Positions 1 to 64,000 of a stretch of DNA of 64,000 nucleotides are shown here, piece after piece. Within the stretch, counting starts at the first letter, position 1. Each line of letters opens with the position of its first letter. The notes beneath the pieces were generated by a model. The model was not told the DNA's origin, made no database searches, and saw only the letters and a program-made list of their open reading frames with translations. The position numbers and the translations under genes were made by a program. The DNA comes from Cafeteria roenbergensis. Lineage: Eukaryota > Sar > Bigyra > Bicosoecida > Cafeteriaceae. Location: positions 434,001 to 498,000 of the forward strand of contig VLTN01000021.1 in the NCBI GenBank assembly GCA_008330645.1, read 5' to 3'.

Positions 1-281
1 CTGCGAGCGGTCTTGCACCATGCGCCGCAGGAGCCACGGAGGCAGGATCCGCACGCCGCAAGGCGCCCTGACATCCGCCTCGCGTAGGCTGGGTGTGTAT
101 GCCTCGGGACGGAAGGGCCTCGACCAGGGCTCCGTCCGCAGCGCCGCTTCCGGCGAATGCTCGCCCCTCTTTTTGCCTCCCCCCCCGCCCCGTGCCCGCC
201 CTCGCCTCCCGCTGCATGCGCCCACGCCGCCTACGCTGCTCATACCGCGCGCACCACCAAGTCTGTTTCGCGCTCGCAGCT
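1..281. other. 5' flank of the helicase gene
   Basis: No gene is supported here. The stretch is pyrimidine-rich, with a C-tract near 178-190, and ends in CTCGCAG just before the helicase ATG. That is the same GCAG ending used by the confirmed introns of this window, so a 5' exon or 5' UTR intron lying further left is possible. This is inference only. Confidence 0.35.
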
Positions 282-2210
282 ATGGAGGGTGAGGTGACTG
301 CCCGGACTCGGTACGCCAAGGCCGACGCCGCCGCCATGGACTCGTCTCGCAACGCTGTCATCGTGCGCGGCCCGCTTGACTACGTGACTCAGTGCGACGC
401 GTTGTGCAGCGGCAAGCCCATGGGCTCGCGGTCCTGGACGGACATGATGGTGGGCGACTTTGGCCTCAAGATCCGCGAGGCGATCGAGAAGGTGCTTCAG
501 TGGCCCACCCCCTTCCCGGTCCAGCAGGCGGTGCTGCCCCTGGCGAAGCTGCGCCGGAAGGCTGACGGCGCCGGCGCCGTGACCGGCTGCATGGCCCCAC
601 ACATCATCGCCCAGGCCGAGAACGGTGCGGGCAAGACGGGCGCCTTCTGCCTCGCCTCCATCCTCGCCCTGGGCCGCAAGCCGGGCTCCGAGCTTCGCGC
701 CATCATCATCACAACCACGTCCGAGCTCGCTCAGCAGGCTGCCGAGACCGTCAGTCAGCTCACCTGCAAGCTGGACCCGGAGGACCGCCCCGTGGTCAAG
801 GCCTTCCTCAGCCGCGGCCGCCAGACCGCCGCAGCGGCGGGCGCCGCCGCCGCCGCCTCCGCCGCAGCGGCCGAAAAGGCCGGGACCTCGATGGAAGGCG
901 TTCCCAGCGACCTCATCGCGTATGACCCCTCCGAGCTGCGCGGCGCAAACGTCATCGCTTGCACGTTCGGCAAGTTCAGCCATGTTGTCAGCAGCAAGCT
1001 GCCCCTCACCACCGTGCGCTGCGTCGTCATGGACGAGGCAGACGAGCTCCTCTCCATCTCCGACTGCCGCTCCTCTCTCAAGGCCCTCCTGGACTCATTC
1101 GACGCCGCCAAGCTCGCCAAGCCCCAGGTGCTCGCCTTCAGCGCCACCTTTGACGCGCTGGAGCTTCGCCCCGACAACCCCGCCTACGCGCTGCTCTCCA
1201 ACATCATTGGCGGCGCCCCCACCCAGTTCGTCAAGCCGGAGGAGGTGGCAGAGAGCGACGCGGCAAAGCGCGCGGCCGCTGACGCCGAGGCCTCGGGCAG
1301 GCGCACCGGCAGCGCCCTCGCCCACCCGGCCACCCACTGGCTCACGGCGCGCCCTCCCGCCTTCGTGACGGTCCGCGCCCTCACCGTCCCTCTCATGACG
1401 CACCTCCTGTGGAAGGTGACCCCCGCCCCCGGCCAGACCGCTCTCGACGCCAAGCTGGCGAAGGTCCGCTCGCTCTTCACCGCGGACGGGCTGGCAGAGC
1501 GCGTCAAGTCGCTCATCTTCTGCAACAAGAAGGCCGACCTCGACCTGGTGGCCAAGGCGGCCAGCGGCGGGGGCCCCGCCGTGAACATCATCAAGGGCGG
1601 CATGGACGCGCTCACGCGTCGCGACTTCCTCGTGAGCTTCGCGAACAACACCATCTCCAAGACCCTCGTGGCGAGCAACGTGCTGGCCAAGGGCGTGGAC
1701 ATCCGCTCCCTGGAGCTGGTGGTGCAGTTCGACCTGCCGGGCACGGAGCTGTCCGGGGGCGGCGGGGGCGGCGGGCGCGGGCGCGGCAGGGGGCGCGGCC
1801 GGGGCCGGGGCCGGGGCCGTGGCGGCGGCGGGCGCGACGACGTCATCGTGGCTGGCGCGTCGGCGGGCGGCCTGCGCATGGACGAGGTGCTCTTCATCCA
1901 TCGCTCCGGCCGCGTGGCGCGGGGCGGCCGCGCCGGCGTGGTCATCACCCTCGTGTCCTCCGACGTCGAGATGGCCGCCGTGCAGCGCGTCTTTGGCTCT
2001 GCCCACTACAGCTACAACGCCTACGACCTCGAGCCGCTGCTCGCTGACGTGTGCGCCCGCTGCGGCAAGACCCCTGGCGCGGCCTGCAACCTCATCGTGA
2101 AGGAGCTGCTCCGCACGCCGCACGGCGCGGACCGCAGCGCAGGCAGCGACGAGGCGTCCGTGCGCGCTGCCGTGGTGGCCGCCATCGCGGCCGCCGAGGA
2201 GGAGGCCTGA
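282..2210 (+). CDS. DEAD-box ATP-dependent RNA helicase, Dbp5/DDX19-like
   Basis: A 642-aa RNA helicase. Visible motifs: motif I AENGAGKT (residues 112-119, Walker lysine 118), a degenerate Ia (TTSELAQQ), motif II DEAD at 251-254, motif III SAT at 287-289, motif IV-like SLIFCNKK, motif V around VASNVLAKGVDI, and motif VI HRSGRVARGGRAG from H540. The phrase VVQFDLPGT after motif V and the overall order resemble Dbp5/DDX19, which remodels mRNPs during nuclear mRNA export; family assignment is by memory of the family. The protein is longer than Dbp5 (about 480 aa) because of an alanine-rich insert (about 183-203) and a Gly/Arg-rich insert (about 492-520) between motifs V and VI. ATG 282 was chosen because the fold begins soon after; an earlier in-frame ATG at 93 would add 63 Pro/Arg-rich residues of no recognisable kind. 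Confidence 0.8.
   Translation: MEGEVTARTRYAKADAAAMDSSRNAVIVRGPLDYVTQCDALCSGKPMGSRSWTDMMVGDFGLKIREAIEKVLQWPTPFPVQQAVLPLAKLRRKADGAGAVTGCMAPHIIAQAENGAGKTGAFCLASILALGRKPGSELRAIIITTTSELAQQAAETVSQLTCKLDPEDRPVVKAFLSRGRQTAAAAGAAAAASAAAAEKAGTSMEGVPSDLIAYDPSELRGANVIACTFGKFSHVVSSKLPLTTVRCVVMDEADELLSISDCRSSLKALLDSFDAAKLAKPQVLAFSATFDALELRPDNPAYALLSNIIGGAPTQFVKPEEVAESDAAKRAAADAEASGRRTGSALAHPATHWLTARPPAFVTVRALTVPLMTHLLWKVTPAPGQTALDAKLAKVRSLFTADGLAERVKSLIFCNKKADLDLVAKAASGGGPAVNIIKGGMDALTRRDFLVSFANNTISKTLVASNVLAKGVDIRSLELVVQFDLPGTELSGGGGGGGRGRGRGRGRGRGRGRGGGGRDDVIVAGASAGGLRMDEVLFIHRSGRVARGGRAGVVITLVSSDVEMAAVQRVFGSAHYSYNAYDLEPLLADVCARCGKTPGAACNLIVKELLRTPHGADRSAGSDEASVRAAVVAAIAAAEEEA
1750..1832 (+). repeat. GGC/CGG-rich stretch encoding RG repeats
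   Basis: A low-complexity stretch coding for a run of glycines followed by alternating Arg-Gly. It lies inside helicase domain 2, between motifs V and VI, which is an unusual site for an RGG-type RNA-binding tract. Confidence 0.75.
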
Positions 2211-2486
2211 GGCGGGGCCCGGGACGGTCGCCGCTCGCACGGCCCCCGACCTCCCGGACACACACGCACTCTCACGCCGTGCGCGCTGCATGCTTGACCA
2301 AGATACGTGTGTGGATGGTTTCGTGGTTCAGCCTCGTGCTTCTGCTCCCTCCCTCGTTGACCCCCCCCCTCTCGCCGCCGCGAGCAGTCGAATCTCGAGC
2401 CGTGAAGCTCTGCAGCTTGCGCCACGCAGGCCAGCAGTGCACGCAAGCCCTCGCCCGTTCCCCTCACTCTCCACGCCTCCAGGGCC

Positions 2487-3461
2487 ATGTCACACACCGT
2501 GTATGCGGGAAGCGTGATGGCCATGGCGGCGGCGCCAGCGTTTGCCGTGCTTGCGAGGTGAGAGCGGCCCATTCTCCGCCGCCTCGTCTGGCCGCAGCAG
2601 CCCTGCCACGGCGGCCGCGCATCGGGCCGGGCCGAGGCGCGACAAGCTTGCCTTTGCCTGAAGACCCCGCGCGCGAAGCGGCAGGCGTCTGGCACTTGAG
2701 CCCGTGCAAGTCACGCACTCGCGCGGGTGAACCAAAACACAAGCACGCCCGCGCGCAGACGCCTCGAGCCCTAGCCGCGCTCTTGGCCGGCTGCCCCGCT
2801 CCCGCCGCGCAGGTCGTACGCTCGGGTCAAGCGGCACTGGGGTGCCGACGCGTCTCTGGGTCTCGCTGGCTCCGTCGCGGCAGGGGTTGTGGGCGCAGCA
2901 GCCGCGTCGCTGGCAGATGCCTCCGGTGCGGACGCCTCTGCGCCAACAGGGGCAATGGCCGGCTTGGCTGTGGTGGTCGCATCGCTGTTGCAAGCCGGGT
3001 CCCTGTTGGCCGCGGCAACCGTTGCAATGCAGCTGACGGGCCGCGTGGAGCAGTCCGCCGAGCCTCTGCAGCCGCTGGCGCTCTGGGCGGCCGCAACGCA
3101 GGCTGCAGGCTGGGCAGTTGGGTGGGCGGTGTACCAGGGCTCTGTGGGGCCGCTGAGCGAGGCCATGGCGGGCCACTTCGTGGCGTCGCACGTGGCGCAG
3201 GCCGCGGCCAGCGGGGCCGTGCTGGTGGCCGCAACCGCCGCCGCCGTTGGGGCGCGGGTCGGCGGGGCCCAGAGGTGGCGCGGCTTCGGCATGATGGTGG
3301 CCGCGCTGGCTTCGTGGGAGGCCGTCGGCGCGCTGGCGGCGTCGGGCGCCACCGTCTGGGTTGCGGCCGCGTGGGGCGCGCTCGCGCTGTCTGCTGTTGT
3401 GGCCGCGGCGGCTGTGGTTGGATCCGTGAAGCCGCGCGTGTGGTCTGACCCGGTTGTGTGA
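2487..3461 (+). CDS. small multipass membrane protein, two exons, family unknown
   Basis: Reconstructed as join(2487..2557, 2813..3461), 239 aa. Exon 1 encodes MSHTVYAGSVMAMAAAPAFA and a few more residues, ending at AG|GTGAGA. The 255-nt intron ends CCGCGCAG, and the phases match (two bases plus one give an Arg codon). The protein is Ala/Val/Gly-rich with about five or six hydrophobic segments (for example around GLAVVVASLLQAGSLLAAATV and the last 40 residues before VKPRVWSDPVV). I recognise no family. It starts 276 bp after the helicase stop, on the same strand. A single-exon alternative would start at the ATG at 2889 and lose the first part. The matching phase and consensus splice sites make the spliced model more likely. 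Confidence 0.6.
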
Positions 3462-3581
3462 TGCTGCGTGCCGGGCGCAAGGGAAGCCGCTGAACAGGCT
3501 TGCGCAGCGGCGTGCCCATCACTGGCCCGCCGGCGCTCCAAATCTGGCTGCGAGTTCGACCACTGCGGACTAGGACCCTCT

Positions 3582-3589
3582 ATATATAG
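3582..3589 (+). promoter_or_regulatory. TATA box of the coiled-coil gene
   Basis: TATATATA flanked by C and G stands out in very GC-rich sequence. It lies 192 bp upstream of the chosen ATG (3774) and about 120 bp after the stop of the preceding gene. It implies a transcription start near 3610-3620, and therefore that the open frame left of it is not translated. Confidence 0.5.
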
Positions 3590-3773
3590 GCCGATTGAAT
3601 TCGGCAAGACTGGGGGGGGGCGGCTCTGCCGACAGTGCCAGAAAAGCACAACGCGCAAGTTTGGGGGCACGCCGGCTGCGACCCCGGTAGGTGCGCGCGC
3701 TTCCGACTCGACGCTGGCGCCAGGGCGGCTCCAGGTCGAGGCCAAGCAGCTCCCTCGAGAGGCATCGCGCGGC

Positions 3774-6382
3774 ATGAGCAGCGGTTCCGGGGCGACGAGC
3801 CCGATGCGCGGCCTTCGGCAGGCAGAGGCAGAGGCCGGCATGGGCCGGCCCAAGGTGCCCTCCGGCCACGGCCCCGTCGGGGCGTCTGCCTGGGCCGACA
3901 GCGACGACGAGTCCAAGGACGACGCGGCGCGCGGCGGCGCGCGGGGCGGGGCCTCGGCCTCGGCGCGCGCGCGCGTGGTGGTGCCTCCGTTGCGGGGCGT
4001 CCCTCAAGGCAACGGCACGGCAACCGATCTGGGTGGTTCCCTCACGACGCGCGACCGCGCCAGGGGCCGCCCCGGCATGGCCGCGCCTGAGCGGGGCGGC
4101 TCGGCTCGCGGCGCGCCCCGCGGCGGGGCGGGGGGCCAGTCCACCGCGCTCGCGTCCGCCGGGGCGCGAGCCGTTTCGAGCCAGAGCCGGGGCACCGCCC
4201 GCGGCGCGGCTGGCGGGCGCACGGGCGTGTCCGCGTCGCTCACCGCGGCCTCGGCCGCGCGCGCGCAAAAGTTTGGCGCCGCGCCTCCCATCGTGGGGCT
4301 CGACGGGCGGCCTGTGGACGTGGGCGGGGACAGCGCGCTCGTTGGGCTGGAAACCGAGGCGCGAATGAACCGGCAGCTCTCGCACTGGCGCGAGGCGTCG
4401 TATAAGGAGATGTCCCGCCTCCTGACGCGGCTGCGCGCGGACTACGACGGGCTGCGGATGGCCAACAAGACCAGGCAGCGGGCGGTGGCCGACTCTACGG
4501 CCGAAATGGCCCGTCTCGAGGTGGTTGCGGCGGGCGAGACCGAGCGCGCCAAGGCCGACAAGGAGCTCGGCGACGCCGCGGGGGGCAAGGACGCGGCCGC
4601 GGAGGCCGCCAGGCAGCTGCTGGAGGCGCAGGAGCGGCGCCGGCTGACGCTGCAGCACATGGTGGCCCGGCTCAAGCAGCAGCGGGGCGAGCTCGACACG
4701 GGCGTTGAAAACCTTCAGCGGGACCTGGAGCTGCTGCGCCGGCAGCGCTCCGAGGCGAGGCTCAGCCTGCAGACCACGCGCACGGAGCGCAAGCACGCGC
4801 TCGCGCTGGCAGAGAGGCTGCGCGCCCAGCTGGAGGCGGACCGCGCACAGCGCGAGGGCAAGATGGCGGCCATGGAGGCGGCGCTGGTGGAGCAGGGGGA
4901 GCGGCGCCGCGCCTTCGACGAGCGGGAGCGGCGCCGCCTCAACATCGCCCACCTCCCCAGGGGGGACCTCGACGAGGCCGGCGAGGATCGCCTCAAGCAG
5001 CTCTTCGTGGTGAGGCGTATCTACGCCAGCATGCTTGCCCGGCGCCTGCGGGAGGACGCCCGCCGCTGCGACCGCCTCCAGGCCGCGTTCCAGCGCATCC
5101 GCGGCGCAACGGGGCTGACCGACACCAAGGAGATCGTTGCAAAGTTCCTGGACCGCGACGGCGCCGTGGGGGCGCTCCGCTCGCAGCTGCAGGCTGCCAG
5201 GGACAGGCTCGAGGCTGCGCGCGCCACCCGGCAGCAGGCCAGCTGGCGGCTGGATCAGGTGGCCGCCGCCGCGGGGGGCGGGTCCGGCCGCAAGCGCGCC
5301 CAGTACGTGAACAAGGACGCCTTCCGGCGACGCCGCACCGACGCCGCGCGCCGCTGCGCCGAGCGGCGCTCCCGCGTGGAGCGCCTCACCGTGATGCTCG
5401 AGGACTGCCGCGCCTGCGTCGCCAAGCTCCTCACCCGACTAGGCATCCCCGTCGTTGCCGAGGTGGCCAAGGTCGACCTCCGCGGCGCTCGCGCCGGCCC
5501 CAGGGACGCCGCCGACACCTCCAACGTTGCCGCCGCCATCCTCGCGACCGCTCGCTCCGCCGCCGCCTCCAGCCGCCTGCCAGCGGGCTCCGGCGTTGCC
5601 GGCGCCCGGGCCATGCGGACGGGCGACGAGGAACTGGCAGAGCCGGACAGAGCCGGATCCCGCCGCCGCTCTGCCGACATGTCGGGGAGAGCGGCCTCCC
5701 CCATGGGCGCCGGAGGCTTCGACGACGTCGCCGGCGCCAGCAACCGCTCCGGTGCCGCCCCGTCGCCCGCCCGCTCGCACGCCGCCGCCGAGGCAGGGAG
5801 GCGCCAGGGGGACGGGCCGGTGGCTGAGCCGGCGGGCGTGGGGGCGGCGCAGGGCGCCAGCCAGCCGGGGGCGGTGCGCGTGACGCTGCAAACCCTTGAC
5901 AGCGCCCTGGGGCAGGTTGAAACCGCCGTGGCGCGCGGACTGGCGCAGCTGGCCGCTGCGATGGAGCGGGACGAGGTGAGGGCCACCCGGCTGCCGGCCG
6001 GCCGGACGCTGACGCCGGGGGCGGGAACAGCACGCAGCGCCAGCTCGGCCCTGCAGGCGGACTCGACAGAGCCCGAGGCCGAGGACGCCTCCAACGTCCG
6101 CGTCGCGGCGCGGGTGCGGGAGCGGCGTGGCGCGCCGTCGCCGGAGCCGTCCGTCGAAGCGGACCCGCGAGCAGTGACGGGCTCGGCCTCGGCCTCGGCA
6201 GCGCGCCTGGGCGCGGAGGCCGACGGAGGAGGGGCTGCCGGCGCGACCCGGTCGCAGGCGGAGGTGCTGAGCGCGGCTGACCTGCGCCGCCTCCACCGCA
6301 TGCTAGCGGCGCGCTCGGGGTCGGGCGGCGTGCCGGTGGGCGGGCTCGCCTCAATTCACGTAGGGGGGGGCGCTGGCGCCTA

Positions 6383-6418
<36 letters not shown>

Positions 6419-6541
6419 AGACCTCTTCACGCGCACCGACATCAAGCGCGTCTCAGGGATGCTGGTGGGGCAGGCGAGCTCTGCCGCTGAGGGCGCAGCC
6501 CGCGGCGGCGGGGGCGGCCGCGGCAGGGCAGGAAGGTCCCT

Positions 6542-6573
<32 letters not shown>

Positions 6574-6959
6574 TGGGCATGGGCAGCAGCGGCCGCGGGG
6601 GCAAGGGCGCCAAGCGGGCCGGGCAGACAGGCCCCTCCGCCAGCGAGCTGCGCGCCTTGCAAGAGGCGGAGGCCGCCGCCGCGCCCGTGCTCGGCTTTGT
6701 GGGGCCGGTGGCGACGCCCCGGCCGCACGACAACCCCCGCGTCATCATCACGGCCGAGGAGGCCAAGATGAGGAGCACGGCGGTGGCGGCCGCGGCAGCG
6801 GCGGCAGCGGCCACCAAGGACGGGAAGCCGCACCCTCCCGCGCACGGGCGCGACGACGCCGCGCGCGACATTGACTCGGAAAGCGCCCGCGGGTCTGCGT
6901 CCGCCTTCTCGACAGAGGCTGGGACGCGCTCCGGGCGCGCCGGGACCCGCCTCGCGTAG
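3774..6959 (+). CDS. axonemal coiled-coil protein, outer dynein arm docking (CCDC151/CCDC114)-like
   Basis: A 1061-aa protein beginning MSSGSGATSPMRG. Residues 1-190 are disordered. About 195-520 is a long coiled coil rich in Glu, Arg, Leu and Ala. At about 445 it carries the element FQRIRGATGLTDTKEIVAKF, which resembles the conserved (A)FxxIxxATGxxDxxEVxxKF segment of the CCDC63/CCDC114/CCDC151 (ODA-DC2, ODA10) family that anchors outer dynein arms to doublet microtubules. That match is from memory, so treat the function as probable rather than proven. The C-terminal half is low complexity with an Asp run (about 871-882) and a Gln run (about 923). The frame is open back to 3462, but the TATA box at 3582 and the absence of an earlier ATG support the start at 3774. 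Another axonemal coiled-coil gene, CCDC39, lies 10 kb downstream. Confidence 0.5.
6387..6419 (+). repeat. GAC microsatellite (poly-Asp)
   Basis: About eleven consecutive GAC codons give a poly-aspartate run in the ODAD-like protein. Confidence 0.85.
6541..6571 (+). repeat. CAG microsatellite (poly-Gln)
   Basis: About ten CAG codons in the tail of the ODAD-like protein. A second CAG run closes the next gene downstream. Confidence 0.85.
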
Positions 6960-7555
6960 GCATGCAGGCTGCGGTCGCCTGCGTGCCGATCCCCGAGTGA
7001 CTGGCCCTGGGCCAGAGAGTCCAGCCGCTCGCGGCGGTGTGAGTTCGAGTGAGACCGATTGAAGACCCCTGAATCGTTGCAAGCCAGCTATGCTTGCCCT
7101 TTCTCTCCCTCTCTGTGTATCGCACTCACGGTCTCGCACGCACGCACAGTTCGCGAACAGCTCGTGTGCGAGGCAAGTGTGTTGGCATCAGGGGGAGAGG
7201 CGGGTGGTGTTAACCCGCACAGTCCAAGCGCAGGCAGTGCTTGAACTCAGCGCCCGACCCCCCACTCGAGTGGAACAGGCCCCGTGCCCGCGATTGGCCG
7301 GCAGGTGCTGGGCCGGTTCGCTTCACAGCTGCAAGGCTGGAGGCGCGCGGCGAGCTGCAGCAGAGCCGCAGCAATGTGTGTTCAAGCTCCTGACCCAGCT
7401 TGCCGCAGGCAAGGACGCGCGCGGGTGGGACCATCGGCACCCCGCTGCCCCCAGCAGCTGCCCCCCAGCGCACCGGATCTGCTGTCCCCGGGCGGGGGAG
7501 CTCTCGTCGGTCGCTCGGCCGCTGGCCTCTGCAAAGCGCCGCGTCGACGAGCGTT
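6960..7555. other. intergenic region before the AP2 gene
   Basis: No coding signal. It holds the 3' flank of the ODAD-like gene and the presumed promoter of the AP2-domain gene, with a pyrimidine-rich patch around 7090-7120 and no TATA box. I see no RNA gene. Confidence 0.5.
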
Positions 7556-10500
7556 ATGGATCCCATGGCCGCGCTTGCGGCCATGGCCAACGAGGAGTGC
7601 ACGGGCCACGACTCGCACGCTGCAGCGTCAGCCGGCCTTGCCGCTGACGCGCTGGCCTCCATGATTTCGTCTGGCGGGCGTGAGCTGCTGGCCTGCCGGC
7701 GTCACTTGGCTGATCTCCCGGCGAGATGGCCCTTCGCCCAGCGAGACCCCGCCGTTTTTGCCGGGCGCGCTCTCGCGCCCCTGCTCGCGTGCTTCCCCGC
7801 GCAACGCGGGGCCCGAATCGTGGCCGCTTGCCGGGCGATGCGTCCCGCACCCTGCTCCCAAGCGCACGGGTGGCAGCGGGCGCGAGCAGCCCGGGAACGC
7901 GGCCGGGAGCAGCGCCGGGTGGGACGCTTGTTCGCTGCGACTGCTGCGCGGCGCCCCCTTCCCCCCCGGCGCAGCGGCCGCACGCCCGTGCACGACGGCT
8001 CGTCCCAGACCCGCTGCCGTTGCTTTCTGCCCCACTGGCTTCCGGCCTCGCAGCTGTGGTGCCTCCGACGCTGCCAGGGTCTCGGCCGATGCGCTGCGAC
8101 TCCGCCTCGTTCGGCCCCTTCAGCCCGCCGATCCAGCGCTTCCTGGGCGACGCGGCCTGGAGGCGGCGCGGCTCTAGCATCGGCCACGGCGGGCTGGACC
8201 GCCTCAGCGACGCTGGGGGCGTGCTGCACCTGGAGGGTGCGCACAGCGCAGCGGCCGGCGCCACGATTCCGCTCGAGAGCGCCGACAGCGACCTGCTCCG
8301 CGACCTGGCCGTGCGCCAGACAGCGCAAATCGCGGCGCTGCGCGAGCAGCTGCGCCACCGCTCGGACCTGCGCCGCTACACGACCGTGTACATGGGGGCG
8401 ACTGCGCCCGCGTTCCTCGTCCCCACCGACACCTCAGACGGGGCCGACCGCGCGCTCCGGCGACTGCGCGCCAGCGTGGAGCACGTGATGGGGCCTGACG
8501 TCCGGCTCTACCGGCTCGGCCCTTCGGGGCGCTGGGCGCCGCTCGACGACCCCAGCGAGGCGGCATCACTCTGCTCCGACAAGCGTCGCCGCGTCATCGC
8601 CGCCCGCCCGATCGACCCGCTGCCTCCCGCCGGCGCTGCTGGCAGTGGGCTGGCAGGGCGCGCGAGCGGGGCTTTCCGCCTCCTGGGCCGGGACGACGAT
8701 GGTGGTGCCGCAGTTGCGCCTGCCGCCGCTGCGCCTGCCGCCGCCGACGCCACCGCCGCCACAGATGCAGCCTCGGGCGGCGCAGAGTCCTGGGCGGCGC
8801 GCACCCCCAGCAAGCCCGCCCGCGGCCCGACTGCGCCCACTCCCTCCGCCAACGTCGCGCGCCCGCTGGCGAGCAACGCCGACGCGCCAGCTAGCGTGCC
8901 CAGGCCCGCGCCCCCCGGCGTCGCCTTCGTGTCTCCAGCAGCCGCGGTCGCCGCCCTCTCGGCGCCGAGCTCTGCCGCGTCCTCGTCATCAGTATCGGCG
9001 GTTTCGGCATCCTCCTCCCCCGCCCTCGTCTCCTCCCGGGGGGCTCTGCTGCGGCCCCGCCCCTCCACCTCGCCGGGCTCTGGGGTTCGCCGCATCCAGG
9101 CCCCCGGCGGCGACACCTACTCGGCAGAGCTCTCCGTGCACGTGCGCGTTCTGGCGGACGCAGCTTGCGACGATGCCCCGCAGTGGCGCCTCGTCTCCGT
9201 GCCCCTCGGAGAGAGCTTTCACTCAGCAGGGGCGGCGAGCCGCGCCATCGACAGGGCTCTGCTCTGCGTCAATGCCGCCGCCAACGCCGCGGTCGCCGCG
9301 GCGGAGCGACGTGCTGTGGAGGCCATTTCAGCAAACGCGCCCAGCGCTGCGGCTGCCGCGGCGGCCGTGGAGCGGGCCAGCGCAAGCCTGCTCCTGCCCC
9401 CAGACGCGGGCGGCAGCGGAGGCGGAGGCGGAGGCGGCGGAGGCGGAGGCGGAGGCGGAGGCGGAGGAGGAGGGTTGAATCTGAGCCCGCTGCTGGGCGC
9501 GGCGACCGCCGGGAAGGCTCTGCTGCCCGGTGAGGAACCCCCGCTGCCCGCCCTGCGATGGAGGGAGACGGTCGTGGACCAGCGGGTGATGGACGGCCGC
9601 TTGCTGGCCCTGCTGGGGCTCCCGGAGGAGGACGCGCTGCCCGCCCGCGACGGCGTGTCTCCTGCTTCGGGCGAAACCGCCGCCGATGCGGGCGCTGCGG
9701 CGGCGGACGCGCGCCCGTCCCAGGGAGAGGGAGGAGGGGCCCACGGCGGGGCCCACGGCGGGGCCCACGGCGGGGCCCACGGCGGGGCCCACGGCGCGGC
9801 GGGCCCGCCTCCCGCTGCAGCCGGCCGCGCAGGCAAGGGCCCACTCGCCCGAGCAGAGGCCCCCGGCGGCAGCCCTGCAGACGCAAGCCCCGCGGCCGCG
9901 TCCGGCCGGGCTGAGGAGGGGGACGCCGCGCCATCGGCTGCGCCTGCACCTGCGCCGCCAAGCGGCCGCCGCCGCGCCCCCTCCCCAGCAGACTCCATGG
10001 CCCTGCGAGCCTCCAGCCCTGCGCCGTGCATGGACGGATCGCGCCCCACGTGGGAGTACGCACAGCGCGGCAGACGGGCCGCCAACCGGGTCGCGGAGGT
10101 CCTGGGGGACGCCGCGGCCGCGGCGGGCAGGGCCATTGAGGCGCTTGCGGCACTGGAGCTTGCGGCGGCCGAGGCGGTGGAGGCGGCGGCGGCGGCGGAG
10201 AGGGCGGGCCGACTCGGCGCCGTCGGGGGCCACGCCCTGGCAGGGTGGGCTTCAGACCACGGCCGCGCCCATGCCGGCGCCGAGTCGGCTTCTGCTGCTG
10301 CAGCGGTGAGCGCTGCTGCCGCTTCGGCGACGGCGACGGCGGCGGCGGGAGCGGCGGCGGCGGCCGCGGCGTCGTCTCCGCTAGATGGCCTTTCCTCCTC
10401 GCGCCCGGTGGTCGCCGCCTCGTCGATTGACTCCGTGCTCTCCCGGGCACAGAGCTCCCGACCCCTGTCCGGCGGTTTCGGCAGCACCAAGCAGAGGGGC

Positions 10501-11537
10501 GCGGGCGGCGGAGGCAGCGGCGGCAGCCTGTGGAACGAGGACGTGTCGCCCGCGTCGTCGGCCGGCGACGCTCTCGGTCTGGCCGCGTCCGTGGCGGGCG
10601 GGGGCTCGTCGCTGCGCCACGAAGTGACGCAGCTGCCGTCGGGGGCCGCCGACCTCCTGATCAAGGCGGCCGCCCTCGTGGGGGCGCGCCATCGCGGCCT
10701 GGGAGGCAAGCCGAGCGAGGAGGAGGCAGCGGCGGTGGCCCCCACGCCCGCGACGACGCACCCGCGGCCCGGGTCGGGGCTGCGCCAGCGGGCCGCGAAG
10801 CGGCGGAGGGGGAGCGACTTGGAGGACGATGGGGAGGCGGGGCCGGGGCCGGGGCCGGCGGCCAAGCGGTCTGGGCTGCGCGGCTCGGGGAGGGGGAGCG
10901 GCGCTGAGAGCCGGCGGCGCGCCAGCGGCCAGGGCCTCGGGCGGCGAGTGCGGGGCCGGCGTGGCGACCTCGACGGCGACGACGAGGAAGCCGCCAGCCC
11001 GGTGGGGGGCGTGCGGGCCACGGCGGAGGCGGCAGCCGCAAGCATTCGAGCCGTGGCGCTGGCGGACAGGGCTGCAGGAGCGGGAACCGTCGGGGCGGCT
11101 GGGGCCGACGCGCCGCCATCCCTTGAATCGGTGTCGAGTGCGGCGCCGGGCGGGGCGTCGGCGCCAACCGCAGCTGCGACTGCGGCGGCGGCTGCGGGGG
11201 CGGAAGGCTCTGCCGGCAGCCGCCCCGTGCGCAAGCTTGTGAAGACGTCTCAGTACCGCGGAGTTCGCTTCTGCAAGAAGAGCCTCAAGTGGATCGCCTC
11301 CATCTCTCACAAGGCCAAAGTGCGGCGCCTGGGTGTGTTCACCAGCGAGGAGCTGGCGGCCAGGGCGTACGACGCAGCCGCGTACGAGATCATTGCGCAG
11401 CAGCCGGACGTGCCGGCCCGACACCAGCCCAAGCCGAACTTCACCCGGGAGGGCGAGCGGATCCCGTACAGCCGGCGCACGCGGCGCCACGACAAGGTGA
11501 TGGTCGAGAACGTGGCGCCCCTCTGCCGAGCCAAGGC

Positions 11538-11575
<38 letters not shown>

Positions 11576-11580
11576 CGTGA
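7556..11580 (+). CDS. AP2/ERF-domain transcription regulator, two exons
   Basis: Reconstructed as join(7556..7679, 8054..11580), about 1216 aa. Exon 1 starts MDPMAALAAMANEECTGHDS and ends at a GTGAGC donor. An acceptor at 8053 (CTCGCAG) keeps frame. A second in-phase acceptor ending at 8077 (GCCAG) is possible, but every other intron here ends GCAG. The only recognisable domain is C-terminal, residues about 1105-1170: YRGVR, W-x-A-x-I, RRLGVF, then ELAARAYDAAAYE, the AP2/ERF DNA-binding signature. An RRRG-type basic patch upstream may be a nuclear signal. The rest is Ala/Gly/Pro/Ser-rich, with a poly-Gly tract, a GGAH tandem repeat and a final poly-Gln. Targets cannot be deduced. Convergent with the TFIIB-like gene, 345 bp away. 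Confidence 0.7.
9412..9474 (+). repeat. GGAGGC-type repeat (poly-Gly)
   Basis: Imperfect GGAGGC repeats encode about 20 glycines in the AP2-domain protein. Confidence 0.85.
9735..9795 (+). repeat. 12-bp tandem repeat encoding GGAH
   Basis: Five near-exact copies of GGGGCCCACGGC in frame give Gly-Gly-Ala-His repeats, a histidine-spaced low-complexity segment of the AP2-domain protein. Confidence 0.85.
11537..11576 (+). repeat. CAG microsatellite at the 3' end of the AP2 gene
   Basis: About thirteen CAG codons, then one Ser codon and the stop, so the protein ends in poly-glutamine directly after the DNA-binding domain region. Confidence 0.85.
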
Positions 11581-11925
11581 GTAGAACACGTCCCGCAGCC
11601 CGATGCGCTAGCGCGTGGCTCCAGGGAGGGGTGACTTCGCGCTGACCACGGCGCGGGGTGGACTCGCCGCGGCACGGTGCGGCGAGGCAGACGGCAGCGC
11701 GGCTGGTGTTGTTGCGGTTTCGTGTGTGTGTTCGGGGGGGCAACGTCGCCGTGCGTGCGGTTCCTGCCGCACACTGCAGCCGCGCGTGACAGACCTCGTT
11801 TCCCGATCACTGCCATGCCATCGGCCACGAGCGAGCGGCCCGCGATAACACTCACCCACGCGCACAAGAGCCACAGCCAAGGCGGGCGGCGGCGAGCCGT
11901 GCGCGGAGGCGGGCCGCTTCCCAAG
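11581..11925. other. convergent intergenic region
   Basis: 345 bp between two 3' ends. I see no gene and no clear terminator; a short G-run lies near 11733. Confidence 0.5.
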
Positions 11926-14511
11926 CTAGCGCCGCCTGGAAGGCTTGCGCAGCATGGCGCGGGTGAGCAGCTGGCGCGGTGCCCGTGTGCGGCGGGTCGG
12001 CGCCTGCGCGCCAGCGGCGGCGGTGCCGGGGAACAGGGGAGGCGGCCTCGCCGCGCCGTGGACGCGCTCAGACACGAGGGCCACGGCGGTGAGCCATCCG
12101 CCGCCCTGCAGAGCGCAGAGGGTGTGCGCCACCTGGCCGGTGGAGAGGTCCTCGCCGGGCAGCCTGGGGCGGGCGGCAGCAGCCTCGGGGCGGGACGCCG
12201 CAACCTTGGACGCGGTTTCACCGAGCGGGGCCTTGCCCCATCGCGCGCCCGGCGGCGAGAGACACAGCCCTCTCAGCGCGGGGGCGCGATCCTGCCTGGC
12301 AGAGCTGCACGCGCTGAGCCTGGAGGCGCGCCGGGCGAGGGCGAGGAGGGGCGAATCCGCTGCGCTGGGGGGCGGGGACGGAGCCGGGGGCCCCGCGGTG
12401 CGGAACGCGCTTGCGGACGAGGCGCCCGTCACGCCGGGCGCGGCCGCCCGGAGGAGGCCCGCGCTGGGCTGCAGCAGAGTCCTCATGCGCTTGGCCGCCC
12501 GGCTGTGGACGGCGGTGCGGCTGGGCACGCCGGGGCCGAGGAGCAGGCTGGCAAGCGAGGGAGGCGGCGGCTGGCAGGGCGCCTCCACGGCGGGCTCGCA
12601 GCTTGACCCCGCCGCTGTGCGCAGGGAGCGGGCCTCGCCGTCGGAGAGGGACAGCGGCGAAGCGGCCGTGGTGCTGCCCCGGGAGGCGGGCCGGTCGCCG
12701 GCGGAGTGCTCTGCCGGCAGGGCGCCGGACAGCGGGTGGTCCCGCCGGAGCGCGGTCGAGGCGCCTGCTGGGGCACCGCTGGGCGGGGCGCCGTCGGCCG
12801 CTGCGTCGTCTGGTCGCCTGCGCTTTGGCGCGCGGCCGGGCGAGCAGCCGTCCGTGCTGCGCGCCGTGCTGGTGGTGCTGGCTGTCGAGCTTGCGCTGGA
12901 GGTCAGGTCCATTGGCGGCTCTGCCGGTTGCGGCGCCGACCTGGCCACCGCGTCGACGTGGCCCCGGGCAACGAGAGCGCCGAGCAGCCTGGGCACCGCC
13001 CCGCCCTCCAGCGCCGCACTCGTCGCCTCTGCGGGGGGGCCCACCTGCCTCAGGGCGTGGATGGCGGTGGCCAGCTCCGAGTCGTTCGCCGGCAGAGCCG
13101 CGGCCGCGGCCGCTGCCCCGCCGGCGTCGGCATCCGCTGCCGCCGCCGCGACCATGCGGGCCGCAGCCACAGCCGCGGCGGACACGCACTGGTCAGCGGC
13201 CAACCCCGCCTCGGAGCCGCTCGCTGGCGCACCCTCTACCGAGGCCAGCGCCGCACGGAGCAGCGCGTCCACAGCTGCCCCCGTGGCGACAGCGGGCAGA
13301 GCCAGCGCGGCAGAGCGCGTGCTGGCCAGGCCGGCCTCCACGGCCGCGGCCGCCACGCGGCGCGCGCACCACGCCAGCTGGCCGCCCAGGCCCGCGGCCT
13401 CCGCCGCTGCCTCCGCCTCCGACGGCGCCAGGCAACGTCGACCGGCCGGCCCGGCCAGCGGGAGCGGCCCCGCCCCGTCCTCGCCCAGCTGCAGCGCATC
13501 GGCCAGAGCACGAGTGGCCGCCACGAGCGCCTTTTCCGCCGCGTCGTCCAGACGGGACTGCTCTGCCGCCGCCGCCGCCGCCGCCGCCGCTGCTGCCGCT
13601 GCTGCCGCTGCTGCTTCCGCCTCTGACGTCGCCGCGTGGCCTGTGCTCCTCCTTGAGGCTCCTTTCCCGGCTCTGCCCAGCGACCGGGACGGGATGCTCG
13701 GCACGGGCCTGCCAGCTGCGTCGGCGGCGGAGGCCAGCTTGCTGAGCCGCAGCGGCAAGTTGTGCTCCGCCGCAGCGAGCGAGATGCAAGCTGCCTCCGG
13801 CGCGCCGCGCAGCGCTGCCTGCAGCTTCAGGCCGTCGGCCGCTGCCCCCAGCCCCACCGCCCGGCGCAGGACGATGGCCCGGCGCGTGACTGCGTCTGGC
13901 AGGCACAGCAGCTCGGCCATGCGGCGCAGAGCCTGGCAGGACCAGCGGATGGCGGGGGCGCCGGCTGCCCTCCCGCCGTCCGCCCCTGCCACGCCAGCGG
14001 CCACCGCCACCGCCGTGACGGCCCTGCGGTCCGCCGCAGCAGCCACCGCCTCGGCGCAAATCGCGTCCGCCCGCGCAGCCCCGGCGCGGCGGGCGCCCTT
14101 TCGAGACACCCGGCCGTCGCTGTGCCTACGAACCCCCGCCTCGGCGCGATCGGCCTCGCCCAGCGCGGCAGCTGCCTTGGACCTGAGCGACGCGGCCTCG
14201 GCCAGGCGCCGCGCTGCCTCCAACGCAGTCTCGTCCAGCGCGTCCTCGCGGCCGGAGGCCCGGGCAGGGTCGGCGGCGCCGGGCCCGTCGTCTGCTGACC
14301 CTGACCGCCATTCTTGCCCTGCGTCGCGGGTCCGCTGGCGCACCACCAGACCGCAGTTGGTGCAAACCATGTCGCCCGCAGTCGTGTCAGCGACGACGCG
14401 CCCGGCCGCCACGCCGCAATGCGGGCACGACACGCCAACTGCCTCCTCGTGCGCTGCCAGCGCCCCGGACGACCGGGCCCAGGCGCGCGCAAGCAGCAGC
14501 GAGGCGCTCAT
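11926..14511 (-). CDS. TFIIB-like general transcription factor (TFIIB/Brf family), expanded
   Basis: 861 aa. The N-terminus is a TFIIB zinc ribbon: CPHC (C29, C32), then GDMVCTNCGLVV (C50, C53), then RDAGQEWRS, matching the TFIIB pattern ending in EWR. Further on, LCLPDAVTRRAIVLRRAV and LRGAPEAACISLAAAEHNLP look like the first cyclin fold, and CARRVAAAAVEAGLASTR like the second. These folds recruit RNA polymerase to promoter-bound TBP. Poly-Ala tracts interrupt the core and a Ser/Pro-rich tail of about 350 residues follows. At 861 aa it is far longer than TFIIB (about 320) and nearer Brf1, so a Pol III role is possible. The upstream frame stays open to 15672, but start 14511 places the ribbon where the family has it. 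Confidence 0.65.
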   Translation of the reverse strand: MSASLLLARAWARSSGALAAHEEAVGVSCPHCGVAAGRVVADTTAGDMVCTNCGLVVRQRTRDAGQEWRSGSADDGPGAADPARASGREDALDETALEAARRLAEAASLRSKAAAALGEADRAEAGVRRHSDGRVSRKGARRAGAARADAICAEAVAAAADRRAVTAVAVAAGVAGADGGRAAGAPAIRWSCQALRRMAELLCLPDAVTRRAIVLRRAVGLGAAADGLKLQAALRGAPEAACISLAAAEHNLPLRLSKLASAADAAGRPVPSIPSRSLGRAGKGASRRSTGHAATSEAEAAAAAAAAAAAAAAAAAEQSRLDDAAEKALVAATRALADALQLGEDGAGPLPLAGPAGRRCLAPSEAEAAAEAAGLGGQLAWCARRVAAAAVEAGLASTRSAALALPAVATGAAVDALLRAALASVEGAPASGSEAGLAADQCVSAAAVAAARMVAAAAADADAGGAAAAAAALPANDSELATAIHALRQVGPPAEATSAALEGGAVPRLLGALVARGHVDAVARSAPQPAEPPMDLTSSASSTASTTSTARSTDGCSPGRAPKRRRPDDAAADGAPPSGAPAGASTALRRDHPLSGALPAEHSAGDRPASRGSTTAASPLSLSDGEARSLRTAAGSSCEPAVEAPCQPPPPSLASLLLGPGVPSRTAVHSRAAKRMRTLLQPSAGLLRAAAPGVTGASSASAFRTAGPPAPSPPPSAADSPLLALARRASRLSACSSARQDRAPALRGLCLSPPGARWGKAPLGETASKVAASRPEAAAARPRLPGEDLSTGQVAHTLCALQGGGWLTAVALVSERVHGAARPPPLFPGTAAAGAQAPTRRTRAPRQLLTRAMLRKPSRRR
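13560..13622 (-). repeat. GCN trinucleotide run (poly-Ala)
   Basis: About twenty GCN codons encode a poly-alanine run that splits the cyclin-fold region of the TFIIB-like protein. Confidence 0.8.
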
Positions 14512-15353
14512 CTCTGCCCCAAGGCGCAACCGCCCTCGTCCGTCCTGCGTCGGCGGCGAAGCCACTTCACGGGGCGCGTCGCAGGGCGCGGTTGGTCCGG
14601 GGGCACCTCGCTCCCCAGACGTTCCGGCCACGCGGCCCACGCCGGGCCCTCTAGCCACCCGGGCGCAAGCATGCCACACGCGTCCAGCCCGCCCCGGCGT
14701 CTCCGGGCAGTGCGCGAGCGCGGGGCCGGCGCCCCCGCCCCGCCGCGGAGCGCTTGAGCGTCTGTCCAGTGCTGCCAGCAAAACGAAGGCTCCGCCCTGC
14801 CGGCCAGTGGCGCGCCCGGAGGGCGCGCAGGCCATCCCCGGACTCACGGGGCTCTCCGTCAGGTCCTGTGGGGGAGCTTGCGCGGCTCGCTGCGCCGCCC
14901 TGCGCTCGGGGCTGGGAATGCCGCCGTCGGCCTCGGGACGGCCTCTCCGGCAGAGTCGGGCCGCACAAAGCGGAACTCCTGGCAGAGCCGCACCGCGTGT
15001 CTCGCCGCCGAGAGCAGGCCGGCCGGCCCGAGCCCGGCGGCGCTTCCGCGTGGCCGCAATCCGGCCAGACAAACCAGATGCGCGCTTGTGCTCGCGCGCT
15101 CCGCCCAGTGGCGCGGCGCATGCGCGCCGCCTCGGAATGGTTCGGACGCGGGACTTGCTCGGCGTAGCGCGCGGGCATGTCGCGCGTTTCGCTCTGCCAA
15201 CTGTGAGCGGCGGGGGTGTGGCGAGCGGCGAACGCTTGCGTTCCGCAACAAATGGGCCCGACATTCGGCGGGCAGGCGGGCGCTCCACGACGACTCTTGC
15301 GCGCAGACGCTGGCAGCTTCGCAGCCCCAGGGCGCGATATTCGGTTGCTCCGC
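14512..15353. other. intergenic region upstream of the TFIIB-like gene
   Basis: 842 bp between two minus-strand genes. No conserved protein is visible in any frame. Copies of the recurrent GGCAGAGC/GCTCTGCC octamer occur near 14973 and 15194. Presumed promoter and 5' UTR of the TFIIB-like gene, perhaps with an undetected 5' exon. Confidence 0.45.
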
Positions 15354-16760
15354 TCAGTGGAAGTTGGCGGGGAGCATGGGCTTGACCATGCGGAAGATGC
15401 CCATGCCGGCGGCAAGGGCGACGGCGGTGGCGACGGCGTGGGAAGTGCCGGTGGTTGCGGCCGAGATGGCAGGGCCGGGGCAGAAGCCGCCGAGGCCCCA
15501 TCCGACGCCAAACATGGCGGAGCCGAGGACAAGGCCGGGGGTGATGTCCTTGGCGGTGGGGAGGTGCCAGCGGTCGCCGAGAAGGGGCGCCTTGTTGTTC
15601 ACGATGAGGGGGAACGCGATGCCGGTGACGGCGACGGCGCCGCCCATGACCAAGGCGAGGTTCGGGTTCCATCCCTCGGCCGAGGTGGGGGTGAGGAAGC
15701 CAAGGATGATGGCCGGGTTGAGCATGCCGGACATGCCGAGGCCGAAGGCGAACGTGGCGCCGATGGCCCAGGAGAGGCCGATCGCCGGTACGCTGGCGGT
15801 CAGCGAGGCGTGGGTGACCTTGGAGTCAGCCTCCTCCTTCTTGGCCGCGTGGAGGTTGCTCTCCGACGCGCGCGAGAAGATGGCCTCCACGAGAAGGCCG
15901 ACACCGGCGATGCCGGCAACGAGGGGCGCGTACTCGCTGCCCGGGATCACGAAGAACTCCTGGCCCTCGGCGCCAAACACCAGCTCCTTCAGGGCGGGCA
16001 CCGCCTGGACAGTCGACGCCGTCGCAATGGCCGTGGACATAAACGTCGCAACCGCAACCCACGAGCGCGCCGACAGGCGGGCCATGCCGCAAACGCCGTG
16101 GCCGGACGTGCACCCGGAGCCCATCTGGGTGCCGAAGCCAACAAGCAGCCCCGCCGCAGCGGACATGGCTGGGTTGATCTTGAGGGTGCCAAAGTACTCG
16201 GGGAAGTACACGGTCTGGGCCGCGGCCGAAGAGAGCATGCCGCCTGCGAAACGGGAAACAACCCCAGCGCACCCATTCACGCACGGCCGGTTTGCCGCGC
16301 GCACACGACAAGGGCCGAGCGAGCATTCGCATCCCGGCAGCCAGGGGCGAAGGGGGGCAAGGAGGCCGCGAATGAGCGACTCGGGCCGATGCCCCGCGTC
16401 CCCGTGCCGCCGCGACGGGTGACGTGGAGGGGCGGCTGCGAAGCAGCTGACTGCACTCACCCAGGAATGCCGCCTTCCAGGCGCTGTCCAGCCCCGAAGT
16501 GAACAGAGTGCCGCTGAGGATGCCACTGATGCCCGTGATGCGACCGTTGCCGAGCATGTTTGCGGCCGCGGAGGTGCCTGCGGGCGGGGGGGGAGGGGCG
16601 CGCGCTCGAGCGAGGGGACGCGGGCGTGGCGGGTCTGCCGGCAGGCCGAACTGTTATCACAGGACTGGCTCGCTGCCACGCGCACCGCGCCGTCCAGCTC
16701 ACCGATGATGACGCCGCCGATGCCCGAGGCCATGGGGGTGAATGCGCTGGAGATCATCAT
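15354..16760 (-). CDS. YeeE/YedE-family (Sulf_transp) sulfur-compound transporter, three exons
   Basis: Reconstructed as complement(join(15354..16243, 16461..16577, 16703..16760)), 354 aa. Introns of 125 and 217 nt start GTGAGC and GTGAGT, both end CGCAG, and both keep frame. The spliced product reads GGVIIGTSAAANMLGNGRI then ISGILSGTLF across the junctions, the N-terminal pattern of the family. Signatures: SGCTSGHGVCG (residues 101-111) and GWGLGGFCPGPA (306-317), the two Cys-containing motifs of bacterial YeeE/YedE thiosulfate importers, with about nine to ten membrane segments. Likely role is uptake of thiosulfate or a related sulfur species; substrate and membrane are inferred. The family is mainly bacterial, so an old transfer that later gained introns is plausible. 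Divergent from CCDC39. Confidence 0.85.
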   Translation of the reverse strand: MMISSAFTPMASGIGGVIIGELDGAVRVAASQSCDNSSACRQTRHARVPSLERAPLPPRPQAPPRPQTCSATVASRASVASSAALCSLRGWTAPGRRHSWVSAVSCFAAAPPRHPSRRHGDAGHRPESLIRGLLAPLRPWLPGCECSLGPCRVRAANRPCVNGCAGVVSRFAGGMLSSAAAQTVYFPEYFGTLKINPAMSAAAGLLVGFGTQMGSGCTSGHGVCGMARLSARSWVAVATFMSTAIATASTVQAVPALKELVFGAEGQEFFVIPGSEYAPLVAGIAGVGLLVEAIFSRASESNLHAAKKEEADSKVTHASLTASVPAIGLSWAIGATFAFGLGMSGMLNPAIILGFLTPTSAEGWNPNLALVMGGAVAVTGIAFPLIVNNKAPLLGDRWHLPTAKDITPGLVLGSAMFGVGWGLGGFCPGPAISAATTGTSHAVATAVALAAGMGIFRMVKPMLPANFH

Positions 16761-17105
16761 GGTGCGGGGGCCGGCTTCTCTGGAGACGGGCCGGAGTGCG
16801 CTGGCTGCGCGTCTGCGCGGGGCGCATGTGAGCAGCTGATCGCAACCCGATGGCCGATCGCTGCCCCTCGGCGGGCGGGGCAGTCTGGCCAGCTGCCGGC
16901 CAGCACGCGGGCTGGTTGCAAGCGGCCCGTTCGCGGCAACGACCCGCACGCCGGACCGCGCGCCGCAGGCAGCGGGCGCACGCCGCTCCCGTCGGTCGGG
17001 GTATCGTGCACTTCTTGTTGCTCGGGGGCGAGGCCTTTTCGTGACCGCGCGCGCTCGGCAAACCGCCCCGCGCTTGCCGGCCAACGGACTGGTCCGAAAA
17101 ATAAA
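16761..17105. other. divergent intergenic region, YeeE/YedE and CCDC39 genes
   Basis: 345 bp shared upstream region. No TATA box. The sequence becomes A-rich just before the CCDC39 ATG (AAAAATAAAATGG). Confidence 0.5.
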
Positions 17106-20100
17106 ATGGCGGCTGCCGGGCCAGACGACTACGACGAGGGGCTGGGCGGCGAGAGCCACGACGACATGGGCGTGGGGGCCGGTGCTGCCTATGACGGGGC
17201 CGGGGCCGAGGCGGGCGCAGGGGCAGGCAGGCCGCGCTGGGCCGGCGCGGCGGACGACCCGCTGCAGGCCGAGGCCGAGGCCGGGGCCGGAGGGGCCATT
17301 GGGGGCGAGGCCGGCGCCGCCATCGAGGCCGCGCTTGCTGGGGTGGACCACGAGGACGACATGGAGGACCTGGACCACGAGCTGCCCGAGTTTGCCTCCA
17401 AGGAGGCCCGGGACACGATGGCCGCCATTCACGCGACCGAAGCCAAGGTTGAGCGCGCGGAGGAGGCCGCTGCCGCCCACAGAGAGCGCATCCGCGTGAT
17501 GGAGGAGCACCTCGCGAACGTGAAGCAGGAGGTGTCTCACACCGAGGCCGTGCTGGCATCGCGGAAGAAGGAGCTCGCAAGCGAGGACCACCTCAAGCAG
17601 CTGGCCGAGCGGGAGATCGGCAGGATCCGGCAGGAGCTCAAGGAGCTCGAGACGCGCGGAGAGGACGTGGCGGACAAGGTGGCCGCCACCCAGGCCGACA
17701 TCCACAAGGGCACCGCTCGGCTGGAGGCGGTGCAAGAGGAGCTGCACGTCACGCTCGAAGACCTCAAGGCCTGGACCGAGGCCCGGCGGCAGAAGGACGA
17801 GGACAACAAGGCGCTTGAGCGCTACACCAAGGCGGACGAGGGCAAGCTGAAGGAGCTGAGCATGGCCCTGGAGCGCCTGACGCAGCAGGTGGCGAGCAAG
17901 AAGCGGGCCCTGGAGGAGGCCACGACGGAGACGGCGGCCAAGCAAATCGAGCTGGACAAGGCAGCGGACGACTTTCACGCGCTGCACCAGGAGCGGGGCA
18001 AGCTGCTCAAGCAGGTGGACGACGCCGTGGCCAGCATTCGGGGCCGCGACCGCGAGATCCTCGAGGCTAACGAGCGCGCTGCCGAGGGCAAGCGCGTCCT
18101 CGAGACGCGCAAGGCCGAGATCCGCGCCAAGGCGGAGATGCTCGAGGGCCTCGAGGTGGAGAACGGCGAGGCGGAGCGGCTCAACGGGGACCTCGCCCGC
18201 AGGGTGGGCGCCCACCGCGAGCAGCTCCGCGCGGCCCAGGAGGCGCTGCGGGAGCTCGAGGACGAGGCGGAGCTGAACAAGAGCGAGCTCGGCAAGGCGG
18301 CCGCCCAGCTGGGCAAGAGCCGGTCCGAGCTCGACTCGCTGCGGGCCCAGAAGGAGGCGTACGAGCAGCGGCTGGAGGCCGCGGTGGCGAAGGAGGCCGC
18401 CGTCGTGGCCAGCCGCGAAAAGGCAAAGGGCGAGGCAACCAAGCTCGAGGGCGCGGCGGAGCGCCGGGAGGCCGACCTCAAGGCGCAGGAGGCCCGCCTC
18501 GTCTCGTCCGAGCGGGAGCTGGAGCAGGCCAAGGCCAAGCTCTTCAAGGAGTCGCAGCGCCGGGCAGAGCTCGTTCGCGAGGAGGGGGTGCTCAGGGCCG
18601 AGATCAGCGGCGCAGAGTCCGCGGCCAAGAACCTCTCCACAAAAATGCGGCAGCTGGACGCCGACGCCGCGCGGCAGGCGGAGCTGCTGTACGCGGCCGA
18701 GTTCCAGATTCAGGCCATGGAGCGCAAGCTCGCCCGCGTCAAGGGCGAGGTGAGCGACGAGGAGCGGAAGCGCCTCGAGGCGCGCATCGCCGACCTCAAC
18801 CTGGACCTGGGCACATCCGAGGGGCTCAAGGCGAAGCTCGAGGCGCAGCTGAAGCAGCTGGCGGACGAGCAGAGGAGGGTGCAGCGCCGCAGGGAGTCGC
18901 TCGAGGCGGACCTGACGGCCCTCCACGGCACGCTGGCGGAGCTCCGCCTCCAGACCAGCGCGGGCGAGACCCAGCTCGCCGCGGCCGTCAAGGGCCGCGA
19001 GGAGGCGCAGGTGGCCCACGACATCGTCAAGCTGGACGTGCGGCGCCTGCGAGAGGCGCTGACGTCCAAGACGGACGAGGTCTTCGGGCTCGAGAACCGC
19101 CACCAGCAGCTGCAGCTCTCCATCGCAGAGCGACGCAAGGAAATCGAGGTGCACACCAAGCTGCAGCGGGCCCAGGCCAAGCTCGCCGAGGAGGAGCGGC
19201 ACCGCGTCGCCCTGGACCTGCGCAAGCGCGAGGCCCGCGTTGCCGGCCTGCAGCGCAAGTACGACGCGCTCTGCGCCAAGATGCGGGGCGCGTCGGACGG
19301 CGACGACGACGACGGCGAGCCCAAGACGCAAGCCTACTTTGTGATCAAGGCCGCTCAGCAGCGGGAAGAGCTCCAGCGGGAAGGGGACGAGCTCAACGCG
19401 GCCGTGCTCACGGCGGAGCGCGAGGCGCGGGCCCTCACGGCGACACTGGCGCAGCTGCAGCGGCGCAACACGGCTTACCGCGAGAGCTTTCAAAAGGCGG
19501 ACCCGCGGTCCCGCGACGCCGAGACGGTGGCCACTCTCGAGACTCTCGGGAAGGACTCAACGGAGGCCATGTACCGGCGCAAGCGGGAGCTGCAGGACAC
19601 CGCAGCGGCCACGGGCGAGGCCAAGGCCCGGGCCGCCGATCTCGCCCAGCGCCGCGCCGCCCTCCAAAGCCAGCTGCAGCGTCTGCGTGGGATCGCGGCG
19701 GACGTGCAGGCTCAGCGGGACGACCAGGTGGCCGCTGTCGAGGAGGCCAAGGCCGCCGTCAGGCAGGCCGTCCAGGAGCTCCGCAGGGCGGCCCCGCCCA
19801 GCTCTGTTCCCGCCCGTGTGGCGCCCTCTGGCGGAGACGGCGGCGACGACAGCGACGGCGACCGCGACGGCGCCGCTGGCGCCGAGGCCGAGGGAAAGGA
19901 AGCCGTTGGCGACGTCGGCGTGGGCGCCGAAGCCACGGCCGGGGAGCTCCGCGTGAAGGCTGCAGCGATGGAGCACGGCAACGCGAGCGTCCTCTTCACG
20001 CTGGGGCAGCTCGCGAGGGAGTTCCCGCAGCTCACAGCGCCGCTCCGGGCCGCGCTGCGGCGCAAGGGGCTGCAGATTCCGGCGCGCGTGCCGAAGCGCA

Positions 20101-20264
20101 CAGCGGCGTCGACGGCGGCGTCGCTGCCTATGCCGGACGGCGGGCGGGGCGCAGCTGCCGCCGCCTCGGCCGGGGGCCCTCGAGGCGCGGGGCCAAGCCG
20201 CGAGGCCTCCAGTGGCGCGGCTGCCCCAGGCGTCGCAGTCCGCACTTTCGACCTGCACGTTTGA
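17106..20264 (+). CDS. CCDC39: CCDC39/FAP59, axonemal 96-nm ruler coiled-coil protein
   Basis: 1052 aa, almost entirely coiled coil after an acidic, Gly/Ala-rich N-terminus. Several stretches follow CCDC39 closely: HLANVKQEVSHTEAV, AEREIGRIRQELKELE, LERLTQQVASKKR, QIELDKAADDFHALHQER, YAAEFQIQAMERKLARVKGE, and near residue 739 KTQAYFVIKAAQQREELQRE. With CCDC40, CCDC39 forms the molecular ruler that sets 96-nm spacing on cilia doublets and is needed to place inner dynein arms and the nexin-dynein regulatory complex. Human CCDC39 is 941 aa; the extra length is the N-terminus and a Ser/Ala-rich tail. Single exon. ATG 17106 sits in an A-rich context. The gene implies a motile flagellum. Confidence 0.9.
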   Translation: MAAAGPDDYDEGLGGESHDDMGVGAGAAYDGAGAEAGAGAGRPRWAGAADDPLQAEAEAGAGGAIGGEAGAAIEAALAGVDHEDDMEDLDHELPEFASKEARDTMAAIHATEAKVERAEEAAAAHRERIRVMEEHLANVKQEVSHTEAVLASRKKELASEDHLKQLAEREIGRIRQELKELETRGEDVADKVAATQADIHKGTARLEAVQEELHVTLEDLKAWTEARRQKDEDNKALERYTKADEGKLKELSMALERLTQQVASKKRALEEATTETAAKQIELDKAADDFHALHQERGKLLKQVDDAVASIRGRDREILEANERAAEGKRVLETRKAEIRAKAEMLEGLEVENGEAERLNGDLARRVGAHREQLRAAQEALRELEDEAELNKSELGKAAAQLGKSRSELDSLRAQKEAYEQRLEAAVAKEAAVVASREKAKGEATKLEGAAERREADLKAQEARLVSSERELEQAKAKLFKESQRRAELVREEGVLRAEISGAESAAKNLSTKMRQLDADAARQAELLYAAEFQIQAMERKLARVKGEVSDEERKRLEARIADLNLDLGTSEGLKAKLEAQLKQLADEQRRVQRRRESLEADLTALHGTLAELRLQTSAGETQLAAAVKGREEAQVAHDIVKLDVRRLREALTSKTDEVFGLENRHQQLQLSIAERRKEIEVHTKLQRAQAKLAEEERHRVALDLRKREARVAGLQRKYDALCAKMRGASDGDDDDGEPKTQAYFVIKAAQQREELQREGDELNAAVLTAEREARALTATLAQLQRRNTAYRESFQKADPRSRDAETVATLETLGKDSTEAMYRRKRELQDTAAATGEAKARAADLAQRRAALQSQLQRLRGIAADVQAQRDDQVAAVEEAKAAVRQAVQELRRAAPPSSVPARVAPSGGDGGDDSDGDRDGAAGAEAEGKEAVGDVGVGAEATAGELRVKAAAMEHGNASVLFTLGQLAREFPQLTAPLRAALRRKGLQIPARVPKRTAASTAASLPMPDGGRGAAAAASAGGPRGAGPSREASSGAAAPGVAVRTFDLHV

Positions 20265-20634
20265 GAGCTTGCAAAAGCGCGCCAGACGGAACGGCAAGCA
20301 CGGCAGGGCACTTTGCAAGCTCCGACGGCTCGCTGCGCGCAAGCATGCTGCTTTATTCGCGCAGCTCGGCCACACATGCACAGGCCGCTCCGATTCAGCG
20401 CGCTCGCGCCGTGCCGGGCCGCTCGGGCAGGGCCAGGGAGGCGAGCAGCAGAATCACCCCAGCAAGCACGAAGAACCACAACAACAGGCAGACAAAAGAT
20501 CCGTCGCAACATGCTCGCAGACTTGGTTCCGCGCGCTCGGGCGACCCGCGCAGCCGGCTGTGGCGCGCGGCCAATCCCGCGCGACCAGCAATCCTCCCAC
20601 AACGCGGCAAGGATTGCTGACAAGAACGCCGGCC
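20265..20634. other. convergent intergenic region
   Basis: 370 bp between the CCDC39 and FOXRED2-like 3' ends. It is less GC-rich than the genes, with A/C-rich sequence near 20450-20500. No gene seen. Confidence 0.5.
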
Positions 20635-23586
20635 TCACGCTCCAGGCCAAAGGCCTTGCTTGATCGCGTTGGCCAGTACCTCAAGGTGGTACGGCTGGTC
20701 GAATTCTGCGAGGAAGTCTTCCACAGTGTGGCTCTCCCACTCGGGGTTGGCTGCCCCGAGGGGCGATCGCAGGCGTCTCCAAGGCCCGGCCTGCGACTTG
20801 CACGCAAACTCTTCCTCTTGCAGGTCCCGCACCAGGGTCTCCAGGTCTGTCCCCTCCTGTGACAGCACATCTGGGAGCGCCATGTCGCAAGGCGTGGTCC
20901 GCAGGCCACCGAGGCGGCGTTCCAGCAGCTCCACTGGGTCCCGGTCGCCAGCCGCCCAGAGGCGAACGACGGGGTGCAGGAATTGCGACTGGCTCGAGGA
21001 CCCGGGGTTTTCAACAGCCCGGTCAAGCGCAAAGGCGTCCTGGTGGGTGTCAGAGTCTGGCTTGCCGTACTCGAGCGACAGGGTGAGGTAGCATACGACC
21101 GGGGCGCGGGCGCTGGGGCCGCACTTGCTCGACATGGCTGCGGCGGCGGCGGCGTTGCTGGTGCCGGTGCCGCCTGCAGGGGGCGGAGGTGGAGCTGGAG
21201 CCGCCCCCCGCGCAGCCGCTGCCATCGCAGCCGCGCGCCACAGGCGGTCGAGGCGCGACTCCTCCTCGAGAAGGGGTACCGCGGGCGCCGGCTGGTACTT
21301 TGCCCTGGCGAACTTGCTTCCAGCTGTGTCGTCACTCTCTTCGGTGGCGAAGGCCATCGAAGCAGCTTGGATAGCCTGGTTCCGGGCCGCCCGGAGCAGC
21401 TGCGACAGGGGAGCCATCCGGGCCTTTGGCGCAACCAGCGTCGCGTCGAAGTCTTCGCGGCCTTTGGCGAACTCGGGGGAGCGCCACACTGCGCTGTGCT
21501 CCGCAGTGGTCCAGGCAGTGAGGGCCGCCTGGCGGGCGAGCCTTCCCGCGGCCGCAATGGGAACCTCGCGAAGGTGAAGGAATGCGGCGCGGGGCCACGC
21601 CGCATCGAGGGTGGCCGCGCTCGCGGCCACGTTCCAAGACATGCCACGCGCAGGCTGACCGGCGAAGTTGCGCTTTATCGGCTCAACGCGGGTCTCCCCG
21701 AGCTTGGTCGCCTGGCTGGCATTCGGCACCGCCCAGAACGGCGGCAGCACGAGCACGTCGGTGAGAGAGCCAAACATTTGGTAGAGCCCCGACGACGTCA
21801 CGGTGCGGTTGAAGAGCGCCGTTGCAGCCGTGCCGAGCCCGTGCAGGACCGCAGTGGGCCATGCCGTTCGCGGCGTCGGCCTAGGTTCCACAGCTGGTCT
21901 GACCCCAGCCGAGGCGAGCGGCTCGCTCGGGCTCATCGCCGCCCCGGCCTCTGCCTCCTCAATGACGCTGCCGCTTGACTCGTGATTTGCATCGAGCTCC
22001 TCGTCGGCCTCCAGCATGCGGTGGAGCGCCCTCACAGTGTACCGGAACCCGTGAATGAAACCGCCGGCAGACGACTTCCAGTCCAGAGAGTGGGCAAGCC
22101 CCCCGGCGAAGAACATGCCCGGGACGTTGACGCTCTCGTACCTGGACGTGACGGCAGGGTACTTGCCGATGGCGGACCGCGCCGGGCGGGCGCTCTCGTC
22201 GATCCACGAGTCGTCGAAGGTCCAGCCAATGCAGCTCACGACACGGTCGTACTCGCGGCGGCTCCAGCAGCTCACGCCGCACCGACCCTGGTCGTATTCG
22301 GGACCTGGGGGGTGGTCGACTACCTCGGGGATCCACGTGACTTTCCCCGTCTCCCACCTGGACGAAGCCTCGCTGAGAACTCCGCCAGCACCCTGCTCGC
22401 CCGAGCCTCCGGGCGTATCCTCCCACAGAGTGTCGCTTGGCCCCAGCGCGTCGTCGTAGTCCTCGCTTTCGTCGTGCCGGGCGGCGACGGAGATCCCGCC
22501 GTGTGCGCCTCGCGAGATCTCGAGCATGGCCGCATCGCCCTCGAGCATGCCGTCCCCGCTCTTGAGAAGGTAAGTCTCAAGCAGCTGCGCATGAATCATG
22601 CGGACATCGCCGGGGTAGTGTGTCTCCCACGACAGCCGGACGCGCGATCGCTGCCTTCCCATGATGTGAACTGAGGCGGCACTTTGCATGGCCGCAGAGG
22701 CCACCTCGAAAGCGGCGTTTCCCCGGCCGATCACCAGGACGCGTTGCCCGCTGTATGCCATCGGGTCCACTGGAGCGGTGACGTAGGTGTCCAACAGCGA
22801 CAGGTTTCCGTGCACAGGGGCAACCACCTCCTTCGACAGGCCGGTGGCAACAACCACAAACCTGGCCAGCATCACAACGGACGAGCCCGCTTCGCCTGGA
22901 TGCGCAGCATGCTGCATCTGCAGCGCGAAGCGCGCGCCGAGCTGCTGGGCAAGCGCGGGGCAGTCAGAGCCCTCCGCTCGGGCGAGCCGGACAACTCGCC
23001 AGCCGAAGAACGCGCGCTGCGAGGCAGCTGGGCTGGGGGGCGATTCGCGGCCCCAGCCGCGGCGGCTCGCGAACGATGCCATGTACTCCGACGCAACAGC
23101 CGACGGCGGGTACAGCTCCGTGCTAAACTCGCGGACCAGGTGGGACTGCGAGGCGTTCAACACATCCTGCAGCTGCAACCCGTCTGTGTCCATGCCGGCG
23201 GCCGATTTCGGCCACTCCCACGGCCTCCGCGCCCCCGACGAGGTGGGCGCCGAGTGCGACGCATCCCCCAGCAGCGAGTTCCAGTCGTGCCGCATCGCAA
23301 AGTCAAGGTTGGCGGTCTCGGGATGACGACGATTCAGAGAAATCAGCGTCCCGAACCTGGGGAAGCGGCCGAAGAATGCGGCGGGCCCCTGCCCGTCGAT
23401 GAGAGCAAAGCTACGGTTCGCACTCTGGAGGTAGTGGGCCATTTGCAGTCCAGCTGGGCCCGCGCCAACCACTGCATACCGCCGAAAAAGAACACGGCGG
23501 TCCCCGCATCGCAGCGGCTGAGCTGCGAGGGCAGCCCCGAGGGCAACCAGCGCCACCAGCGGGACCAAAAGGCAGCCGGGTCGCAT
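20635..23586 (-). CDS. FOXRED2-like ER FAD-dependent oxidoreductase
   Basis: 983 aa. The first 22 residues (MRPGCLLVPLVALVALGAAL and on) are a clear signal peptide. A dinucleotide-binding motif VVGAGPAGLQMAHYLQ (GxGxxG at 41-46) binds FAD. Then come FPRFGTLISLNRRH and LDFAMRHDWNSLL, phrases typical of FOXRED2, and a second nucleotide motif VLVIGRGNAAFEVA near 284. RVRLSWETHYPGDVR and SAGGFIHGFRYTVRALHRML near 495-522 complete the family core. FOXRED2 (ERFAD) works in ER-associated degradation with SEL1L and ERdj5. The C-terminal part (DAFALDRAVENPG, FLHPVVRLW) still looks like the family, but about 300 low-complexity residues separate it, and I see no KDEL-type ending. An in-frame ATG at 23700 is a weaker alternative start. 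Confidence 0.85.
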   Translation of the reverse strand: MRPGCLLVPLVALVALGAALAAQPLRCGDRRVLFRRYAVVGAGPAGLQMAHYLQSANRSFALIDGQGPAAFFGRFPRFGTLISLNRRHPETANLDFAMRHDWNSLLGDASHSAPTSSGARRPWEWPKSAAGMDTDGLQLQDVLNASQSHLVREFSTELYPPSAVASEYMASFASRRGWGRESPPSPAASQRAFFGWRVVRLARAEGSDCPALAQQLGARFALQMQHAAHPGEAGSSVVMLARFVVVATGLSKEVVAPVHGNLSLLDTYVTAPVDPMAYSGQRVLVIGRGNAAFEVASAAMQSAASVHIMGRQRSRVRLSWETHYPGDVRMIHAQLLETYLLKSGDGMLEGDAAMLEISRGAHGGISVAARHDESEDYDDALGPSDTLWEDTPGGSGEQGAGGVLSEASSRWETGKVTWIPEVVDHPPGPEYDQGRCGVSCWSRREYDRVVSCIGWTFDDSWIDESARPARSAIGKYPAVTSRYESVNVPGMFFAGGLAHSLDWKSSAGGFIHGFRYTVRALHRMLEADEELDANHESSGSVIEEAEAGAAMSPSEPLASAGVRPAVEPRPTPRTAWPTAVLHGLGTAATALFNRTVTSSGLYQMFGSLTDVLVLPPFWAVPNASQATKLGETRVEPIKRNFAGQPARGMSWNVAASAATLDAAWPRAAFLHLREVPIAAAGRLARQAALTAWTTAEHSAVWRSPEFAKGREDFDATLVAPKARMAPLSQLLRAARNQAIQAASMAFATEESDDTAGSKFARAKYQPAPAVPLLEEESRLDRLWRAAAMAAAARGAAPAPPPPPAGGTGTSNAAAAAAMSSKCGPSARAPVVCYLTLSLEYGKPDSDTHQDAFALDRAVENPGSSSQSQFLHPVVRLWAAGDRDPVELLERRLGGLRTTPCDMALPDVLSQEGTDLETLVRDLQEEEFACKSQAGPWRRLRSPLGAANPEWESHTVEDFLAEFDQPYHLEVLANAIKQGLWPGA

Positions 23587-24385
23587 AGCGGGAACTACCC
23601 AAGGCCGCAAAGGCAGGCGCACCGAGGGCAACGACGGGTGTGGCAGGGGCAGCGCGGGCGGGCTCAGGCACACGAGCACGCGACCAAGGTCAAGAGCCAT
23701 CGTCAATCGCGCTTTCCGCGCAACCCGAAGCTCGCCCAGTGGCGACGATCTCCTCGGGCGAGAGGCCCAGCAGCTGGGCGAGCGCAAGCCTCTCCACTCA
23801 AGCGGAGGTGTTGTTGAGGCGACTTGAGCTGGGTCTCGCCGGCGGGCGCAGCGGTGAGTGCGTCGTCATTGGCTAGCGTGCCGAGGCCGGGCCCATCCGG
23901 AGCCATCAAACAGCCCTGGCCAGCCATGAGAGCGCGACTGCCGATATGAAGAGCACCCTGACTAAGATTTGCGGCATCCAGCTCGGCCTGTGGACGCCTG
24001 CACGGAATGAGCCTGGCTTGGAGTTGGCAGCAAGCGCAGGCGCTGCTTGAGGCGTGCGGCTATGCGACAGCCAGCGACAGCGTGTGGCGAAGGCGCTGAA
24101 GCGGTCGCAGCTGCCCAGGCACCGCACAGCAGAAGGCTTAACCATGATGCGCCAGATTCGCCGGGTGCGCAAAACTTCATTGCACTGCCTGACGCTCGCG
24201 CAAGCCCCGAACAGTTGCGGTTGCACGAGTGGCGCTTGGGATCACAGCAAGCAGCAACTCGCAAACATCGCCCGCGCCACCCGGGCCAACCTGAGTGGGC
24301 GGTCCCAACATGGCAGTGGACACGGCCAGACTAGAACGCTGAGGGCACACGGATTGGGGGATGAGCGGAGGCAATCTCGAACATC
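23587..24385. other. divergent intergenic region, FOXRED2-like and giant repeat genes
   Basis: 799 bp with no supported gene. It is noticeably less GC-rich from about 23930 to 24380 than surrounding genes, as are the unique exons of the next gene. It probably carries promoters for both. Confidence 0.45.
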
Positions 24386-27300
24386 ATGACGTCTGTTGAG
24401 CGCGCCTTCGCAGACAGCGCTGCAGAGCTGTCATCGCGAAACTCTGCCAGAACCGCGCCCAGATCGCGCCATGCCCGGAACCCTAAGGCAACAGCCAACC
24501 ACAGCTCTCCGAGCAAGAGGCGACGCCCGGGTCCTCGGGCCTCTCGACAGGCGCGCCAGCTTGTCGTGCCAAGCGCAGACAGCGCGTCCTTGGCAATGCC
24601 TGGGTCGCGAGCCTCGTCAAGAGGGCGGGCCGCGCAATCTGAATCGCTCCAGCGCGAGAACGCAGCACTGCGAGCCGAGGTACTCAGCCTGACCTCTCGA
24701 AACGACGCCATTCGGGGCAGGCTGAGGGAGGCAGACCGGCGGCGAGAGCGCGCGGAGGCGGCAGCACAAACGCTCGAGGTGAGTTCGCATTGCGCGTCGG
24801 TCGTGCCGCGATGCGCAGGATTCGCCGCCCACTAGCACGCTTGTTTCCTTGGCCCGCCTCTGTTTCGCCATGGCAGTCCAAAGTCCACGACGCGCCGGTC
24901 GCTGCTCCAGTGGAGGCAGCAGCTGCGGCTAAACCGCCTCGAGTTCTCGCGTCCTCGTCAGCTCGCTCCTCGTCCGATGGCTACTCCTCCAAGGGGTCGA
25001 GCAGGAAGCGGCATAGTGCCACACAAGCCAGTGAGTCATGATCCTATCCGCAGGGGGCACAGTGGGAGTCGTGCTGGCTCCGGCCGCCACGCCCCCCGAC
25101 GAGAGCGTGGGCGCCACCGCCGCCGACCCGACGCTGCAAGTCTTCCGATCCTTGCAGGTGGCAGGTCAGGCAGCCCAGGACGGCTTGGGGCTCTGTTTGC
25201 TCCCATGCACCCTGAGAGAAAGGCGCTGCAGCAGCTCATCGACGCGATCGCTGGCGGCCGGGGCAGAGATGCCGGCGACGCCGCGTCCCCAGCGTCGGCG
25301 GAGCCTGTCAGTTTGCTGGGGCGGATCCTATCCGCTGAGGACTCTGTGCACGACGCAATTGCCCGGCTCGACAACCTGAGTGGACTCGGGGCCAGTGCCT
25401 CAAGCCCCAGCCAAGGCGCTGACGGCGCCGGGGAGGCATCGCCTTCTGCAAGAGAGCCCAGTGCAAGCCTCGCTCAAGCCGTCAATCGAGTCGACAGAGC
25501 GTTGTCCAAGACCCTGCGCGACCTGGCAGAGTCGCAGCGGCGTCTGGATTCGCCCGACTTGAGCGCCCAGGCTGGGAAGCTGCTGACCAACACACCGGGC
25601 AGCCCAGAGGACGAGCCTCAGCCGACGTGTTCGGCCCTCCAGAGCGAGCTTGTTCGGTTGGGCATCGAGCTGGCAAACCGCGATGAGCAGCTGGAGGCTG
25701 TCCGGGAGGCCTGCCGACAGGCAAACGAGGCGGCGGACGCAGCAGCCGCAGGGCTTGCGAAAGCAGCCTCCGATGCTGCGCTGATGCAAGATGAACTGGC
25801 CACGGCGAGGCTTGAGCGAGCGCAGTCTCTAGTCGACGCAGCCCAAGTCCGTGCCGAGGCAGATGCCCAAGTGGAGGACTTACGGCAGACGATGCAACAC
25901 GTCATCGAGCGTGCCCGGTCGCACTTGCAAGGCGTAACGGATACAGCGAAGGCCGAGCAACGCGAACTTGTTCGTGCGCAGCAGCAGCAAGTTGCTGCGT
26001 TGCAAAAGAGCTACTCAGCGACCGTGAGCGTGCAGCGAAACGAGCTTCATGTGGCCGTCCTTGCCCACGAGAAGCTAAAGAGGCGCACAGCGTTCGTCGC
26101 CTGGAGGTCGGAGGCGCATATTTCAAAGTGGGCCAACATCACTGGACGATTGGCTGGCTCACGAAGCTTGGCCAAGTCCCAACGCGAAGCCTTCCGGATG
26201 CTCAGGCAGCATCAACTACAGCGGGCAACAGCGCGCAGGGGTTTGGCGGCCTTGGAACGTTGGGTCAAGGGACGGACAACCCGATTGGGGTTCGCAGCAT
26301 GGAGGTTGACTGCGCAGAAGTTGGCTGACGAGGAGCAGCGAGGAGAGCATGAGCGCGAAGCGAAGGAACATCGCAGGCGAGCAGTCGAGGCTATCGAGCG
26401 CGTCAGAAAGCGCAGTCTCAAGAGCAGAGTTATGACGAGCTGGAGAGTCTGCAGCAACGCGGCAGCCAGTCGCAGATCCGGGAACGAGGAAGCGAAAATT
26501 GAACAGGAGCGACTGATGGACAGGGCCAAAAGAGCAGAAGCTCAAGCTGCTGTCGAAGCCAAAATGTCCATCGAAGCAAAGATGGCGATGGAGGCCGCCG
26601 CGGAGGCGGAGCGCCGGCGGATGGGCGAGGACCTGGCGCGGGCCAAGGAGGCGCACGCGGCCGAGCTGGCAGCCCAGACCGAGCGCATGCAGGCGAAGCA
26701 GCAGGTGCTCCTCCGGCGGTACACGGCCAGGATGCAGTCCGGCTCCCTGGCCAGCGCCATGGCCGCGTGGCGGGAGGCGACGGACGCGCGGCGCACGGCG
26801 CGGCGGGTGATGAGCCGCTTCGTGAAGCGGCACGCGCGGCAGGAGCTGGCGTTCGGACTGTCGCGCTGGCGGGAGGCGACGCGGCAGCTTCGGGAGGCGA
26901 GCCTGGCCGCGGAGGCCAGGCAGGCGATGGAGGCCGCCGCGGAGGCGGAGCGCCGGCGGATGGGCGAGGACCTGGCGCGGGCCAAGGAGGCGCACGCGGC
27001 CGAGCTGGCAGCCCAGACCGAGCGCATGCAGGCGAAGCAGCAGGTGCTCCTCCGGCGGTACATGGCCAGGATGCAGTCCGGCTCCCTGGCCAGCGCCATG
27101 GCCGCGTGGCGGGAGGCGACGGACGCGCGGCGCACGGCGCGGCGGGTGATGAGCCGCTTCGTGAAGCGGCACGCGCGGCAGGAGCTGGCGTTCGGACTGT
27201 CGCGCTGGCGGGAGGCGACGCGGCAGCTTCGGGAGGCGAGCCTGGCCGCGGAGGCCAGGCAGGCGATGGAGGGCGTCGCGGAGGCGGAGCGCCGGCGGAT

Positions 27301-30300
27301 GGGCGAGGACCTGGCGCGGGCCAAGGAGGCGCACGCGGCCGAGCTGGCAGCCCAGACCGAGCGCATGCAGGCGAAGCAGCAGGTGCTCCTCCGGCGGTAC
27401 ATGGCCAGGATGCAGTCCGGCTCCCTGGCCAGCGCCATGGCCGCGTGGCGGGAGGCGACGGACGCGCGGCGCACGGCGCGGCGGGTGATGAGCCGCTTCG
27501 TGAAGCGGCACGCGCGGCAGGAGCTGGCGTTCGGACTGTCGCGCTGGCGGGAGGCGACGCGGCAGCTTCGGGAGGCGAGCCGGGCCGCGGAGGCCAGGCA
27601 GGCGATGGAGGCCGCCGCGGAGGCGGAGCGCCGGCGGATGGGCGAGGACCTGGCGCGGGCCAAGGAGGCGCACGCGGCCGAGCTGGCAGCCCAGACCGAG
27701 CGCATGCAGGCGAAGCAGCAGGTGCTCCTCCGGCGGTACATGGCCAGGATGCAGTCCGGCTCCCTGGCCAGCGCCATGGTCACGTGGCGGGAGGCGACGG
27801 ACGCGCGGCGCACGGCGCGGCGGGTGATGAGCCGCTTCGTGAAGCGGCACGCGCGGCAGGAGCTGGCGTTCGGACTGTCGCGCTGGCGGGAGGCGACGCG
27901 GCAGCTTCGGGAGGCGAGCCTGGCCGCGGAGGCCAGGCAGGCGATGGAGGCCGCCGCGGAGGCGGAGCGCCGGCGGATGGGCGAGGACCTGGCGCGGGCC
28001 AAGGAGGCGCACGCGGCCGAGCTGGCAGCCCAGACCGAGCGCATGCAGGCGAAGCAGCAGGTGCTCCTCCGGCGGTACATGGCCAGGATGCAGTCCGGCT
28101 CCCTGGCCAGCGCCATGGTCACGTGGCGGGAGGCGACGGACGCGCGGCGCACGGCGCGGCGGGTGATGAGCCGCTTCGTGAAGCGGCACGCGCGGCAGGA
28201 GCTGGCGTTCGGACTGTCGCGCTGGCGGGAGGCGACACGGCAGCTTCGGGAGGCGAGCCGGGCCGCGGAGGCCAGGCAGGCGATGGAGGGCGCCGCGGAG
28301 GCCAGGCAGGCGATGGAGGCCGCCGCGGAGGCGGAGCGCCGGCGGATGGGCGAGGACCTGGCGCGGGCCAAGGAGGCGCACGCGGCCGAGCTGGCAGCCC
28401 AGACCGAGCGCATGCAGGCGAAGCAGCAGGTGCTCCTCCGGCGGTACATGGCCAGGATGCAGTCCGGCTCCCTGGCCAGCGCCATGGTCACGTGGCGGGA
28501 GGCGACGGACGCGCGGCGCACGGCGCGGCGGGTGATGAGCCGCTTCGTGAAGCGGCACGCGCGGCAGGAGCTGGCGTTCGGACTGTCGCGCTGGCGGGAG
28601 GCGACGCGGCAGCTTCGGGAGGCGAGCCTGGCCGCGGAGGCCAGGCAGGCGATGGAGGCCGCCGCGGAGGCGGAGCGCCGGCGGATGGGCGAGGACCTGG
28701 CGCGGGCCAAGGAGGCGCACGCGGCCGAGCTGGCAGCCCAGACCGAGCGCATGCAGGCGAAGCAGCAGGTGCTCCTCCGGCGGTACATGGCCAGGATGCA
28801 GTCCGGCTCCCTGGCCAGCGCCATGGTCACGTGGCGGGAGGCGACGGACGCGCGGCGCACGGCGCGGCGGGTGATGAGCCGCTTCGTGAAGCGGCACGCG
28901 CGGCAGGAGCTGGCGTTCGGACTGTCGCGCTGGCGGGAGGCGACGCGGCAGCTTCGGGAGGCGAGCCTGGCCGCGGAGGCCAGGCAGGCGATGGAGGGCG
29001 CCGCGGAGGCCAGGCAGGCGATGGAGGCCGCCGCGGAGGCGGAGCGCCGGCGGATGGGCGAGGACCTGGCGCGGGCCAAGGAGGCGCACGCGGCCGAGCT
29101 GGCAGCCCAGACCGAGCGCATGCAGGCGAAGCAGCAGGTGCTCCTCCGGCGGTACATGGCCAGGATGCAGTCCGGCTCCCTGGCCAGCGCCATGGCCGCG
29201 TGGCGGGAGGCGACGGACGCGCGGCGCACGGCGCGGCGGGTGATGAGCCGCTTCGTGAAGCGGCACGCGCGGCAGGAGCTGGCGTTCGGACTGTCGCGCT
29301 GGCGGGAGGCGACGCGGCAGCTTCGGGAGGCGAGCCTGGCCGCGGAGGCCAGGCAGGCGATGGAGGCCGCCGCGGAGGCGGAGCGCCGGCGGATGGGCGA
29401 GGACCTGGCGCGGGCCAAGGAGGCGCACGCGGCCGAGCTGGCAGCCCAGACCGAGCGCATGCAGGCGAAGCAGCAGGTGCTCCTCCGGCGGTACATGGCC
29501 AGGATGCAGTCCGGCTCCCTGGCCAGCGCCATGGCCGCGTGGCGGGAGGCGACGGACGCGCGGCGCACGGCGCGGCGGGTGATGAGCCGCTTCGTGAAGC
29601 GGCACGCGCGGCAGGAGCTGGCGTTCGGACTGTCGCGCTGGCGGGAGGCGACGCGGCAGCTTCGGGAGGCGAGCCGGGCCGCGGAGGCCAGGCAGGCGAT
29701 GGAGGCCGCCGCGGAGGCGGAGCGCCGGCGGATGGGCGAGGACCTGGCGCGGGCCAAGGAGGCGCACGCGGCCGAGCTGGCAGCCCAGACCGAGCGCATG
29801 CAGGCGAAGCAGCAGGTGCTCCTCCGGCGGTACATGGCCAGGATGCAGTCCGGCTCCCTGGCCAGCGCCATGGTCACGTGGCGGGAGGCGACGGACGCGC
29901 GGCGCACGGCGCGGCGGGTGATGAGCCGCTTCGTGAAGCGGCACGCGCGGCAGGAGCTGGCGTTCGGACTGTCGCGCTGGCGGGAGGCGACACGGCAGCT
30001 TCGGGAGGCGAGCCTGGCCGCGGAGGCCAGGCAGGCGATGGAGGCCGCCGCGGAGGCGGAGCGCCGGCGGATGGGCGAGGACCTGGCGCGGGCCAAGGAG
30101 GCGCACGCGGCCGAGCTGGCAGCCCAGACCGAGCGCATGCAGGCGAAGCAGCAGGTGCTCCTCCGGCGGTACATGGCCAGGATGCAGTCCGGCTCCCTGG
30201 CCAGCGCCATGGTCACGTGGCGGGAGGCGACGGACGCGCGGCGCACGGCGCGGCGGGTGATGAGCCGCTTCGTGAAGCGGCACGCGCGGCAGGAGCTGGC

Positions 30301-33300
30301 GTTCGGACTGTCGCGCTGGCGGGAGGCGACACGGCAGCTTCGGGAGGCGAGCCTGGCCGCGGAGGCCAGGCAGGCGATGGAGGGCGCCGCGGAGGCCAGG
30401 CAGGCGATGGAGGCCGCCGCGGAGGCGGAGCGCCGGCGGATGGGCGAGGACCTGGCGCGGGCCAAGGAGGCGCACGCAGCCGAGCTGGCAGCCCAGACCG
30501 AGCGCATGCAGGCGAAGCAGCAGGTGCTCCTCCGGCGGTACATGGCCAGGATGCAGTCCGGCTCCCTGGCCAGCGCCATGGTCACGTGGCGGGAGGCGAC
30601 GGACGCGCGGCGCACGGCGCGGCGGGTGATGAGCCGCTTCGTGAAGCGGCACGCGCGGCAGGAGCTGGCGTTCGGACTGTCGCGCTGGCGGGAGGCGACG
30701 CGGCAGCTTCGGGAGGCGAGCCTGGCCGCGGAGGCCAGGCAGGCGATGGAGGCCGCCGCGGAGGCGGAGCGCCGGCGGATGGGCGAGGACCTGGCGCGGG
30801 CCAAGGAGGCGCACGCGGCCGAGCTGGCAGCCCAGACCGAGCGCATGCAGGCGAAGCAGCAGGTGCTCCTCCGGCGGTACATGGCCAGGATGCAGTCCGG
30901 CTCCCTGGCCAGCGCCATGGTCACGTGGCGGGAGGCGACGGACGCGCGGCGCACGGCGCGGCGGGTGATGAGCCGCTTCGTGAAGCGGCACGCGCGGCAG
31001 GAGCTGGCGTTCGGACTGTCGCGCTGGCGGGAGGCGACGCGGCAGCTTCGGGAGGCGAGCCTGGCCGCGGAGGCCAGGCAGGCGATGGAGGCCGCCGCGG
31101 AGGCGGAGCGCCGGCGGATGGGCGAGGACCTGGCGCGGGCCAAGGAGGCGCACGCGGCCGAGCTGGCAGCCCAGACCGAGCGCATGCAGGCGAAGCAGCA
31201 GGTGCTCCTCCGGCGGTACATGGCCAGGATGCAGTCCGGCTCCCTGGCCAGCGCCATGGTCACGTGGCGGGAGGCGACGGACGCGCGGCGCACGGCGCGG
31301 CGGGTGATGAGCCGCTTCGTGAAGCGGCACGCGCGGCAGGAGCTGGCGTTCGGACTGTCGCGCTGGCGGGAGGCGACGCGGCAGCTTCGGGAGGCGAGCC
31401 TGGCCGCGGAGGCCAGGCAGGCGATGGAGGCCGCCGCGGAGGCGGAGCGCCGGCGGATGGGCGAGGACCTGGCGCGGGCCAAGGAGGCGCACGCGGCCGA
31501 GCTGGCAGCCCAGACCGAGCGCATGCAGGCGAAGCAGCAGGTGCTCCTCCGGCGGTACATGGCCAGGATGCAGTCCGGCTCCCTGGCCAGCGCCATGGCC
31601 GCGTGGCGGGAGGCGACAGACGCGCGGCGCACGGCGCGGCGGGTGATGAGCCGCTTCGTGAAGCGGCACGCGCGGCAGGAGCTGGCGTTCGGACTGTCGC
31701 GCTGGCGGGAGGCGACGCGGCAGCTTCGGGAGGCGAGCCTGGCCGCGGAGGCCAGGCAGGCGATGGAGGCCGCCGCGGAGGCGGAGCGCCGGCGGATGGG
31801 CGAGGACCTGGCGCGGGCCAAGGAGGCGCACGCGGCCGAGCTGGCAGCCCAGACCGAGCGCATGCAGGCGAAGCAGCAGGTGCTCCTCCGGCGGTACATG
31901 GCCAGGATGCAGTCCGGCTCCCTGGCCAGCGCCATGGTCACGTGGCGGGAGGCGACGGACGCGCGGCGCACGGCGCGGCGGGTGATGAGCCGCTTCGTGA
32001 AGCGGCACGCGCGGCAGGAGCTGGCGTTCGGACTGTCGCGCTGGCGGGAGGCGACGCGGCAGCTTCGGGAGGCGAGCCTGGCCGCGGAGGCCAGGCAGGC
32101 GATGGAGGCCGCCGCGGAGGCGGAGCGCCGGCGGATGGGCGAGGACCTGGCGCGGGCCAAGGAGGCGCACGCGGCCGAGCTGGCAGCCCAGACCGAGCGC
32201 ATGCAGGCGAAGCAGCAGGTGCTCCTCCGGCGGTACATGGCCAGGATGCAGTCCGGCTCCCTGGCCAGCGCCATGGCCGCGTGGCGGGAGGCGACAGACG
32301 CGCGGCGCACGGCGCGGCGGGTGATGAGCCGCTTCGTGAAGCGGCACGCGCGGCAGGAGCTGGCGTTCGGACTGTCGCGCTGGCGGGAGGCGACGCGGCA
32401 GCTTCGGGAGGCGAGCCTGGCCGCGGAGGCCAGGCAGGCGATGGAGGCCGCCGCGGAGGCGGAGCGCCGGCGGATGGGCGAGGACCTGGCGCGGGCCAAG
32501 GAGGCGCACGCGGCCGAGCTGGCAGCCCAGACCGAGCGCATGCAGGCGAAGCAGCAGGTGCTCCTCCGGCGGTACATGGCCAGGATGCAGTCCGGCTCCC
32601 TGGCCAGCGCCATGGCCGCGTGGCGGGAGGCGACGGACGCGCGGCGCACGGCGCGGCGGGTGATGAGCCGCTTCGTGAAGCGGCACGCGCGGCAGGAGCT
32701 GGCGTTCGGACTGTCGCGCTGGCGGGAGGCGACGCGGCAGCTTCGGGAGGCGAGCCGGGCCGCGGAGGCCAAGCAGGCGATGGAGGCCGCCGCGGAGGCG
32801 GAGCGCCGGCGGATGGGCGAGGACCTGGCGCGGGCCAAGGAGGCGCACGCGGCCGAGCTGGCAGCCCAGACCGAGCGCATGCAGGCGAAGCAGCAGGTGC
32901 TCCTCCGGCGGTACATGGCCAGGATGCAGTCCGGCTCCCTGGCCAGCGCCATGGCCGCGTGGCGGGAGGCGACGGACGCGCGGCGCACGGCGCGGCGGGT
33001 GATGAGCCGCTTCGTGAAGCGGCACGCGCGGCAGGAGCTGGCGTTCGGACTGTCGCGCTGGCGGGAGGCGACGCGGCAGCTTCGGGAGGCGAGCCTGGCC
33101 GCGGAGGCCAGGCAGGCGATGGAGGCCGCCGCGGAGGCCAGGCAGGCGATGGAGGCCGCCGCGGAGGCGGAGCGCCGGCGGATGGGCGAGGACCTGGCGC
33201 GGGCCAAGGAGGCGCACGCGGCCGAGCTGGCAGCCCAGACCGAGCGCATGCAGGCGAAGCAGCAGGTGCTCCTCCGGCGGTACATGGCCAGGATGCAGTC

Positions 33301-36300
33301 CGGCTCCCTGGCCAGCGCCATGGTCACGTGGCGGGAGGCGACGGACGCGCGGCGCACGGCGCGGCGGGTGATGAGCCGCTTCGTGAAGCGGCACGCGCGG
33401 CAGGAGCTGGCGTTCGGACTGTCGCGCTGGCGGGAGGCGACGCGGCAGCTTCGGGAGGCGAGCCTGGCCGCGGAGGCCAGGCAGGCGATGGAGGCCGCCG
33501 CGGAGGCGGAGCGCCGGCGGATGGGCGAGGACCTGGCGCGGGCCAAGGAGGCGCACGCGGCCGAGCTGGCAGCCCAGACCGAGCGCATGCAGGCGAAGCA
33601 GCAGGTGCTCCTCCGGCGGTACATGGCCAGGATGCAGTCCGGCTCCCTGGCCAGCGCCATGGCCGCGTGGCGGGAGGCGACAGACGCGCGGCGCACGGCG
33701 CGGCGGGTGATGAGCCGCTTCGTGAAGCGGCACGCGCGGCAGGAGCTGGCGTTCGGACTGTCGCGCTGGCGGGAGGCGACGCGGCAGCTTCGGGAGGCGA
33801 GCCTGGCCGCGGAGGCCAGGCAGGCGATGGAGGCCGCCGCGGAGGCGGAGCGCCGGCGGATGGGCGAGGACCTGGCGCGGGCCAAGGAGGCGCACGCGGC
33901 CGAGCTGGCAGCCCAGACCGAGCGCATGCAGGCGAAGCAGCAGGTGCTCCTCCGGCGGTACATGGCCAGGATGCAGTCCGGCTCCCTGGCCAGCGCCATG
34001 GCCGCGTGGCGGGAGGCGACGGACGCGCGGCGCACGGCGCGGCGGGTGATGAGCCGCTTCGTGAAGCGGCACGCGCGGCAGGAGCTGGCGTTCGGACTGT
34101 CGCGCTGGCGGGAGGCGACGCGGCAGCTTCGGGAGGCGAGCCGGGCCGCGGAGGCCAAGCAGGCGATGGAGGCCGCCGCGGAGGCGGAGCGCCGGCGGAT
34201 GGGCGAGGACCTGGCGCGGGCCAAGGAGGCGCACGCGGCCGAGCTGGCAGCCCAGACCGAGCGCATGCAGGCGAAGCAGCAGGTGCTCCTCCGGCGGTAC
34301 ATGGCCAGGATGCAGTCCGGCTCCCTGGCCAGCGCCATGGCCGCGTGGCGGGAGGCGACGGACGCGCGGCGCACGGCGCGGCGGGTGATGAGCCGCTTCG
34401 TGAAGCGGCACGCGCGGCAGGAGCTGGCGTTCGGACTGTCGCGCTGGCGGGAGGCGACGCGGCAGCTTCGGGAGGCGAGCCTGGCCGCGGAGGCCAGGCA
34501 GGCGATGGAGGCCGCCGCGGAGGCCAGGCAGGCGATGGAGGCCGCCGCGGAGGCGGAGCGCCGGCGGATGGGCGAGGACCTGGCGCGGGCCAAGGAGGCG
34601 CACGCGGCCGAGCTGGCAGCCCAGACCGAGCGCATGCAGGCGAAGCAGCAGGTGCTCCTCCGGCGGTACATGGCCAGGATGCAGTCCGGCTCCCTGGCCA
34701 GCGCCATGGTCACGTGGCGGGAGGCGACGGACGCGCGGCGCACGGCGCGGCGGGTGATGAGCCGCTTCGTGAAGCGGCACGCGCGGCAGGAGCTGGCGTT
34801 CGGACTGTCGCGCTGGCGGGAGGCGACGCGGCAGCTTCGGGAGGCGAGCCGGGCCGCGGAGGCCAGGCAGGCGATGGAGGCCGCCGCGGAGGCGGAGCGC
34901 CGGCGGATGGGCGAGGACCTGGCGCGGGCCAAGGAGGCGCACGCGGCCGAGCTGGCAGCCCAGACCGAGCGCATGCAGGCGAAGCAGCAGGTGCTCCTTC
35001 GGGAGGCGAGCCTGGCCGCGGAGGCCAGGCAGGCGATGGAGGCCGCCGCGGAGGCGGAGCGCCGGCGGATGGGCGAGGACCTGGCGCGGGCCAAGGAGGC
35101 GCACGCGGCCGAGCTGGCAGCCCAGACCGAGCGCATGCAGGCGAAGCAGCAGGTGCTCCTCCGGCGGTACATGGCCAGGATGCAGTCCGGCTCCCTGGCC
35201 AGCGCCATGGCCGCGTGGCGGGAGGCGACGGACGCGCGGCGCACGGCGCGGCGGGTGATGAGCCGCTTCGTGAAGCGGCACGCGCGGCAGGAGCTGGCGT
35301 TCGGACTGTCGCGCTGGCGGGAGGCGACGCGGCAGCTTCGGGAGGCGAGCCTGGCCGCGGAGGCCAGGCAGGCGATGGAGGCCGCCGCGGAGGCGGAGCG
35401 CCGGCGGATGGGCGAGGACCTGGCGCGGGCCAAGGAGGCGCACGCGGCCGAGCTGGCAGCCCAGACCGAGCGCATGCAGGCGAAGCAGCAGGTGCTCCTC
35501 CGGCGGTACATGGCCAGGATGCAGTCCGGCTCCCTGGCCAGCGCCATGGCCGCGTGGCGGGAGGCGACGGACGCGCGGCGCACGGCGCGGCGGGTGATGA
35601 GCCGCTTCGTGAAGCGGCACGCGCGGCAGGAGCTGGCGTTCGGACTGTCGCGCTGGCGGGAGGCGACGCGGCAGCTTCGGGAGGCGAGCCTGGCCGCGGA
35701 GGCCAGGCAGGCGATGGAGGCCGCCGCGGAGGCGGAGCGAGAGCGGGTAGAGTTTTTGCAGCACAAAGTGGCCGAGGTGACTGCTCAGGCCCAAAGAACT
35801 GTTGCTGCCCGTGATCTCGTGCACCAGGTGTCTGCTGCAAGGAAAAATGCCGCTTTGTCCTCGGCACTTTCGGATGTGGCGGATGCCAAGAAGCTCGTTG
35901 CAAAGATGCCTTCCATCGTCCAGGCAGCTGTCTCTTCGGCAATGCAGGCTGCTACCCGCGAAGCTGCCTCAAAGGAGTCTGGCTTCGTCCGGGCATGGCT
36001 TGCGCGGGAAGAGTCCTTCCGCCACAAGTGGCGCCTTCGCGAAAAGGAAGTTGGACAGCAGAGCGTGTCATCCCCGTCTTGTCGTGGTTTGCTGGCCTCT
36101 GCGCGACTTGCTCGCACGCAGCCGAAGGCCGCGAAGAAACAGCTTGGAGACGATGCAGCAGGCGATGACCCACTCTTTGGGGGCCGTCATCTCGATGCGG
36201 AGAATCTCGATGTGGAGAATCTTGCTCTCAGCGCTGTGGAAAGCCCAGTGCACGTTCCCTGGCCCTCCGACTTTGACGGAGTTCACAGTGCTTCTGTGGA

Positions 36301-36652
36301 AGGCCCCGGATCCGTGCACCTCCAAGCAGCGCCAACTCGGCACCTTCAGCTCGCTGACCAGGCTGGAGCAGGCCCCGACTCGTCCGCACTTGCACACCCA
36401 ATCGGGTCTTCATGTTCGCAAATTCCAATGCGCACTGAAGCGAGTGGGAGCAAGCAAGGGCTTCCAGCCGAGCTCGACAGCTGTGTGGCATCGATTGCTC
36501 GTTCTGTCCCTCGTCTCCGCGAGGCCTTTCGCGCCGCCGTTCACGAAGACGCTGGCCCAAGCGTGAGCGCTCTTGAGCCAGTTGAGACTGAAATCTTTGA
36601 ATTGACTGCGCTTGTCGACCGCGCAAAGGTTCTCCTGGAAGACGCGGTGTAG
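24386..36652 (+). CDS. giant Sfi1-like (predicted centrin-binding) repeat protein, three exons
   Basis: Reconstructed as join(24386..24778, 24877..25030, 25158..36652), 4013 aa. Introns of 98 and 127 nt both start GTGAGT and end GGCAG and TTGCAG; phases match. Residues 1-650 hold a Ser/Arg-rich head, coiled coil, and single motifs AFVAWRSE, GFAAWRLT and VMTSWRV. Residues 660-3701 are 27 tandem 113-aa units. In each, residues 1-45 are charged helix, then LASAMAAWREAT and LAFGLSRWREAT follow with tryptophans at 61 and 94, exactly 33 apart. Sfi1 repeats are about 33 residues with a conserved Trp and hydrophobic spacing, each binding a centrin, so a basal-body or contractile-fibre scaffold is the best guess. 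The tail (3702-4013) has more coiled coil and disorder. Centrin binding is inferred, not shown. Confidence 0.75.
26588..35713 (+). repeat. tandem array of 27 units, 339 bp each, in frame
   Basis: Units start at 26588, 26927, 27266, 27605, 27944, 28313, 28652, 29021, 29360 and so on to 35375. Twenty-six are full 339-bp units. Unit 25 (34874-35035) keeps only 162 bp. Five units (starts 28313, 29021, 30407, 33149, 34535) are preceded by an extra 30 bp. The sum 26x339 + 162 + 5x30 equals the observed 9126 bp. A 28th unit is only begun, at 35714. Units differ at only a few positions: GCCGCGTGG versus GTCACGTGG (AAW or VTW), Leu or Arg before AAEA, Arg or Lys in EARQA, and two or three silent sites. 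Confidence 0.97.
31763..34534 (+). repeat. higher-order duplication of four units (2 x 1386 bp)
   Basis: Units 16-19 (31763-33148) and 20-23 (33149-34534) show the same order of variants: VTW/Leu; AAW with a silent GACAGA site/Leu; AAW/Arg with Lys; AAW/Leu plus a 30-bp insert. This marks a block duplication by unequal exchange. Confidence 0.85.
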
Positions 36653-36849
36653 GCGACTCGCACGGTTTGGCTTCCAGCAGGTGACTCGAGATTTACATTG
36701 TGTGACGCTTGCGCGAGGCGTTCGGGGGGTTCGAACTCGATGCAGCCACAGGTGACATGGGCTCGTGGCCGTCTTCTCCCGTGCCGCACGGCATTGTCTG
36801 GATCGGCGCAGGCTGACACTCAGCGCATTCATTATCCAGAGGGAAGGAC

Positions 36850-39800
36850 TCAATCAGGTGTCATCCCGCGACGGTGGGATACTACGCATGACATGGTCCA
36901 CCGAAGCAGCTCACTTGCGGTTATCATCCCGACCACTCGCAGCCGAGGATCCCCAGACTTTCGCCTGTGCTGCGTGGCGGTCTCTGGGACCAACCCGCTG
37001 GCGGAAATGGAGCAGCCAGCAGCGGGGCATTCGCCACTTCGGATGGATGCTTCCGCGGCCCGCAACATACCGGCTGGAGTCGGTTCCACGGTGCCCAAAG
37101 CTTGCCTGCGAGCCACGCAGGCAGCTTGGGGCAACGTGAGCCGGCCTTGGATCCCGTCGACAGGGTGGCCCCAGTCGTCGGCCTCTCCATCTGATTCCAC
37201 GAGGACGACTTCGTTGGCCTGGTGTGCGATCATCCTCTCCACCACGTCGTTGACGGTGTCACTGAGTCTTGCGCACACTGCTCCCGAGCCCATGCCACTG
37301 TCCTTTTGCAGGCCAGCTCCGTAGCCCACCAGCCTCAGAGCCAGGCTTGCTGGGTGCAGCCGAATCATGGAGTGGGACTGCCATGGCGCCTGCGCGGCGC
37401 CTCTCCACTCGGCTGCAACGAGCGATGGTTGCAGTCGCTCTTGCCCGACGACAGCACCTCCGTACGCATAACACGCCGCCGCTGAAGCAGCAGTCGGGAG
37501 CCAAGTCCAGAGTGCTTGGCGCGGCTCCGCCACAAGGCAAGCGGACGACGCTTGCCAGGCGCGTGCTGTTGCCGCCAATACCTCATCGCTGACGACAGGA
37601 CCTGCCAGACCTTTCTCTGCGCTGACAGAAAAGCCAAACGCGGATCCGTTGGATCCAGCTGAGTCAAGTGACTCTGGGTCCCCTCGACGGGAGCCTGGCA
37701 AAACACGCAGACCTTTCCGATCCGAGCCGCTGCGAGTCGCAGCTTCAGTCGGTGCCTGAGAGCGAGAAGCATGCTGCGCCGCCGCCGGAACGGGGCCGCT
37801 TTGCGCTTTGGCCGATGCAGCGCGAACTGCCAGGTCGTGCGGCAAAAGGAGCTGGTGGGGCAGCGCTGCCGCCGGCTTCCAATGCGACGACGCACCCGCC
37901 GCAGGCCCTGCCAGCCCCACTGCTGCTAGCCCCTCAGACGGGGCGGGTGCCACGCCGAGGAACGCCCCAACCGGCTGCAGGAGGGACGCGAGAGCATCGG
38001 ACGGTGCAGCCTCGGCCAAGGCCATGACGTGCTCCAGGCGAAGCACCCCGAGAACCGTGCCGGAAGGGTCGGATGCCTTGGAATGCACGCCATCGGATGC
38101 AGCGGTGTGGCGGACCCCTGCAGCGGCGGCAGCAGCAGCAGCAGCAGCCGCGCCGCGGCCAGCGGGCTTGCCGCGGCCAATTTCCTCTTCCAGATGCCGG
38201 CGCTGGCGCACAGCCGCCTCAGCTGCCGAAATGGGCCACTCAGCATCCAGGGCTTCGCCGCACGCGTCTCGAGTCGGGCAGGAGCGACACAGCCAGCCAA
38301 GGGCGGACTGTTCGGTCGCCGCTACTGCTTCCGCAGCCGCAGCTGCCGCGGCCTCTGCGGCCCCGGCCAGCTCGCGGGCGGCGTCGGCAGGTGCGCCTTC
38401 CTCGGCAGGCTCGTCAAAGTCATCCCCTGTGGCGGGATCGGCCGAAGCGTCTTGGGCAGCCACCTGCAGCGACCCTTCCGGCAGCTTGCCAAACACTTCA
38501 ATCAGCGCTGCTGCCGGCACCAGCGTTTCGGATTGGGGGCCGAGCACGGCCAACGGGCCTTGGCGGGCAGATGGCGGGTCAATGCTGTCAGGCGCGGGGC
38601 GGAAAAGGATGCGATCGTCGTCCACGGTGCCGGGCTTCACATTGCTGCGCCTTGGCCACATTGCCGAAACAGGTGGCGGGCCCCACAGTCTCCAGCCCCG
38701 TCCCCCCGCAACTGCACCTGCGTCGCTGGGGCTCAGGTCTGGCGCATCCAGCGCGTCGATCTCACCGCGCGCTTGCTTGGGCTGCCTGCTGGCCCGCTGG
38801 CGCGCGCTCGCCAAGCCTGCAGCGCCGCCCTGGAGTCGACCGCCGAAGGTGGCTCCCGGCCCGCGTGCGGGGGGGCCAGGGCCAGGGCCAGGGCCAGGCG
38901 CCGGCGCCTTGGCAGCGGCTGCTGCGGCAGCCGGGGCCTGCTGCGCACGCAGCCGCGCCCACTCCGGGTGGCTTGCCGTCACAGCCATCGCAGCGTCAGG
39001 GACCGACGCTCCGCGCGACACTGCTCGAAGCAGCTCGGTCCTGCTCGTCCACGCAGCCTCGACCCTCGCGGCTTCCAGGGCAGCGGCCGCCTCTTCTGTG
39101 TCCACCGCGTCTGCAGGCGAGGCCTGAACCACCACAGCCGCGGGCAGCCCCCTGATCAGGATGGACAGAAGCCCCTCCAGCACGGTGGCGGTGTGTGGAA
39201 CCGTGAGCGGAAGCGCCCTGTCGTGCGCGCCCATGGCCGACACGAGGCGCTGCAAGTCCCCCCGCGTCGATCTCATGCGTCTGACGGGAGCAGGCTGCGG
39301 CGGCGCGGCCCGGGCGGACCCAGCCCTTGCCCGGGGGCGCCTCACACCGCTGCTGGGAAGCGCCTGACTCTCCGGCTCAGGCTCCCTGTCCTCGCAAGCC
39401 CGAGCCACTGCCGCTGCCTCGTGGTGAGCGACCTCCGCTGCCGTCACAGGCGACGTGGGCTCCTCTGGCTGGCCGTCCGCAGCGGCCCCCGGCGCGCCCG
39501 CCGCTCCCACCGAGTCGCGGCCCAGTGGGCGGTGTGGCCGGCGCGCCGCCTGAGACGCCGGGGCCCTGCCGCGCCCGCGCGCCGCTGGGCCGCTCGCAGT
39601 GGCGCGAGGGCTGCCAACGGGAGAGCGCGACTCATCGTCATCGCCATCCGCCACCGCAAGCGCTGCGCCACTTGATAACGTGCACGCCACGACGAAGTGG
39701 TCGGGCTTGGCTCTACCGGCCGCAAACCAGCCCACCTCCGACGGCGCGCGAAGCGCGAGCCGTCGCACCGACCCCGCCACCGCATAACCGTCCCCAGGAC

Positions 39801-42800
39801 CGTCGAGGCCCCACCTGCCGAGAGTAGTCCTGCGCAGCGGGAGCCAGCGGGCGCCCCTGAGAGTGAGCCCGGGAGCCTCCAGGAGCAGCCGGAGGGCGTG
39901 AAGGTGCCTGACGAGCGCCTGCGGCTGGTTGCGCCCTGTGGCGCACGTGGTATCTGCGCAGATGGCGACTGCCTCCTCGCCCGACGCCAGCGCCGACCAC
40001 GCCGCGGCCATGCACTGGTCGGGCATCAGCGGGCGCCACAGTCGCGCAGCTGGGCTCTCCTCCTCGCCCCCGAACTGACTCAAGCCGAGCGCAACGGCCT
40101 GGGCCACGCGCTGGGCGCGCGGGGATTCGGGCTCGCTGGTCGCCCCCCTGCCCTTCGCGCGCCCTTCGCGCGCCTGCTGCTGCTGCTGCAGTTGCTGCTT
40201 CCGCTGCAGCTGCTTCTGCTGCGCTTGGTGCCTCGCGGCGGACGCAGCGGCCGCAGCGAGGGGCGTCGCCTCCAGCGCCGCCAAGGCGGGCGCGACCGCC
40301 CACTCCTGCCACGCCTTGGTCAAAACGTCCCGAAGTTGCCCAAGCGGCGCTGCGCTCAGCAGCGCTCGCGGGCTGCTTGCGCCAGGCTCACCCCGCGTCG
40401 CCGGGCAGTACGGCGGCCTGGGAACCGGTGGCAGCGGAATTTTGTCGTGAACCTCTGCAAGCCGTGCCAGGTCCAGCGCCGAGCAGGGGCCGCTGGACGC
40501 GGGGTGCATCCAGGGAGCGTCCAGCCAAGGCGCGTCCTGGAGCGTCTCCAGGTCGAGCTCGTGCGGCTTGGCGGCTGTCAGCCCGGCCACAGAGTCGGCG
40601 GCCGCAGTGGCACCAGCGCGTTGGGCGTCGGACGGCGTCGGCGCAGCGCCAGCGACGGGCGACTGGGCGGTCTTGGCCGAGTGGCCTGCGGAGCCGCGCC
40701 TGCCCGAGGAGGCGGGCTGGCGCTGTCGGCGGAGCGGCGAGGGGGAGGCCACCGCGTGCCTCGCGGCGCTGCGGCGAGAGGCAGAGCTCGCTCCGCCCGG
40801 GGAGCGCGGCGACGTCGCTGCCGACCTGGCAGCGCGGCCCGCGTGGCCTTTGCTGGAGGCCGAGCGAGGCGTCCCCGCGGCGGTTCGTCTGGCTGCGGGC
40901 GACCTGCCGGCCGGGCGCGCGGCAGAGCCGACGGGGTGCAAGTCCGCCGCCGGGGGCAAGTCGGTGCCCGGCGCCTGCTGCTGCGCCACAAAGGCCACCC
41001 ATGGCGCGGGCGCCTCCAAGCGAGCCTGCTGGCGGCGCAGCCTCCGCTCCTCGAGACGGCGCCGGGTCGCGACCAGGTCCCAGTACTGGCGGTCCAGGTC
41101 GGCGCGGAGCTGCATGAGCCGGCGGGCGATCCCCGAGACGAGGAAACTGACGATTCCTCGAGCCGACAGCAGGCCGCGGCACTCTGCGGGGGGCGGGGCG
41201 GCAGCGGCGGCGGCGACTGGCGCCCGGCCTGCCAGCCGGCCCGCCCGAGGCGAGAGCCGGTGGCCGGCCGCGCTGGCCTCGCCGCCTGCCCGGGACGGCG
41301 GGCCACCCGACGGGGCGCGGGGCGGCAGCAGCGGTGTGGCCGTCACCACGGCGCAACGGGGCGCAAACAGGAGTGAAGAGGGCGGCGGTTGCGGCAGCAG
41401 CGCATCGGGAACGCGCTGCCCCGCCAGCAGCACCGCCCGGTGAAACCGCGCGCCCGCCTCCCCCATGACAGCCTCGACGGGGAAGGGGCGAGTGGCAGGG
41501 AGGCCAGCCCCCGACCACGCGCCGCTTGGCAGGGCGAGGAGAGCGCCGCCCGCCTCCGCGCCCAGCTCCTCCCGTAGGGCCACGGGGCCGGAGCTGGGGC
41601 CGGCATCGCGGGTGTTCCCGATGAGCTTGCTGTGAGAGGGCGCTGACACGAGCTTTCGGCCGCTCATCTGAGACGCGAAGCTGTCCTGAGAGGGGATTCC
41701 ACAGGCAGAGCTGCCTGCGGACCCTTCCGACGGCATCGCCACGTCCCACACTCCGCCGGCGAGGCCGGGGGCGGACGCCGCTGCGCGGGCGTTCAGGGCC
41801 GGGGCGGACCTCGCAGCTGCCGCTGCGGCCGTCGAGCCCATGGCCCCGTCACCGCGCCGGCTGCGGGAGGCGGGCCGTGACAGGTCCACGCGCTTCGCGC
41901 TGGCAGCGGCCCGTGCGCCGATGGTCAGGAGCGACTCTGTGTTGCCGTGCACGGGCGTGGCCGCTGAGAGCACCGCAGCCACGATGCGCCGCTCCTCCTG
42001 CGACACCGTGGCGCGGCCAGCGTGCCACGCAGCGTCGGCCAGCTCCACGGCGTCCAGCCCCGTGCCGCCCTCCGCCCCCTCTTGGAACGACACAGCCGCC
42101 CTCAGGAGGCCTCTCTGCGCCGCATCCGCCTGCAGCAGGGCGGGCGGCGCGTCGCCCGATCCGAGTCCGTCTTGCTCCACGGTCGCCGTGGCGGTCGCCG
42201 CCGCCGCCGCCGCCGCCGCCTCCAGCGACGCCTTCGCAGCCGCAGCCTCCTCTGCTGCCAGCGCCGTCACAGCACCCACCGCGCCCGGCTCCAGTCCCGC
42301 GCTCAGCCACCCGGGGATGGACGGCATCGCCGCCGCAGCGTCAGGCCAGCCGAAGCCGTCACCCGCTGCCGCCCCGCCCGCTCGCCTCACTTTCCGGCCG
42401 TAGCCATCGCCCCGGTCGCCGCTGCTGCTGCTGCTGCTGCTGCTGCTGCCGCTGCCGTCGCTGTCATCGATCCCCACGATGTCGGGGTCGTCGAGGGCCT
42501 GACGGTCATCCCCGCCGGCACGGGCGGCGGCCGTCACGTCGACGCCAGCGTCGCCTGCAGCCGCCCACAGGTCGGCTGAGGCAGGGGCAGTCGCGGTCGT
42601 CCCCAGTCCTCGCCGCCTCCCCGGCTGGCCCAACCCCCTGGCGGCGAAAGGGCGGCTGCGCCTCGGCGTGGCGCTGGCAAGGGCGCTGTCCAGCGCTGCC
42701 CTGTCCTGCACCTCGAAGCAATCCACAGCCACCGCGGGCGTGCCCAGCGTGACAGGGAAGAGCACCTCTGGCGAGGCGGCCGCCCCGATGTCGTAGGCAG

Positions 42801-44226
42801 CCGCGTCGGCCGCCGCCGCCCTCGCCAAAAGCTTGAGGGCCCATTTGCAGCTAGCCGTCTCGCCGACAGTCGGAAACACGCTGAGCCCCTCGGCGCTGCG
42901 CGGGTGCAGCGGCTTGGCCAGCAGCGACACGGGCCCGTCCAGAATGAGCTCCGCGCTCCCGGACGCGAAGCCAGTCAGGCCGGGGTCTGCGAGGCGCCGA
43001 GCTGTCGACACGAGGCCACGGAGGGCCGTGGCAGTGGCGCGCTCGTCGGCGGAGAGCGCTTCGGTGTTCACAAGGCCGGCGGCGAGCATGTCCCTGCCCA
43101 AGGCTGCATCCACGGCCTGGTTCAGCTCAGCGAGAGCGCGCTGCAGGCGATGCGACGTCGCACCCCAGCGCAAGAGCCGGCGCAGGCTGATGTGGCCAGC
43201 AAAGTCAGCGCCGTCGAGCCGGTCCCCTCCGCCGCGCCCCCCCCTGCCGCCGCTCCGTCTTGCGCGCGAAAAGCGGTCCGACTGCCCCTTTGTGGCAGTA
43301 CCAGCGGAGCCAGCACCAGCCGCGGCCGGGGGAGCAGGGCTTGAGGCGCCGCCTGCTCCACCCTCCGTGTTGTCAGCAAGCTCACCCACGAGGGCAGACG
43401 CTGCGCGCTTGCAGTCCGGCACACCTCGCATGCTGACAGCCCCGAGGCTGGTGCCGACCGCGCTGGTCGCCTTGAGAAGCACCGCCCACAGCGCCGACAG
43501 CGGCACGGCGGACGCGCCGCCTGTAGGAACCCCCGCTCCTTGTGCTGCAACCGTTGCGGCCTGCGTGAGGCGCCGAAGACTGGCGCTGCCACCACCTGCT
43601 CCGCTGTCTCGACTCACCGGGCGGCTAGGGGTGCTTTCGAAGCTCAAACCGTCTCCCAGCGCCCGCAGTCCGTGGCGCCCCCCGGCAAGCTTGGACTCGC
43701 TCGCCTGGGGCCCAAGGTCGCCCCAGTCGTAAGGAGCCTCGGTCTCTGCAGTCGGAGAGAGCTTGGCCGCCACCTTCCCAAACCCTCGCAGTCGCAGGTC
43801 GCGCATTGCTGCAGGCTCCGAGGGCGGCCGACGAGGGTCGCTCTCGCCCCCCTCGAACGATGTTGACACACGCCTGCCTCGAGACAGGCGCTTGTTTGCT
43901 ACCTGGACAATCGCCTCAAGCCTGGCGGCCAGAGGAATGCGCCGGGCGAGCGAGGCCACGACCGCAAACGCCTCAACCGCATCGACCATGCCGTCATTTT
44001 TGGCCCGCAAGTCCGGAAACAACGCGGCCGCCGCAGCATCCGTGTCGGCAAACACAGGGCCAAAGACTTTTCGAAACTCCTCGCCATCCAGGAGCTGCCC
44101 GGGGCTCGTCTCCACGAAGAGCTCGACGGCCTCACGGAGCGTCCGCTCGTCGCACCGGTCTGCAACCAGGCGAACGTGCGTCGCGGCTTCCTTGCGGAAG
44201 CTGACGGAGCTCACCTGGCCGCCCAT
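36850..44226 (-). CDS. giant EF-hand/CBS-domain protein with N-myristoylation signal
   Basis: 2458 aa, single exon. It starts MGGQVSSVSF, which fits the N-myristoylation pattern M-G-x-x-x-S, and this decides the start although the frame runs back to 44508. Residues about 20-110 look like a degenerate EF-hand pair (LFVETSPGQLLDGEEFRKVF; LFPDLRAKNDGMVDAVEAF). Near the C-terminus, LSDTVNDVVERMIAHQANEV and later RVVGMITASELLRW are the two halves of a CBS domain. LTVPHTATVLEGLLSILIRG (about 1675) and GTVLGVLRLEHVMALAE (about 2059) look like another CBS domain split by an insert. CBS pairs bind adenosine nucleotides. A coiled-coil patch lies in the middle; the rest is Ala/Pro/Ser-rich. Possibly a membrane-tethered calcium- and nucleotide-sensing scaffold; the family is unrecognised. 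Confidence 0.6.
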   Translation of the reverse strand: MGGQVSSVSFRKEAATHVRLVADRCDERTLREAVELFVETSPGQLLDGEEFRKVFGPVFADTDAAAAALFPDLRAKNDGMVDAVEAFAVVASLARRIPLAARLEAIVQVANKRLSRGRRVSTSFEGGESDPRRPPSEPAAMRDLRLRGFGKVAAKLSPTAETEAPYDWGDLGPQASESKLAGGRHGLRALGDGLSFESTPSRPVSRDSGAGGGSASLRRLTQAATVAAQGAGVPTGGASAVPLSALWAVLLKATSAVGTSLGAVSMRGVPDCKRAASALVGELADNTEGGAGGASSPAPPAAAGAGSAGTATKGQSDRFSRARRSGGRGGRGGGDRLDGADFAGHISLRRLLRWGATSHRLQRALAELNQAVDAALGRDMLAAGLVNTEALSADERATATALRGLVSTARRLADPGLTGFASGSAELILDGPVSLLAKPLHPRSAEGLSVFPTVGETASCKWALKLLARAAAADAAAYDIGAAASPEVLFPVTLGTPAVAVDCFEVQDRAALDSALASATPRRSRPFAARGLGQPGRRRGLGTTATAPASADLWAAAGDAGVDVTAAARAGGDDRQALDDPDIVGIDDSDGSGSSSSSSSSSGDRGDGYGRKVRRAGGAAAGDGFGWPDAAAAMPSIPGWLSAGLEPGAVGAVTALAAEEAAAAKASLEAAAAAAAATATATVEQDGLGSGDAPPALLQADAAQRGLLRAAVSFQEGAEGGTGLDAVELADAAWHAGRATVSQEERRIVAAVLSAATPVHGNTESLLTIGARAAASAKRVDLSRPASRSRRGDGAMGSTAAAAAARSAPALNARAAASAPGLAGGVWDVAMPSEGSAGSSACGIPSQDSFASQMSGRKLVSAPSHSKLIGNTRDAGPSSGPVALREELGAEAGGALLALPSGAWSGAGLPATRPFPVEAVMGEAGARFHRAVLLAGQRVPDALLPQPPPSSLLFAPRCAVVTATPLLPPRAPSGGPPSRAGGEASAAGHRLSPRAGRLAGRAPVAAAAAAPPPAECRGLLSARGIVSFLVSGIARRLMQLRADLDRQYWDLVATRRRLEERRLRRQQARLEAPAPWVAFVAQQQAPGTDLPPAADLHPVGSAARPAGRSPAARRTAAGTPRSASSKGHAGRAARSAATSPRSPGGASSASRRSAARHAVASPSPLRRQRQPASSGRRGSAGHSAKTAQSPVAGAAPTPSDAQRAGATAAADSVAGLTAAKPHELDLETLQDAPWLDAPWMHPASSGPCSALDLARLAEVHDKIPLPPVPRPPYCPATRGEPGASSPRALLSAAPLGQLRDVLTKAWQEWAVAPALAALEATPLAAAAASAARHQAQQKQLQRKQQLQQQQQAREGRAKGRGATSEPESPRAQRVAQAVALGLSQFGGEEESPAARLWRPLMPDQCMAAAWSALASGEEAVAICADTTCATGRNQPQALVRHLHALRLLLEAPGLTLRGARWLPLRRTTLGRWGLDGPGDGYAVAGSVRRLALRAPSEVGWFAAGRAKPDHFVVACTLSSGAALAVADGDDDESRSPVGSPRATASGPAARGRGRAPASQAARRPHRPLGRDSVGAAGAPGAAADGQPEEPTSPVTAAEVAHHEAAAVARACEDREPEPESQALPSSGVRRPRARAGSARAAPPQPAPVRRMRSTRGDLQRLVSAMGAHDRALPLTVPHTATVLEGLLSILIRGLPAAVVVQASPADAVDTEEAAAALEAARVEAAWTSRTELLRAVSRGASVPDAAMAVTASHPEWARLRAQQAPAAAAAAAKAPAPGPGPGPGPPARGPGATFGGRLQGGAAGLASARQRASRQPKQARGEIDALDAPDLSPSDAGAVAGGRGWRLWGPPPVSAMWPRRSNVKPGTVDDDRILFRPAPDSIDPPSARQGPLAVLGPQSETLVPAAALIEVFGKLPEGSLQVAAQDASADPATGDDFDEPAEEGAPADAARELAGAAEAAAAAAAEAVAATEQSALGWLCRSCPTRDACGEALDAEWPISAAEAAVRQRRHLEEEIGRGKPAGRGAAAAAAAAAAAGVRHTAASDGVHSKASDPSGTVLGVLRLEHVMALAEAAPSDALASLLQPVGAFLGVAPAPSEGLAAVGLAGPAAGASSHWKPAAALPHQLLLPHDLAVRAASAKAQSGPVPAAAQHASRSQAPTEAATRSGSDRKGLRVLPGSRRGDPESLDSAGSNGSAFGFSVSAEKGLAGPVVSDEVLAATARAWQASSACLVAEPRQALWTWLPTAASAAACYAYGGAVVGQERLQPSLVAAEWRGAAQAPWQSHSMIRLHPASLALRLVGYGAGLQKDSGMGSGAVCARLSDTVNDVVERMIAHQANEVVLVESDGEADDWGHPVDGIQGRLTLPQAACVARRQALGTVEPTPAGMLRAAEASIRSGECPAAGCSISASGLVPETATQHRRKSGDPRLRVVGMITASELLRWTMSCVVSHRRGMTPD
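38870..38900 (-). repeat. CCAGGG-type repeat (Pro-Gly)
   Basis: Short tandem hexamer encoding alternating Pro-Gly in the EF-hand/CBS protein. Confidence 0.75.
42418..42450 (-). repeat. trinucleotide run encoding poly-Ser
   Basis: CTG repeats on the plus strand, read on the minus strand as AGC codons, give about nine serines in the EF-hand/CBS protein. Confidence 0.75.
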
Positions 44227-44535
44227 GCGCACGGCCCTCCTCCACCCCTGCTCGCCTTTCGGCGGGCCGCGTGATCGGCGAGGCGCGCGTGAGGCGTTTC
44301 TCGGCAGCGCGAGCTTTGAGGGCAGAGGCCGTTGGCGCAGCTCTGGCCGCTTCCCAATGAACGGGGTTTCCGAACGCGCAAACAACGCAAACTCGAACAA
44401 AAATGCAATACGCACGGTGTGCTTAGGGCGTCGTTGCGGCGAGTAGTAGTGGTGGTGGTTGTGGTGGTGGCGGCGGCGGCGGTGCGCCAGGTGCCAATGT
44501 CCGGGCAAGGCGCAAATCGCCGCGCGGGGCTGCAG
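44227..44535. other. intergenic region with GTG/GGC repeat
   Basis: 309 bp between two minus-strand genes. It contains a degenerate GTG/GGC trinucleotide tract at about 44442-44487 and an A-rich stretch near 44390-44410. Presumed promoter of the EF-hand/CBS gene. Confidence 0.5.
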
Positions 44536-45536
44536 CTAGGTCGCGCTGTCGGCGACGGCAGCTGCGGCCGAGGCTGAGGACGACGCCGAGGGGGGAGCGT
44601 CCCTGAAGAAGAACTGAAGCCGGAAGAGCTTCGTCGTGGGGTTCCAGTCAGTGAAGAAGCGGCCTTCTCGCCGGTCGATCGGGTCGGCGGGGATCTTGAA
44701 CGCCACTGTCTCGTACGGCTCAGCGGCGAAGAGGAGGTATTGCTTTGTCTTGTCAGGTACCTCCTTGCGCTGCTCAAAGGCGCTCATGAACCGGTGGCGG
44801 GGCTGCGCGTCGTCGTCGATGTCCGGAAAGCTGACCTCGAAGAGGAGGCTCCGCTGCCCCGTGCTCGCATCGCGCTGGCGAACAACGCGGTAGCCGGGGC
44901 AGCCGATCCGCACAGAACGCCGCGTCGCCGTGGTTGCCTGCGCCAGTGGCTCCGGCCCCGTCTCCACCCTGGCTTCCTCCTCTGCCGCGCGCTTCCTCAG
45001 GTTGTCCTGGTGCTTCTTGGCCTGCAAGGGACCGGCACGCGAGAAACCGCGCCAGCGGGGAGGGGACCACGCGGACATTTGGTGCTTGGCATAACTCGCG
45101 CATCGTGTCGGCGCGCAAGAGAACCAGGCTTTGGCGGCAACTCGTCGCAGCCCCGGCAACTCGCGGACGGCAGCCCCGTCCCTCCCGCGCCCCCTCCCCA
45201 GCTCGGGCGCCTATCCCCAGACATGCCGCGGCGCACATCGCTGCCTCAGCGCCTTGGGCGGGGCCTCTGTTGGCGCTGCATCGGGCACTGGACGGCACTG
45301 GGCGACTGGCTCACTTGCGTATGCGCGATGTAGCTGGGCAAGTTGCGGTGCACTGTCAGGCACATCTTGCACACGAACTGCCCGAGGTTGTTCCGGACGA
45401 CATAGGGGTCCTTTTCGATGTCAAAGGCTTCGAGGCCGAGCCTGTACTGGCGCGCCTCGCGGTCGGCGGCGGCTTCCGCTGCCGAGGCCGGCCCGCCTCC
45501 CCCGAACTTGGAGCCAACGCGATTCTGAAAGTCCAT
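44536..45536 (-). CDS. SF3A2: splicing factor 3A subunit 2 (SF3A2/Prp11), two exons
   Basis: Reconstructed as complement(join(44536..45021, 45315..45536)), 235 aa. The intron (292 nt) begins GTGAGC and ends TTGCAG, with phase 0 on both sides. It starts MDFQNRVGSKFGGGG, as in human SF3A2, then DIEKDPYVVRNNLGQFVC. A matrin-type C2H2 finger uses C56, C59, H72 and H78, with the intron falling between the two histidines. IGCPGYRVVRQRD, PRHRFMSAFEQR and YLLFAAEPYETVAFKIP follow the family closely. SF3A2 is part of the U2 snRNP SF3a complex, needed for branch-site engagement. The long proline-rich tail of the animal protein is absent, as in yeast Prp11. Head-to-head with the CDIN1-like gene, 161 bp away. 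Confidence 0.95.
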
Positions 45537-45697
45537 GGCCCAGTCCCTGCGCCGCGCGTCCGGAACTGCCCTCGGCCGCTCGCAGGGGTGGCAGGGGGTG
45601 GGAGCGCTGGCCGCCCGGAGGCTCTGCCGGCAGCGAGAAATTTTTGTCGCTGCGACGAGCTCTGCGCGCCTACGTAAGCCAAATTGGACACACCGAG
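45537..45697. promoter_or_regulatory. bidirectional promoter, SF3A2 and CDIN1-like genes
   Basis: 161 bp between two divergent start codons. It contains GCTCTGCCGGC (45621-45631) overlapping a dyad of 7-bp arms, GCAGCGA at 45630-45636 and TCGCTGC at 45647-45653, around an A/T-rich spacer, the only A/T patch in the region. Confidence 0.45.
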
Positions 45698-48007
45698 ATG
45701 AGAGCTACAAGCGCCGCGAGAATGGCGACGACTACACTCCCAACAGAGACAGTGCCCCCGCACCCCCCCGCCGTGGGTGAGGCAGCAGCGAGCAGCGGCG
45801 CGGGGGCCGCTGCAGCGGACGCAAGGCGCAGTTTAGGAAAACTTGATTTTTCTGCAACCGGCTGGGAGGCGACCCCCGAGTCTGCAGAACTGACGTCAAG
45901 AGCAGCAAAGGCGCTAGGCAAGCTGGTTGACGCAATGCATGCGTCCAGGCAGGCCTTCATCGCTGCATACGAGAGTGAGGTCGACGGAGAACTCGAGCGG
46001 AGTGTGTCGGAGGCCGTGAAGAGGAACAGTCTGGCGGAAAAGCGTGCAGCTGCCCTGGTCTTCCCGATACTCCGGACCTACAAGCGCACTGCAGGACTGA
46101 TGAACGCTCTGAAGAGGGCAATGGTTGCGCAGCCAGGCGGGAACCTCCAGAGCAATCCGAAGCTGCGGCAGGCGGTTGCTGCTTGGGTCCGCAGCGGCAA
46201 GCCCCACACCGACCTTGTGAAGGCACTTTTCGGAAGCCCCAGCGAAATCGCGCGGGTCGTGGCTCAGGAGACTGTGTCCAAGACTGGGAAGCGCTCAAAC
46301 GCGGAGGTGCGGCGAGTCTTGGCAGGCTGGCGTCGGGCCGTGGACCCCCTCGACGTGGCGGCGGCCGGAGCCACCGCGTGCGCCTCAGAGGACACATCCC
46401 CAGGGTCGGGGTCTGACTCTGAGGACGATGACAGCAACGCGTCTGCTTCAGAGTTTGGTTCCGTCATTTCTGAAGCGGCAGCCACTTCCACCGCGGCAGC
46501 GGCTGCCAAAGCGGAGAGAACGGCAACACCTCTGACCGACGCTGGCCCACCCGCTGCCGAGGGCCGCCCAGATGCCAAGGGTGCGGCTGGAGAGAGCCGC
46601 GCGAAGGAGTGGCCGGCCACAGCCAAACCGAGAGCCGTAACTGGTCCGGGAGCGGCCCGACCAAGGGCGAGGACGGCCGACGCAGCGGTGGGACTTGGCC
46701 CCGCCGAGCCCAGCGCCTGTGATGCCGCTCTTGTGGACTGCCTCTCTGCGGGGGTGGGCGATGCGTGCTGGGAGCTGCTTCCCGAGACCGGCGAGGTGCT
46801 GCTCGCGACGAGGAGCATCCGCTCTGTTGGGGACAAGCTTCGGATCAAGCTGAGCGTGGCAGCAGCGGCTCTTGACGCGTTGACGGAGGCAGCGTCGTGG
46901 CCTGAGGCCGGTGAGCCCGAGCGGCTGGCACTCGTGTTTCTAGCCAGCGTGATGGCCGGTCTTCGGCTCAACGACAGCGAGTCCGACGTTCTGGAAGTGT
47001 GCTCTGCGCCGGGGCGCCGCCAAGTCCTGGCGCGCGTCTCAGACGTCGTCCTCAACGCTCTTCGAGCAGCAAGGGCGTGGTGCGGCCTCAGCATCGTCAA
47101 CGGCTCGGTGCGCAGCGGCGCGCCCGTTCCGCCGGCCGGAATGGTCTGGAAGGCGAAGGGCAAGCCTTGCGCGATCCGTTCGCAGCTGGCGCTCACCAAC
47201 TGTCGTCCATCGGAGTGCCATGCCCACGCCTCGGGGCCCTCGTTTGCTGCTGGTCTCAAGGCGGCTCGCGCACTTCTGCTGGAAGATGCGCGGGAGGCCA
47301 AGAACTCCAGTTGCCCCTCCTCGATCCGGAAGCTGGTCACGGCCGCCAGCAAGTGCAGAAAGGTCCCGCTTCCCGCCGCGCGCCGCGGTGGCCAAGCCGG
47401 GACGAAGGCCACGGGAAACTGGTTCGAGGACCGAGTGCTGAGCGTCATCCTCGCCAACTGCCCCGGCCTGAGGCGGGAAGACATCATCTCAGAGGACGAG
47501 CATCGGGAGGCTTGCGCGGCATCGGGCATGGCGCCCCAGTCGACGCCGGACATGCTGTTCCGAGGCACGTTGACCGTGCTTGGACGGCCCGTGAACTGGA
47601 TCGAGTGCAAGCACGGCTGGGTCGTGCCAGGAGTCACAGCTTCCGGGCTGGAGCGACAGCTGGACGGGCAGTTGAGCCGCTACACCTCGGCCTTCGGCCC
47701 CGGCCTTGTTGTGTGGGGCAAGGGCGTCACGGCAGAAGTGTTGGCCATGTCAGAGGACGTGCTTCACGTGTGTGCGGAGCACCGTCCCGAGCCTAGAGGG
47801 GCCAAGGGCGGCAAGGCCAAGGGCGGCAAGGCAAAGGACGGCAAGGCCAAAGGCGGCAAGGCCAAGGGCGGCAAGGCCAAGGACGGCAAGGCCAGGGGCG
47901 GCAAGGCAGGCAAGGCCAAGACTGGAGAGACCGAGTCTGAAGAGTCCGGGCACGGAGAAGCACGAGACGCTGGCCCGGAATGCACTGCCCCTGCGTCATC
48001 TGCTTGA
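45698..48007 (+). CDS. CDIN1 (C15orf41)-like TPD-family nuclease
   Basis: 769 aa from ATG 45698 (a second in-frame ATG at 45722 is equally possible). The C-terminal domain has STPDMLF (T616, P617, D618), then VNWIECKHG (E636, K638), then FGPGLVVWGKG. This is the layout of the TPD family (CDIN1: TPD, HWIESK, RFGPGLVIYW), a PD-(D/E)xK-type nuclease fold, with D618, E636 and K638 as likely catalytic residues. Human CDIN1 partners codanin-1 in a histone-supply and anaemia-linked pathway; the partner is not visible here. Residues about 40-230 are helical and may match the CDIN1 N-terminal domain. A long Ala/Ser/Glu-rich insert (about 235-335) and a Lys/Gly repeat tail make it more than twice the human length (about 280 aa). 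Confidence 0.75.
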   Translation: MRATSAARMATTTLPTETVPPHPPAVGEAAASSGAGAAAADARRSLGKLDFSATGWEATPESAELTSRAAKALGKLVDAMHASRQAFIAAYESEVDGELERSVSEAVKRNSLAEKRAAALVFPILRTYKRTAGLMNALKRAMVAQPGGNLQSNPKLRQAVAAWVRSGKPHTDLVKALFGSPSEIARVVAQETVSKTGKRSNAEVRRVLAGWRRAVDPLDVAAAGATACASEDTSPGSGSDSEDDDSNASASEFGSVISEAAATSTAAAAAKAERTATPLTDAGPPAAEGRPDAKGAAGESRAKEWPATAKPRAVTGPGAARPRARTADAAVGLGPAEPSACDAALVDCLSAGVGDACWELLPETGEVLLATRSIRSVGDKLRIKLSVAAAALDALTEAASWPEAGEPERLALVFLASVMAGLRLNDSESDVLEVCSAPGRRQVLARVSDVVLNALRAARAWCGLSIVNGSVRSGAPVPPAGMVWKAKGKPCAIRSQLALTNCRPSECHAHASGPSFAAGLKAARALLLEDAREAKNSSCPSSIRKLVTAASKCRKVPLPAARRGGQAGTKATGNWFEDRVLSVILANCPGLRREDIISEDEHREACAASGMAPQSTPDMLFRGTLTVLGRPVNWIECKHGWVVPGVTASGLERQLDGQLSRYTSAFGPGLVVWGKGVTAEVLAMSEDVLHVCAEHRPEPRGAKGGKAKGGKAKDGKAKGGKAKGGKAKDGKARGGKAGKAKTGETESEESGHGEARDAGPECTAPASSA
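47803..47925 (+). repeat. 15-bp tandem repeat encoding GGKAK/DGKAK
   Basis: About eight copies of a 15-bp unit encode a lysine-rich tail on the nuclease, possibly for nucleic-acid binding or nucleolar targeting. Confidence 0.85.
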
Positions 48008-48502
48008 CAAGTTCGGTTGCGCGAACGGTATTGTCGTGGGAGTGTATTTGCTAGCACTGCGGTTTCGTCTTGTAGTGTTCACATTGTTGGTCAGTTATTT
48101 GCGCGCGTGAGTGTGCTTCGTGCGCGAAACCTATGGCGACCTACTTGTATAGCCCGATCGCGACGCAGCGCGCACTCTGCAAGGGGGGCCGGGGGGAGGT
48201 TGCGTCAAGGTCGAGGCATCGACGCCCCTTTGCGTCACATCGCAAGGCGCAGCCCAAAGAGAGCAGGGAGTACGACGATCGCGCGAGCAACGACATTGGT
48301 ACAGGGTTCCAAGCAGGCGCTGGGAGAGCCGGTGTCCCCGGGGATTGTGGGCGCCAAAGAGGCCAGTTCATCAAGCTTTGGCGCGGCTCGCGGCGGTTTC
48401 TGCTGTCAGGCCCTGCCATATCGCAGGGCATCATCCCGCCGGCGTCCTGTCGCAAGCCGCCTCGTCGACCCCATGCGAAGACCGCACGCGTTTTCGTTCA
48501 TT
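48008..48502. other. convergent intergenic region
   Basis: 495 bp, with a T/G-rich, relatively AT-rich half (48008-48130). No gene or hairpin that I can support. Confidence 0.5.
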
Positions 48503-50603
48503 TCATGCCAATGCGGAGCATTCTACTGACGGCGCAGGAGCCGGGGCGTCTTGTGCTGTCCATCCTGTCGGGGGAGGCGCGGCGCCCCCTCCCGCAGCGT
48601 AAAAGAGCGACTCTCCTTCATGCGCCACCCGCCAGTCGCCCTCCCAGCGGTACAGCTCGTGAGCCTCGTCGAGTCGCCACACCGGAGCGCCATCGCGCTC
48701 GAGACCTCGCACCAAGGCGTACGCGCCGTTGCAAGCCGAGTCGCCTGCGCCGCTCACCCGGAATGTCTGACACTGCCAGGGCATTGGGGAGGAGCAGTTG
48801 CGCCGCTCGGGGAAATGAACTACCACTCCCAGCTCGCGCAGCGCTGCCTGGAGCTGGAGGGGGTTCACGTCCTGCAGCGCCGCGTTGGAGTGCGAGAGCG
48901 CCAGGGCCGCCGCCGACCCCGCAGCCTCCCCGAGCTGCACCAGCGTGGGCTCCTCCCGCAGGGCAGCAAACGCCACGTGGGACACCGACGGGCAGTTCGG
49001 AACGGCAAGGTTCGTGCAGTCTTGGCGGCGAGGCAGCAGCACGGAGTAGGGAATCTCGTACACGGGCTTGCCTCCCGTGCCCGGGTCCGTCAGCCCCTCG
49101 TTGAAGGCGTTGCCGCCACCGACCACAGGCCGCTGCATCTGGTGAATGTCGAAACCCCAGGCGCCCGTTCCGATGGAGTTCTCCCTGCAACCCCCAGGGC
49201 TGGCCGAGCTGACGCGGTCGTTTTGCGAGAACACGGCGTCGCCCACGAGCCGCGCGGCCTCGCGCACGTACAGCTGCGGCGGCCAGTGGCCGTGCTCCGG
49301 CCACTCGTCCTTGCACAGGCCATACTCTGCCAGCGCTTCTCTCATGGCCGGCGGGACGCCGCTGTTGGGATCGGCCATGTAAAAGAATGCGAGGCCCTGC
49401 ACGTAGAACCGGTGCGCGGCCGCAATGGCATCGCGCTCGGCGTAGGTGCCGTTTGCGTAGCCCCTCGCGAGCCCCGCAGCATCGATCCCCATTGGCGAGT
49501 TGCCGCAGCAGGCGTCGAACTTGTCGCCTGGCGGGTACGACCTGTACGGCAGGTTCCCCCAGGGCGAGTGCGGCTCCCCGCCGGCCGCAGACGCGTACCG
49601 CCGCGCCAGCTCGAAGCGCTCCGTGGAGTAGCCTGGCGGCGCCTGAATGGGCACCCTGTTGTCAGCCCGCTTGGTGAGGCAGAGCCGGAACGAGTACGCC
49701 ATCACGTTGTCGTCCGCCTCGCCCACCACCTTGCGCGGGTCTGGCCCGTCCTGGACCCAGTCCAGCAGCGTGCCGTTGGGCCACAGACCGTCGACGCTTC
49801 CGGGGAAAGGGTTTGTGCTGGAGGCGGTGACGCCGCCCAGGCTCTCGTTGTAGCGCGTGGCCGGCTCCCTGCCCCACGTGTGCCGGGCGCCCGAGAAGCG
49901 CATCACGTCGCCCTCGTATGACGCGTCGATGAAGTAGGCGCCCTCGAACGTGCGCTGGTCCGCGCCGCCCCCAGTGGGGCCCGCGGTTGTGATGGACACG
50001 ATGCGGGATCCGGACATGGATACCCCGCCTCGCTCCCTCACCCGCTCGGACAGCACCACAGTCACGCCGGGATGCTGGCCCAGCAGCGCCCAGAAGCTGG
50101 CGTTCCCCACAAAGTGGTCGGGCTGCCACACAGGGTAGTCGACGCCGTAGTGGAGCGCGTTCCGGTTCGCCCATGCGAGCGCGGTCGAGTTCACGATGCT
50201 CAACACGCCAATGTCCCGGAAGCCGATGCCCCCCGCGGAGGCCATGCCCCCAATCTGCGAGCTTGGCTCCACGACAGCGATCCTCAGCGTGCCGTTGGCT
50301 CGCGCGGCCGCGATCGCCGCCCCGATTCCCGCCGGGGTCCCGCCATAGACGACGAGGTCGAACTGGCTGGAAGCGCCGTCTGCGGGAACAAGGCCACCAC
50401 GCGCACGCCCTCGCGCCAAGCCAAAACAAAAGGAGAGGCGAGTCACCTCTCCGAAGCTTGGCCCCGTGCGCTTCTCCCCATGCGCGACAGCGAGCGGCCA
50501 GCAGCCGCGATCGGCACCGTCGGCAAGTGCAACCGGACGCACCTGCGCTGCCGAGCAACAGCGGCGCCGCGGCCAGCGCCAAGGCCGCCTGAGCAAGCCG
50601 CAT
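48503..50603 (-). CDS. secreted FAD-dependent oxidoreductase (FAD_oxidored family), two exons
   Basis: Reconstructed as complement(join(48503..50379, 50543..50603)), 645 aa. Exon 1 is only 61 nt and encodes the signal peptide MRLAQAALALAAAPLLLGSA; the 163-nt intron starts GTGCGT and ends CCGCAG, and phase gives an Asp at the joint. Exon 2 opens with FDLVVYGGTPAGIGAAIAAA, a Rossmann FAD-binding motif in the GGTPAGI form usual for this family, then VVEPSSQIGGMASAGGIG and later AYFIDASYEGDVMRFSGA, also family hallmarks. The last 75 residues form a Cys- and Trp-containing add-on. The substrate is unknown; relatives are often linked to sugar or secondary metabolism. Divergent from another signal-peptide gene. 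Confidence 0.85.
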
Positions 50604-50906
50604 GCCGCCGGGCGTCGCCGAATCAAGCCCCCCAGGTCGACACGCTGTGGGGCCCGCCTGCCGGCGCCCTCGCGTCCTCCGCCGAAGCTTGACGTCTCCT
50701 CATTGGCGGCCGTTCGCGGCTCTGGCGCCGGCTGGGCTCTGCCGAGTCCAGCCGCACGGCTTGGCGGGCCACAGGCCAGCCGATCGTCGACGTCCGCCTC
50801 CTCGCGCCCAGCGCACGCTTCTGTCAAGGCGCTCGTCTGATCCAAGGGCGAGCCTTGCCCACGAAGCTCGCCGTGCACTCCCCCTACAAAAAAAAAATCG
50901 CCGAGC
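50604..50906. promoter_or_regulatory. divergent promoter region of two secreted-protein genes
   Basis: 303 bp between two start codons. It holds CATTGGCGG (inverse CCAAT-like) at 50701-50709, GCTCTGCCG at 50736-50744 and an A-tract at 50887-50896 close to the right-hand ATG. Confidence 0.4.
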
Positions 50907-51542
50907 ATGGTCCGATTGCGTTCGGCAAGCGTGGCAGCGCTGGCTGGCCTGGCAGCTGCGCTCCTCCTCGTGGCAGCGAACGGGGCTGAGCTTGCGCGCG
51001 GTGCGGCCGCTGCTGCTACCGCGACCGAGTGGGTGTTCAAGGTTTTGGCGGTGGACGAGTTCGATGTCGCTGCCGGCGACTCCAGTGCTCCCGGCCTCTC
51101 CGTGGCTGTGGTCCGCGTGCGGCTCCTGATGCCCAGCTCAGGAGACGAGGTCTCGTTGGCTGGCAGCATTGGGCGGGTGGTTCTGCGGGCTCGGGGCCAG
51201 GCGAAGCCGCTGCCCATGGTCGGCACCATCTGCAGCGCCACGCTCTCGCCCTGGGGAGGCGACGGTGAGGCCGACGACCATGGGCTTGTTCGCGCCGTGC
51301 TGGAGCAGTCTGCGTGGACAGCACGCGCGGCCGCACCGACGTCCGTGCCAGGGGCCAAGGACAGTGACCGGCGCCTGTCATCGCTCGACCTCGTGTTCGT
51401 CCCGCAAGGCGGGGCGGCGGGCATCCGCGACGTCAGCGACGACGCCGCCGTGCTGAGCGCGCTGGAAGCTCGCGCGCCCACTCCGCCTCCGGCCGTCGAG
51501 GGCCCGGACGTCACGTTCGAAGGCCACGCAGACGAGCTGTGA
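50907..51542 (+). CDS. small secreted or ER-lumenal protein, unknown
   Basis: 211 aa. Residues 1-26 (MVRLRSASVAALAGLAAALL and on) are a signal peptide with an ANGAEL cleavage region. The rest looks globular: EWVFKVLAVDEFDVAAG, VAVVRVRLLMP, IGRVVLRARG, SSLDLVFVPQGG. I see a single Cys, no membrane helix and no retention signal (the end is HADEL, which weakly resembles the ER signal HDEL/ADEL). I do not recognise a family. It might work with the divergently placed FAD oxidoreductase, which also enters the secretory path; that is only proximity. Confidence 0.65.
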   Translation: MVRLRSASVAALAGLAAALLLVAANGAELARGAAAAATATEWVFKVLAVDEFDVAAGDSSAPGLSVAVVRVRLLMPSSGDEVSLAGSIGRVVLRARGQAKPLPMVGTICSATLSPWGGDGEADDHGLVRAVLEQSAWTARAAAPTSVPGAKDSDRRLSSLDLVFVPQGGAAGIRDVSDDAAVLSALEARAPTPPPAVEGPDVTFEGHADEL

Positions 51543-52150
51543 AGGCGAGTGGAAGGCGGCTGTCCAGCTTGCCCTCTCAACTGCAGGGCCGGTCGTTGTG
51601 TGACGCGCCCGGCCGGAAAGCAAATGATCATTTGCTTTGTGGCGTGTTGGAATCTGTGCTGACGCGGCGACAGCGAGGTGGAAATGCGCACACGACGCAC
51701 TCACGGTCTCAGGCTTGCAAGACAGCTCTGCTGGCCAAACCATCACTCCCCGACGGAGCGCGAGCCGCCACTTGCGCCCGAGCAGCCGACCGCTGCCCGC
51801 GCATTCCACCCTCAGTGGCGACCGCACTGGACTGCAAAGGTGAAGCGGGTGCCGGGGTGGAGCGCAGGGGCGATGCGGAGGCGCCAGGGGCTCGCTCGGG
51901 GCCAGGAACGCGCTCGCGAATTGCCGCCCGCAGCACAGCCGGCTCAGACAGGGCCACCGCTGAGCGGGGTGCGCCCCCGTCCCCCCCATCGCGTGCCCCG
52001 AACCCGCCTCACTCCCACCCCAAGCCACCCAGCCCGGCGGAACCCCGTGTGCTTGCGACTCTTGGCCGCAGGCTTGGGCGGCTCTGTGTGGAACTTGCCG
52101 CAGGCTCTCGCGAATCCTTTGCTCAGTTCCCCGGCGCGCCAGCGGCAGCA
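51543..52150. other. intergenic region with perfect palindrome
   Basis: 608 bp between two plus-strand genes. Apart from the 22-bp palindrome at 51617-51638 I see no gene; the frame of the next gene is open through it but without family features. Confidence 0.45.
51617..51638. promoter_or_regulatory. perfect 22-bp AT-rich palindrome
   Basis: Half-site AAAGCAAATGA followed directly by its exact complement, with no spacer. It lies 75 bp after the stop of the small secreted protein and about 510 bp before the next ATG. It could be a dimeric transcription-factor site or an RNA hairpin in a 3' UTR. Confidence 0.6.
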
Positions 52151-55100
52151 ATGGCGGATAGGATGCGCGAGGCGGACGAGATCCGTGCGCGCAAACTCGA
52201 TGCGATGGACGCGATGGATCACGGCGCCGGGAGCAAAGCGCGGCCGAGCAGCGAATTCGCGCAGTCCCTGCGCTTCGTTGGGCGCGTCGCGGCCCAGAAC
52301 GTGTGGGCGATGGCGACGCTTGGGGGAGCAATGCTGGTGATGGTCACGCGGTTCACGATCGGCGACTGGTTCAGCCTGCAGCTTCGGCTCCTGGCGTCGC
52401 TGGTCGTGTCGCCCCTCTCCGACGCGCAGCTGAGCGACTCCACGTTCGTCATCGGCCAGATTCTGGCGGCAATCTTCGTCAGCATTTTGACGTCGTGCAC
52501 AATCGGGAGCACGGAGTGGTGGGGGGGCGTCGTCAAGTCGGCCAGCTTCCTGGAGCCGTGGCAGCGGCTGGCCATCAGGCTCGTGATGCTTGCTCGGGTG
52601 CGCAGCACCGCCCTCATTATGCTCATCAAGGCGCTCGTGATGCTCTGGAGCTGGTCGTTCCGGCCTCCCCTGCACGACCCGGGGGCCGTGCCGGTGCTGC
52701 CCCTGTCCGCTGCAGGACTCAGCTTCCAGAGCATGGCCGCGGCGGCCGCGGCGCGGTGGGAGCCTGCCGCCCACCCGCTGGCAGGTCGGGCCGCGGACGG
52801 CACTGCCGAGACGCTCAGCAGCGGATACCACATCGAGGAGGGCCTTCGTGCCTCCGGCTGGGTGCTGTTCAACGAAGCGGCCAGAGGCAGCTTCAGCCTC
52901 AACACAACGCTCAGTGCGGCGCTGGGGCTCGTGAGAGAGGACTGCCCCTCCTGCGACCTTACCTCCGACGCGGCGCGGTCCAAGCAGTCTCTGGTTGAGC
53001 TCTCGCGCCACGCTGCCAGCGTGGCCCGCGACACGCAGTTTCGCGCCCCGGGCGTGGGCGTTCGGGGACTCGGCGTCGTGCTGGACAGCTCTTGCCTCAC
53101 CTCTGATTACTCGGGACTGGCGCGGCCGCCGCCCACCGTCGGCGGCGGCAGCCCGTGCCTCGGCGTCCCGTCCTCCTCCGCGCCGCTCGACCCCGAGCAC
53201 GTGTGGGCGCCGTTCCCAGTGCTGACGTCGCCGCGCCAGCCCCGGGTCCAGGCAGCGGGCTGGATCCCGGACCACGTACGGCGTGCCGCCGACAGCGGGC
53301 TGGCGCTGCTGCTCCACGCCTCAGTCACGCTTTTCTGCATGCTGGTGGAGCTGGGAGTGGTGCGCATCAGCCCGCTGCGCGGATCGCTCGGACGCTGGGC
53401 CAGCTACGCGACCGTTGTGTCGGCCCAGGCGCTGGCGCTGGGCGTGCTGCGCTCGTTCGCCAGGCTCAACAGGGCAGGGATTAGCTTCCCCGTGGCGCTG
53501 CTGGGCCTTTTGCGGGCGGCGCCGCTGCCCCTGCTCGGCATGGGGCTGGTGAACATCCTGGTCGGCGCGGTGACGTCGCTCTTCATCAAGGAACACTTCG
53601 GCTGGGGGGCCACGCAGGTGGTGATGGTGGTGGTCGTGAACTTGCTGCTTTCGCTGTGGACGGCGCGAGCGGGCGAGGCCCTGGCCGAGGCGCTCGCAAC
53701 CGACCTCGCCGCGGGAGAGCACATGGGCTTCGCCGGGGGCGTTGTCGCCGTCAGCGCGTCGCTGCAGGGGCCTGTGGCAGCCGACCCCGGCATGATCCGA
53801 GGGGCGGCGGAGCTCTCTGCCTGGGCGTCCGCGCACGAGCCGATTCCGCCCTTCGTCGAGGCCATGGCTGCGGGGGCCCCCTTCGCGCCCACGTTTGACA
53901 CCATGGCACTGACTGTCAGACTCCTCGTGTTGGCGTTTGCGGGGTGGGTCGGGCTCGTCTGGGTCCACGTGGGCACCTTCGTCGCCAGAGCCAGCTCCGT
54001 CTTCAACCTCGTCTTCACCGACGCAAAGCTCAAGGGCCGGCCCGAGCTGGGCGAGTCGCCGCAGCTCCTGCGTGTCCTCATCGCCATCGTGTCGGACATG
54101 ACTGATGCCACCCGGAGCTGGGCGGTGGAGGACTCGCATCTGGCGCACGAGCAGGAGGAAGCGGGCGGCGCTCACTGGGAAGCTGTGGCGGACACCATGC
54201 AGCTCGGCTCGGCACCTGCGGCCGCTGGCATGGGCCGGGCCGCGGCGGCGGGTGGCCATGGGGACTCAGCTCCGCACGACGCGTTCCCGGCGGTGCCCGC
54301 TCACCCTCCGGGCGGCGTCGCGGCCTCGGTCGGTGCGGCCGCTGCTGCCGGCCGGCGGACCACCAGTCGCACGGGCACCGGCCGCGGCGATGGCTTGGCC
54401 GGGCAGCCAGACAGCCCCTACCCTCGGCAGCCCATGTCCACGGAGCGCCTCTTCAGCACGGCCGCCATGTCGCTGCTCGGCGTGCTCTCGGGCGTGGAGC
54501 GCCTCTGCAGCCACACCGAGCGGCTCGTGGCGCGGCAGGCCATCGATTTCGTCGCCGCGAATCTCGGGCCCACAGCCGTTGACACGGGCCGCATCAGCAT
54601 TCGGGTCAGCGTGACTCCGTCTGTGGCGCAGCTCGAGCAAGCGGCAACCAAGGCAGTGAAACTCTCTGGGCTGCCTGGCCACGTCCTGGGGGCAGTCTGG
54701 GCGTCGCTGCCCGGCATCGCCCCGCCGTCGATGCCGCTCGTCACGTTGTCCTTCAATGGAATCAGGCTGCCCAGCGCGCAGGACTGCATCGCCGTGACCA
54801 ACGCCGAGCGCGCAGCCGCATCCCTCCCGCCGCTTCCGGAGGACAGCGGCCCGCCCCTGCGGCAGTTCCGGTCGCAGGTGTCCGCGGAAGTGGGGCTCCA
54901 GGCCGTGGGCGAGCAGCTTCGCCACGTCCTGGCGGCCGGACTCTCTGGTAACTCGCTCAGCAGAGTTGACGTGACTCTCATCGTGGACCCCCCGCCGCTC
55001 ACTGGCGAGGAAGGAAGGCTGCTGTCGCTGGCGGGCGTGGCTACAATGGCGGCCGGGGCGCTGGTCCCAGAGCGGGCCGAGTTCCAGCTGCTGTCGTGGG

Positions 55101-56602
55101 AGGACGGCCAGTTCAGCGGCATCCTTGCCAAGCACCACGAGCCCATCACGCTGAGCCGCCACGCCAAGAAGCTCGAGGCAATCGAGGGGGTCATCACGGA
55201 CCGCATTCACTCGCTTCAGGAGATGGAGCACACCGCCGCCGCATCCAGGGCGGCAGGAGTGCTGGCCCAGCGCCTTGCCAGCGTGAGAGAGGCAGTGCAT
55301 ACGCTTCGGGCGGATGTCGTTGCCGCCAGGGGGGGCGGCAGCAGCGCCGCAGAGATGGTTGGCCACCTGCGCCTTCGCATCGTGGAGGCCATCTTCCTTG
55401 CAGCATCCGTTCACCGGGCGGAAATGGGCGTGTCGGAACATCGCTCGGCCTCCGCTGTGGCGGTGTCTCAGCTGGCCACCGCGCTCACGGAGCTCTTCGC
55501 AGACACCGTCATTGCTTCCCAGCTTCGCGACAGCAGCCCCATCGTCACCGTGGCCGTGTCTGTCCTCATGCTGGCCATGCAATACCGCTTCTTCCCCATG
55601 TCGCGCGCGAACATCGACGCAGCCGTCAGCGCGGCCTTGGGCGTCACAGCGGCTGCGCCACAGGGCCCGGACGGCGCCGGTCTCCCGGTGGGAGGCGACG
55701 AAGTGCCCCCACGGGGCCCAGGTGCAGGCGGTGGAGGCGACGGCAGCGCAGGCGAGCGGCCAGGCGACGGCGGCAGCGACGACGGCGGGAGCGGGGACTG
55801 CGACCAGCACCGTGCGCCCTCCTCCGCACCCGCTGCAAGCGTTGCAGGCCAAGCGCGAGGCTTGCCTCCTCTGGCGGGCGAAGAGGCAACTTGCCGTCCC
55901 GTCCCCGCGCCGTCTGCCCCCCCGTGCCTGACCGGCGCGCAAGCGGGCCAGCCGCCAGCGGCAGATGCCCCGGAGGATTTGGCAGAAGACGCGGAAGCAG
56001 CGGCAGAAGACGCGGAGGACGCAGAAGCAGCGGCGGAAGCAGCGGCGGAGGACGCGGAGGACGCGGAAGCAGCGGCGGAAGCAGCCGCAGCCGCTGCCGC
56101 GCCTGAAGCCTCAGGCGCCGCGGCCGCCGCAGGTGCAACGGCGGCGTCGACGGCCGGCGGTGGCCCGGCAGCACCTCCCAGCGCTCGCGATCACCATGGC
56201 TCCTGGCCCGCTGCCCCCTTCCCCGAGCTGCTGCAGGAGGCGTCCCACAAGGTCGCCTGCGATCAACCTGGCGCCAGCCGCCCAGGCGAACGAGAGCCCG
56301 CCCCCGCAGCCAACGGCGGCGCCGAGCCTGCTGGCAGGCACGGCATGCAGCCCGGAGGGGACGACCTGTGCGGCTTGGAAGCGATGGGCGGGGCTGCCGA
56401 GGCTGCGCAGCGCCCCGACGCGAATCGAGTTTGGACCGCCGGGCGCGGAGGTGTGGGTGCTGCGACGGGCCGCCAGCTCCCAGGCAGGGAGATGAGGAGG
56501 ATGTTTCTGATACCGGCTGGCTCGCCGCTGCCCTCGGCCCCGCCGCCGCTGTCTGAGGACGTCCCCGCGAGTGGCGCGCCCGCGCACGACGAGCGCGCGT
56601 AG
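52151..56602 (+). CDS. large multipass membrane protein, family unrecognised
   Basis: 1483 aa from MADRMREADEIRARK. The first about 620 residues contain roughly nine or ten hydrophobic helices in two groups: four at about 50-170 (for example ATLGGAMLVMVTRF, IGQILAAIFVSILTS, LIMLIKALVMLWSW) and five or six at about 383-615 (LALLLHASVTLFCMLVELGV, GLVNILVGAVTSLFI, VVMVVVVNLLLSLW, LLVLAFAGWVGLVW). About 220 lumenal or extracytosolic residues with five or so Cys separate them. The remaining about 860 residues are soluble: a mixed alpha/beta region with ISIRVSVTPS and VDVTLIVDPPP, helical segments, then acidic Glu/Asp/Ala repeats and a disordered tail. I know no family with this plan. Channel, transporter or scaffold cannot be told apart. 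Confidence 0.7.
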   Translation: MADRMREADEIRARKLDAMDAMDHGAGSKARPSSEFAQSLRFVGRVAAQNVWAMATLGGAMLVMVTRFTIGDWFSLQLRLLASLVVSPLSDAQLSDSTFVIGQILAAIFVSILTSCTIGSTEWWGGVVKSASFLEPWQRLAIRLVMLARVRSTALIMLIKALVMLWSWSFRPPLHDPGAVPVLPLSAAGLSFQSMAAAAAARWEPAAHPLAGRAADGTAETLSSGYHIEEGLRASGWVLFNEAARGSFSLNTTLSAALGLVREDCPSCDLTSDAARSKQSLVELSRHAASVARDTQFRAPGVGVRGLGVVLDSSCLTSDYSGLARPPPTVGGGSPCLGVPSSSAPLDPEHVWAPFPVLTSPRQPRVQAAGWIPDHVRRAADSGLALLLHASVTLFCMLVELGVVRISPLRGSLGRWASYATVVSAQALALGVLRSFARLNRAGISFPVALLGLLRAAPLPLLGMGLVNILVGAVTSLFIKEHFGWGATQVVMVVVVNLLLSLWTARAGEALAEALATDLAAGEHMGFAGGVVAVSASLQGPVAADPGMIRGAAELSAWASAHEPIPPFVEAMAAGAPFAPTFDTMALTVRLLVLAFAGWVGLVWVHVGTFVARASSVFNLVFTDAKLKGRPELGESPQLLRVLIAIVSDMTDATRSWAVEDSHLAHEQEEAGGAHWEAVADTMQLGSAPAAAGMGRAAAAGGHGDSAPHDAFPAVPAHPPGGVAASVGAAAAAGRRTTSRTGTGRGDGLAGQPDSPYPRQPMSTERLFSTAAMSLLGVLSGVERLCSHTERLVARQAIDFVAANLGPTAVDTGRISIRVSVTPSVAQLEQAATKAVKLSGLPGHVLGAVWASLPGIAPPSMPLVTLSFNGIRLPSAQDCIAVTNAERAAASLPPLPEDSGPPLRQFRSQVSAEVGLQAVGEQLRHVLAAGLSGNSLSRVDVTLIVDPPPLTGEEGRLLSLAGVATMAAGALVPERAEFQLLSWEDGQFSGILAKHHEPITLSRHAKKLEAIEGVITDRIHSLQEMEHTAAASRAAGVLAQRLASVREAVHTLRADVVAARGGGSSAAEMVGHLRLRIVEAIFLAASVHRAEMGVSEHRSASAVAVSQLATALTELFADTVIASQLRDSSPIVTVAVSVLMLAMQYRFFPMSRANIDAAVSAALGVTAAAPQGPDGAGLPVGGDEVPPRGPGAGGGGDGSAGERPGDGGSDDGGSGDCDQHRAPSSAPAASVAGQARGLPPLAGEEATCRPVPAPSAPPCLTGAQAGQPPAADAPEDLAEDAEAAAEDAEDAEAAAEAAAEDAEDAEAAAEAAAAAAAPEASGAAAAAGATAASTAGGGPAAPPSARDHHGSWPAAPFPELLQEASHKVACDQPGASRPGEREPAPAANGGAEPAGRHGMQPGGDDLCGLEAMGGAAEAAQRPDANRVWTAGRGGVGAATGRQLPGREMRRMFLIPAGSPLPSAPPPLSEDVPASGAPAHDERA
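55975..56100 (+). repeat. Glu-Asp-Ala-rich tandem repeat
   Basis: Imperfect repeats of codons for EDAEAAAE and EAAAEDAED form an acidic low-complexity tail segment in the membrane protein. Confidence 0.75.
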
Positions 56603-56911
56603 TCAGGTCTCACTTCTCGCTGCATCTGCCGCTGGATCGGATCGGGCGCGTGGGCGCGCGTAGGTTGCCGCTGCGAGCTTCGTGTGCGCTTGGAGTGTGA
56701 GTGAGCTGCAGCTTGCTGGGCGCTGCCGCGCGCGCGAAAAAAAAGGGCGGCCCACACGTCTTCCCCCCCCTGTGCGTTCTGTTCGGCAGGACAGGCCACT
56801 GCTCAGCACGCAATCAGGTCCACTCTCGTCACAGTGGCTTTCGCGCGCATGGCGGGCCAAGATCCAGGCCGTCCAGCACCCGACCGCCACGGATAATGTG
56901 GCACGCGCTGC
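56603..56911. other. convergent intergenic region
   Basis: 309 bp with an A8 tract near 56739 and a C-tract near 56764. No gene seen. Confidence 0.5.
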
Positions 56912-58377
56912 TCACTCGGAGGTGGGCACGACGCAGCCGGACACGCGGATGATGTGGGACGCGGCGTCGTTGCCGCAGGTCACGCACTCCGGGATGGACT
57001 TGCCCTGGGCGAGGGCGGCGAGGTAGCCGCCGACGAAGGCGTCGCCGGCGCCGTTGAGGTCGACGATCTCCTCGGCCGGCACGGTGGGCACGGCGAACTC
57101 CTCGACGGTGCCGTCGTGCGCGACCACCACGGGGTCAACGCCCTGGGTGATGCACACCACGCGCGCGCTGGCGCCGCTGGCAAGGGGCAGGGCGGCGATG
57201 TGCTTGGCGACGTCGGCGACGGCCTTGCTGGCGAGGCCGTTGGCCTCGGCGTAGGCCTCGGCCTCCGTCTCGTTGCCGAAGACGAGGGTGGCGTAGGGGA
57301 GCACGCGGTGCATCTGGTCCTTGAAGAAGCTGCAGAGGAAGGGGGCGGAGAGGTTCATGGCGAACGTCTTGCCCTCGGCGACGCAGTGCTTGCCGGCGAG
57401 CTCCATGGCCTCCGGGGACACGGTGAGGTGGAAGCCGGCGGAGTAGACGATGCGGGCGGCGGCAAGGGCGGCCTGCACGGGCTCGGAGTTGAAGTGCTCC
57501 ACCTTGTACTCGTTAGCAGCGGCGAGGTTGGCGCAGAGGGAGCGCTCCTTGTCCACGACGAGCACGGCGCAGGTGCCGGTCGGCTTCTCCTCGTCCTCGC
57601 GGTACAGGACCTGCACGCCGTCGGCGGTGGCGGCCTCGCGCAGCTTGGCGCCGAAGTCATCCTTGCCCACGCAGCCGACAAAGGCGGTGGCGCCGGCCTC
57701 GCCGACCTTCCACTGAGCAACGCGGATCGAGTTCTGGGTGGCGCCGCCAGCGATGTACTTGACGTCGTGCTTCTCGACGAGCTCGGAGTAGAGCGGGAGG
57801 TGCTTGTCCTCGGCGAGCGCGGCGTCGCCCATCTTCAGGCCGTACCTGCGACGCAGCGAGGGCAGAAAGGAGGGGCGCACGTCGGGCGTGGCTTGAGGTG
57901 TTCGAGCCCGCGCGAGCGGAACAGACCCCGCTGTCGCTCCCTCGAAGCCGTGGGGGGTTTTCCGCGAGGAAGAAGGGTCAGGATACCCCTCGCTTGTCCC
58001 TTGGTAGCTCGTGGTGCGCGAGGCGCGCTGGCGGACGTGGCATCCTGACGCGCGCGCTTCCGCAGCCGGTTGCGGCCCGGAAGCGACGGCCAGCCTTGCG
58101 CCCCCCCCGCCGCGCCCTCCCCTTCCCCGAGCAGAGTCCTAGGCGCTGTCGCCGCGCAGCGGCCGGGCGCCGATTGCGGGCGGGGCGACTGCGGCGCTGC
58201 CCGCGGGGCAAGAGGCGCGCGCAGGGAGGACGAGGATCGAGCGGGACGGCCGCCCCGCGCGACTCACTTGGTCACCGTGTCCATGGTGGTCTCGGCGGAG
58301 ATGTCGAGGAGGGGGTTGCCAAGGCCGAGGATGGCGCCCTTGAGCGAGCCGGCGGCGGTAGAGGCAGCGGAAGCCAT
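56912..58377 (-). CDS. ADK: adenosine kinase (PfkB family), two exons
   Basis: Reconstructed as complement(join(56912..57845, 58268..58377)), 347 aa, the usual ADK size. Exon 1 encodes 36 codons including GLGNPLLDISAE; the 422-nt intron starts GTGAGT and ends GTCGCAG, and the split codon gives Lys. Exon 2 continues YGLKMGDAALAEDKH and YIAGGATQNSIRVAQW, close to human ADK. The PfkB signature DLNGAGDAFVGGYLAAL near the C-terminus supplies the anion hole and catalytic base D305. It phosphorylates adenosine to AMP (purine salvage and removal of adenosine from methylation cycles). No targeting peptide is seen. Divergent from importin-4, 188 bp apart. Confidence 0.95.
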
Positions 58378-58565
58378 TGCGAGGATGGGGAGCGCTGTCG
58401 AGCGAGGGGGCGGGGTGGCGAATCGTCGGCTCTGCAGCGCGGCGCAGCTCTGCCGCGGCAGGTCAGCGCGGCCTGTCGAAGCTGGTGCGGCTCTGCGGGG
58501 ACGGCTGACGGGGACGGGGTCGCCGCGCACGCCCCAGGCTCGCGCTATCCCGCAAGGAACACCCA
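58378..58565. promoter_or_regulatory. bidirectional promoter, ADK and importin-4
   Basis: 188 bp between two ATGs. No TATA. It includes GCTCTGCCG at 58447-58455 followed by CGGCAG, and two near copies of GGCTCTGC at about 58430 and 58491. Confidence 0.45.
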
Positions 58566-61500
58566 ATGGCGTCCGCCCCTCCTGTTGGGGCGGCTGAGCT
58601 GCGGGCTGCGTTCCTGTCCCTGCAGGTGCCGCACACCGAGACCGTGCGTGCGGCAGAGGCCTGGATTAAGGACTTCTGGATGCGCAAGGCCAGCCCGGCG
58701 GCGTTCTTTTTCCTCCTTGAGCACGACACGGATGACTCGGTGCGTGCAATGGCCGGCGCAAGCCGCTCTTCGCTCGCGTACCTCTGCCCGGCGTGCGCCG
58801 GGGCTGGGGGAGTTGCGGCTCCGCGCGCTGCGCACTGCGCGGCGGCAGGAACCGCAAGTGCCGGCGAGCCCGTTGGAAGTCCTTGAGCGGGCGTTTGTAT
58901 ACGTGCAACGCTGTGGCTGCTGGGCGGGGGAGGGGGTTTATGCGGGCCGGGTGCGGCAGCGTGCGCCCCGGGTCGGGCTCGCTCAGGCACGTCGTCGCGG
59001 CCCATTGAGCGCAGTCTACTGCCCCGCCGCTCCCCAGCCCCGTTCCCCTGCGCCGTGCCGCGCAGGTCCGCCAGATGTCTGGCGTGCTGGTCCGCCTTCG
59101 CATCCACGCGTACATTCGCAAGTTCGAGCCGGCCACCCTCGCCCACGTGAAGTCCCTCCTCCTCCGCCGGCTGGCCGAGGAGCCCGAGCGCCCCGTGCGC
59201 GTCGCCATCTGCGCAGTGGCTGCCGCAGTGGCCAAGACCCACCTGGCGACCTGGCCGGAGCTGCTGGCCTTTGTGGGCGAGCGCTCCTCCAGCGCCTCGC
59301 CCCAGGACCGCGAAACCGCGCTCCTGCTCCTGAGCGCAGTGATGGAGTCCGCCGTCTCGGCGATGCTGCCCAGCCTCCCGGCGGCCGTGCCCATCGTGGG
59401 CCGCGGGCTCTGCGACACGGACACCAAGGTGCAGATCCAGGCGCTGCGGGCGAGCACCCAGGCGCTGCACATGATCCCCTCCAACGCCGACCTCGACCCG
59501 TTCAAGCCGCTCGTGCCGCACCTGCTCAACGTGGTCGGCAGCTGCCTCGCCGGCCGCCACAACGACCTGGCCGGCGACGCCTTCGAGGCCCTGCACGACG
59601 TGGTGACGGGCCACATGGGCCTGCTCACGGAAAGCATGCAGACGCTGGTGACCATGCTCGTGCAGGTCGTGGGCTCCTCGGCGATGGAGGTGGCCACCCG
59701 CGACAAGGCCTCCCTCCTCCTCATGGACATCATCTCGGCCCGCCCCGTGGCGGTCACCAAGATGGGCATCGTGCCTCACATGCTCGCAGAGTTGCTCAAG
59801 GTCACGTCGGACCTCGACGTGGACCCCATGGAGGAATCGCGTGCCGCACTGCTCTCGCAGGACAAGGCCGCCGGAAGCGGGGTGGCGGCCGGCAGCGCCA
59901 CCACGGCCGCCACCGAGGGGTCCGGCCCCGCCCTCGCGGCCATGCCGCTCGGCTCCGGCTATGACGGCGGCGGCGAGACCAACGCGGTGTCCGTCGCGGC
60001 GCGCGTGCTGGAGATCATGGCGCTCCACATTCCCGGGCGCACCTACTACCCGCTCGTGTTCGACGCCGTGGCCAGCTGCCTCAAGAACCCCGACTGGCGC
60101 GTCCGCTACGCCGGCCTCATGCTCGTGTCGGTAAGCGCCGACGGCCTCAAGACCGCCATGCGCGACAACCTGGAGCCCCTCGTCAACGCCGTCCTCACGC
60201 CGCTCGCGCTCTCGGGCCAGGACTCCGCCCGCCCCGTCGTCTACGCCGCGCTCTACACGCTGGGCAAGCTCGGCGAGCACGTGAGCAACTTCCTCCTCAA
60301 GCACGCTGACACCATCCTGCCGCCCGTCCTGGCCTGCCTCAGCGACCCCGACCTGCTCATCCAGGACACGGCAGGCTACGCGATCGAGCTGCTCGCCGAC
60401 TGCGAGGCCGCGAGCTCGCTGCCCGCGCACGCCGACGCCCTCATGGCAGCCGTGGGCGGCTGCCTCGTGTCCCCGCACGCCGCCATCCGCCTTCGCGGCG
60501 TCATGCTCATGGGCTCTGCCGCCATCGGCATCGGGGCGGACTTCCACCGCTTCATGGAGCCCTCGGTCAGGGCCCTCATGCCGCTCCTCAGCGTGACGGA
60601 CCCGTCCCAGCTGGAGCTGCGCGGCTACGCCACCGACTCGATGGGATACATCGCGCGCGCGGTGGGCCGCGAAGCCTTCAAGCCGGTGCTCGCGCGTACG
60701 GACCTCATTGCCCGCCTCGGGCAGAACCTGGAGCTCGCCGACGCCCTGGCCAGCGGCGGGGTCGGTGGCGCCGACGGCTCGGAGCTGGGCGTGGCGGACA
60801 CGCTCCGCCAGCTGACCTTCGCCTTCTTCGCCAGCCTGGCGCCCGTGCTAGGGGACGAGTGCTCGACCTTCCTGCCCTCGCTCATGCCCGTGCTGAAGCA
60901 GTTCCTGTCCATGGCCCGCGTGCACTACGAGGACCGAGAGATGCCGTTGGGCATGGGCTCCGAGGCCAACGCGTCGGTGCGCAGCATGGGCGCCGGCTTC
61001 CAGGGCGAGAACTCGACCCCCGACGAGTTTGCGGCCGAGGACGGCGAGGACGACGGCGACGACCACGCCAAGACGGCGGTGATGCACATGGAGGACTCGG
61101 ACTGCCGCTCGCAGGCCATGCACATGCTGGGCGCCCTCCTCTCGGCGGTGGGGCCCCCCATGGAGCCCTTCCTCTCGGACGTGATTAGCATGGTGGCGAA
61201 CAACCTCCTCTTCTACGACGAGGCCGTGCGCGAGAACGCCGTCCTCTCCCTCGGCTTCGCGTGCAGGTGCGCTGCCAAGTGCGACGCCGCGTCGGGGGAC
61301 GCCGTGACCCCACCGCCCGGCCACCCTGCCGGGACTGTTGTGTCCGTTGAGCCGGCAAAGCTGGGAATGGGGCCGCGCGCCTCGAAGCTCGCCCCCGAGG
61401 CCGTCATGACCTTGGTGGAGCGCATCGGCAAGGACGAGGAGGCCGGCACTGCGGCCGCCGGCTTCCACGCCATCTGCACCATCCTCTCCGACCTGGGACC

Positions 61501-62494
61501 GGTGCCCATGGGCCCGCACCTGGCCTCCTTCCTCGGCGTGACGTACGACGCCCTCAACGAGCGCCTGCCCTCGCAGTACCCAGACGAGCAGGACGACGAC
61601 GACGACCAGGACGCCAACGGCTCCTACGCCATCTTCGACGAGATGTACGACGCGCTCGGCATGCTCGCGCGCCGCGCCGGGCCCGCCCTCTGGGCCGCCG
61701 GGTTCGACCGCTTCTGGCCGGCCTACGTCACCTTCGCCAACCGTGAGCGGTCGGACATGGACCAGGCCGGCGTGCTCGGCTGCCTCTCGGACATGGCGGA
61801 GGGCCTCGGCAACGCGCCCGGCTGGGTCGAGGCCGTGCTGCGTGACGGCCTGCCGCTCATCGGGAAGGGCCTGGGCAGCTCCAGCGCAGCCCTCCAGCGC
61901 AACAGCCTCGTCGCCCTCGGCACGGTGCTGTCCGCCGTGGGCGCCCCGGCCGCGGGTGTGGTTCCCCGCATCATGCCCCCGGTGCTGGTCATGTGCGAGC
62001 GAAAGGCAGGCTGCACGCACCACGTGGTGGACAACGCCGCCGCGTGCGTGTGCCGCATCATGCGGACGCACGCGTCCGTGGCCGACGTGCCGCAGGCCGT
62101 GCGGGCAGTGGTGGCCGCGCTCCCGCTGCAGGAGGACCACGCGGAGGACACGGTGGTCTGGGGCGCCGTGGCCGAGCTCGCCAAGGCAGGGGAGGCGACC
62201 ACTGTGGGCCTTGCCAACGCCATCGTCTACGCAGCGGCCGTGGCGCTCGAGGCAAGCTCCGGGTCAAAGCCGAACGCTCGGGGCCTCATCCTCCGCGCCG
62301 TGTGCAACCTCGCGGCCACCAACGCAGCCGCCGTCACCGCAGCCATCGCGGCCCTGCCCGCCGAGATCCAGCCGCGCATGTCGGCCCGCGTGGCCGCGGT
62401 GCAAGGCGGGACGGACATTGTTGCAGCGGCCGCCGCCATGCCTGCGGCGGGCGCCGCCGCCGCCGCCGCCGGAGCGGCTGCGACATCCCCGTGA
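58566..62494 (+). CDS. importin-4 / Kap123-like karyopherin beta, two exons
   Basis: Reconstructed as join(58566..58739, 59066..62494), 1200 aa. The intron (326 nt) starts GTGCGT and ends GCGCAG, phase 0; the joint reads TDDSVRQMSGVLVRLRIHAY, matching the first HEAT repeat of importin-beta proteins. The body is a chain of HEAT repeats. LEIMALHIPGRTYYPLVFDA, RVRYAGLMLVSVSADG and VVAALPLQEDHAED follow importin-4/Kap123 (which has QVVDMLALHLPP, YQRKAGLLVLAVLSDG, LLHALPLKEDLEEW). An acidic loop QDDDDDQDANG (about residue 900) fits the same group. Kap123/IPO4 imports ribosomal proteins and histones H3/H4 using RanGTP. It is somewhat longer than IPO4 (1081 aa), with Ala-rich ends. Assignment against importin-5 is probable, not certain. 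Confidence 0.85.
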
Positions 62495-62737
62495 GCGTTA
62501 GCGCGGCGCGCGTGCGCGCGCGACCTGCCCTGTGTCACCCCGCGTCGTCCCCCGCTCCACCAAGCCTGCCCGTTTCTGTGTGTGCTTGTGCTGTCAGCCC
62601 TAAGCATGTGCTGCCTGTGGCGCGCCCGCCTGCCTCTGCCCGGCGCGCCTCCGCCTGCCCGTGCGGCGAGAGCGCACCCATTGGCAACGCGAGCGGCAGC
62701 CATGGCCACACATGCCGCAACCGCCGCGCCCCTGGGG

Positions 62738-64000
62738 TCACGCCAGGTCCTCCCGCACGAAGGCTGCCACTGTCTCGACGTGCGGCGAGTGCGGGAACAT
62801 GTCCACGGGCTGCGCCGACCGGAGGACGTAGCCGGCCCCCTCCGCGCCCCCAGCGTCCTGCAGCGCGGCAGCGTCACGAGCCAGCGTGTCGGGGTTGCAA
62901 GAGAGGTACACGATGGCCCGAGGGCGCATCGCCGCCCGGATTGTGGCCACGGCAAAGCCTGGCAGCCCGGTGCGCGGCGGGTTGGCAAGCACCACATCGG
63001 GAAGCTGGCCTCCCAGCGCCTCCACCACTCGCGCGCAGTCCGCCTCGGAGGCCAGATCCGCCTGCATCGCAGTGGCAGCGTCTGCGCCAAGCTGCGCCAA
63101 TGCGGCCTTGGCTCGCGTCACGGCTCGGGGCATCAGCTCCGCGGTGACAACCCGGCCCAGAAGGTGCGCCACAGCCAGCGTGAGGGCCCCCGATCCGGCA
63201 AAGAGCTCGACCGCGGAGGGCCTGGCGGGCAGGACTCCCGCCTGCAGCTCCGCGAGGCACCGAGCCGCCTCGGCGAACAGGATGGCGACGTTGCCCTCGT
63301 GGGCCTGCACGAAGTCCAGCGGGCCCGACTCGGTCGTGAGCGGGCGGCTCAGCCACGCGGCGCGGCCGACGGGCGGCAGGCCGTCGTGTTGCGCTGCGTC
63401 GCCGGCCCCAGTCGCGCCGCGGGCGGCCTCGACGTCCGCTCGCCAGATCGCCTGCGAAACGGTCACGGCTCTGCCGGCGAGCAGCTCTGCCTCGCCCTGC
63501 AGCCAGCGCTCGAGGAGGCGAGCGGGGTCGTGGTGAGCCTGCTCCGCCCAGGCAGCGCGCAGGGACCGCGGCGTGCTCAGCGGCTGCCAGGCGGCGGCGA
63601 CGCCGGCCAGGGAGCGGGAGGCTTCGGCGGCCTCCTCGGCTGCGTGCCCGCCCCGCACGACGTCGGCGGCGGCGCGCCACTCGGGCTCAGTCCAGCCCTC
63701 CGGGCAGCCCCCGCCCTCCAGCTCGGCCGCGCTCCGCAAGAGGGCGCCGACGTCGGAGGCCACTCTCTCGAGCCTGGCCACGTTGGCCAGGGCCAGCGGC
63801 CGGGTGGTGCGGAGGGAGACGACCACCTCGCGCGCGGCCTCCGCCTCCGGCGCCGACAGCGCCATGGCGCCGTACATCGCGTCGGCGCCCGGCCCGCCCG
63901 CAGAGGCCCTGACAGCCAGCGGAGGGCGGAGGACGTGGCCCGCCGCGCCGGCTGCCGTGCGGTCGAGGCCGCCCTGCCCCGGAGCCACGGGCCTGGCCCC
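62738..64000 (-). CDS. RNA m5U methyltransferase (TrmA/RlmD/TRMT2 family), 5' end outside window
   Basis: Only the C-terminal part is inside; the frame is open to the right edge, and the first Met (63988) is probably internal. The SAM-binding Rossmann domain starts AVELFAGSGALTLAVAHLLG, followed by DVVLANPPRTGL, then IVYLSCNPDTLARD, whose Cys is the nucleophile that attacks uracil C6 in this family, and finally QPVDMFPHSPHVETVA with the catalytic Glu. The LDFVQAHEGNVA region corresponds to the conserved FxQ segment before the SAM fold. These enzymes make 5-methyluridine in tRNA (position 54) or rRNA; which one cannot be told from the fragment. Convergent with importin-4 (243 bp). Confidence 0.85.
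   Translation of the reverse strand, partial: GARPVAPGQGGLDRTAAGAAGHVLRPPLAVRASAGGPGADAMYGAMALSAPEAEAAREVVVSLRTTRPLALANVARLERVASDVGALLRSAAELEGGGCPEGWTEPEWRAAADVVRGGHAAEEAAEASRSLAGVAAAWQPLSTPRSLRAAWAEQAHHDPARLLERWLQGEAELLAGRAVTVSQAIWRADVEAARGATGAGDAAQHDGLPPVGRAAWLSRPLTTESGPLDFVQAHEGNVAILFAEAARCLAELQAGVLPARPSAVELFAGSGALTLAVAHLLGRVVTAELMPRAVTRAKAALAQLGADAATAMQADLASEADCARVVEALGGQLPDVVLANPPRTGLPGFAVATIRAAMRPRAIVYLSCNPDTLARDAAALQDAGGAEGAGYVLRSAQPVDMFPHSPHVETVAAFVREDLA

Follow-up and report, generated by a model that had tools for sequence, protein, structure and literature searches.

The results of this analysis demonstrated that the window, i.e. the whole 64,000-nucleotide stretch of DNA analysed, carries a giant gene whose product contains an array of near-identical units with two tryptophan motifs in each full unit. 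We consider it fairly likely that this product is a giant Sfi1-like centrin scaffold, in which paired sites are set on 17-nm helical modules and each unit provides one good and one weaker site. An earlier note on this DNA had proposed a Sfi1-type centrin scaffold. Its triad, the 33-residue spacing, the predicted helix and the likeness of one motif (motif B) to known centrin sites agree with that proposal, and a set of 52 equal sites was not supported.

The uninterrupted open reading frame (ORF) of the giant gene was located at 24977-36652 (+) and comprised 3891 aa. The extent given earlier, 24386-36652, would fit a spliced gene and not one ORF, since a start at 24386 requires splicing. In the three-exon model, predicted exon 1 (24386-24778, +), which encodes the N-terminus, is an ORF that ends at a GTGAGT donor and joins in frame; predicted exon 2 (24877-25030, +) has a pyrimidine-rich acceptor and the other GTGAGT donor, also in frame; and predicted exon 3 (25158-36652, +) is an open frame that covers the N flank, the repeat array and a non-repeated C flank holding the stop codon (35726-36652, +). 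Other acceptors are possible for exon 2, and several models with alternative acceptors or with two exons keep the frame as well. The product of the spliced model has 4013 aa, with a mass of 451.2 kDa, a pI of 11.4 and an Arg content of 16.7%.

Coding on the + strand was deduced from the non-repeated flanks, which stay open, and not from codon use. No stops were present in the + frame of the flanks (480 + 308 codons), whose openness has a chance of ca. 4e-7 upstream and ca. 4e-5 downstream; the other five frames contained 6-11 stops in the upstream flank and 2-9 in the downstream flank. By codon score, the sense frame of the array (0.526) and one antisense frame (0.535) were alike. The flanks, when scored on the codon use of the neighbours, gave negative values (-0.311 and -0.256), unlike the neighbouring genes. 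Antisense ORFs of 3202 and 3074 aa were observed over the array (26216-35824, -), and these are regarded as by-products because the 339-bp period is a multiple of three. GC3 was 0.97 in the array (26600-35725) as against about 0.65 at 24977-26599 and 0.62 at 35600-36652, and GC-biased gene conversion during homogenisation would fit this jump.

The array (26600-35725, +; 3042 aa) consists of 27 units, 21 of 339 bp, five of 369 bp and one of 162 bp. The 27 near-identical units described before were therefore recovered as 27 unit starts, their lengths being 113 aa in 21 cases, 123 aa in five and 54 aa in one, instead of 113 aa throughout. The 54-aa remnant (34886-35047, +) is a truncated unit that has lost 59 aa in frame and has no Trp motifs, which leaves 26 full units. 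WREAT was found in 52 copies in the full units, and the two Trp residues were exactly 33 residues apart in 26 of 26, just as previously described. The distance from one Trp pair to the next was 80 residues in 19 of 25 gaps, in line with the earlier figure of about 80, and otherwise 90 residues (5/25), due to a 10-aa insert, or 134 residues (1/25), due to the 54-aa remnant. In their first 309 bp, the 26 full units had a mean pairwise DNA identity of 99.4%, with seven variable sites, four of which alter the protein and three of which are silent. The 27 units represent 15 distinct DNA sequences, a block of four units is repeated exactly (units 16-19 are the same as units 20-23), and the length changes of 30 and 177 bp preserve the frame. 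Recent duplication and homogenisation, rather than selection on every residue, are the best explanation of the near-identity. Since the copies were homogenised very recently, motifs A and B, the first and second Trp motif of the unit, amount to one observation each. When one unit, read as a circle, was shuffled 400,000 times, both Trp residues had hydrophobic residues at -7 and -3 and Lys or Arg at +1 in 19 shuffles, two of which also had the 33-residue spacing.

The published centrin-binding motif is Ax7LLx3F/Lx2WK/R with the triad L8-L4-W1 (PMC9406199, PMC5112337 and PMC8622359; these and the other papers are cited from excerpts). Eight of 15 binding peptides read from Table 2 of PMC8622359 were used as reference sites, namely R17 and R18 of human SFI1, R18 (with a Phe anchor) and R19 of yeast Sfi1, three sites of POC5 and one of GANP. 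XPC, AtRAD4, SAC3, SAC3B, KAR1, transducin beta and PRP40A were excluded beforehand, their orientation being opposite or unclear. The control set comprised 433 six-frame ORFs of at least 60 aa from the window outside the gene, with 83,116 positions, 1514 of them Trp-anchored. Motif B, HARQELAFGLSRWR, the first copy of which (LAFGLSRW) lies at 26846-26869 (+), occurs in 26 copies and has Leu at -7, Leu at -3, Trp and Arg at +1. Its matrix score of 12.58 bits exceeded the leave-one-out scores of six of the eight known sites (range 2.38 to 14.26) and was matched by none of 8595 positions in eight window ORFs and by two of the 83,116 positions in the 433 ORFs. With human R18 removed from the matrix, the score was 11.13, again matched by two of 83,116 positions. 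An ungapped comparison with human SFI1 R18 gave a score of 23 and seven identities besides the Trp; none of 94 control Trp sites and none of 2000 shuffles came as high, and the summed score over the eight sites was matched by one of 94 controls and 0.009 of the shuffles. In place of the consensus Ala at -16 and Leu at -8, motif B has Phe and Glu and motif A has Tyr and Ser; human R18 likewise has no consensus Ala at -16. Judged by its sequence, motif B is similar to centrin sites in the literature, with human SFI1 repeat 18 the closest, and the case at the motif level is good.

Motif A, with its first copy (LASAMAAW) at 26747-26770 (+), is also present in 26 copies and is a doubtful centrin-type site. 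It reads QSGSLASAMAAWR in 14 of 26 full units and AMVTWR (the VT form) in 12 of 26, with Leu at -7, Met at -3, Trp and Arg at +1. The matrix score of the form found in 14 units was 0.42, matched by 499 of 83,116 positions and 153 of 1514 Trp sites, and that of the VT form was -2.11, matched by 1214 and 294, respectively. The summed scores were matched by two of 94 controls and 0.057 of the shuffles and, for the VT form, by four of 94 and 0.12. The nearest known site was human R17, with five identities (1/94 controls, 0.017 of the shuffles), or four for the VT form (6/94, 0.096). The minimal motif [FLW]xxW[KR], which was used for Plasmodium PfSlp (PMC10180636), is not present in motif A. In the whole protein, it was found at 28 sites, the 26 copies of motif B and two in the N flank, which corresponds to 6.98 per 1000 aa as against 0.46 in the 433 control ORFs, none of which contained more than two copies. 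The relaxed triad fitted 52 of 52 array sites and the strict pattern L...[FL]..W[KR] 26 of 52, and Arg followed the Trp in 52 of 52. The control ORFs contained 32 Trp pairs 33 residues apart; both matrix scores were at least 0 in one of these pairs, and in two of 32 when POC5c was removed from the matrix. Since motif A is borderline and lacks [FLW]xxW[KR], a count of 26 good sites (motif B) and 26 doubtful ones (motif A) is fairer than the ca. 52 centrin sites claimed before, which were not supported as equal sites.

Diverged motifs were found in the N flank at 26045-26458 (+), with Trp codons at 26102, 26300 and 26441 and a Leu codon at 26201. Residues 376 (Trp), 409 (Leu) and 442 (Trp) of the ORF keep the 33/33 phase. 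Residue 489 (Trp) gave a summed score of 46 over the eight sites, which was the best of all (0/94 controls, 0.0016 of the shuffles), and that of residue 376 was matched by one of 94 controls and 0.021 of the shuffles; residues 409 and 442 had poor matrix scores (-3.81 and -1.7). Thus, two diverged flank sites also seem to resemble centrin sites.

AlphaFold2 single-sequence models were obtained for parts of the array and the N flank (326 and 315 residues) with moderate confidence (pLDDT 78 and 74; pTM 0.37 and 0.34). In the array model, one unbroken helix is predicted per repeat, starting at motif A and ending shortly before the next motif A, with a break at residues 48-49 of each unit (Gly-Ser of QSGS), where motif A begins; the N-flank model is also helical, with short interruptions. 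A fully helical unit would measure 17 nm and the array 456 nm at 0.15 nm per residue; the end-to-end length of yeast Sfi1 is given as 120 nm (PMC10180636). No 3.5-residue (heptad) hydrophobic periodicity was detected in the spacer, the pair or the unit, 0.35-0.82 of the shuffles reaching the observed power. A 3.67-residue signal was seen in the spacer when Ala was not counted (0.0095 of the shuffles), as one of 18 tests.

No Sfi1 family and no IQ-motif came up in Pfam when the queries were the complete ORF, the ORF of exon 1, one or two units, and either flank. Since five of five isolated known centrin-site peptides also gave no Pfam match, this silence carries little weight. A phmmer search of PDB with four units gave no match, and a profile built from the motifs of the protein itself (MAFFT-gapped alignment), searched against PDB, returned azoreductases and chance matches, with no Sfi1. 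As controls, two joined yeast Sfi1 peptides retrieved yeast Sfi1p (2gv5_C) and one chance match, and a profile of the eight peptides retrieved, at E values up to 10, only 2k2i_B (E 0.085) and 2gv5_C (E 1.2), both of which contain peptides used to train it. A HMMER profile with 12 columns, made from the eight known sites, was run on pieces of the gene and the 433 window ORFs and did not discriminate; motif B ranked only 8th, at 0.5 bits and below background matches, and was not among the 12 best matches listed when human R18 was left out. The check suggested in the earlier note, a profile search of a unit, returned no Sfi1 from Pfam; PDB and our own short profile gave no family match either. 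No relatives were confirmed among 189 pattern stretches found in prokaryote contigs with two units, or among the 17, 11 and 50 stretches found in viral contigs with two units, the C flank and part of the N flank, respectively.

A CCDC39/FAP59 gene (16560-20264, +; Pfam E 1.2e-134; best PDB match Flagellar-associated protein 59) lies 4 kb upstream of the giant gene on the same strand. CCDC39 is a coiled-coil protein of the ciliary axoneme, and its presence suggests that the organism probably builds motile flagella. Pfam matches of the 13 long ORFs outside the gene include, in addition to CCDC39, a DEAD helicase, a TFIIB zinc ribbon, a sub-threshold AP2 domain, an FAD oxidoreductase and an importin-5-like protein, and this neighbouring gene set looks eukaryotic. 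The GC content of the window was 63-79% per 2-kb block (roughly 72% overall), and searches of it for tRNAs and, at gathering scores, for Rfam families were negative. The ORF that adjoins the giant gene (36850-44508, -; 2552 aa) had no Pfam match at E 0.01 and contains one centrin-like peptide with a high matrix score. The ORF at 15354-19493 (-), which overlaps CCDC39 in antisense, has DUF6691 and Sulf_transp domains at its C-terminal end, and probably this end alone is real. Short tandem repeats with periods of 15 and 42 were located within long ORFs at 47800-47907 and 55956-56090. A role in the haptonema (PMC6398456) was set aside, as nothing in the window points to a haptophyte.

Centrins are acidic EF-hand proteins, and in a centrin scaffold they would clamp motif B along the Arg-rich helix via the Leu-Leu/Met-Trp triad. 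Motif A would then serve as a second, weaker or conditional partner site 33 residues before motif B. This is the spacing of Sfi1 repeats, over which adjacent centrins interact (PMC9406199, PMC5112337). Centrin pairs placed every ca. 17 nm over ca. 0.45 micrometre would form a chain of pairs, not a continuous centrin sleeve, and this chain could yield a centrin fibre connected to the base of the flagellum. The giant protein may be located at basal bodies, for which the nearby CCDC39 gene is the only local hint. Calcium may alter the occupancy of motif A or the centrin-centrin contacts, whereby the fibre would stiffen or shorten; a calcium-driven change has been proposed for the Paramecium lattice (PMC6189993). 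We regard as quite unlikely a bolder version, namely a calcium-driven contractile filament, perhaps outside ciliates, with centrins as spaced dyads in which B is constitutive and A conditional; ca. 26 near-identical 17-nm springs would act in series, and their number would drift through recent in-frame duplications, allowing the length and stroke of the filament to evolve quickly.

The motif data also bear on other explanations. The product may be a basic repeat protein that binds microtubules or the axoneme, comparable to the repetitive microtubule-associated proteins of trypanosomatids; its Trp motifs would then pack helices or contact tubulin rather than bind centrin. The pI of 11.4, the 16.7% Arg, the near-identity of the repeats and the nearby CCDC39 gene would suit such a protein, but the high Arg content also follows from the ca. 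72% GC of the window, the relaxed centrin triad with a basic +1 residue fits all array sites and motif B resembles human SFI1 R18, which makes this explanation rather unlikely. It is very unlikely that the scaffold serves calmodulin or a lineage-specific calcium-binding protein in place of centrin: a basic amphipathic helix with Trp is a calmodulin-type ligand too, but the 8-4-1 spacing and the 33-residue pairing are Sfi1 features and Pfam finds no IQ-motif. A precedent is Tetrahymena Tcb2, which indicates that non-centrin EF-hand proteins also build calcium-driven networks (PMC12661445).

It appears highly improbable that the product is a coiled-coil or rootlet-like fibre protein that associates with itself and resembles Sfi1 by chance, because neither spacer, pair nor unit has a 3.5-residue signal and a heptad register would be broken by unit lengths of 113 and 123 aa, even though the long Ala/Glu/Arg helix with charged spacers and the weak profile statistics are compatible with it. 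Finally, the open antisense frames and the uninformative or negative codon scores might indicate non-coding DNA, either a minisatellite whose period is a multiple of three by chance or an assembly artefact. This is barely conceivable in view of the flanking + frame that is open against chance, the in-frame length changes and splice sites, and the motif fit.

The putative centrin scaffold shares with yeast and human Sfi1 the 8-4-1 triad with Trp, the basic residue after it, the 33-residue spacing within the pair and the long helix. Yeast Sfi1 binds ca. 20 centrins and human SFI1 ca. 25, with gaps of 0-12 and 10 residues between repeats (PMC8622359). Unlike these, the sites of the giant protein form pairs at least 80 residues apart in near-identical units, and there was no family-level match. 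The contrast drawn earlier between spaced pairs and the continuous repeats of yeast Sfi1 was confirmed (33 residues within 26 of 26 pairs; 80, 90 or 134 between them). Since repeat continuity and the family match came out negative, the protein was not filed as a Sfi1 orthologue. By description, it also resembles the repeat scaffolds of Paramecium PtCenBP1 and the centrin-Sfi1 myonemes of Spirostomum; these are ciliate proteins, and it has been proposed that they hold many centrins on filaments that contract with calcium (PMC6189993, PMC12661445, PMC13035854). The Tetrahymena Sfr family likewise consists of Sfi1-repeat proteins, but from a ciliate, and 9 of 13 were reported at basal bodies (PMC5112337). 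Toxoplasma TgSFI1 (3903 residues, 438 kDa) is similar in its giant size and many Trp sites, with Trp in all of its 32 putative sites; its tested repeats vary in triad, affinity and calcium dependence (PMC9406199), in contrast to the giant protein, which repeats two site types almost unchanged. Plasmodium PfSlp (407 kDa) was called Sfi1-like on the basis of [FLW]xxW[KR], without sequence homology, and was recovered in centrin immunoprecipitation; unlike in the giant protein, no near-identical array is mentioned in the excerpts of that report (PMC10180636). Giant Sfi1-like proteins are thus already known from Toxoplasma, Plasmodium and protist myonemes, and the new part is the paired, spaced and recently homogenised units. 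No description of a paired, spaced, near-identical Sfi1-like array was found in the excerpts of the open-access literature, a scope outside which the primary papers on the ciliate proteins lie.

If the protein binds centrin, a GC-rich lineage that is probably flagellated would be added to the sources of giant Sfi1-like scaffolds. The near-identical repeat would then also offer a single two-site module for study in place of dozens of diverged sites. Calcium-gated and permanent sites have been reported for different repeats of TgSFI1 (PMC9406199), and with one good and one doubtful site per unit it can be tested directly whether a calcium-gated centrin site lies beside a permanent one.
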